From Bdellovibrio sp. (lineage in GTDB: Bacteria > Bdellovibrionota > Bdellovibrionia > Bdellovibrionales > Bdellovibrionaceae), in assembly GCA_014376935.1 (NCBI GenBank), contig JACMQO010000145.1, forward strand, positions 1-32,731: a stretch of DNA of 32,731 nucleotides, given 5' to 3'. The notes under the pieces were generated by a model. It was not told the DNA's origin and ran no database searches. It was given only the letters and a program-made list of their open reading frames with translations. Shown here one piece after another: positions 1-32,731 of this stretch; position 1 is the stretch's first letter; every line of letters begins with the position of its first letter. Made by a program: the position numbers and the translations under genes.

Positions 1-1
1 A

Positions 2-376
2 AGAACCCGTGAATTATCGGGCGCTTTAGTCACCGAATGCCGCGAAAAGTTGCTGACTATTAAGTCAGACTTACTCAACCGCGTAAAAGAAGCCCGCGGA
101 AAATTGGATCAATTTGAACGCGGCGGAGACGAAGCCGATCAAACCATGAGACTTTTAGCCGAACAAGAAATGCTTAATTTAACTGACCGTTTACGTTCCC
201 AGTTACTAGAAATCGAAAGCTCCTTAGGCCGCATCGAGAGCGGAAATTTCGGATTCTGTGAAGAAACCGAAGAAATTATCGAAACCGAACGTCTACGTGC
301 CATTCCATGGACGCGTTTAAGTATCGAAGGTGCTGAAATCCGCGAATCATTGAACAAACGCTACGCCCGATCGTAG
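2..376 (+). CDS. DksA/TraR-family protein, 5' partial, degenerate zinc finger
   Basis: The frame is open from the left edge, with no stop before TAG at 374-376, so the gene is truncated by the window; the TTG at 50 is unlikely to be the true start. The visible part is a long, charged, probably coiled-coil helical stretch followed by the DksA-like core around 'IESGNFGFCEET' and 'ERLRAIPW'. DksA-family proteins bind RNA polymerase through its secondary channel and adjust transcription with ppGpp. The canonical finger has two Cys-x2-Cys pairs; here only one cysteine remains (in FCEET) and the other positions are Glu, Leu or similar, so zinc binding is doubtful. Low-cysteine DksA paralogues are known. 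The gene lies 47 nt upstream of manC and is probably not functionally part of the polysaccharide locus. Family assignment is fairly secure; the exact role is not. Confidence 0.75.
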   Translation, partial: RTRELSGALVTECREKLLTIKSDLLNRVKEARGKLDQFERGGDEADQTMRLLAEQEMLNLTDRLRSQLLEIESSLGRIESGNFGFCEETEEIIETERLRAIPWTRLSIEGAEIRESLNKRYARS

Positions 377-389
377 ATTAATTTCACAT

Positions 390-419
390 TGATACTGCCT
401 ATGAATAATGGCAGTATCA
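390..419 (+). other. Perfect 10-bp hairpin between the DksA-like gene and manC
   Basis: An inverted repeat has arms 390-399 (tgatactgcc) and 410-419 (ggcagtatca), perfectly complementary over 10 bp with a 10-nt loop. No T-tract follows on either strand, so it is not a classical intrinsic terminator. It ends 4 nt before the manC ATG at 424 and covers the place where a Shine-Dalgarno sequence would sit. It could act as a Rho-dependent terminator element, an mRNA 3'-end stabiliser for the upstream gene, or a translational control of manC. The structure is seen; the function is inferred. Confidence 0.55.
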
Positions 420-423
420 CGAA

Positions 424-1815
424 ATGAAAATGACTCCGATTATCTTGAGTGGTGGAAGCGGAACGCGCCTCTGGCCGGTCTCAAGAAAACAATATCCGAA
501 ACAATTTTGTGATTTGTTAGATAAGCCCCTGCAAACGCTCACGATTGAGCGGCTTCAAGGGTACGGCGAAGGCCTCATCGTCACGTCAAGCGCTCTAAAA
601 GTTTTAACTGAAAAAAACATTACTCAAAACAACCTTAAAATTTCAAAAGTTTTGTACGAACCTGTGGGTAAAAACACCGCCGCTGCCGTGGCGTTAGCTT
701 GTAAATATTTGGAATTGAATGGTCGCACCGAAGAAATAGCCGGAGTTTTTCCATCAGATGCTTTGATTTTAGATCAAACAGCATTTGATGCTGCTTTAAA
801 AGCCGCAACGGCGCAGGCTTCTAACGGATCAGTCGTTATTCTTGGAATCCAGCCGAAAACTCCGGAAACAGGTTTTGGATATATTCAAACCGCAGGTGCG
901 GATAAAAAATCTACTGATGCGGTGGATGTTTTGAAATTTCACGAAAAACCGAATTTAGAAAAGGCACAGTCCTTTTTAAAAGATGGAAACTATTTCTGGA
1001 ACGCCGGAATTTTCGTATTTCAAGTTTCAAGGATGATTGAACTGTTTAAGCATCATGAATCTGAATTATGGCAAAAAATGTCGGCTTTAAAAAATGATCT
1101 GTCGAACTTAAGTGATATTTATGCTTCGCTAAAAAGTATTTCGCTAGATTACGCCATCATGGAAAAATTAAAACCGTCAGAATTAAAATGCGTAGCTTGT
1201 GATATGGGCTGGAGCGATTTAGGTTCCTGGGATTCGTTAGTTGAAAACAGTCAGGGTGACTTATCTCCGGTGCAGATCGCCGGGCAAGGTAGCGTCGTTT
1301 TTTCCAAACAGAAAAATAAAAAATACGGCATCGTCGGCGCAGATGATTTGATCGTGGTCGACACCGCGGACGCCTTGATGATTTGCAAAAAAGGCGAATC
1401 CCAAAAAGTAAAAGACTTGGTTGAAAGTTTTGATTTCACAGATAAAAAAATTATTTCTGAGCACGTGTTCGAACATCGTCCGTGGGGGGAATTCGAAATA
1501 CTACGGGATGAATCTTATTTCAAATCCAAAGTGATTCGTGTTGAAGCTGGTCAGCAAATTTCTTATCAGTCCCATGCGAAACGATCGGAACACTGGATCA
1601 TAGTCAAAGGTGAAGCCATCGTTATTTTGAACGATGAAGAAATTAAACGTAAACAGGGTGAACATATTTTCATCCCGGTGGGCGCAAAACACAGAGTTAT
1701 AAATCGCACAAGTTCACTTGTTGAATTTGTTGAAGTCCAAGTGGGTAGTTATTTTGGTGAGGACGATATTGTTCGCTACCAAGATGATTATGGAAGAGTC
1801 GAGGGGAAAACTTGA
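424..1815 (+). CDS. manC: Bifunctional mannose-1-phosphate guanylyltransferase / mannose-6-phosphate isomerase
   Basis: This makes GDP-mannose from mannose-1-phosphate and GTP in the cytoplasm; its C-terminal cupin domain is of the type II phosphomannose isomerase kind (fructose-6-P to mannose-6-P). The N-terminus carries the nucleotidyltransferase signature '[20 protein letters not shown]' at about residues 8-27, and 'FHEKPN' matches the sugar-binding F-x-E-K-P motif. The C-terminal third has '[10 protein letters not shown]' and '[14 protein letters not shown]', typical of the isomerase cupin. The length of 463 aa is normal for the family. ATG at 424 or 430 are both possible; neither has a clear Shine-Dalgarno, and a hairpin ends just upstream. 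Its TGA overlaps the TTG start of gmd, so the two are translationally coupled. It supplies the GDP-mannose for the GDP-colitose (or GDP-fucose) route. No phosphomannomutase is in the window. Confidence 0.95.
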
Positions 1816-2846
1816 AAAAGAAGGCCTTTATTACCGGTGTCACAGGTCAGGATGGATCCTATCTCGCCGAACTATTACTAGAAAAAGGGTATGAGGTTCA
1901 CGCGATCATACGACGCTCTTCAGTATTCACGACGGATCGTATCGATCACATTTTTAACCATCCTCATTTTAAGACCTACCATGGTGATTTAACTGATTCG
2001 AGCAACCTTCACACTCTATTGGCTAAAATTCAACCGGACGAAGTTTACAACTTAGGCGCGCAGTCGCACGTGGCCGTTTCATTTGAAGTACCCGAATACA
2101 CGGCTGAAGTTGACGCCGTCGGAACAATTCGTCTGCTGAACGCGATTAAAGACTTAAATATTAAAACTAAATTTTACCAAGCTTCGACGTCGGAACTTTT
2201 CGGCGGTCTTCCCGAAACCGCACCGCAGAGTGAAAAAACTCCGTTTTATCCTAAGTCGCCTTACGGGGCCGCGAAACTGTATGCTTACTGGGTAACGGTT
2301 AATTACCGCGAGTCTTACGGTATGTACGCGTGTAACGGAATTTTATTTAATCATGAATCACCCCGTCGAGGTGAAACTTTTGTAACCAAAAAAATTACTA
2401 AGGCCGTCGCCAAAATTAAAAAAGGTCAGCAAAAAATTCTGACGCTGGGTAATTTAGACGCCAAACGCGACTGGGGCTACGCCAAGGAATACGCCGAAGC
2501 GATGTGGTTGATGTTACAACAGCCGGTGGCCAAAGATTATGTGGTTGCGACGAATAAAGTCCATACCGTACGTGAATTTGTCGAGTTAGCGTTTGCAGAA
2601 GTCGGAATCAAAATTCGATGGGAAGGCAAAGACGATAATGAAAAAGGTTACGACGCGAAAACGTCCGAATTAATTGTCGCCGTTGATCCCAAATACTATC
2701 GTCCGGCCGAAGTTGATTTGTTGTGGGGTGATGCCAGTTTGATCGAAAAAGAATTAGGCTGGAAGGCCCAAACATCTTTGAAAGATTTGGTTCGTATTAT
2801 GGTCAAGTACGATATGGAAAATGAATATTACGGTGGCAAAGAATGA
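1812..2846 (+). CDS. gmd: GDP-mannose 4,6-dehydratase
   Basis: This converts GDP-D-mannose to GDP-4-keto-6-deoxy-D-mannose. It is an extended SDR with the NADP-binding '[13 protein letters not shown]' near the N-terminus, the active-site segment STSE at residues 125-128, Tyr151-x3-Lys155, and the Gmd-specific block '[16 protein letters not shown]'. At 344 aa it is the family's usual length. The start is TTG at 1812, overlapping the manC stop (TTGA), with a strong GAGGGG ribosome-binding site at 1801-1806. Its own stop overlaps the ATG of rfbB (ATGA). Its product is the branch point to GDP-colitose via ColD, to GDP-fucose via Fcl, or to other 6-deoxyhexoses; the colD/colC-like pair at 7735-9851 points to colitose. 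Confidence 0.96.
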
Positions 2847-3910
2847 TTTTCGTTACGGGCGGAGCGGGGTTCATCGGTTCAAATTTTATTTTGAACTGGA
2901 TGAAGAACAATGACGAGTCCATCTTGAACATCGATAAGCTTACGTACGCCGGAAATTTGTCTAGCCTTCAAACGGTCGAAAAAAATAAGAATTATCATTT
3001 TAGCCAAACCGATATCACCGACCACGATGGTATAGCTCAATTATTCGAAACATTTAAACCGCGCGCCGTTTTAAATTTCGCGGCGGAAAGTCACGTTGAC
3101 CGTTCGATTCACGGGCCGTCTGATTTTATCCAAACTAATATCGTGGGCACTTTTACGTTACTGGATTGCGCGAAGCGATACTGGGTGACCTTAGAAGGGG
3201 AAGCGAAAATAAATTTTCGCTTCGTTCACGTTTCGACGGATGAAGTTTACGGAAGCTTAGAATTAGAAGATCCCGCATTTAACGAAAAAACACCGTACGC
3301 ACCGAACAGTCCGTATTCGGCTTCAAAAGCGGCAAGCGATCATCTAGTCCGGGCTTATTATCACACCTACGGATTGCCCGTTATCACGACGAACTGCTCG
3401 AATAATTACGGGCCTTTCCAGTTTCCCGAAAAATTAATTCCGCTTGTGATACATAATGCTTTAATGGAAAAACCGCTACCGATTTACGGTGACGGCGCGA
3501 ACGTCCGTGACTGGCTTTACGTCGGAGATCATTGCGACGCGATCGTCGCGATTTTACTAGATGGCCGTTTAGGTGAAACCTACAACATTGGCGGCGAAAA
3601 CGAAAAACGGAATATTCAAGTCGTGGATGCGATCTGCGAACATCTGGATACGCTTCGCCCGCGCGCGAACGGTAAAAGCTACAAGGAACTAAAAACATTC
3701 GTTAAAGACCGCCCCGGCCACGATAAACGCTACGCGATTGATGCGACCAAAATCAAAAAAGAATTAGATTGGCAACCGAAGGAAACTTTTAATTCAGGGC
3801 TTAAACGCACGATCGAATGGTATTTAGAAAATTTCCTTTGGGTCGATAACATTGTTTCGGGTGAGTACAAAACTTGGGTTGTTAAAAATTATAAGGATAA
3901 ATCAATATGA
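2843..3910 (+). CDS. rfbB: dTDP-glucose 4,6-dehydratase
   Basis: This makes dTDP-4-keto-6-deoxy-D-glucose from dTDP-glucose. The extended-SDR features are [10 protein letters not shown] at the N-terminus, the catalytic Thr132-Asp133-Glu134 in 'STDEVYGSL', Tyr158-x3-Lys162 in '[12 protein letters not shown]', and the RmlB block '[18 protein letters not shown]'. It is 355 aa, normal for RmlB. The ATG at 2843 overlaps the gmd stop, and its stop overlaps the rfbA start. Because no rfbC or rfbD is present anywhere in the window, the product is presumably used by the fdtA/B/C-like genes downstream rather than for rhamnose. Confidence 0.96.
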
Positions 3911-4779
3911 AGGGTATTGTTTTAGCCGGCGGCTCCGGCACAAGGCTCTTCCCGGCAACGACCGTCGTAAGTAAACAATTATTACCTATTTACGACAAGC
4001 CGATGGTCTACTATCCGCTTTCGACTCTGATGTTGGCCGGAATCAAAGATATTTTGATTATTTCTACTCCGCAAGATCTACCCCGTTTCGAACAGCTACT
4101 CGGTAATGGGAAGCGTTGGGGCATTAAATTAACTTACGCCGAACAACCTTCGCCGGATGGGTTAGCGCAGGCTTTCATCATCGGCGAAAAATTTATTAAT
4201 AACGAAAAATGCGCATTAGTTTTAGGAGATAACATTTTTTACGGGCAAGGTTTTACGTCGCTCTTGCAAACGGCTCGTGATTCGAAAAACGGCGCCACCG
4301 TTTTTGCCTACAAAGTTTTTGATCCCGAGCGATACGGCGTCGTAGAAATGGACGCCAACTTCAAAGCTCTTTCAATTGAAGAAAAGCCGACGCATCCAAA
4401 ATCGAGCTACGCCGTATCGGGATTATATTTCTACGATGAAAAAGTTGTCGAATATGCTAAGTCGTTGAAACCTTCACTTCGCGGAGAATTAGAAATCACT
4501 GATTTAAATAAAATTTACCTGAAAGAAAATGATTTATCGGTCGTCACGCTGGGCCGCGGGTTTGCTTGGTTGGATACCGGCACGCACGAAAGCCTTTTAG
4601 AGGCCAGCCTATTCATCCAGACGATCGAAAAACGCCAGGGTTTAAAAGTCTCTTGTCCGGAAGAAATTGCGTACCGTATGAAATACATCGATTCCAATCA
4701 ACTGATCGAGCTAGCCAAGGAAATGAAAAAAAACCAATACGGCAAATACCTGATGCACGTAGCGAGTGAAAAAATTTAA
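3907..4779 (+). CDS. rfbA: Glucose-1-phosphate thymidylyltransferase
   Basis: This activates glucose-1-phosphate with dTTP to dTDP-glucose, the substrate of the preceding rfbB. The signature [13 protein letters not shown] lies at residues 6-18, followed by '[18 protein letters not shown]', and '[21 protein letters not shown]' is typical of RmlA. It is 290 aa, full length. The ATG start overlaps the rfbB stop (ATGA). The order rfbB-rfbA is common in rhamnose and amino-deoxysugar clusters; here the partners are the ketoisomerase and aminotransferase genes at 5644-7150. Confidence 0.96.
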
Positions 4780-4785
4780 ACTCAG

Positions 4786-5640
4786 ATGAACACTACACCC
4801 AAAGTTACAATCATCGTTCCGAGCTATAATCACGACAGATACATCGAAGAATGTATCCGATCCATTGTCGCGCAGGATTATCGAAATATTGAACTAATCG
4901 TCATCGATGATGGTTCGAAGGACGATAGCAAAAGCGTGATTGAACGTTTAGCCAATGAATTTCATTTTAGATTTAAAATAAATCAAAACCAGGGCTTGTG
5001 CCGAACGATTAACGAAGGTTTAGACATGGCTTCAGGTGAATACATTTGTATTTTCGCCAGTGACGATGTCATGACAGAAAAGCGCATCTCTGAACAAGTT
5101 CAGGCATTTGCGGTTGAACCGGGATTGACCGTGATCGCCGGCGGGGTCGACGTGATTGACGGATCAAGTAAACACGTCAAGCGAATGAAGCCCGTAGCGC
5201 AAGGTGAAGTCGGTTTCTCAGTTTTATTATTCAGGAACTATATTTACGCGCCGACGGCCATGATCAGGAAATCGGCGTTACTGCACGTAGGTAAATATAA
5301 TACTGATTTTAAATTAGAAGACATTTCAATGTGGTTGAAGCTGACAAGCCAAAAGTTCAAAATTAAAAATTTCAATAGAACCTGGGCCAAGTATCGCATG
5401 ATAAGTGAAGATTCAAATAAAAAGTTAGAATACTACCACGCGAGCCTTATCCAAATTGTATCTTCGTTTGAAGCCGAACACGTCCTGGCCAGCAGAGCAG
5501 TCAAATTTATTAAATTCAAGTTTTTGTTTAAAATGTTATTTCGAGATAAAAAAATTTTTAATTTGTATTTTCCACGATACCGATCGCAACTCCCTTTTTT
5601 CTTTACTCTTCCGCTGCGAGTATTGGCTATGGTAAGGTAA
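4786..5640 (+). CDS. Family 2 glycosyltransferase
   Basis: This is a GT-A fold inverting glycosyltransferase that would add one sugar of the repeat unit at the cytoplasmic face. The N-terminus 'VTIIVPSYNHDRYIEECI' and the Asp41-Asp42-Gly nucleotide-binding motif are classical GT2, and Ser92-Asp93-Asp94 occupies the metal-binding DxD position. The last 60 residues are basic and hydrophobic and may bind the membrane. It is 284 aa and sits between rfbA and fdtA, so Fuc3NAc/Qui3NAc transfer is a reasonable guess but unproven. There is no clear Shine-Dalgarno in the 6-nt gap; translation may be coupled to rfbA. Confidence 0.9.
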   Translation: MNTTPKVTIIVPSYNHDRYIEECIRSIVAQDYRNIELIVIDDGSKDDSKSVIERLANEFHFRFKINQNQGLCRTINEGLDMASGEYICIFASDDVMTEKRISEQVQAFAVEPGLTVIAGGVDVIDGSSKHVKRMKPVAQGEVGFSVLLFRNYIYAPTAMIRKSALLHVGKYNTDFKLEDISMWLKLTSQKFKIKNFNRTWAKYRMISEDSNKKLEYYHASLIQIVSSFEAEHVLASRAVKFIKFKFLFKMLFRDKKIFNLYFPRYRSQLPFFFTLPLRVLAMVR

Positions 5641-5643
5641 TTT

Positions 5644-6039
5644 ATGGTTAAATTTGTATCGGCTTCACAAATCAATGATGCACGCGGGAATTTAACCGTT
5701 GTCGAATTTCCTCAATTATTACCTTTCGAATGTCAGCGGACTTATTTTTTGAAGTCGTTGGATCCAGATCTGCGTCGCGGTTTCCATGCGCATCACGAAC
5801 TGCGGCAGGTTTTTTTCTGCGTTCAAGGTAGCTGCATGGTATTACTGGATGACGGGATTAATAAAGTGGACGTTAAAATAGAAGGCGAAAAAGGGTTGAT
5901 CATCGACAAAATGGTCTGGCACGAAATGTATCACTTTTCCAAAGACTGCGTCATCGCCGTTTTCGCGTCTGACGTCTACAAAGAATCGGATTACATTCGC
6001 GAATACGATCAATTTTTAAAACATGTGGGTAAAAAATAA
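5644..6039 (+). CDS. fdtA: dTDP-4-keto-6-deoxyglucose 3,4-ketoisomerase (FdtA/QdtA family, WxcM-like cupin)
   Basis: This is a small cupin of 131 aa. The family moves the keto group of dTDP-4-keto-6-deoxyglucose from C4 to C3, giving the galacto (FdtA) or gluco (QdtA) epimer. The family motif is visible as '[13 protein letters not shown]', with histidines 48 and 50 in the barrel, followed by '[12 protein letters not shown]'. An AAGG ribosome-binding site lies 6 nt before the ATG. It sits directly ahead of the matching aminotransferase and acetyltransferase, completing an fdtABC/qdtABC set. I cannot tell FdtA from QdtA by eye, so the symbol is provisional. Confidence 0.88.
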
Positions 6040-6040
6040 A

Positions 6041-7150
6041 ATGGTTCAGTTTTTAAATTTGAAACGTATCAATGAAAAATCCAAAACCGAACTGCAAGCC
6101 GCCTTCACCGATGTTTTGGATGGGGGATGGTACATTCGCGGAAAAAACTGCGATGAATTCGAAAAGAAATTCGCCGAATATACCGGGTCCCACTTCTGCG
6201 TCGGCGTAGCGAATGGCCTGGATGCTTTAACGTTAGTTCTGCGCGCGTGGAAAGAGATGGGGAAAATTGTAGACGGGGATGAAGTCATTGTTCCGGCAAA
6301 CACCTACATTGCCAGTATCCTTTCGATTCTCGAAAATAATTTAATTCCCGTTTTCGTTGAACCGTCCGCGAAAACTTTTAATTTGGATGCCGATCTTTTA
6401 GAAAAAAATATTACGCCTAAAACGAAAGTGATCTTGCCGGTGCATCTTTACGGTCAAGCAAGTGACATGACTAAAATTATGCAGGTGGCTGACAAACACG
6501 GCCTGCTAGTTCTGGAAGACTCCGCGCAATCGCACGGCGCGATGGTTAATATGATTGACCGGTCAAAAATGACGGGCGCGATCGGCCACGCTTCAGGTTT
6601 TTCATTCTATCCAGGAAAAAACCTCGGCGCATTAGGCGATGCCGGAGCGGTCACGACGAATGATCCGGTGCTCGCGGCGAAAGTTAAAACACTTTCAAAT
6701 TATGGTTCGGATAAAAAGTATTACAATTCGATGCGGGGTGTGAACAGTCGCCTCGATGAACTCCAAGCCGCTTTGCTTACGGTGAAATTAAATAGATTAA
6801 ACGAAGAAAATGCCGAGCGCGTAAAAATAGCCCGGACGTACCTTTCCGGAATTAAAAATCCAAAAATTGCGCTGCCATTCTTTGCCGGTACCCGAGACCA
6901 CGTGTTTCATTTATTCGTCTTACGCGTCAAAAATCGTGACGAATTCATGCGGCACTTAACCGAGCAGGGCGTTGCGACCCTAATTCATTACCCGATTCCT
7001 CCGCATAAACAAAAGGCCCTAGCCCAGTTTAATCATTTGAATTTGCCTATCACCGAAGCTATTCATCAAGAGTGCATCAGCATCCCGATGGACCCGTACA
7101 TGACTGCGGATGATATTCAGACCGTCATTAAAGCGTGTAATAGTTATTAA
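6041..7150 (+). CDS. fdtB: dTDP-3-keto-6-deoxyhexose 3-aminotransferase (DegT/DnrJ/EryC1/StrS family)
   Basis: This PLP-dependent sugar transaminase should convert the FdtA/QdtA product to dTDP-3-amino-3,6-dideoxyhexose. The PLP lysine is Lys193 in '[17 protein letters not shown]', counting from the ATG at 6041, and '[10 protein letters not shown]' is the usual cofactor-binding Asp segment. I chose ATG 6041 because '[11 protein letters not shown]' matches how family members start. An upstream ATG at 6023 would add six residues and overlap fdtA by 17 nt. The length is 369 aa, normal. It is followed by fdtC after 9 nt. Whether the product is the Fuc3N or Qui3N series depends on the preceding isomerase. 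Confidence 0.9.
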
Positions 7151-7159
7151 GGAGATTTT

Positions 7160-7636
7160 ATGAGCAAATTTTTTGTTCACGAGCGTGGAATCTGCGAATC
7201 GGAAAATGTTGGGGACGGCACGCGCATATGGGCGTTCGCGCACGTATTGCCCGGAGCCCGGATCGGATTTAACTGTAATATTTGCGACACGGTTTTTATC
7301 GAAAACAAAGTCGTCATCGGCGATAATGTGACCATCAAGAACGGTGTGCAAATTTGGGACGGAATCACGTTAAAAAATAATGTTTTTGTCGGGCCGAACG
7401 TGACTTTCACCAACGATCCCTTCCCTCGCAGTAAAATTCATTTGTCGGAATATCCCGAAACGGTGGTCGAAGAAGGTGCGAGCCTCGGAGGGAATTGCAC
7501 AATTCTGCCGGGTATCAAAATCGGTAGAATGGCGATGATTGGCGCCGGTGCGGTGGTGACCCAGGATGTGCCGGATAACGCCGTCGTGATGGGAAATCCC
7601 GCGCGCGTTGTTCGTTATCTGCAAGATCAAAAATAG
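7160..7636 (+). CDS. fdtC: dTDP-3-amino-3,6-dideoxyhexose N-acetyltransferase (hexapeptide repeat)
   Basis: This is a left-handed beta-helix acyltransferase of 158 aa that would acetylate the 3-amino group with acetyl-CoA to give dTDP-Fuc3NAc or dTDP-Qui3NAc. Hexapeptide repeats run almost throughout, and the N-terminal '[18 protein letters not shown]' with 'NDPFPRSK' near the middle is typical of the FdtC/QdtC/WbpD group. A GGAG ribosome-binding site lies just before the ATG (7151-7154). It is the last gene of the dTDP block, with a 98-nt gap to the next gene. WbpD-like UDP-sugar acetyltransferases resemble it, but the fdtA/fdtB neighbours favour a dTDP-sugar. Confidence 0.87.
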
Positions 7637-7688
7637 TCCTATTTTGCAGGCTAATATCCCTTGCTTTCTCGTCTAGCGTGGGCCACTT

Positions 7689-7712
7689 TGGTTATGGAAA
7701 TTAATAAACCAA
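7689..7712. promoter_or_regulatory. Short inverted repeat in the gap before colC, possible operator
   Basis: In the 98-nt gap 7637-7734 there is a 6-bp inverted repeat, TTGGTT (7689-7694) and AACCAA (7707-7712), around a 12-nt AT-rich centre. It lies 22 nt before the GTG at 7735. No convincing -35/-10 pair with normal spacing was found, though TTGCTT at 7661-7666 could be a weak -35. A GCGAGAG stretch at 7721-7727 may serve as the ribosome-binding site. This may be a regulatory site or chance. Confidence 0.2.
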
Positions 7713-7734
7713 TTCCTTATGCGAGAGTACATTT

Positions 7735-8649
7735 GTGAAGCTAATAATTACGGGTTCCGGCGGCATGGTCGGACAAAATATTATTGAAGATTCTCGATTT
7801 CAAAAAATGGAATTATCAACTCCCCGTCGCGCTGATTTAGATTTATTCAAGTACGAAGATGTCCTCAAATATTTTAGAAAACATCAACCATCAGCCATCG
7901 TTCACTGCGCGGGGCGAGTTGGCGGGATCCAAGCCAACTTGGCAAATCCCGTCGCCTTCCTCATCGAAAATTTAGACGTTAACCGCAACGTTATTTTGGC
8001 TGGCCGGGAAGCGGGGATCAAAACCCTGATCAATTTAGGCAGTTCCTGCATGTATCCACGAGACGCCAAAAATCCTTTGACGGAAGATCTTGTCTTGAAA
8101 GGTGAACTAGAGCCAACAAATGAAGGTTACGCCATCGCGAAAATCACCGCACAACGGTTGTGCGCTTACATCCGTAAAGAAGATCAAGAATTTAATTACA
8201 AAACTTTGATTCCTTGTAATCTCTACGGTCGCTACGATAAATTTGACCCCAAACATTCACACCTCGTTCCGGCGGTCATTCGTAAATTGCACGACGCGGT
8301 CGCCATGAATCTTAAAGAAGTGGATATTTGGGGAGACGGCACGGCCCGCCGAGAATTTATGTACTCGTCTGATTTGGTTGACTGCATTTACCGGGCCCTT
8401 ATTGATACAAAAAGTCTACCCGAGATCATGAATGTGGGTTTAGGCGTGGATTACTCGGTGAATGAATATTATCAAGCGGTGGCGGAAGTGGTCGGCTACA
8501 AGGGATCGTTCAAACACGACTTGTCTAAACCCGTGGGCATGAAACAAAAATTAACTTCGGTTGAATTAGCCCGTAAGTGGGGATGGGAAAGCAAAACTTC
8601 TTTAGTCGATGGACTGCACCAAACATATAAATATTTTTTAAATTTGTAG
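7735..8649 (+). CDS. colC: GDP-L-colitose synthase or GDP-L-fucose synthase (5-epimerase / 4-reductase)
   Basis: This is an extended SDR of 304 aa of the GDP-fucose synthase fold. It has 'HCAGRVGGIQANLANP', 'GSSCMYP' and 'EPTNEGYAIAK', all family signatures. Ser104, Tyr132 and Lys136 form the SDR triad; Cys105 and a histidine of the KHSH segment (probably His176) match the Cys/His epimerase pair of E. coli GDP-fucose synthase. ColC, which epimerises C5 and reduces C4 of GDP-4-keto-3,6-dideoxymannose, belongs to the same family and needs the same residues, so the two cannot be separated by motif. The next gene, 8 nt downstream, is a ColD-like dehydratase, which favours colitose. The start is GTG at 7735. 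Confidence 0.8.
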   Translation: MKLIITGSGGMVGQNIIEDSRFQKMELSTPRRADLDLFKYEDVLKYFRKHQPSAIVHCAGRVGGIQANLANPVAFLIENLDVNRNVILAGREAGIKTLINLGSSCMYPRDAKNPLTEDLVLKGELEPTNEGYAIAKITAQRLCAYIRKEDQEFNYKTLIPCNLYGRYDKFDPKHSHLVPAVIRKLHDAVAMNLKEVDIWGDGTARREFMYSSDLVDCIYRALIDTKSLPEIMNVGLGVDYSVNEYYQAVAEVVGYKGSFKHDLSKPVGMKQKLTSVELARKWGWESKTSLVDGLHQTYKYFLNL

Positions 8650-8657
8650 GAGCATCT

Positions 8658-9851
8658 ATGAGTCATTTTTTTCCATTAGCCACATCGAGTTGGGACAATA
8701 AAGAAATCGAAGCCATACAAAAAGTTATTCAGTCGGGTCAGTTCTCGATGGGTCCGCAAGTCGCGGAATGCGAAAAACAATTTTCTCAATTCCTTAAATC
8801 AAAATACTGCGTTATGGTCAGTTCCGGATCGGCCGCCAATTTGATCATGGTCGCCAGTTTATTTTATCGAAAAAATAATCCCTTAAAGCGCGGCGATGAA
8901 GTGATTGTTCCGGCGGTCTCTTGGAGCACGACCTACTATCCACTTTACCAGTACGGGTTAAAGCTCAAGTTCGTCGATGTGGATTTAGAAACATTGAATT
9001 ATGATTTAGCGGCTTTGGCGAACGCAATCAGCCCGAACACGCGTTTGATCATGACGGTGAATCTTTTAGGAAATCCGAACGACTTCGATAAACTGAACGC
9101 CATCGTTCAGGGTAAAAATATTGAAATGATCGAAGATAACTGTGAATCAATGGGTGCGCTTTACAACACAAAACAAGCCGGCACGTTTGGAATCATGGGG
9201 ACTTTTAGTTGTTTTTTCAGTCACCATATTTCGACGATGGAAGGTGGATTCATCACGACGGACGATGAAGAGCTTTACCACATCCTGCTGTGTTTGCGCG
9301 CCCATGGGTGGACGCGAAATTTGCCGAAAGAAAATCACGTGACCGGGACGAAAAGCGATAACGCATTTGAAGAGTCGTTTAAATTCGTCTTGCCGGGTTA
9401 TAATGTTCGCCCGCTCGAGATGAGTGGCGCCATCGGAATCGAACAAATTAGGAAACTTCCGAATTTTGTTTTGGAACGTCGTAAAAATGCGGAAATTTTT
9501 GTTGAGTTATTTAAAAATGACGAACACCTCATCATCCAAAAGGAAATCGGCGAAAGCAGCTGGTTTGGATTCAGTTTTGTTGTTCGTGAGACTTCAAACG
9601 TCGATCGGCTTAAGCTGATCGAATTTTTAATTCAGTCGGGCGTAGAATGTCGTCCGATCGTAACCGGTAACTTCGCCAAGAACGAAGTTTTAAAATGGTT
9701 CGATTACGAAATTCATGGGTCGTTAAAAAATGCCGATCGCGTCGATCAACATGGTTTCTTCGTTGGTAATCACCAGGTTCCGATGGCTGATCAAATAAAA
9801 AAACTCAGACTTCTTGTTAGTCAGTACTGCACCGGGGTGAACGGCTTATGA
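8658..9851 (+). CDS. colD: GDP-4-keto-6-deoxy-D-mannose 3-dehydratase (ColD-like, PLP-dependent)
   Basis: This is a protein of the DegT/AHBA-type PLP fold, 397 aa, in which the usual Schiff-base lysine is replaced by histidine: 'CFFSHHISTMEGGFITTDD', where His189 aligns with the lysine of related transaminases. That substitution is the hallmark of the 3-dehydratases ColD and DdhC (E1), which remove the C3 hydroxyl of a 4-ketosugar using PLP or PMP. With gmd upstream and no CDP-sugar genes, GDP-4-keto-6-deoxymannose is the expected substrate and ColD the better match. An AGGAG ribosome-binding site precedes the ATG. It works with the preceding gene to make GDP-L-colitose. Overlap with the next gene is 4 nt. 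Confidence 0.88.
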   Translation: MSHFFPLATSSWDNKEIEAIQKVIQSGQFSMGPQVAECEKQFSQFLKSKYCVMVSSGSAANLIMVASLFYRKNNPLKRGDEVIVPAVSWSTTYYPLYQYGLKLKFVDVDLETLNYDLAALANAISPNTRLIMTVNLLGNPNDFDKLNAIVQGKNIEMIEDNCESMGALYNTKQAGTFGIMGTFSCFFSHHISTMEGGFITTDDEELYHILLCLRAHGWTRNLPKENHVTGTKSDNAFEESFKFVLPGYNVRPLEMSGAIGIEQIRKLPNFVLERRKNAEIFVELFKNDEHLIIQKEIGESSWFGFSFVVRETSNVDRLKLIEFLIQSGVECRPIVTGNFAKNEVLKWFDYEIHGSLKNADRVDQHGFFVGNHQVPMADQIKKLRLLVSQYCTGVNGL

Positions 9852-10840
9852 AGATCATGTACGTGGATATGCAGTGGGACTACGGTAAAAAAGAACGTGG
9901 GATCAACCAAATCGGTGAAATTGGGTTTCATCAGGTATTTAAAAAATTAGGACACGAAGTTATCCCTTTTTACTTCGATGATTACATCCATAACCCGGCA
10001 CCCTTGCAGGCTAAAATCTTAGCCACGGCCGATGAAATCAATCCGGATTTAATTATTTTCACGCTCTATACAGATCAGTTTACTCCGGAGACTTTAGATT
10101 TGTTAAAAAAGAAATTCAAAACGCTAAGTTGGTTCGGCGATGATCAGTGGCGATTTGAAAGTTACACCGCAAAATACGCTCCGCACTTCACCTACAGTGT
10201 GACGACCGACCACTTTGCAGTTTCGAAATACAAAAAATTAGGTATCCAGAATGTTATCGTAAGTCAGTGGGCCTCGCTGGATCTTGAAGAAGCGGTGGAT
10301 CCCAGTTTCGTTCCCGAATACAAATACGAGGTTTCTTTTGTCGGTGGGTTTAATACGACCCGCGCTTGGATCATCGATGAATTTAAAAAGGCCGGAATTA
10401 ACGTGAATGTTTGGGGTAGGGGATGGCCTAACGGAGGCGTCGATTTTAAAGACATGGTCAGGATTTTTCAGCAAACAAAAGTTAATTTAAATTTAAGTAA
10501 TAGCGTTAGCTACGATATCCGGTGCATTGCTCACAGCTTAAGAAGTCTGCTCGTCACCCTAAGAAATCGTAAAAACGCGAGTCAAATGAAAGCCCGTAAT
10601 TTCGAAATCCCTTGTTTCGGTGGCTTTCAGTTGGCGGACTATGTCCCTTCGTTAGAAGCCTATTTTAATATCGGAAAAGATATCGCCTGTTACTCGACAG
10701 TCGATGAAGCGATTATGCTGACGCGATATTATTTAGAAAACGATGTCGAGCGCGAGCTGATCAGAAAAAATAGCATCAAGCGAATCCAAGACAGTCACAC
10801 TTACCTTCACCGTTTCGAGAAAATCTTCAAACAAATATGA
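9848..10840 (+). CDS. CgeB-like glycosyltransferase
   Basis: This is a probable GT-B transferase of 330 aa. The C-terminal part resembles the glycosyltransferase domain of CgeB-type proteins: 'SQMKARNFEIPCFGGFQLADY' followed by a helical end with 'IRKNSIKRIQDSHTYLHRF'. The N-terminal half ('GFHQVFKKLGHEVIPF', 'INPDLIIFTLYTDQFT') looks like the acceptor-binding Rossmann domain, and 'EVSFVGGFNTTRAWIIDEF' opens the donor domain. It follows colD with a 4-nt overlap and is followed by wzx with a 4-nt overlap, so it may transfer colitose; that is only a positional inference. No signal peptide or membrane segment is apparent. Confidence 0.75.
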   Translation: MKIMYVDMQWDYGKKERGINQIGEIGFHQVFKKLGHEVIPFYFDDYIHNPAPLQAKILATADEINPDLIIFTLYTDQFTPETLDLLKKKFKTLSWFGDDQWRFESYTAKYAPHFTYSVTTDHFAVSKYKKLGIQNVIVSQWASLDLEEAVDPSFVPEYKYEVSFVGGFNTTRAWIIDEFKKAGINVNVWGRGWPNGGVDFKDMVRIFQQTKVNLNLSNSVSYDIRCIAHSLRSLLVTLRNRKNASQMKARNFEIPCFGGFQLADYVPSLEAYFNIGKDIACYSTVDEAIMLTRYYLENDVERELIRKNSIKRIQDSHTYLHRFEKIFKQI

Positions 10841-12285
10841 TATCAGCGATGAAAAATCTTGATCAACGAATAGTTTTTCTTTTTTCTGGTCGAATTGTTC
10901 AGGCGTTCTTAACTGTTTTCACCATTCGCATCATGACGGGGACTCTACCCGCTGTTGAGATTGGTAATCAGTATATTATAAATTCAATTTATTTATGGTT
11001 CAGCATGGTCCTAATCAATCCGGTCGGTATGTTTGTCAGCCGTCATTTGAACGAATGGAAAAATGATCGAAAAATTTATTATATTCTAAATGGAATGAAT
11101 TCGTATTTTGTCCTTGTGGCATTAATAAGTATTCCTTCGGTGGTCCTCGCAAAATATTTTTTCAATGTGCTTTATCTTAATTCTTACGGAGAAGTCATAA
11201 TCCTGGTATCGGCGCTGATTTACATCAGCACGTGGTTTGCACTTTTGAATTCTTTTTTTAATCTGCTGGAATTTCAGAAAACGTTTGTCGTGCTGAACAG
11301 TTTGTCTCAAGTCACCGGTTTGGTAGTTTCCTACGTCATCGTTCGCTTCCTCCGAACGGACGCGCTGGGGTGGTTGTCCGGAATTCTACTAGGACAGCTA
11401 TTAGGTTTGGTTGTGGGCATTTGGCTTTTCCGTAGATTTGTTCCCCACGACGACGCCGAAAATAAACCTCGGCAAGAATTGTTTTTTACCCGAGAGGCCT
11501 TTGCGTTTTGTCATCCCGTCGCGATCACAACTTTGTTTATGTGGTTTTTAAATCAAGGTTACCGTTTTATCGTAGAGAAAAATCTTGGGTTAGAAACATT
11601 GGCTTCCGTAGCGATCGGTTTAGGTCTGGCCACCAGTACGGTGGGCTTGATTGAATTAGTTACGACTCAGTATTTTTATCCCAAATATTACGCCAGCTTA
11701 TTAAATTCAACCCTCGAGCAGCGTCGGGCCGCGTGGGAAATTCTGTGGAAAAAATCGGTAATTATTTACATCGTCGGGACTTGCGCTATATTGTCGATGT
11801 CGCATTTTATCATCGAAATTTTGGTCGCGCCAGAATTCCGAAACATAATACTTTACCTCGTCGTGGGAATCGGAATCGAGTTCTTTAAAATTAATTCAAA
11901 TATTCTGTATCTGGTGGCTCATGGGGAAAAGAAAACAACCCGCACGATCATTCCTTACTTTACCGGTGCCGTGCTGCTGATTTTATTTTTCATTGGGCTG
12001 TATTATTTTCGGGAATTAAGTGTTAATTATGTTTTGTACGCATTGATGGCGGCTCACTTGGCGACGTATATTTCGAACCTGCACCAGGTCAAAAAAATGA
12101 TAAGTCCATCGTATGATAAACTTATCATCTTTAAATCCGTTTTGGCCGGACTTCCTTTAGTCATTGCTTTTGTTTTTTTGCAAGGAGCTCCTTTTGTCGT
12201 TCTCTTCGGCGCCGCGGCGGCCAGTGGTCTATGGTGTCTCGGGTGTATTTACTATTTAGTTGGTGAACTTGAGGTCAATATATGA
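10837..12285 (+). CDS. wzx: Wzx-type oligosaccharide flippase (first copy)
   Basis: This is a 482-aa polytopic protein with hydrophobic segments spread along the whole length, about a dozen by eye, of the MOP/polysaccharide-transporter type. Wzx proteins flip undecaprenyl-diphosphate-linked repeat units across the inner membrane. No single short motif proves it; the call rests on topology, size and position among glycosyltransferases. It overlaps its neighbours by 4 nt on both sides. A second flippase-like gene lies at 26688-27998, so which one handles the repeat unit is open. Confidence 0.85.
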   Translation: MISAMKNLDQRIVFLFSGRIVQAFLTVFTIRIMTGTLPAVEIGNQYIINSIYLWFSMVLINPVGMFVSRHLNEWKNDRKIYYILNGMNSYFVLVALISIPSVVLAKYFFNVLYLNSYGEVIILVSALIYISTWFALLNSFFNLLEFQKTFVVLNSLSQVTGLVVSYVIVRFLRTDALGWLSGILLGQLLGLVVGIWLFRRFVPHDDAENKPRQELFFTREAFAFCHPVAITTLFMWFLNQGYRFIVEKNLGLETLASVAIGLGLATSTVGLIELVTTQYFYPKYYASLLNSTLEQRRAAWEILWKKSVIIYIVGTCAILSMSHFIIEILVAPEFRNIILYLVVGIGIEFFKINSNILYLVAHGEKKTTRTIIPYFTGAVLLILFFIGLYYFRELSVNYVLYALMAAHLATYISNLHQVKKMISPSYDKLIIFKSVLAGLPLVIAFVFLQGAPFVVLFGAAAASGLWCLGCIYYLVGELEVNI

Positions 12286-13439
12286 AAAACAAATCTTACC
12301 AAATAGTTCGGGTCGTTACCGTTGAAGAATCTGTAATTTTTCATCTGAAAAACACTTTAAATTTAATCGGCCAGGATTTTTCGGTGGCGGTCGTGGGCAG
12401 TAATGTTGAACAGTTTAATGGAATATACCCTAACGTAGATTTTTATAACATCGAGATTCCGCGTCAGGTTTCGCTTTTAAAAGATTTGAAATCAGTCTTC
12501 GCGCTGGCCTACTTTTTTAGGAAGCATAAACCTCAAATCGTTCATTCGGTGATGCCGAAGGCGGGCTTGGCATCGGCTTTGGCGGCCTTCATCGCGCGCG
12601 TACCGTGTCGTGTGCATACTTTCACCGGACAAGTTTGGGCCACGCAGTCCGGGTTAAGAGCTCAACTTCTTAGGTTTTTTGATAAGTTAGTTACGACGCT
12701 GAATACGCATATTTTCACCGATAGCGTGTCGCAATCGGAATTTTTATACTCTCACGGAATTCGAAAACGCGGCAACGTGATTCCCGTTTTGGGATTTGGC
12801 TCGTTGTCGGGCGTTGATCTGAATTTGTACCGAAAAGATCAATACGCGGACTTCGCGCGACAATTTAGACATGAACGAGGAATCCCGTCCGACGATTACA
12901 TTTTCTTGTTCTTAGGACGAAAAAGTAAAGATAAAGGTGTTTACGATTTGATGGCTGCGTTTGATTCCTTGGTCCTTCAAGGAATTAAACATACCCGTCT
13001 GATCATGGTAGGACCAAACGAAGACGGGGATACCTACGCGAACGCCATCGCGAAATTAAACGATGAAACAAAAAAATTAATTATCGACGTTCCAAAAGTA
13101 AAAGATCCCCAGCCGTATTTTGCGGTTTCCGATGCCTTTTGCCTTTTCAGTTACCGTGAGGGTTTCGGAACAGTCGTCATCGAAGCCGGGGCGATGAAAA
13201 TGCCCGTGATCGGAACGCAAATTTCGGGACTTGTCGATTCGATCGAAGATGGTTATACCGGGATGATTTTTCCGGTCGGCGACGTAGCCAAGGCGGCGAA
13301 GTTGATGAAAAGTTTGATCACTCAGCCCGAGCTGTCTAAGAGATTAGGGGAAAACGGTTTCGAACGAGTTCGCGAAAGATTCTCGGTCGATGTGGTTTAT
13401 CAAAGTCTAAAAAGTTTCTATCTCGGTCAGCTTAAGTAA
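12282..13439 (+). CDS. Family 4 glycosyltransferase
   Basis: This is a GT-B retaining glycosyltransferase of 385 aa. The N-terminal domain has 'HSVMPKAGLASALAAFIARV' and 'VHTFTGQVWA', typical of the PglA/WbiF-like GT4 group that adds the second sugar to a lipid-linked HexNAc. The C-terminal donor domain has 'LFLGRKSKDKGVYDLMAAF' and the E-x7-E motif with Glu293 and Glu301. It is the last gene before the 81-nt gap at 13440-13520. The resemblance to second-sugar transferases suggests it extends the initiating 2,6-dideoxy-HexNAc, but its donor cannot be named. Confidence 0.88.
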   Translation: MKNKSYQIVRVVTVEESVIFHLKNTLNLIGQDFSVAVVGSNVEQFNGIYPNVDFYNIEIPRQVSLLKDLKSVFALAYFFRKHKPQIVHSVMPKAGLASALAAFIARVPCRVHTFTGQVWATQSGLRAQLLRFFDKLVTTLNTHIFTDSVSQSEFLYSHGIRKRGNVIPVLGFGSLSGVDLNLYRKDQYADFARQFRHERGIPSDDYIFLFLGRKSKDKGVYDLMAAFDSLVLQGIKHTRLIMVGPNEDGDTYANAIAKLNDETKKLIIDVPKVKDPQPYFAVSDAFCLFSYREGFGTVVIEAGAMKMPVIGTQISGLVDSIEDGYTGMIFPVGDVAKAAKLMKSLITQPELSKRLGENGFERVRERFSVDVVYQSLKSFYLGQLK

Positions 13440-13510
13440 GATGATAAACGGACGGTTATCTTGTATTTTCCTAAAATTTGCGTTAAAAATAGGGCTATCT
13501 ATTTCTAGGC

Positions 13511-13516
13511 AGGAGG
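13511..13516 (+). promoter_or_regulatory. Strong ribosome-binding site before legB
   Basis: AGGAGG lies 4 nt before the ATG at 13521, at the end of the 81-nt gap 13440-13520. This is one of the best Shine-Dalgarno sequences in the window and marks a fresh translation start after a long series of overlapping genes. A weak hairpin (gataa 13443-13447 / ttatc 13456-13460) and a possible -35 (TTGTAT, 13461-13466) lie in the same gap, so a new promoter here is possible but not demonstrated. Confidence 0.5.
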
Positions 13517-13520
13517 CATC

Positions 13521-14496
<976 letters not shown>

Positions 14497-14504
<8 letters not shown>

Positions 14505-15651
14505 GGTTGAAAATTTTATTTCGTTCGCGAAAAGATTATATCCTGACAAATCATTAATCGGTTTGCATGAGCCTATTTTCAAAGGAAATGAAAAAAAATA
14601 CACCGAACGCTGTATCGACAGCACGTTCGTTTCTTCGGTTGGGGAATTTGTAACGGGTTTCGAGATCAGCATTTCCGAGTTTACCAAAATTCCTTACGCC
14701 GTGGCTTGCGTCAACGGAACCGCGGCTTTGCACATGGCGCTAATTTTGTCGGGTGTCGAGCAGAATGACGAAGTACTGACGCAGGCTTTGACGTTCGTGG
14801 CGACGGCTAACGCTATATCTTACTGTAAAGCTCAGCCCATATTTATCGACAGTGATCGACGACGACTCGGTATGGGCGCCGATTCTTTACGAAACTTTTT
14901 AAACGAATACGGCGATGTTCGTAACGATGGATTTTGTTACAACAAGAAAACCAACCGTCGGATCAAGGCTTGCGTACCGATGCACGTGTTTGGCCATCCT
15001 GTCGATTTAGAAGAAATTTTAAAGATTTGTGATCAATTTAAAATTACGTTAATTGAAGACGCGGCCGAATCATTGGGAAGCACTTATAAAAATCATCACA
15101 CCGGTTTCTACGGCCACGTGTCGATACTCAGCTTCAACGGCAACAAGACGATCACGACCGGCGGCGGGGGCATGATCCTCACGCGCGATAAAGAATTGGC
15201 CGCCCGGGCAAAGCACCTTACCACGACGGCAAAAAATCCGCATAAATGGGAATTCTATCACGATGAAATTGGATATAATTATCGTTTACCTAACATCAAT
15301 GCCGCCTTAGGCGTCGCGCAGATGGAATACCTATCTGAAATTTTGGACAACAAACGAAAAACGGCGATGGAATATAAAACGTTCTTCCAGAATTCAGAAT
15401 TTGAATTCATCAACGAACCAACGGATTCAAAATCTAATTTCTGGTTAAATGCCATTTTGCTAAAATCTAAAACCGAACGCGATCAGTTTTTACAAGACAC
15501 GAATGAAAATGGCGTCATGACTCGTCCGGTATGGGCGCTGATGAATGAATTGAAGCAGTTCAGCGCAGCCCAGACGACGGATTTGACGAACGCCATTTAT
15601 TTAAGAGACCATCTCGTCAATATTCCAAGCAGCTACAGGAAGTCTTTATGA
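14497..15651 (+). CDS. legC: NDP-4-keto-sugar aminotransferase LegC
   Basis: This is a PLP-dependent transaminase of the DegT family, 384 aa, that places an amino group at C4 of the LegB product. Lys217 in 'LSFNGNKTITTGGGGMIL' is the PLP lysine, and 'LIEDAAESLGSTYKNHHTG' is the cofactor-binding Asp segment. The N-terminal 'GLHEPIFKGNEKKY', 'CVNGTAALHMAL' and the inserted loop around 'FCYNKKTNRRIKACVPMHVFGH' are characteristic of LegC. The ATG start is inside the end of legB, and the stop overlaps the next gene. The order legB-legC-acetyltransferase-synthase-epimerase is typical of this pathway. Confidence 0.92.
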
Positions 15652-16247
15652 TGAAAAATATTTACCTGATCGGCGGGGGCGGGCACTGCGTTTCCTGCAT
15701 TGACGTGATCGAATCGACCAAAGAATTTGTGATCAAGGGCATCTTCGATCGCCAAGAAAACGTCGGACAAATGATTTTAGGCTACCCGATTATCGGTACC
15801 GATGAAGACATCGAGAAGTATATTTCCAAAGACAATTTTTTTCTGATAACGCTAGGTCAGATAAAATCAACCGAAGTTCGGGAAAAGTTAGCCGCGCACG
15901 TTGCGCGTCTTCAGGGGCAGCTCGTAAAAGTTATATCTTCCCGAGCCTACGTTTCTCCGCATGCGCAAATAGGCGCGGGAACGATCGTCATGCATGACGT
16001 ACTCGTAAACGCTAACGCAAGCGTGGGTGATCACTGCATCTTAAATTCAAAATCATTAGTTGAACATGATGCACAGATAGGAAATTTCTGTCACGTTTCA
16101 ACCGGCGCGATCATCAACGGAAGTGTAAATATCGAATCGCGATCGTTTATCGGCAGCAACGCCGTCGTGAAACATTCGGTTACGGTTTCCGCAAATTCTT
16201 TGATCCAGGCGGGTCAATTCCACCAGGGTAAAGGCGTTAAGTCATGA
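15648..16247 (+). CDS. NeuD/PglD-family sugar acetyltransferase, likely LegH role
   Basis: This is a hexapeptide-repeat acyltransferase of 199 aa with the N-terminal Rossmann-like sugar-binding domain of the NeuD/PglD family ('IYLIGGGGHCVSCIDVIES') and a C-terminal left-handed beta-helix ('ARAYVSPHAQIG' type repeats, about residues 100-199). PglD acetylates the C4 amine of the UDP-4-amino-sugar, and NeuD-like proteins are associated with sialic acid acetylation. Between legC and legI, N-acetylation of the C4 amine (the LegH step) is the most economical reading, since no other acetyltransferase for that step is present. Acetylation of the finished nonulosonate remains possible. ATG 15648 or 15651. 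Confidence 0.8.
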   Translation: MMKNIYLIGGGGHCVSCIDVIESTKEFVIKGIFDRQENVGQMILGYPIIGTDEDIEKYISKDNFFLITLGQIKSTEVREKLAAHVARLQGQLVKVISSRAYVSPHAQIGAGTIVMHDVLVNANASVGDHCILNSKSLVEHDAQIGNFCHVSTGAIINGSVNIESRSFIGSNAVVKHSVTVSANSLIQAGQFHQGKGVKS

Positions 16248-17245
16248 AAAAGGTTCTGATCATAGCTGAGGCGGGCGTAAATCATAACGGCAATTTAAAA
16301 ACGGCCATAGAACTTGTGCATAAAGCAGTGGAAGCTCAAGTGGATATCGTTAAGTTTCAAACCTTCAAAGCAAAGTTGTTGGCCACGGCCGATGCTAAAA
16401 CCGCGGACTACCAGAATAAAAATCTAAAATCTCAGGATTCTTCGCAGCTTGAGATGTTGAAGAAGCTTGAACTGTCTTTCGAGGATCATCATGTTCTTAA
16501 AGAAGAATGCCGCAAATTAGGAACTGGTTTTTTATCAACGGCTTTCGATTTTGAAAGTTTAGATTTTTTGATGTCGTTAAATTTAGGACTTTGGAAAATT
16601 CCGAGCGGAGAAATCACGAACCTACCTTATTTAGAAAAAATTGGTAAATTAAATCAACCCACCATCGTATCGACCGGGATGTGCGATCTTTCGGAAGTTG
16701 ACGCTGCCCTGAGAGTATTGCGGACGTCGGGCTTGTCGGATTCAAACCTCACCGTTCTACATTGCAATACGGATTACCCAACCCAAATGTCGGACGTCAA
16801 TCTTCGTGCGATGCAGGCCATGGGGAAAGAATTTGGCATCGCCTATGGTTATTCGGACCACACATTAGGAATCGAGATCCCAACTGCGGCCGTGGCCTTA
16901 GGCGCGACCGTCATCGAAAAACATTTTACTTTAGATCGCAACATGACGGGACCTGATCATGCGGCGTCGTTAGAGCCGAATGAATTAAAAGCCATGGTCA
17001 AAGCGATTCGTCATGTCGAACAGGCTTTGGGATCATCGATCAAGGCCCCAAGCCTAAGAGAATCCGCGAATAAGGCCGTGGCCCGAAAATCGATCGTGGC
17101 CGCAACGGAAATTAACGCGGGCGAAATGTTGACCGTGCATAATATGACGACGAGTCGTCCGGGAACCGGTATTTCCCCTATGAAGTGGCACGATGTTTTA
17201 GGCAAGTCCGCCCAAAAAAATTATAAGGCAGGCGATTTAATATGA
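16244..17245 (+). CDS. legI: N,N'-diacetyllegionaminate synthase (NeuB family)
   Basis: This condenses phosphoenolpyruvate with the 6-deoxy-mannosamine derivative to form the nine-carbon legionaminic-type acid. The NeuB TIM barrel is recognisable from 'IAEAGVNHNGN', 'DIVKFQTFKA', 'KIPSGEITNLPYL', 'STGMCDLSEVDAAL', 'GYSDHTLGIEIP' and 'IEKHFTLDRNMTGPDH'. The last 55 residues form the SAF (antifreeze-like) domain with 'RKSIVAATEINAGEMLT'. At 333 aa it is full length. Both ends overlap neighbours by 4 nt. NeuB, PseI and LegI share the fold; the LegB/LegC/LegG neighbours argue for the legionaminic type over sialic or pseudaminic acid. Confidence 0.93.
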   Translation: MKKVLIIAEAGVNHNGNLKTAIELVHKAVEAQVDIVKFQTFKAKLLATADAKTADYQNKNLKSQDSSQLEMLKKLELSFEDHHVLKEECRKLGTGFLSTAFDFESLDFLMSLNLGLWKIPSGEITNLPYLEKIGKLNQPTIVSTGMCDLSEVDAALRVLRTSGLSDSNLTVLHCNTDYPTQMSDVNLRAMQAMGKEFGIAYGYSDHTLGIEIPTAAVALGATVIEKHFTLDRNMTGPDHAASLEPNELKAMVKAIRHVEQALGSSIKAPSLRESANKAVARKSIVAATEINAGEMLTVHNMTTSRPGTGISPMKWHDVLGKSAQKNYKAGDLI

Positions 17246-18426
17246 AAAAAAAGATCGCGCTTTATACCAGTACGCGCGCGGATTACGGATTACTAAAACC
17301 GTTGATCGCACGGTTGATTTTATTGAATAGTTTCGACGTCCGGATATTTGCGACCGGAACTCATTTAGAAAAAGATTTCGGATTTACGATTACGGAAATT
17401 GAAAAAGATTTTCCACAAAATATTTTTTACCGCGTTCAACAGTCGATGCAGGAAGACCCTCAACTCAAAAACTTACTGATCATGGGCGAGGCGATTCAGA
17501 AATACGCGGAAGCGTTGGTCGCCGATAAACCGGATATTGCCGTGATCCTAGGGGATCGCTACGAAGCTTTGTGTTTCGGAATCGTTTGCTCGTCGTTATC
17601 GATTCCGATCATCCATCTGCACGGTGGAGAACTCACTTTGGGTGCAATGGACGATAAATTCCGTCACTGTCTGACCAAGTTATCTGAGTGGCATTTTGTG
17701 GCTTGCGAGGATTACCGACGTCGTGCTATTCAACTGGGCGAAGCGCCCGATACCGTATTTAACGTTGGTGCTCTCGGGGTCGACAATGCCCTTCATCAAA
17801 AATTAATGAGCATTAACGAGTTGGAAGCCGATTTGGGAATTCAGTTTCCTCGCGAGACTTATCTGTTTACATTTCATCCCGAAACTAATTCCAAAGATTA
17901 CGGTGCGGGTTTATTGAACGTTTTTTTAAAACAATTAGAGGATCGGATTAAATCTCAAAAAGCATTAGTTATAATCACCGGCGTTAACAGTGATCCTGGT
18001 TCCGGCGCGATCAAGGGCATCGTTGCAGAGTTTCAAGCGCGATTCCCGACCGGGAAACAGGTTCTTTTTAAGGAATCTCTGGGTTTGACTCGTTATTTGT
18101 CCGTCATGAAAGTAGCCATGGCGGTTCTAGGTAATTCTTCAAGTGGCATCTTGGAATCCTTCAGCATGCGAACTCCTAGCGTAAATATTGGCACACGCCA
18201 AGAAGGTCGCATAAGAGAATCGAGCGTGATCGATTTATATTCGGAGCAAGACTGTTCAGATTTCGATTTTAATCAGCTGCTGACGCTAAAAGGCGCGATG
18301 GCCAAGGCAACGAATCACAAAAGCATTTTTGGAGATGGTCAGACTTCAGCTCTAATGGCCGATGAGATCGCACACATTTTGCAAAAGCCGGCACTCAAAA
18401 ATAAGATTTTTTTCGATCAAAAATAA
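17242..18426 (+). CDS. legG: NDP-diacetyl-bacillosamine 2-epimerase, hydrolysing (LegG/NeuC family)
   Basis: This removes the nucleotide from NDP-2,4-diacetamido-2,4,6-trideoxyglucose and inverts C2, giving the mannose-configured substrate of LegI. Family features include 'TSTRADYGLLKPLI' at the N-terminus, 'ILGDRYEAL', 'HLHGGELTLGAMDDKFRH' and 'VLGNSSSGILESFS'. It is 394 aa, a normal length. It overlaps legI by 4 nt and is followed by a 64-nt gap. NeuC of the sialic acid pathway is close in sequence, but NeuC would not need LegB and LegC. Confidence 0.92.
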   Translation: MKKKIALYTSTRADYGLLKPLIARLILLNSFDVRIFATGTHLEKDFGFTITEIEKDFPQNIFYRVQQSMQEDPQLKNLLIMGEAIQKYAEALVADKPDIAVILGDRYEALCFGIVCSSLSIPIIHLHGGELTLGAMDDKFRHCLTKLSEWHFVACEDYRRRAIQLGEAPDTVFNVGALGVDNALHQKLMSINELEADLGIQFPRETYLFTFHPETNSKDYGAGLLNVFLKQLEDRIKSQKALVIITGVNSDPGSGAIKGIVAEFQARFPTGKQVLFKESLGLTRYLSVMKVAMAVLGNSSSGILESFSMRTPSVNIGTRQEGRIRESSVIDLYSEQDCSDFDFNQLLTLKGAMAKATNHKSIFGDGQTSALMADEIAHILQKPALKNKIFFDQK

Positions 18427-18490
18427 CCGAAAAATCCCCGCGCGGACCGCAACTTAATGATAGACAGAAAGCCTTTATTTTGATGATATC

Positions 18491-19555
18491 GTGACCATGA
18501 GCTTACCTATGGAATCGACGATTATTATCAAGCGCAATCAAACGCTTAAACAAGCAATGGAAATCCTAAATACGAGTGCCCTGCATATTTGCTTCGTGAT
18601 CGGCGATAATGGTGAGCTTATCGGATCGTTAACTGATGGTGATGTCCGACGCGGTTTCCTGAAGGGAGCAACGTTAGAATCTTCCGTAGCGGATTATATG
18701 AATCCGGCTCCTAAGACCATTCCGGAGGGTCTTTCGGTAGATGAGATCGTAAAGCACATGAACACATGGGGCGTGCGCCAACTACCCGTTGTTAATAAGT
18801 TCGGAATGATTATCAAAGTAGAGACGGTAGAAGGCGTGATGCATCTCTTCCAAAAGTCGAATCGGGTTATTTTGATGGCCGGTGGATTCGGTAAAAGATT
18901 AAGCCCGTTAACGGATCATATTCCAAAACCTTTATTGCAAGTGGACGGCGTGCCGATACTAGAACACATTTTAAGACGATTTAAAGAATTGGGTTTTTAC
19001 CGATTTACAGTTTCGTTAAACTATAAAGCCGATATGATCATGGACCACTTCGGCGACGGGTCTCGACTCGGGTTAGAGATAGACTATCTTCACGAAGACA
19101 AACCCCTCGGGACTTGCGGCGCCTTATCCTTATTGAAAGAAAAACCTACCGAACCTTTTTTCGTGATGAACGGTGATTTGCTAACGCGTGCGAATTTTTC
19201 AACTATATTAGAATACCACAGTTCACAAAAGTCATTTGCGACCATGTGTGTTCGGGAGCATTCGTTTGAAGTACCTTACGGGGTGGTAAAATCCGATGGA
19301 AATAAAATTATATCTATCGAAGAAAAACCGAAGGAGATCACATTCATCAATGCAGGAATATATGTATTGTCGCCGGAAGTTTTGGATTACATCGACTCGA
19401 ACAATTATTTGGATATGCCGACGCTTTTCATGAACCTGGCCAAAAAAGATAAAAACATATTGAGTTGTGTATTGCGTGATTACTGGCTGGACATCGGAAG
19501 AATGGAAGATTTCCACCGTGCCCAAACTGATTACGAGAAATATTACAAATTATGA
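18491..19555 (+). CDS. ptmE: PtmE-like CBS-domain nucleotidyltransferase
   Basis: This is a fusion of two CBS repeats (about residues 10-120, with 'VIGDNGELIGSLTDGDVRRG') and a sugar-phosphate nucleotidyltransferase domain (about 125-354, with AGGFGKRLSPLTDHIPKP at 130-147). In C. jejuni, PtmE of this architecture makes GDP-glucosamine from GlcN-1-P for legionaminic acid, so a GDP-linked route is likely here too. The CBS pair may bind a nucleotide effector. The start is uncertain: GTG 18491, ATG 18497 and ATG 18509 are all in frame, and no clear Shine-Dalgarno decides; 18509 best fits the start of the CBS domain. The 64-nt gap before it contains TAGACA (18461-18466) 17 nt from TGATAT, a weak promoter candidate. 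Confidence 0.85.
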   Translation: MTMSLPMESTIIIKRNQTLKQAMEILNTSALHICFVIGDNGELIGSLTDGDVRRGFLKGATLESSVADYMNPAPKTIPEGLSVDEIVKHMNTWGVRQLPVVNKFGMIIKVETVEGVMHLFQKSNRVILMAGGFGKRLSPLTDHIPKPLLQVDGVPILEHILRRFKELGFYRFTVSLNYKADMIMDHFGDGSRLGLEIDYLHEDKPLGTCGALSLLKEKPTEPFFVMNGDLLTRANFSTILEYHSSQKSFATMCVREHSFEVPYGVVKSDGNKIISIEEKPKEITFINAGIYVLSPEVLDYIDSNNYLDMPTLFMNLAKKDKNILSCVLRDYWLDIGRMEDFHRAQTDYEKYYKL

Positions 19556-20229
19556 AACCAAGCGTTCTGGCGATCGTGCCGGCCCGGGCCCATTCTAAAA
19601 GAATCCCGGGTAAAAATAAGAAAATTTTTATGGGAAAGCCCTTGATTGACTGGAGCATAGACGCCGCATTAAGTTCTGGATGCGTTACCGACGTCTACGT
19701 TACGACGGACGATGAGGATATTCTCCAATTCAAAACGCATTATCCCTCCGTCCATTTCGTTAATCGTCCGGCCGAACTGGCCGTTGATTCGACTCCTGGC
19801 GTAGAGCCTGTCCTTCATTTGATGAATCAAATCGGTCGAGTTTACGATTACGTTCTTTTATTACAACCGACGTCGCCTTTACGAGATAGCGAGCATATCG
19901 ATGCGGCTTTCAAAACACTTTTGGAAAATAAAGCACCGCAGATTGTCAGTGTAAAAAAAATGTCGGACACGCTTGGGCACATTGTTTATAAGACGAACGA
20001 TGGACTACAGTTTTTGAAAAATAATATTTCTGAAAAATCTGAGGAAAATCAATTGAAGGTTCTCAACGGCGCTATATACATCTCGGAATGGAAAACGCTT
20101 TTGACGGAAAAAACTTTCCTCGGTAAAGGTGTTTCGTTTTTTGAGATGGATGAACTTTCCTCGGTGGATATTGACTTTCCGGACGACTGGCAACGAGCGG
20201 AGCGCTACGCCAGCATGAAAGTGCAATGA
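19552..20229 (+). CDS. legF: CMP-legionaminic acid synthetase (NeuA/LegF family)
   Basis: This cytidylyltransferase of 225 aa would activate the nonulosonic acid with CTP to CMP-Leg. Evidence: 'AIVPARAHSKRIPGKN' at residues 7-22 (CTP-binding motif), 'VYVTTDDEDI', and 'LLQPTSPLRDSEHID'. It overlaps ptmE and the hisF-like gene by 4 nt each. It closes the set legB-C-(H)-I-G-F in the order expected for a working pathway. Substrate preference (Leg, Neu5Ac or Pse) is not readable from motifs; the neighbours decide. Confidence 0.92.
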   Translation: MKPSVLAIVPARAHSKRIPGKNKKIFMGKPLIDWSIDAALSSGCVTDVYVTTDDEDILQFKTHYPSVHFVNRPAELAVDSTPGVEPVLHLMNQIGRVYDYVLLLQPTSPLRDSEHIDAAFKTLLENKAPQIVSVKKMSDTLGHIVYKTNDGLQFLKNNISEKSEENQLKVLNGAIYISEWKTLLTEKTFLGKGVSFFEMDELSSVDIDFPDDWQRAERYASMKVQ

Positions 20230-21086
20230 TGGAAAAAAGATACATTCGACTTATACCAAGGTTAGACATTAAGGGACCCAATCTGGTTAAAGGAATTCAG
20301 TTAGAAGGCCTCCGCGTCCTCGGCCAGCCCGATATTTTCGCGAAAGAATATTACGAAGCGGGCGCCTGCGAGTTATTCTACATGGACGTGGTCGCTAGTT
20401 TGTTCGAAAGAAATAGTCTAACGAGTATGGTCTCAAACATCGCGCGGGATATTTTTGCTCCCATTACGGTAGGTGGCGGGCTTCGCAATTTGGACGACAT
20501 CAAAAAAGTTTTGGATAGCGGAGCCGATAAGGTAGCGCTTAATACCGCCGCCATACGAAATCCGAAATTGATCTCTGAGGCCGCAAATAAGTTTGGTTCA
20601 TCAACAATTGTGGTATGCATCGAAGCGATTAAACAGCCGGATGGAAGATATTTGGCGTTTGTCGACAACGGTCGAGAGCACACCGGCGTCGAAGTTTTTG
20701 AATGGACCAAAAAAGTTGCGGATCTAGGTGCGGGCGAAATTGTTATTACCTCTGTGGATCGCGAAGGGAGCGGGGCGGGATTCGATATCGAACTCATTAA
20801 CCAAGTTTCAAATCTGGTTAGTGTTCCGGTCGTCGCGCACGGTGGTGCGGGTTCCGTCGACGATATCATCCGCGTTATCCGTGAAACAAAGGTGAACGGA
20901 ATCGCCGTAGCTTCGATTTTTCATTACTACCTGCTGGATAAAATCAATACCTTCGGGACTTCGAAAGATGAGGGTAACACGCGATTTTTAAGCGAAAAGC
21001 GCACCTTTAGCAAAATCAAACCTATCTCCTTTGCTTCTTTATTAGAAGAGCTTAAAAAACACAATGTGGTATGTAGATCGATATGA
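20226..21086 (+). CDS. HisF paralogue of the acetamidino-sugar pathway
   Basis: This is a (beta-alpha)8 barrel of the HisF family, 286 aa, with 'IPRLDIKGPNLVKG', 'ITVGGGLRNLDDI', 'GADKVALNTAAI', 'TSVDREGSGAGFDIELI' and 'VVAHGGAG'. Asp14 corresponds to HisF Asp11, but the second catalytic Asp (Asp130 in Thermotoga HisF) is Glu133 here ('VVCIEAI'). The C-terminus is longer than in HisF. Together with the adjacent HisH-like and WbpG-like genes it matches the HisF2/HisH2/WbpG system of Pseudomonas aeruginosa O5, in which HisF/HisH deliver glutamine-derived ammonia for turning an N-acetyl group into acetamidino. A histidine-biosynthesis role is unlikely in this context. ATG 20226 or 20229. Confidence 0.87.
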   Translation: MMEKRYIRLIPRLDIKGPNLVKGIQLEGLRVLGQPDIFAKEYYEAGACELFYMDVVASLFERNSLTSMVSNIARDIFAPITVGGGLRNLDDIKKVLDSGADKVALNTAAIRNPKLISEAANKFGSSTIVVCIEAIKQPDGRYLAFVDNGREHTGVEVFEWTKKVADLGAGEIVITSVDREGSGAGFDIELINQVSNLVSVPVVAHGGAGSVDDIIRVIRETKVNGIAVASIFHYYLLDKINTFGTSKDEGNTRFLSEKRTFSKIKPISFASLLEELKKHNVVCRSI

Positions 21087-21724
21087 CTAAGAAAATTGCA
21101 ATTATTGATTATGGATTAGGTAATATATTTAGCATCAAGCAAGCGTTACTAAGATGCGATGCTGAAGTGGTCGTCACCGATTCCCACGAAGTCATTAAAG
21201 CTGCCGATGGCTTATTATTGCCTGGCGTAGGAGCGTTCACGGATGCAATGCTGCGCTTAAACCGATCTGGTTTAGCCCAACTCATCCAAGAAGAAGTTCA
21301 AAACAAGAAGCCTCTACTGGGTGTGTGTTTAGGGCTACAGCTCCTTTTCGATAGAAGTTTTGAATTTGGCGAGTCTAAAGGACTTGGGCTTATTCCGGGA
21401 GATGTTATCCAGTTTCCGACCAGCTACGAAAGTCATTCATTACGTGTTCCGTTCATTGGATGGAACACGGTTAATCGAACAGATAGCCAGACTTCTAACA
21501 AACTCCTAGAGGGTATTTCAGAAAAAGAAAAATTCTATTTTGTCCATTCTTACCATGCTAAACCTGCCGACGAGAACTGCGTGGTTGCCTACTGTGACTA
21601 CTTAAGTTATGTTTATCCAGCGATTATTCAAGTTGGACATATTGTTGGCGTCCAAGGGCATCCCGAAAAAAGCTCTGAAGCCGGCCTACGATTTTATAAG
21701 AATTGGATCGATAGCATTAAGTAG
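21083..21724 (+). CDS. HisH paralogue, glutamine amidotransferase subunit
   Basis: This is a class I glutaminase of 213 aa. The triad is visible: Cys82 in 'LLGVCLGLQLLF', and His193 with Glu195 in 'GVQGHPEKSSEAG'. 'LLLPGVGAFTDAM' is the HisH oxyanion region. It would hydrolyse glutamine and channel ammonia through the HisF-like barrel encoded by the preceding gene, which it overlaps by 4 nt. It is followed after 7 nt by the WbpG-like sugar amidotransferase that would use the ammonia. No other histidine gene is near. Confidence 0.9.
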   Translation: MTKKIAIIDYGLGNIFSIKQALLRCDAEVVVTDSHEVIKAADGLLLPGVGAFTDAMLRLNRSGLAQLIQEEVQNKKPLLGVCLGLQLLFDRSFEFGESKGLGLIPGDVIQFPTSYESHSLRVPFIGWNTVNRTDSQTSNKLLEGISEKEKFYFVHSYHAKPADENCVVAYCDYLSYVYPAIIQVGHIVGVQGHPEKSSEAGLRFYKNWIDSIK

Positions 21725-21731
21725 GTGTTAA

Positions 21732-22949
21732 ATGGAAAAATTAGTGACGAAATTCGGTCTTCCGTCCGAAGTTAAATTTTGTAAAAAATGTGTTATTTCA
21801 AATCAACGTCCCTCATCTGCTGCCGAACATAAACATAACAAAGACAGTAAAAAATCGACGATCGGGTTTGATGATCTCGGAGTTTGCGATGCCTGTCGGG
21901 CTGCCGAATCTAAAGACAAAATTGACTGGGTCCAACGCGAAAAAGAATTAGTTCAGCTTTTAGATAAGTACCGTAGCAAGGATGGGTCTTACGATTGTCT
22001 CGTTCCGGGAAGCGGTGGAAAAGACAGCGCGTACCAAGCGCATATTTTAAAATACAAGTATGGAATGAACCCGCTCACTCTGACTTGGCCCCCAATCATG
22101 TACACGACTTACGGCTACGAAAATTGGAAAAACTGGATAGAAATCGGTGGATTCGACAACATGACGATTAAACCGAACGGAAAGGTCCAAAAGCTTTTAA
22201 CCCGATTGTCGATTGAAAACATTTTTCATCCGTTCCAAACGTTTATGCTGGGGCAGAAAAATGTGGCTCCAAAAATAGCCGCTAAACTTGGAATCAATTT
22301 AGTTTTCTACGGAGAAAATGAAGCTGAATATGGAAATCCGATCGCTGAAAATCAGTCGTCGCTTCGGGACAAAGCTTACTTCAGCGCGCAAAATTTAAAT
22401 GATATCTATCTAGCCGGCGTCCCGTATCAGGAACTCAAACAAAAGCATAATTTAACCGATGCCGATTTAAAACTGTATCTACCAATTGAAGAAAAAGATT
22501 TAGCGAACAGAGATATCAATATTCACTTCTTGGGTTACTATTTGCGTTGGACTCCGCAAGAAGTGTTTTATTATGCCGTTGAAAACACCGGATTTAAGGC
22601 GCGTCCGTTCCGTAGCCAAGGCACTTATTGCAAATACCACAGCATTGACGACAAAATTGATGATCTACATTTTTACACCACCTACATTAAGTTTGGGATC
22701 GGGCGATGTTCCTACGACGCTTCCCAAGAGATTAGAAATAATCACATCACCCGCGAAGAGGGTGTTCAGTTGGTAAAGAAATTCGATGGCGAATTTCCGG
22801 ACCGTTATTTCGGTGATCTGATGGAGTATCTAGAAATGAAGCCGGAAAGATTTATGGAACTGTGTGATGAAAATCGTTCGCCGCATCTTTGGAAAAAGGA
22901 AAATGACAAATGGATGCTTCGCCACGCCGTATGGAATGAGTCTAAATAA
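21732..22949 (+). CDS. N-acetyl sugar amidotransferase (WbpG/PseA family)
   Basis: This is an ATP-dependent PP-loop enzyme of 405 aa that forms an acetamidino group from a sugar N-acetyl group. The PP-loop P-G-S-G-G-K-D-S is at residues 92-99. Two Cys pairs, Cys17/Cys20 ('FCKKCVIS') and Cys52/Cys55 ('VCDACR'), probably bind zinc. 'SQGTYCKYHSIDDKIDDL' further on is typical of the family. In Campylobacter, PseA acts in making Pse5Ac7Am and PtmG is assigned to amidinated legionaminic acid; P. aeruginosa WbpG acts on ManNAc3NAcA. The preceding legionaminic genes make an amidinated Leg derivative the likely product. Confidence 0.92.
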   Translation: MEKLVTKFGLPSEVKFCKKCVISNQRPSSAAEHKHNKDSKKSTIGFDDLGVCDACRAAESKDKIDWVQREKELVQLLDKYRSKDGSYDCLVPGSGGKDSAYQAHILKYKYGMNPLTLTWPPIMYTTYGYENWKNWIEIGGFDNMTIKPNGKVQKLLTRLSIENIFHPFQTFMLGQKNVAPKIAAKLGINLVFYGENEAEYGNPIAENQSSLRDKAYFSAQNLNDIYLAGVPYQELKQKHNLTDADLKLYLPIEEKDLANRDINIHFLGYYLRWTPQEVFYYAVENTGFKARPFRSQGTYCKYHSIDDKIDDLHFYTTYIKFGIGRCSYDASQEIRNNHITREEGVQLVKKFDGEFPDRYFGDLMEYLEMKPERFMELCDENRSPHLWKKENDKWMLRHAVWNESK

Positions 22950-22951
22950 AA

Positions 22952-23890
22952 ATGAATTATGACATTCGAGTTCCCCATGGAGTCATGTTTCACCATTTTC
23001 ATGGTGGGACTCATCCGACGGGGCAAGGAAGTATTTCGCAAGCTGATTTCGAAAAGATGCTTCTTTTTATCGGGATAGATAATATCGTCGGCGCTGCTGA
23101 TTGGTTTGAAAAATATCCTCTGCGCCAGTTGGAAAATAAGGTCTGTATCACTTTTGATGACAGCCTGAAATGTCAGTACGATTTGGCCAAACCAGTCCTA
23201 GATAAGTACAACATTAAAGCTTTTTTCTTTGTTTATACTTCGGTTTTGACCGGCGCGGTAGAATACCTGGAAGTGTTTAGGTATTTTAGAAGTGTCGCTT
23301 TTAAAAATTTCGATGATTTCTTCGGCGCTTTTATCGAAAGACTTCAAAAATCTGAATTTTCGGAAGCGGTAAATCTCGCCTTAACTCATTTTAATCCTGA
23401 CGCTTATCTTGAAAAATTCAGTTTTTACACCAAGAACGACAAGATTTTTCGCTACTTACGAGATCACGTTTTAAAAGTAAAAAATTACAATCAAATTATG
23501 TTGGACCTGATTCAGGCTCATGGTTATTCGATTGATGACATCAAAAAAAATCTCTGGATGTCTGCGAACGAAGTTAAGCAGCTTAAAGACGAAGGACACT
23601 TCATTGGTCTTCATTCCGATACGCATCCCACCACTTTGGGTCTGCTGGAAAAGGAAATGCAAAAGCAAGAATATACGCAGAATAAAAGTAGTCTGGAAGA
23701 AATAATCGGGAGCTCCATTCTGACAATGTCGCACCCCTGTAATTCGTACGATACCAATACTTTAGACATTCTTAAAAAACTGAAAATCCAGATGGGTTTC
23801 CGGGCCAACATGGAATCCGGTTTTGACTCCGTCTTCGAAATTCCAAGAGAAGATCACATTAATGTTTATAAAAAAATGAGGGGCGAATGA
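22952..23890 (+). CDS. NodB-type polysaccharide deacetylase family protein
   Basis: This is a carbohydrate-esterase-4-like protein of 312 aa. The metal-binding residues are visible: Asp69/Asp70 in 'CITFDDSL' and the H-x3-H motif His221/His225 in 'GLHSDTHPTT', followed by 'TMSHPCNSYD'. No signal peptide or membrane segment is seen, so it is probably cytoplasmic and acts on a sugar nucleotide, free sugar or lipid-linked intermediate rather than on wall polymer. A long insert (about residues 95-205) separates the two metal motifs. It starts 2 nt after the amidotransferase and overlaps the formyltransferase by 4 nt, suggesting that the two act in sequence. Its substrate is unknown. Confidence 0.82.
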   Translation: MNYDIRVPHGVMFHHFHGGTHPTGQGSISQADFEKMLLFIGIDNIVGAADWFEKYPLRQLENKVCITFDDSLKCQYDLAKPVLDKYNIKAFFFVYTSVLTGAVEYLEVFRYFRSVAFKNFDDFFGAFIERLQKSEFSEAVNLALTHFNPDAYLEKFSFYTKNDKIFRYLRDHVLKVKNYNQIMLDLIQAHGYSIDDIKKNLWMSANEVKQLKDEGHFIGLHSDTHPTTLGLLEKEMQKQEYTQNKSSLEEIIGSSILTMSHPCNSYDTNTLDILKKLKIQMGFRANMESGFDSVFEIPREDHINVYKKMRGE

Positions 23891-24681
23891 AAATTGCTCT
23901 GTTTACCAGTAATCAAGCAAGACACTTACATTTGATGGAGAAGCTTTCGGAAATCGCTAGCGAAGTTTTAGTCGTCAGTGAAGTGACAACGGTGTTTCCG
24001 GGGGCTACGCAGGATTTTTATAATAAATCGGACGTCATGAAAGAGTATTTTCAGAAGATGCAAGAAGCCGAACAGGAAGTTTTCGGCGCATCAAGATTTT
24101 TGCCAGCTAATCTGCGTTTAATGCCCCTGAAGATGGGAGATCTAAATTCTCTCCCGGTCGCCCTTTTCAACGAATTAAAAGAAGTGGACTACATCGTAGT
24201 ATTTGGAGCCAGTTGGATTAAAGGCGAGCTGTGTGATCTGCTTGTCCAAAAGAAAGCCATCAATATCCATATGGGTATTTCGCCTTACTACCGAGGCGCA
24301 GCCTGTAATTTCTGGGCGATCTACGACGGTAGAGTAGACTTCGTCGGCGCCACGGTACATTACCTCAGCAAAGGGCTGGATTCAGGTGACATGATCTTTC
24401 ACGCTCTTCCAAAGGCTGAAGCCGTCGGAGGATTTAAATTGGGTATGCTGGCAGTTAGAGCTGCGCACTTGTCACTTTGTAAAGCGTTACAGAACGGCAG
24501 CTTATTCAGTCTACCTTCCGTCAAACAGGATAAGGATCAGCAAATCAGATATTCTAAACGAGCCGAATTTAATGATGAAGTGGCGAAAGAATTTTTATTG
24601 AATCCTGTAGACCCGAAACTTATCCATGATGTAAATTCGAGCAGGGATTTAACTCAATTTCTCAACCCTCAGATCATCTAA
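23887..24681 (+). CDS. Formyltransferase-fold protein, candidate sugar N-formyltransferase
   Basis: This 264-aa protein has the catalytic core of the methionyl-tRNA/GART formyltransferase family. Asn126 and His128 in 'INIHMGISPYYRGAACNFW' and Asp165 in 'SKGLDSGDMIFH' reproduce the Asn-x-His ... Asp triad of PurN and Fmt. It lacks an obvious C-terminal tRNA-binding domain, so it is not Fmt. Sugar N-formyltransferases such as VioF, QdtF and WlaRD use N10-formyl-tetrahydrofolate to formylate an amino sugar. Position after the deacetylase and the nonulosonate genes suggests that it formylates an amine on the legionaminic-type acid, but the 3-amino sugar of the dTDP pathway is an alternative. Confidence 0.83.
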   Translation: MKIALFTSNQARHLHLMEKLSEIASEVLVVSEVTTVFPGATQDFYNKSDVMKEYFQKMQEAEQEVFGASRFLPANLRLMPLKMGDLNSLPVALFNELKEVDYIVVFGASWIKGELCDLLVQKKAINIHMGISPYYRGAACNFWAIYDGRVDFVGATVHYLSKGLDSGDMIFHALPKAEAVGGFKLGMLAVRAAHLSLCKALQNGSLFSLPSVKQDKDQQIRYSKRAEFNDEVAKEFLLNPVDPKLIHDVNSSRDLTQFLNPQII

Positions 24682-24694
24682 AATTAAGGATTAA

Positions 24695-25813
24695 ATGGGT
24701 TTTCTATCAAAGATATTATTTTTGTTTAGCAGTCTTTCGATGTTACCGCCGAGCAAAAAAAAGCAAATGGAAATCATTCGCAATGCCGAACGTAACAATA
24801 CGCACGTCATTCCTTTTCTAAGAAATTCACGCAGCCAGTACGAAACTCAAAGCCATTACTTTAACGAGTCTGTCTGGATGATATTTAACGTGGTTTCTTT
24901 TTGTATGTTGATTCCGGTTCTTTTGCTCCTTTGCGCGCGAGCCTTTAAGCGTACGCAAAAAAATTTAAAACCCCATGTAACTTTGTACGCGAAAACTCCG
25001 AAGTTTCTTGTAATGAACCATCAACTTGATTACATCAAAAAGCCCACCGGTTTTATTTTAAGCCGCGATTTAAAATACATTTCGAAAATTTTATTTACGT
25101 CTGGTTTTCGACCATATTTTGTTTTGCGAGCCATCTGGAAAATTGCGGTTTACTCTGAAATTATGAAAATCTATGAACCGCAGCAAATCTGGGTCACTCA
25201 GGAAATGGTTTTTGAATCCTCTTTGGCTACACATTATCTTGCCGATTTTAAGATTGAGCATATCAACTTCATGCACGGAGACCTTTACTTTTCGATTAAA
25301 GAGGCTTTCGGCACATTTACGAAATTTTACGTATGGGATGATCACTTCATCAAAATGATGACCGAACAGAAAGTTCAGGCCCAGTTTGTACTTTTTCCGG
25401 CCTTAGAGTTTGATGCTTCACGAGTCTCAGAAAAGAATGTCATAAAATACTACGCCCAGGGCACGAGCAACAAAGATGTTTTTGTTAAAATCGTAGAAAA
25501 CCTGAAAAAATTTGCGGCTAAGAATGAATGCGGTATCGTTGTGCGACTTCATCCAAATCATAAAAAGCAATTTGAAATCGAAATATTGAATGAAAAAAAG
25601 ATTTCGATTGAACCGAATGACGTCCAAATACTGAATTCCATAGCAGAATCAAGATTTGTCTGTTCAGAATATTCTTCAGTGCTTTATGAAGCCTCTTTGT
25701 TGGGGAAGCAACTTGTAGTGGATAACACTTTTCCCGAGCGTATTGAATTGCTTACGGATTTAGATGTCATAATTTTTAAAAAACTAAAACATGTATTACT
25801 TGTTACTTCCTAA
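24695..25813 (+). CDS. Orphan membrane-anchored protein with HP and SS motifs, candidate nonulosonate transferase
   Basis: I do not recognise a named family. The 372-aa protein has a hydrophobic N-terminus and a clear membrane segment at about residues 61-82, followed by a basic stretch. The C-terminal third has 'VVRLHPNHKKQ' (His286-Pro287) and 'CSEYSSVLYEASLLGK' (Ser327-Ser328). An HP dipeptide after a basic residue, then a Ser pair about 40 residues later, is the arrangement of bacterial sialyltransferases and polysialyltransferases, and similar features occur in CDP-glycerol transferases. As the gene follows the CMP-nonulosonate genes, it is a candidate legionaminyltransferase. An AAGG ribosome-binding site precedes the ATG. 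Its stop overlaps the convergent GT2 gene by 11 bp. Confidence 0.6.
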   Translation: MGFLSKILFLFSSLSMLPPSKKKQMEIIRNAERNNTHVIPFLRNSRSQYETQSHYFNESVWMIFNVVSFCMLIPVLLLLCARAFKRTQKNLKPHVTLYAKTPKFLVMNHQLDYIKKPTGFILSRDLKYISKILFTSGFRPYFVLRAIWKIAVYSEIMKIYEPQQIWVTQEMVFESSLATHYLADFKIEHINFMHGDLYFSIKEAFGTFTKFYVWDDHFIKMMTEQKVQAQFVLFPALEFDASRVSEKNVIKYYAQGTSNKDVFVKIVENLKKFAAKNECGIVVRLHPNHKKQFEIEILNEKKISIEPNDVQILNSIAESRFVCSEYSSVLYEASLLGKQLVVDNTFPERIELLTDLDVIIFKKLKHVLLVTS

Positions 25814-26606
25814 GGAAAGTTTCGTAAATCCAGCGTCTGAAGCCGTTTGGTAAGAGGCGAATCGGAAGACGCAATGCCAAGTTAATAATCGTGTCGAATA
25901 ACCCTAAGAATCCTAATTTGTAGAAGCGGATTTGCAGTTTTAAGTCTTGTTTGAAATAAGTCCAGCCGCCGCGGCGCTGGTACATCGATTTACCTCCGCG
26001 AACGTAAAGTAGAATATCCGGCAAGTTAATGAACACGCAACCATTCAAGAGCATCCGGGCCCAAAGATGGTAATCTTCATTCCATAAGAAATTCTGGTAG
26101 TTTCCCGATTTAATCACGGAACTTTTTTTGTACATCGCGGCCGCATGATTAGTCGGTGAGCGTCTTTTAGCGTAACGGAGCAATTCTTCGCCTCCGTATG
26201 GAAGTTTCCGGATAGTTTTTGCGTCTGCAATCGTTTCGTCAAACTCAATAATACTGGCACCGACCAAGTCCACCGTTGGATTGTTTTTGAAGGCTTCGAC
26301 CTGCAATCTAAAGCGATCGGGGTGAGAAATGTCATCGGCGTCCATCCGCGCTACAAGGTCATGTTTGCATTCGATCAAACCTTCCTTAAGGCAAATTTCT
26401 TGACCGCGGTTTTTTGGAAAATCTAAATATCGAATTGTTGAGTCATTGTAACTGTTTAAAATTTTCTCGAGATCCCCGGTCAGAGGGCCGTCTTTAACGA
26501 TCAGTATCTCATCGGCTTTTAGGGTTTGATTTAATATGCTGTCGATGCTTTCTTTTAGCCAAGCTGGTTTATCATTTTTGTATATCGACATGAGAACTGA
26601 GAACAT
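25803..26606 (-). CDS. Family 2 glycosyltransferase
   Basis: This is a GT-A glycosyltransferase of 267 aa from the ATG at 26606. The start is set by a GGAG ribosome-binding site (complement of 26613-26616), 6 nt upstream; the GTG at 26618 overlaps that site and is unlikely. 'FSVLMSIYKNDKPAWLKESI' begins the domain, and Asp89-Ala-Asp91-Asp92 in 'ARMDADDISHPDRF' is the DxD motif. 'NEDYHLWARML' matches the usual ED-x-x-L-W catalytic region. The C-terminal end is basic and hydrophobic. It is the only minus-strand gene between the two + strand groups and converges on the HP-motif gene. Confidence 0.9.
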   Translation of the reverse strand: MFSVLMSIYKNDKPAWLKESIDSILNQTLKADEILIVKDGPLTGDLEKILNSYNDSTIRYLDFPKNRGQEICLKEGLIECKHDLVARMDADDISHPDRFRLQVEAFKNNPTVDLVGASIIEFDETIADAKTIRKLPYGGEELLRYAKRRSPTNHAAAMYKKSSVIKSGNYQNFLWNEDYHLWARMLLNGCVFINLPDILLYVRGGKSMYQRRGGWTYFKQDLKLQIRFYKLGFLGLFDTIINLALRLPIRLLPNGFRRWIYETFLRK

Positions 26607-26630
26607 ATTTATCTCCACGAGTAATCTTCA

Positions 26631-26659
26631 TTGCTATCTGAAGCGCTAGCTCTTATCAT
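26631..26659 (+). promoter_or_regulatory. Candidate sigma70-type promoter for the second flippase group
   Basis: In the divergent gap 26607-26687, TTGCTA (26631-26636, four of six matches to TTGACA) lies 17 nt before TATCAT (26654-26659, five of six matches to TATAAT). The predicted transcript would start near 26666, about 22 nt before the ATG at 26688. A short inverted repeat (ctcta 26664-26668 / tagag 26676-26680) lies in the predicted leader. The promoter would drive wzx2, the RmlD-like gene and wzy. Confidence 0.45.
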
Positions 26660-26687
26660 AGAACTCTAAATAAAATAGAGCATTAAA

Positions 26688-27998
26688 ATGACAAGCGCCA
26701 TAAAAAACAGCTTCTGGTATTTATTCTTTAATCTGTCCAGATTGGTAGTTCTTTTTTTGGGCACGATGTGGATTTCTCGAGTTTTAGGGCCCGAATCCTT
26801 TGGCCAATTTAGTTATCTTTTGTCCGTGATCGTTTTTGTATCAGCCATCGATTCTTTATGTCACGAGAGTATCGTTAAGCAATATTTAACCCAGCATCAG
26901 GATGCGGGACTCATTATGGGGACCGCTTCATTATTAAATTTAATTCTTGCGGCTATCGCCGTCCTTTTCATCCTGATTTTTGGGTTTCTGACGATTCCCG
27001 AAAGTTTGCTTCTGGCGACATTCTTTTTATTCATTCCTGGTCAGCTCAGTAAACCGATTAATCCCGTTGCTAATCTGTTCGATATCCGATTGCTGTCAAA
27101 GTATTCTAGTTTAGGGTTGTTTGTAGGGGCCCTCATCTCCATCGTCTTTCGCGTGGGTGGAGTGAGCTTTTCGCACGATCTTTGGTTTCAAAGTTTAGGC
27201 TATTCAATGCAAACTCTCGTTTACGCCGGCGTGCTTTATTTACTCTATCGTAAAAAACTGGAGCATTTGGAATGGAAGGTTTCGCTACAACTTTTACGTG
27301 AAATGGTGAAAAAAAGCTCTCCTATCTTTTTATCGGCTTTAGTTTACCTATCGATTTCCCAAAGTGATATTTTTTTCATTCGCCATATGTTGGGGGCCCA
27401 CGAGGTGGGGATCTATTCGGTCGTCGTAAAACTATCGGAGCCCTGGGTCATCGTCAGTTCAGCCTTATGCACATCCTATTTTCCACTTATTTTCCGTTCG
27501 GCTCATAATCTGAAAAAGCAGGCGGATTATTTCATCCGCGCAAACCAGATTTCGGTCTATTTTGTTAGCATCTTGGGATTAGTTCTGAGTTTAGCGATCG
27601 AGTTTATCGTCAGATTACTTTTAGGTCCCGCGTACTCCGAGGTGAGTTCAATTTTCAGGATTTATTACTGGAGTATTATCTTTCTTTTCTTCGCTAATAT
27701 TCAGCACATCTGGGAAGTTTACAACGGTCTTTACTCGGTTTCCCTTTATAAAACGATCGTCACTTGCATACTGAAAATCGCTTTGAGTTTCATCCTAGGT
27801 CGGCTCTACGGACTGCAAGGATTCGCCTTGGCGACCGTTATTTCCCTTTTCTTCTACGGGGTAGGGTTTAATTTTTTTAATGCGACCACGCGTCCCTACT
27901 TAGCCTTGCAAACCCGTGCATTTACATTGAGTGAAGCTAAAAAGAACTATAGACTTTTCCGTCAGAGGGCAAAGAAATGGCTCAAAAAAGAGTATTAA
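26688..27998 (+). CDS. wzx: Wzx-type oligosaccharide flippase (second copy)
   Basis: This is a 436-aa polytopic membrane protein. The start 'NSFWYLFFNLSRLVVLFLGTM' followed by 'SRVLGPESFGQFSYLLSVI' is the standard beginning of MOP-superfamily polysaccharide transporters, and hydrophobic segments recur along the whole length. It would flip lipid-linked repeat units. It differs clearly from the flippase at 10837-12285 and is associated with the only Wzy-like gene, which suggests that this pair belongs together. It overlaps the next gene by 22 nt. Confidence 0.88.
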   Translation: MTSAIKNSFWYLFFNLSRLVVLFLGTMWISRVLGPESFGQFSYLLSVIVFVSAIDSLCHESIVKQYLTQHQDAGLIMGTASLLNLILAAIAVLFILIFGFLTIPESLLLATFFLFIPGQLSKPINPVANLFDIRLLSKYSSLGLFVGALISIVFRVGGVSFSHDLWFQSLGYSMQTLVYAGVLYLLYRKKLEHLEWKVSLQLLREMVKKSSPIFLSALVYLSISQSDIFFIRHMLGAHEVGIYSVVVKLSEPWVIVSSALCTSYFPLIFRSAHNLKKQADYFIRANQISVYFVSILGLVLSLAIEFIVRLLLGPAYSEVSSIFRIYYWSIIFLFFANIQHIWEVYNGLYSVSLYKTIVTCILKIALSFILGRLYGLQGFALATVISLFFYGVGFNFFNATTRPYLALQTRAFTLSEAKKNYRLFRQRAKKWLKKEY

Positions 27999-28828
27999 TA
28001 CTGGGCGCGAATGGTTTATTAGGAACGGTCTTAACGAAAGACTTGGCGGCTTCTCGAAAGTTTGAAATCTTCACGCACTCACATTCCACGCAAGCGGATT
28101 TTGGCCACGATCTGTCCAAGTATAAAAGCGTTTGCGAACTTTTGTTATCGGTCAAATCCGATTTTTGTTTAAATTTATTGGCGCTAACCGATGTCAATCT
28201 GTGCGAATCTGAAAAGGAAAAAGCTCATAGGCTTAACGTACTACCCATTCAAAATATTGTAAAATGTGTATTGAAAAACAATTTAGAATTAAAACTAATT
28301 CAGATTTCGACGGATCATGTTTACGATCAAACTTTGGCTTTGGAAACCGACGTCAAAATTGTTAATAACTACGCTTTGTCGAAGTTTATCGGCGACGAAA
28401 TTTCGCAGTTGATGAACGCCGTGGTTCTAAGAACAAATTTTTTTGGTGCATCTCAGTCAAGTAAAGCGAGTTTTTCCGACTGGATCATTCAAAGTTTGAT
28501 GGCGGACAAAGATATCAACGGTTTCGGCGACGTTTATTTCAGTCCGTTACACTTATCAACTCTTTGCGCCGAAATTGAACGAGTCATTTTGAATTTTCAG
28601 CCTGGTGTGTATAATTTAGGTTCAAGATCCGGTTTAAGCAAATATGAGTTTATCGTCGAGTTACGCAAACATAAAAAGATCTCTACGGGCCATGTTTTCG
28701 AAACGAAATATGCAGACGCCAACATCCCCATCCCTAGACCACTCGATATGCGAATGGACGTTTCTAAATTTGAAAAAGCTTTTAAAACTCAGTTACCGAC
28801 ATTGTTACAGGAGATCTATAAGTGTTGA
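27977..28828 (+). CDS. RmlD-like sugar-nucleotide 4-reductase (SDR)
   Basis: This is an SDR of 283 aa in the dTDP-4-dehydrorhamnose reductase family. It shows 'ILGANGLLGTVL' at the N-terminus, 'LTDVNLCESEKEKAHRLN', the RmlD-type 'ISTDHVYD' at residues 110-117, and Tyr132-x3-Lys136 in 'NNYALSKFIGDE'. With no rmlC in the window it is unlikely to make dTDP-rhamnose. RmlD homologues such as QnlA also reduce UDP-4-keto-6-deoxy-HexNAc in L-QuiNAc synthesis, and an FnlA-like dehydratase is encoded at 30078-31094, so such a role is possible. It overlaps wzx2 by 22 nt and wzy by 7 nt. Confidence 0.8.
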   Translation: MAQKRVLILGANGLLGTVLTKDLAASRKFEIFTHSHSTQADFGHDLSKYKSVCELLLSVKSDFCLNLLALTDVNLCESEKEKAHRLNVLPIQNIVKCVLKNNLELKLIQISTDHVYDQTLALETDVKIVNNYALSKFIGDEISQLMNAVVLRTNFFGASQSSKASFSDWIIQSLMADKDINGFGDVYFSPLHLSTLCAEIERVILNFQPGVYNLGSRSGLSKYEFIVELRKHKKISTGHVFETKYADANIPIPRPLDMRMDVSKFEKAFKTQLPTLLQEIYKC

Positions 28829-30081
28829 TCGCCGACAAATACATCTCTAAAATATACAAGGTGCTTTTTTCTTTAGTCATCGCTTTGTTTCTCGTCCCTT
28901 GGGCGTATCTAGATCAGGCCAGTGGTCTTTATTCTTTCATGCCAAGAAAAGTTTTATTTTTACTTATGGCTATGGCCGGTGCAGTTTTGATCCTTGCGGG
29001 GAAAGACATCTTTCGTAAAGTTATGCACGGGGCCGTATTCGTAGCGCTGGGGCTACTGCATTTGAAACTACATGGTTATCTAGAGCCTCATTATTTTTTT
29101 GAGTTTATTTACATGGAAGTGGCGTTATTAATTTTCTTTGCCCCTACTGAAATTAAAGAGAAATTGTTAAAGATATCTCCCGTGATATTATATATCCTGT
29201 TATTCAAAGCGATCTTTTTCCGGGTCGGGAGTCATATTCACGGCGGGTTTTATTCGAGCAATACTTACGCGACTTACATGGTTTATCTAAGTTTCATCGA
29301 AATTTATAAAAAACGCTACTGGAACTTGGTGCCAGCCGTGGTGGTTATGTTTTTTGCGGGTTCAAAGGCCGTCTACATGGTGCTGGGAATTGTGATCATT
29401 TTGACATGTTTTTCTTACTTAAATGCGGTTCGACAAAATAAGGTCATTAACAAGAATAAAATATTCAAGAATTTTTATTATCCTATCTTCGTGGCTTTCA
29501 TATTTGTGGGGATTCTGTCGCAAGCGATGGTGCGAACGGACTACTACCAAAACTGGGTAAAGGATATCGAACCCATAAGAAAAGATCTGACGGAAGAAAA
29601 TATGATCATGTACGGCGTGGATTCGTCCGAAGAAGCGCTCAAAAAAAGAAGAGCTGTTTTGCGCGATATCGACAAACAACTGAGTGAAAAAGAGCTATCC
29701 AATGGTCCGCTCATTTCCAATGTCTCCATGAGTGGCGGATTTCGGGTCAATCAGTACGAATATATGTACGAAAATTTGTACAAGTACTTTTTGGTTGGCG
29801 ACACGGTTGGCTCCCAGCGGGAAATGATCGGTCACAATCCACATTCGGCCCCCATAGATTTCATTTCAAGACTGGGATTACTTTATTTAATTTTAGTTTT
29901 GGTTTTCTACAAACGCTTATTTAAGGCGATGGATCTTTTCAGATTGAACGTTAGTATCCTGCCGATCATGGCGTTTCAACCTTACGGTTTTACCATTGGT
30001 CATTCTATCGTGATTTTGTCTTTCGTATATTCGCTGGCTAAACTTGCCAAATCGCAAACTGCTCAGTCCGAAGCGATTTAA
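28822..30081 (+). CDS. wzy: O-antigen polymerase-like (Wzy) membrane protein
   Basis: This is a 419-aa polytopic membrane protein with many hydrophobic segments, a large polar loop at about residues 240-345, and then two or three more membrane segments. 'GHNPHSAPIDFISRLGLLYL' (His338 and His341) after the loop is typical of Wzy and O-antigen ligases (WaaL fold). Position next to a flippase favours polymerase over ligase. The start is GTG at 28822, with a GGAG ribosome-binding site at 28810-28813, and overlaps the preceding stop. Its TAA shares TTAA with the stop of the convergent minus-strand gene. Wzy proteins are poorly conserved, so the call rests on topology and context. Confidence 0.8.
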   Translation: MLIADKYISKIYKVLFSLVIALFLVPWAYLDQASGLYSFMPRKVLFLLMAMAGAVLILAGKDIFRKVMHGAVFVALGLLHLKLHGYLEPHYFFEFIYMEVALLIFFAPTEIKEKLLKISPVILYILLFKAIFFRVGSHIHGGFYSSNTYATYMVYLSFIEIYKKRYWNLVPAVVVMFFAGSKAVYMVLGIVIILTCFSYLNAVRQNKVINKNKIFKNFYYPIFVAFIFVGILSQAMVRTDYYQNWVKDIEPIRKDLTEENMIMYGVDSSEEALKKRRAVLRDIDKQLSEKELSNGPLISNVSMSGGFRVNQYEYMYENLYKYFLVGDTVGSQREMIGHNPHSAPIDFISRLGLLYLILVLVFYKRLFKAMDLFRLNVSILPIMAFQPYGFTIGHSIVILSFVYSLAKLAKSQTAQSEAI

Positions 30082-31094
30082 ATTTTATAGTATTTTTTAG
30101 TCTCTTCTAGATTTTTAATCAGGTGGACAAGTTCGTCGACTTCGAGCTGCTGAGTATTATGGGAATTATATTCACTGGCTTGGGTAATGACGACTTCGCC
30201 GTCATCGAGGTAGCTATTGTAATTCAAATCGCGAGCATCGGCTTTTATGCGGTAGTAATTATCCATATCTACGGCATGGACCATTTCTTCACGGGTCAAT
30301 AGAGTCTCGTACAATTTTTCTCCGTGGCGTGTGCCGATAACTTTTACCTGATGGTCTAATTTGTTCAGCGATTTTTTAATGGCTTCGGCTAAGTTGATGA
30401 CATTGGTTGCGGGACTTTTCTGGACGAATATATCTCCGTTTGATCCATTTTTGAAAGCGAAGACGACGAGATCGACGGCTTGATCTAAAGACATCATAAA
30501 ACGAGTCATGTTCGGATCTGTTATAGTGATAGGTTTACCGGCCAATATTTGTTCGATAAAAAGTGGAATGACCGAACCACGGGAAGCCATCACGTTTCCG
30601 TAACGGGTTCCGCAAATCATGGTGCCCGCTGCTTGAGCTTGCTTTGAAACAGCGATAAATGTTTTTTCCATGAGGGCTTTACTCATCCCCATCGCATTGA
30701 TGGGATACACTGCTTTGTCCGTGCTGAGACATATGACTTTTTTAACTTTATTTTCGATGGCCGAAAGGAGCACATTGCTGGTGCCGATGATATTTGTTTG
30801 CACGGCTTGAAGCGGGTAGAATTCGCACGAAGGAACTTGTTTCAAAGCGGCGGCGTGGAATACGTAATCTGTTCCAACCATTGCCGCGTCGATGCTTTGT
30901 TTATCGCGCACATCCCCGATGTAGAATTTCAGTTTGCCGTTGCGGTAAAACTGTCGCATGTCTTCTTGTTTTTTTTCATCACGAGAAAAAATGCGAATTT
31001 CTTTCAAATTATAATTCAAAAACTTACGTAATACGGCGGCGCCAAAAGATCCCGTACCACCCGTGATGAGAAGAGTTTTATTATCAAAATCCAT
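30078..31094 (-). CDS. UDP-GlcNAc 4,6-dehydratase, CapE/FnlA (5-inverting) type
   Basis: This is an extended SDR of 338 aa. 'LLITGGTGSFGAAVLRKFL', 'IFSRDEKKQEDMRQFY', 'FHAAALKQVPSCEFYP' and 'STDKAVYPINAMGMSK' are shared by CapE, FnlA and PseB-like enzymes. The usual catalytic Tyr of Y-x3-K is Met135 (Met135-x3-Lys139), with Asp126-Lys127 before it, as is normal in this inverting group. The C-terminal 'ADARDLNYNSYL' and 'YNSHNTQQL' fit CapE/FnlA better than PseB. The product is probably UDP-2-acetamido-4-keto-2,6-dideoxyhexose, a precursor of FucNAc, QuiNAc or RhaNAc. An AAGGAAC ribosome-binding site precedes the ATG; the upstream gene stops directly before it. Confidence 0.88.
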   Translation of the reverse strand: MDFDNKTLLITGGTGSFGAAVLRKFLNYNLKEIRIFSRDEKKQEDMRQFYRNGKLKFYIGDVRDKQSIDAAMVGTDYVFHAAALKQVPSCEFYPLQAVQTNIIGTSNVLLSAIENKVKKVICLSTDKAVYPINAMGMSKALMEKTFIAVSKQAQAAGTMICGTRYGNVMASRGSVIPLFIEQILAGKPITITDPNMTRFMMSLDQAVDLVVFAFKNGSNGDIFVQKSPATNVINLAEAIKKSLNKLDHQVKVIGTRHGEKLYETLLTREEMVHAVDMDNYYRIKADARDLNYNSYLDDGEVVITQASEYNSHNTQQLEVDELVHLIKNLEETKKYYKI

Positions 31095-32012
31095 CTAAGT
31101 TCCTTTTGTCATTTTAGCCAGAGCATGCGCAATTGAGAACGGGGGCTCCCAACCCAAAACTGTTTTATTTTTGCTGATATCTACTTGAAGGTTACTGAAA
31201 AGTCTTTGACCGAAATCCCTCCGACCCAATAACGCAAAGCATAAGTGCATGAGGAGCGGCGGAACCGGTAGCATTAGCGCTTTTTTATCGTAAGAGCCTG
31301 CGATAGCTTCGATCAATTCCGGCAAACTCAGGTCCACGCCGTCCGAAACAAGAAAAACCTGTCCCGCCGACTTCGGGGTGTTCGCGCAAGTCATGATGAG
31401 GTCGATAAGGTTGTCCACGGATACGATGCTCCGCTTGTTATTCACTAATCCAAATGGAAGCGGGATACCCTTTTTGGCGATGTTAATGAGGCTTTTAAAA
31501 TTGGCCTTAACCCCTGCTCCGTACACCAAACAGGGTCTAATCACGGTCACTTCAAACACGCCGGGCTCATTCAGTTTAAGAATGGCTTGCTCTGCGCGAT
31601 ATTTAGAAACTCCGTAGGGGTCAAGTGGTTGGGGCGTATCGTCGGCCGTGAAGGGCCGGTCAACGGTACTTTCACCGTTCACTTTGATCGTGCTGATAAA
31701 TATAAATTTTTTCGCGCCATGAAGCTTGGCTTGTTGGGCCAGTTTCACGGTCATTTCAAAATTAACAGAATTGTATATTTTTTCGAGATCCTGCGGCTTC
31801 GACATATCGTGCGCTTTGGCCGCGGCGTGGACGATGATTTGAACCCCGGCGAATAAATCTTTCCAGTTTGAAAATTTAGTTAAGTCCCCCGTCGAAAATT
31901 GTTTTCCGTGTCCAGATCGCACGACGTCGCGATGTTCGATCCCGTGACGATCTAAATAATCACAAAGATGTTTTCCTAAAAAGCCGTTGGCTCCGGTAAC
32001 CAAATATTTCAT
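31095..32012 (-). CDS. NAD-dependent epimerase/4-reductase, WbpV-like SDR
   Basis: This is an extended SDR of 305 aa with TGANGFLG at residues 6-13, 'VHAAAKAHDM', 'FISTIKVNGEST' and Tyr133-x3-Lys137 in 'LDPYGVSKYRAEQ'. 'IRPCLVYGAGVKANFKSLI' and 'NNKRSIVSVDNLIDLI' are typical of the WbpV/WreQ/Gne-like group commonly paired with a small initiating transferase. Members reduce UDP-4-keto-6-deoxy-GlcNAc to UDP-QuiNAc or epimerise UDP-HexNAc. Next to the CapE-like dehydratase and the PglC-like transferase, it likely prepares the first sugar of the repeat unit. The exact product cannot be read from sequence. Confidence 0.85.
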   Translation of the reverse strand: MKYLVTGANGFLGKHLCDYLDRHGIEHRDVVRSGHGKQFSTGDLTKFSNWKDLFAGVQIIVHAAAKAHDMSKPQDLEKIYNSVNFEMTVKLAQQAKLHGAKKFIFISTIKVNGESTVDRPFTADDTPQPLDPYGVSKYRAEQAILKLNEPGVFEVTVIRPCLVYGAGVKANFKSLINIAKKGIPLPFGLVNNKRSIVSVDNLIDLIMTCANTPKSAGQVFLVSDGVDLSLPELIEAIAGSYDKKALMLPVPPLLMHLCFALLGRRDFGQRLFSNLQVDISKNKTVLGWEPPFSIAHALAKMTKGT

Positions 32013-32024
32013 GTTTTGAATATA

Positions 32025-32585
32025 TTAGTGGGTAACATTTTTTGCCAGAAGTACTTTAAATCCCGTTAAAAAAATAATTTTGATATCGAGCCAGAAACTT
32101 TGGTTTTTAAGATAGTATTCGTCCAGCTTAACTTTGTCCGGAATAGGAATTTCGTCGCGCCCGTTGATTTGGGCCCATCCCGTGATGCCGGGTTTTAACC
32201 TGTGAACTTGCGCCGCGGTTCTTAAGGCTACAAGATCGTCTTGATTAAATAAAGCGGGACGGGGGCCTACAAAACTCATGCAGCCCGCGAAGACCGAAAA
32301 TAGCTGAGGTAGTTCATCTAAACTAGACTTACGAATGAAATCACCGATGGGCGTTAGATGACTTTTCGGGTCCGTTAAAAGATGCGTCGCCACTTGCGGC
32401 GTACTCACGCGCATTGAGCGAAATTTAGGCATGAGGAACATACGGTTATTTTGGCCGATTCTTTGGGACCAGTAAAGAACGGGTCCGCTCGAAGTAAGTC
32501 GAACAAGAACTGCCACCAGTCCCATGGGGATGGCCAGCACGGCAAATACGAATAATGCTAAGATCAAATCAAATACTCTTTTCAT
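32025..32585 (-). CDS. Initiating sugar-phosphate transferase (PglC/WcaJ-C family)
   Basis: This is a small monotopic phosphoglycosyl transferase of 186 aa that moves a HexNAc-1-phosphate from a UDP-sugar to undecaprenyl phosphate, the committing step of repeat-unit assembly. It has a single N-terminal hydrophobic re-entrant segment ('FDLILALFVFAVLAIPMGLV'), 'PVLYWSQRIG', 'KFRSMR', the catalytic Asp-Glu in 'SSLDELPQL', 'SFVGPRPAL' and 'LKPGITGWAQINGRDEI'. There is no Shine-Dalgarno before the ATG at 32585; a candidate promoter places the transcript start only a few bases upstream. It heads a three-gene minus-strand operon with the two SDR genes. Confidence 0.94.
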   Translation of the reverse strand: MKRVFDLILALFVFAVLAIPMGLVAVLVRLTSSGPVLYWSQRIGQNNRMFLMPKFRSMRVSTPQVATHLLTDPKSHLTPIGDFIRKSSLDELPQLFSVFAGCMSFVGPRPALFNQDDLVALRTAAQVHRLKPGITGWAQINGRDEIPIPDKVKLDEYYLKNQSFWLDIKIIFLTGFKVLLAKNVTH

Positions 32586-32595
32586 AACAAACTAG

Positions 32596-32624
32596 ATTAT
32601 GTATGGTTATGCCTTGAAGATCAA
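32596..32624 (-). promoter_or_regulatory. Candidate promoter of the initiation operon, near-leaderless
   Basis: On the minus strand, TTGATC (complement of 32619-32624) is followed after 17 nt by CATAAT (complement of 32596-32601), four and five matches to the sigma70 consensus. The predicted start near 32589 is about 4 nt before the ATG at 32585, which has no Shine-Dalgarno, so the mRNA could be nearly leaderless. The motif spacing is seen; the function is inferred. Confidence 0.4.
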
Positions 32625-32649
32625 TGTGAGATCAAAGGCGTGTCGATAA

Positions 32650-32731
32650 ATGTATTTAAAAATTGCAGGCTTACCTAGAAAATACAAAATCCTGATTATG
32701 TTGATCAGTGATCTTATTTTAATTCCCTTAG
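32650..32731 (+). CDS. N-terminus of a probable PglF/WbpM/CapD-type membrane dehydratase, 3' partial
   Basis: An ATG at 32650 opens a frame of 27 codons that continues past the right edge. The peptide has a basic start with 'GLPRKYKILIMLISDLILIP', which resembles the N-terminus of large membrane-bound nucleotide-sugar 4,6-dehydratases: a short basic stretch with LPR and K, then the first transmembrane helix containing an Asp. Those enzymes are about 600-650 aa with four membrane helices and a C-terminal SDR domain. The gene is divergent from the initiating transferase. The evidence is short, so this is tentative; any membrane protein could begin in a similar way. Confidence 0.45.
   Translation, partial: MYLKIAGLPRKYKILIMLISDLILIPL

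Follow-up and report, generated by a model that had tools for sequence, protein, structure and literature searches.

An orphan GT-B-type glycosyltransferase gene closing a legionaminic acid block in Bdellovibrio: a candidate CMP-legionaminic acid transferase

The window analysed here (i.e. the whole stretch of 32,731 nucleotides, from a Bdellovibrio sp. contig) contains a legionaminic acid (Leg) block in which LegB, LegC, NeuD, NeuB and NeuC are followed by a CBS-nucleotidyltransferase (PtmE-like, with homologues in loci L034 and L035), a NeuA/PseF-like synthetase, HisF, HisH, WbuX (an amidotransferase match of 352 bits), a deacetylase, a formyltransferase and, finally, an orphan gene, the candidate (Table 1). 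This gene order agrees with an earlier sequence-only reading, according to which the candidate closes the nonulosonate block. The genes between the synthetase and the candidate presumably tailor the sugar. HisF/HisH/WbuX-type sets go with acetamidino groups, and such a set, together with a deacetylase and a formyltransferase after the Leg genes, suggests that the legionaminic acid carries acetamidino and formyl groups. About 7 kb from the Leg operon of L034 there is also a deacetylase (2844-1948) with 39% identity to that of the window.

Table 1. Coordinates of the features discussed, with the basis of each assignment
Feature	Position	Strand	Basis or size
Leg core genes LegB, LegC, NeuD, NeuB, NeuC	13521..18426	+	NCBIfam, five of five above curated cut-offs
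PtmE-like nucleotidyltransferase with extra N-terminal region (GDP-sugar entry, Leg route)	18491..19555	+	sub-cut-off NCBIfam, residues 125-347
CMP-nonulosonate synthetase, NeuA/PseF-like	19552..20229	+	PF02348 E 2e-25; PseF model E 9e-37, below cut-off
HisF/WbuZ-like, HisH, WbuX amidotransferase, polysaccharide deacetylase, formyltransferase	20226..24681	+	Pfam/NCBIfam matches
Orphan GT-B-type glycosyltransferase, candidate CMP-legionaminic acid transferase	24695..25813	+	372 aa
Hydrophobic segment, residues 57-87	24863..24955	+	hydropathy; low-confidence model
Gln169-Glu170-Met171, proposed general-base loop (Glu170), place of D/E-D/E-G	25199..25207	+	inference, low-confidence region
Arg284-Leu-His286-Pro287, [RK]xHP nucleotide-binding motif	25544..25555	+	sequence; after strand 280-285 of confident domain
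Ser327-Ser328, proposed phosphate-binding serines	25673..25678	+	sequence; start of predicted helix 328-335
Wzx-type flippase, downstream of candidate	26688..27998	+	PF01943

The other transferases of the window are two GT2 proteins (4786 and 25803), a GT4 protein (12282), a PF13524 protein (9848) and an initiating sugar transferase (32025), none of which resembles a CMP-nonulosonate transferase by sequence, as had been claimed before. A Maf or MptE-like homologue was not found in a search of the genome, nor was a second gene matching the profile of HP-type proteins described below. The window further encodes two flippase-like membrane proteins (10837-12285, without any Pfam match, and 26688-27998), which suggests two glycans or two export routes, as well as a hydrophobic protein of 419 aa (28822-30081) that has no Pfam or NCBIfam match and is Wzy-like by position and hydrophobicity.

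The open reading frame of the candidate starts with ATG, 13 bp past the formyltransferase gene and with AAGG a few bases 5' of it. At its 3' end it overlaps convergently by 11 bp (25803-25813) with the GT2 gene on the opposite strand, which is possibly the scar of a rearrangement, and its GC content of 36.8% is the lowest among the window genes. This low GC, the short C-terminus lying in the overlap and the lack of a close relative would fit a decayed or truncated, inactive transferase remnant. However, 372 codons are open, the ribosome-binding-like site and the motifs are intact, and no continuation exists downstream in any frame. Moreover, the Mannheimia polysialyltransferase MhPST, which carries an N-terminal membrane anchor, also does without the usual C-terminal extension (PMC5517516), and a remnant is therefore considered quite improbable. 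With respect to the membrane segment proposed earlier at about residues 61-82, 19-residue hydropathy windows above 1.4 span residues 57-87 (peak 2.58). The hydrophobic stretch itself thus stands, but it could either anchor the protein in the membrane or be buried as the first strand or helix of the N-domain, where the structural model places a strand at residues 68-74 (pLDDT <50).

No curated Pfam or NCBIfam family reaches its cut-off for the candidate in an HMM search, in line with the earlier statement that no family could be named. The best Pfam scores, for Epimerase_2 and DUF354 (both E 0.002), stay below threshold and cover residues 252-355 only. Up to E 10, neither PF07388 (the GT38 polysialyltransferases) nor any sialyltransferase family, including those of GT52 and GT80, was reported, and NF046086 (BFO_1060) and TIGR04396 (surface carbohydrate) gave no match up to E 1; across the genome NF046086 had none up to E 10. 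Close relatives were not found in species-genome, plasmid, phage and viral collections (short exact peptides or tblastn), where exact-peptide scans may overlook relatives of moderate identity, and degenerate-peptide scans of viral contigs found nothing either. A profile search of 369 genomes of the phylum returned only distant relatives of the C-domain. A protein from the same order (L002) matched weakly (22% identity, E 0.006-0.008), and a scan of genome contigs with the related group returned three loci.

The motifs on which the sequence-only reading was built, Arg-x-His286-Pro287 and Ser327-Ser328, lie exactly at these residues, 41 apart. Among shuffled copies of the candidate, [RK]xHP turns up at any position in 4.8%, and together with S[ST] at the correct distance after it in 0.52%. 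The combination of [RK]xHP with a later Ser-Ser/Thr pair in the C-domain, by which HP-motif GT-B CMP-ulosonate transferases can broadly be recognised, is thus present, but it is not specific: L013, a clear CDP-glycerol-family protein (PF04464, E 8e-45), has RPHP...SS with the identical 41-residue spacing. Since L013 shares the layout, HP...SS indicates an enzyme for cytidine nucleotides and not a sialyltransferase in particular. The sialyltransferase argument is further weakened by the absence of D/E-D/E-G, the second sialyltransferase motif (neither [DE][DE]G nor [DE]G occurs anywhere in the sequence). The QxxxD nucleophile ahead of HP is missing as well; Q255-G-T-S-N259 occupies its place, with Asn at +4, and the only QxxxD (QLVVD, 339-343) comes after HP.

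The cytidine-type motif raises the possibility of a CDP-polyol phosphotransferase like TarL or TagF, which would add glycerol- or ribitol-phosphate to the glycan. These enzymes are of the GT-B type and use a cytidine nucleotide donor, as is proposed for the candidate, and HP...SS occurs among them at the same spacing (as in L013); TarL is the best PDB match by sequence (E 0.017) and the second match by Foldseek, and H194-G195 of the candidate recalls the His-Gly of the CDP-glycerol family. Against this, the check for a match to that family (PF04464) gave none up to E 10 in Pfam, the Leg block contains no polyol-nucleotide gene, and the genome lacks a CDP-glycerol synthase, the best hit for a glycerol-3-phosphate cytidylyltransferase (E 4.1) being far under the cut-off. 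Such a function is held to be improbable.

Somewhat more weight, though still on the unlikely side, is given to a GT-B transferase that uses an ordinary NDP-sugar donor to add another sugar of the glycan, with Leg being moved by another of the window's transferases or by one encoded elsewhere. The GT2, GT4 and PF13524 proteins are available for this, enzymes for many different donors share the GT-B C-domain, and the weak Epimerase_2 and DUF354 scores fit as well. However, we know of no GT2 or GT4 enzyme with a CMP-nonulosonate donor. In addition, [RK]xHP, which is typical of CMP-sugar enzymes (PMC12887879), is missing from all other window proteins, which leaves the candidate as the only possible Leg transferase of the window with a cytidine-nucleotide motif. 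A precedent for the NDP-sugar alternative is SpsB of Bacillus subtilis, which has DEG and HP motifs and is encoded beside a CMP-Leg pathway, and yet is dispensable for the transfer of Leg to the spore surface (PMC7439481); this result is a direct warning for any argument from motif and position, including the present one.

A structure predicted with AlphaFold from the single sequence was unusable (pLDDT 39). The model used was instead based on an alignment of the candidate with three full-length relatives and seven C-domains, which was picked for HP-type proteins and may therefore bias the C-domain. In this model the C-domain (~240-345) is mostly confident (pLDDT 58-93) and is a GT-B Rossmann domain, whereas most of residues 35-205 in the N-domain stay below 50. 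Its elements are a strand at 249-254, a helix at 260-276, a strand at 280-285 leading into HP, a strand at 321-324, a helix at 328-335 at the serine pair and a strand at 339-342. Foldseek ranked MhPST first (E 9e-8) and TarL second (1.4e-6), followed by epimerases. VIA also placed MhPST on top, with Z 11.3 (239 residues, 7.6 A) and 10.9 (120 residues, 3.1 A, 22% identity), ahead of epimerases (up to 10.8) and the CMP-Kdo enzymes WbbB, KrkA and KpsC (9.0-9.8), but rows less than 1 apart are tied, and so the top rank of MhPST is tied with epimerases and others. GT118 was not among the structural matches listed, which is uninformative either way. A GT-B-like fold, as the earlier reading would require, was thus predicted for the C-domain, which appears to be nucleotide-binding and has a CMP-sialic-acid enzyme (GT38) as its best structural match; the ranking favours, rather than proves, a CMP-sugar enzyme. 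The many epimerases among these matches, together with the weak Epimerase_2 score in Pfam, leave some room for a GT-B enzyme that is not a transferase, e.g. a second sugar-nucleotide epimerase or a hydrolase (NeuC/PseG-like). However, the block already has a full NeuC (TIGR03568, 345 bits), which lacks RxHP, and the candidate has a hydrophobic N-terminal segment, which makes this the least probable of the alternatives and a very improbable one.

The relatives of the candidate provide a further line of evidence. A profile of the C-terminal part built from the candidate and one relative (A2) was searched against the 369 genomes and recovered L007 and L009, which are full-length relatives of L002, as well as a set of HP-type GT-B proteins that diverge further; a second profile of three members, from which the candidate was excluded (A4), added further HP-type proteins. 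In a set with 2000 shuffles of the candidate, A4 scores the candidate at E 6.9e-5 and the best shuffle at 0.055, although this test is not fully independent, since the A4 members were found partly via the candidate. With hhalign, the candidate and A4 aligned over 140 columns at 64% probability, the W214 and HP regions among them (controls: 8% for a CDP-glycerol protein and 0.3% for the NeuC of the window). The signal between the candidate and the L002 group drops to E 0.0036 without L002. Judged from these sequence comparisons, what links the candidate to its relatives is a shared C-domain and not membership of one family.

Many of these genes lie near nonulosonate genes. The gene of L002 adjoins a PtmE-like gene inside a double nonulosonate locus, and in a Bacteriovoracaceae genome L007 (locus L034) leads a complete Leg operon (LegB, LegC, NeuD, NeuB, NeuC, PtmE, NeuA), the LegB of which is 63% identical to that of the window. 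L012 adjoins NeuA- and NeuB-like genes, L030 adjoins PseG and a cytidylyltransferase, L023 and L031 each adjoin a NeuA-like gene, L010 adjoins a KdsB-like gene, and L015, L027 and L033 have NeuB within ~5 kb. Overall, NeuB is found on the same contig within 15 kb of 9 out of 16 HP-class genes, compared to 8 out of 109 GT4 genes of the same 15 genomes (Fisher p 1.1e-5), and still in 6 out of 13 when L002, L007 and L009 are left out (p 8e-4). These counts omit L011, L014, L017 and L020 (judged to be UDP-GlcNAc 2-epimerases) and L021 (a fragment), and both the exclusion of epimerases and the NeuB distances were assessed by eye. The association supports a CMP-nonulosonate donor, a reading that is also backed by the full set of Leg and CMP-NulO genes just upstream of the candidate.

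Among the known systems, MhPST (GT38; PDB 5wc6/5wcn) is similar in its GT-B C-domain, [RK]xHP with a Ser-Ser/Thr pair after it, hydrophobic segment near the N-terminus and short C-terminus. In MhPST the Lys of KxHP recognises cytosine, the phosphate is bound by His291 and Ser339/Thr340 and the ribose by Glu323, and Glu153 acts as the base from an E-E-G loop that connects an N-domain strand to a helix (PMC5517516). However, its His-to-Ser spacing is 48 instead of 41, and its setting is a polysialic acid capsule instead of a Leg block. GT38, raised by the top structural match, was rejected because the candidate has neither a PF07388 match nor D/E-D/E-G, and the same holds for the GT52 and GT80 sialyltransferases, which are likewise GT-B enzymes with an HP motif (PMC2169525) but for which the Pfam match and D/E-D/E-G are both missing. 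The retaining CMP-Kdo and CMP-Pse transferases (GT99, GT107, GT118, GT140) have a similar C-domain fold and HP...SS CMP site; in KrkA, His227, Ser271 and Ser272 hold the phosphate and the Asp of the QxxxD ahead of HP is the nucleophile (PMC12887879), an element that the candidate lacks. The Tannerella forsythia proteins GtfS and TFUB4_00887 have HP motifs, are encoded with CMP-NulO genes and were identified as nonulosonate transferases by knock-out (PMC6388019). The candidate matches neither TIGR04396 nor the BFO_1060 model NF046086, to which these T. forsythia proteins may correspond.

It seems reasonably likely, then, that the candidate is a membrane-associated CMP-legionaminic-type transferase, which would probably be inverting. 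As a divergent member it probably belongs to the HP-motif GT-B CMP-ulosonate transferases already described, and by the tests run it could be placed in no known family. The earlier proposal of a new legionaminyltransferase is thereby upheld as far as the GT-B C-domain and the association with nonulosonate genes are concerned, and weakened in the specificity of its motifs and the missing D/E-D/E-G, while the preference for legionaminic acid over another CMP-sugar comes from the position of the gene. Somewhat doubtful, in comparison, is the further possibility that it founds a new family of inverting CMP-Leg transferases with the base in a Q-E-M loop instead of D/E-D/E-G and a specificity for acetamidino- and/or formyl-tailored Leg.

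As a transferase of this kind, the candidate would be a cytoplasmic GT-B enzyme that moves the CMP-activated legionaminic acid derivative of the block onto a lipid-linked glycan (the acceptor being putative), which would then be flipped (Wzx, 26688) and probably polymerised (28822), so that the sugar would end up on a cell-surface glycan. CMP would be bound by the C-terminal Rossmann domain, where Arg284 and Pro287 would sit at the cytosine, the phosphate would be held by His286 and Ser327/Ser328, and the ribose by Glu306 or Asp309. If inverting transfer is direct, the best choice for the general base would be Glu170. This residue is in an N-domain loop of low confidence that follows a predicted strand (164-168) and precedes a predicted helix (173-181), close to where x-D-G of the relatives aligns. 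This loop position and the missing QxxxD favour inverting transfer with Glu170 as the base, and a retaining mechanism was judged less likely, QxxxD being absent from its place.

Legionaminic acid transferases have rarely been identified: the literature found leads to Campylobacter Maf4 and the enzymes of T. forsythia, and SpsB, the obvious choice in B. subtilis, failed. An orphan gene with specified residues makes the missing step of one such pathway testable, and the survey, made here across Bdellovibrionota, suggests that such enzymes may generally be found by looking for HP-type GT-B genes next to CMP-ulosonate genes. Some further observations concern other loci. L003 (2468-18138) carries two neighbouring nonulosonate gene sets, both complete but divergent, of which one includes an additional aminotransferase and reductases; between the two lies the HP-type transferase candidate of this locus. 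L010 (580-1974) encodes a protein of 464 aa just under the PF07388 cut-off (E 9e-5), with the adjacent KdsB-like gene being a CMP-sugar synthetase and no NeuB on the contig. Finally, the related 320-aa proteins of L015 (1402-2367) and L016 (1408-2364) carry RLHP/KLHP and QYS motifs and adjoin an SpsF-like cytidylyltransferase and a transketolase-like gene, possibly as an unrecognised CMP-sugar pathway with its own transferase.
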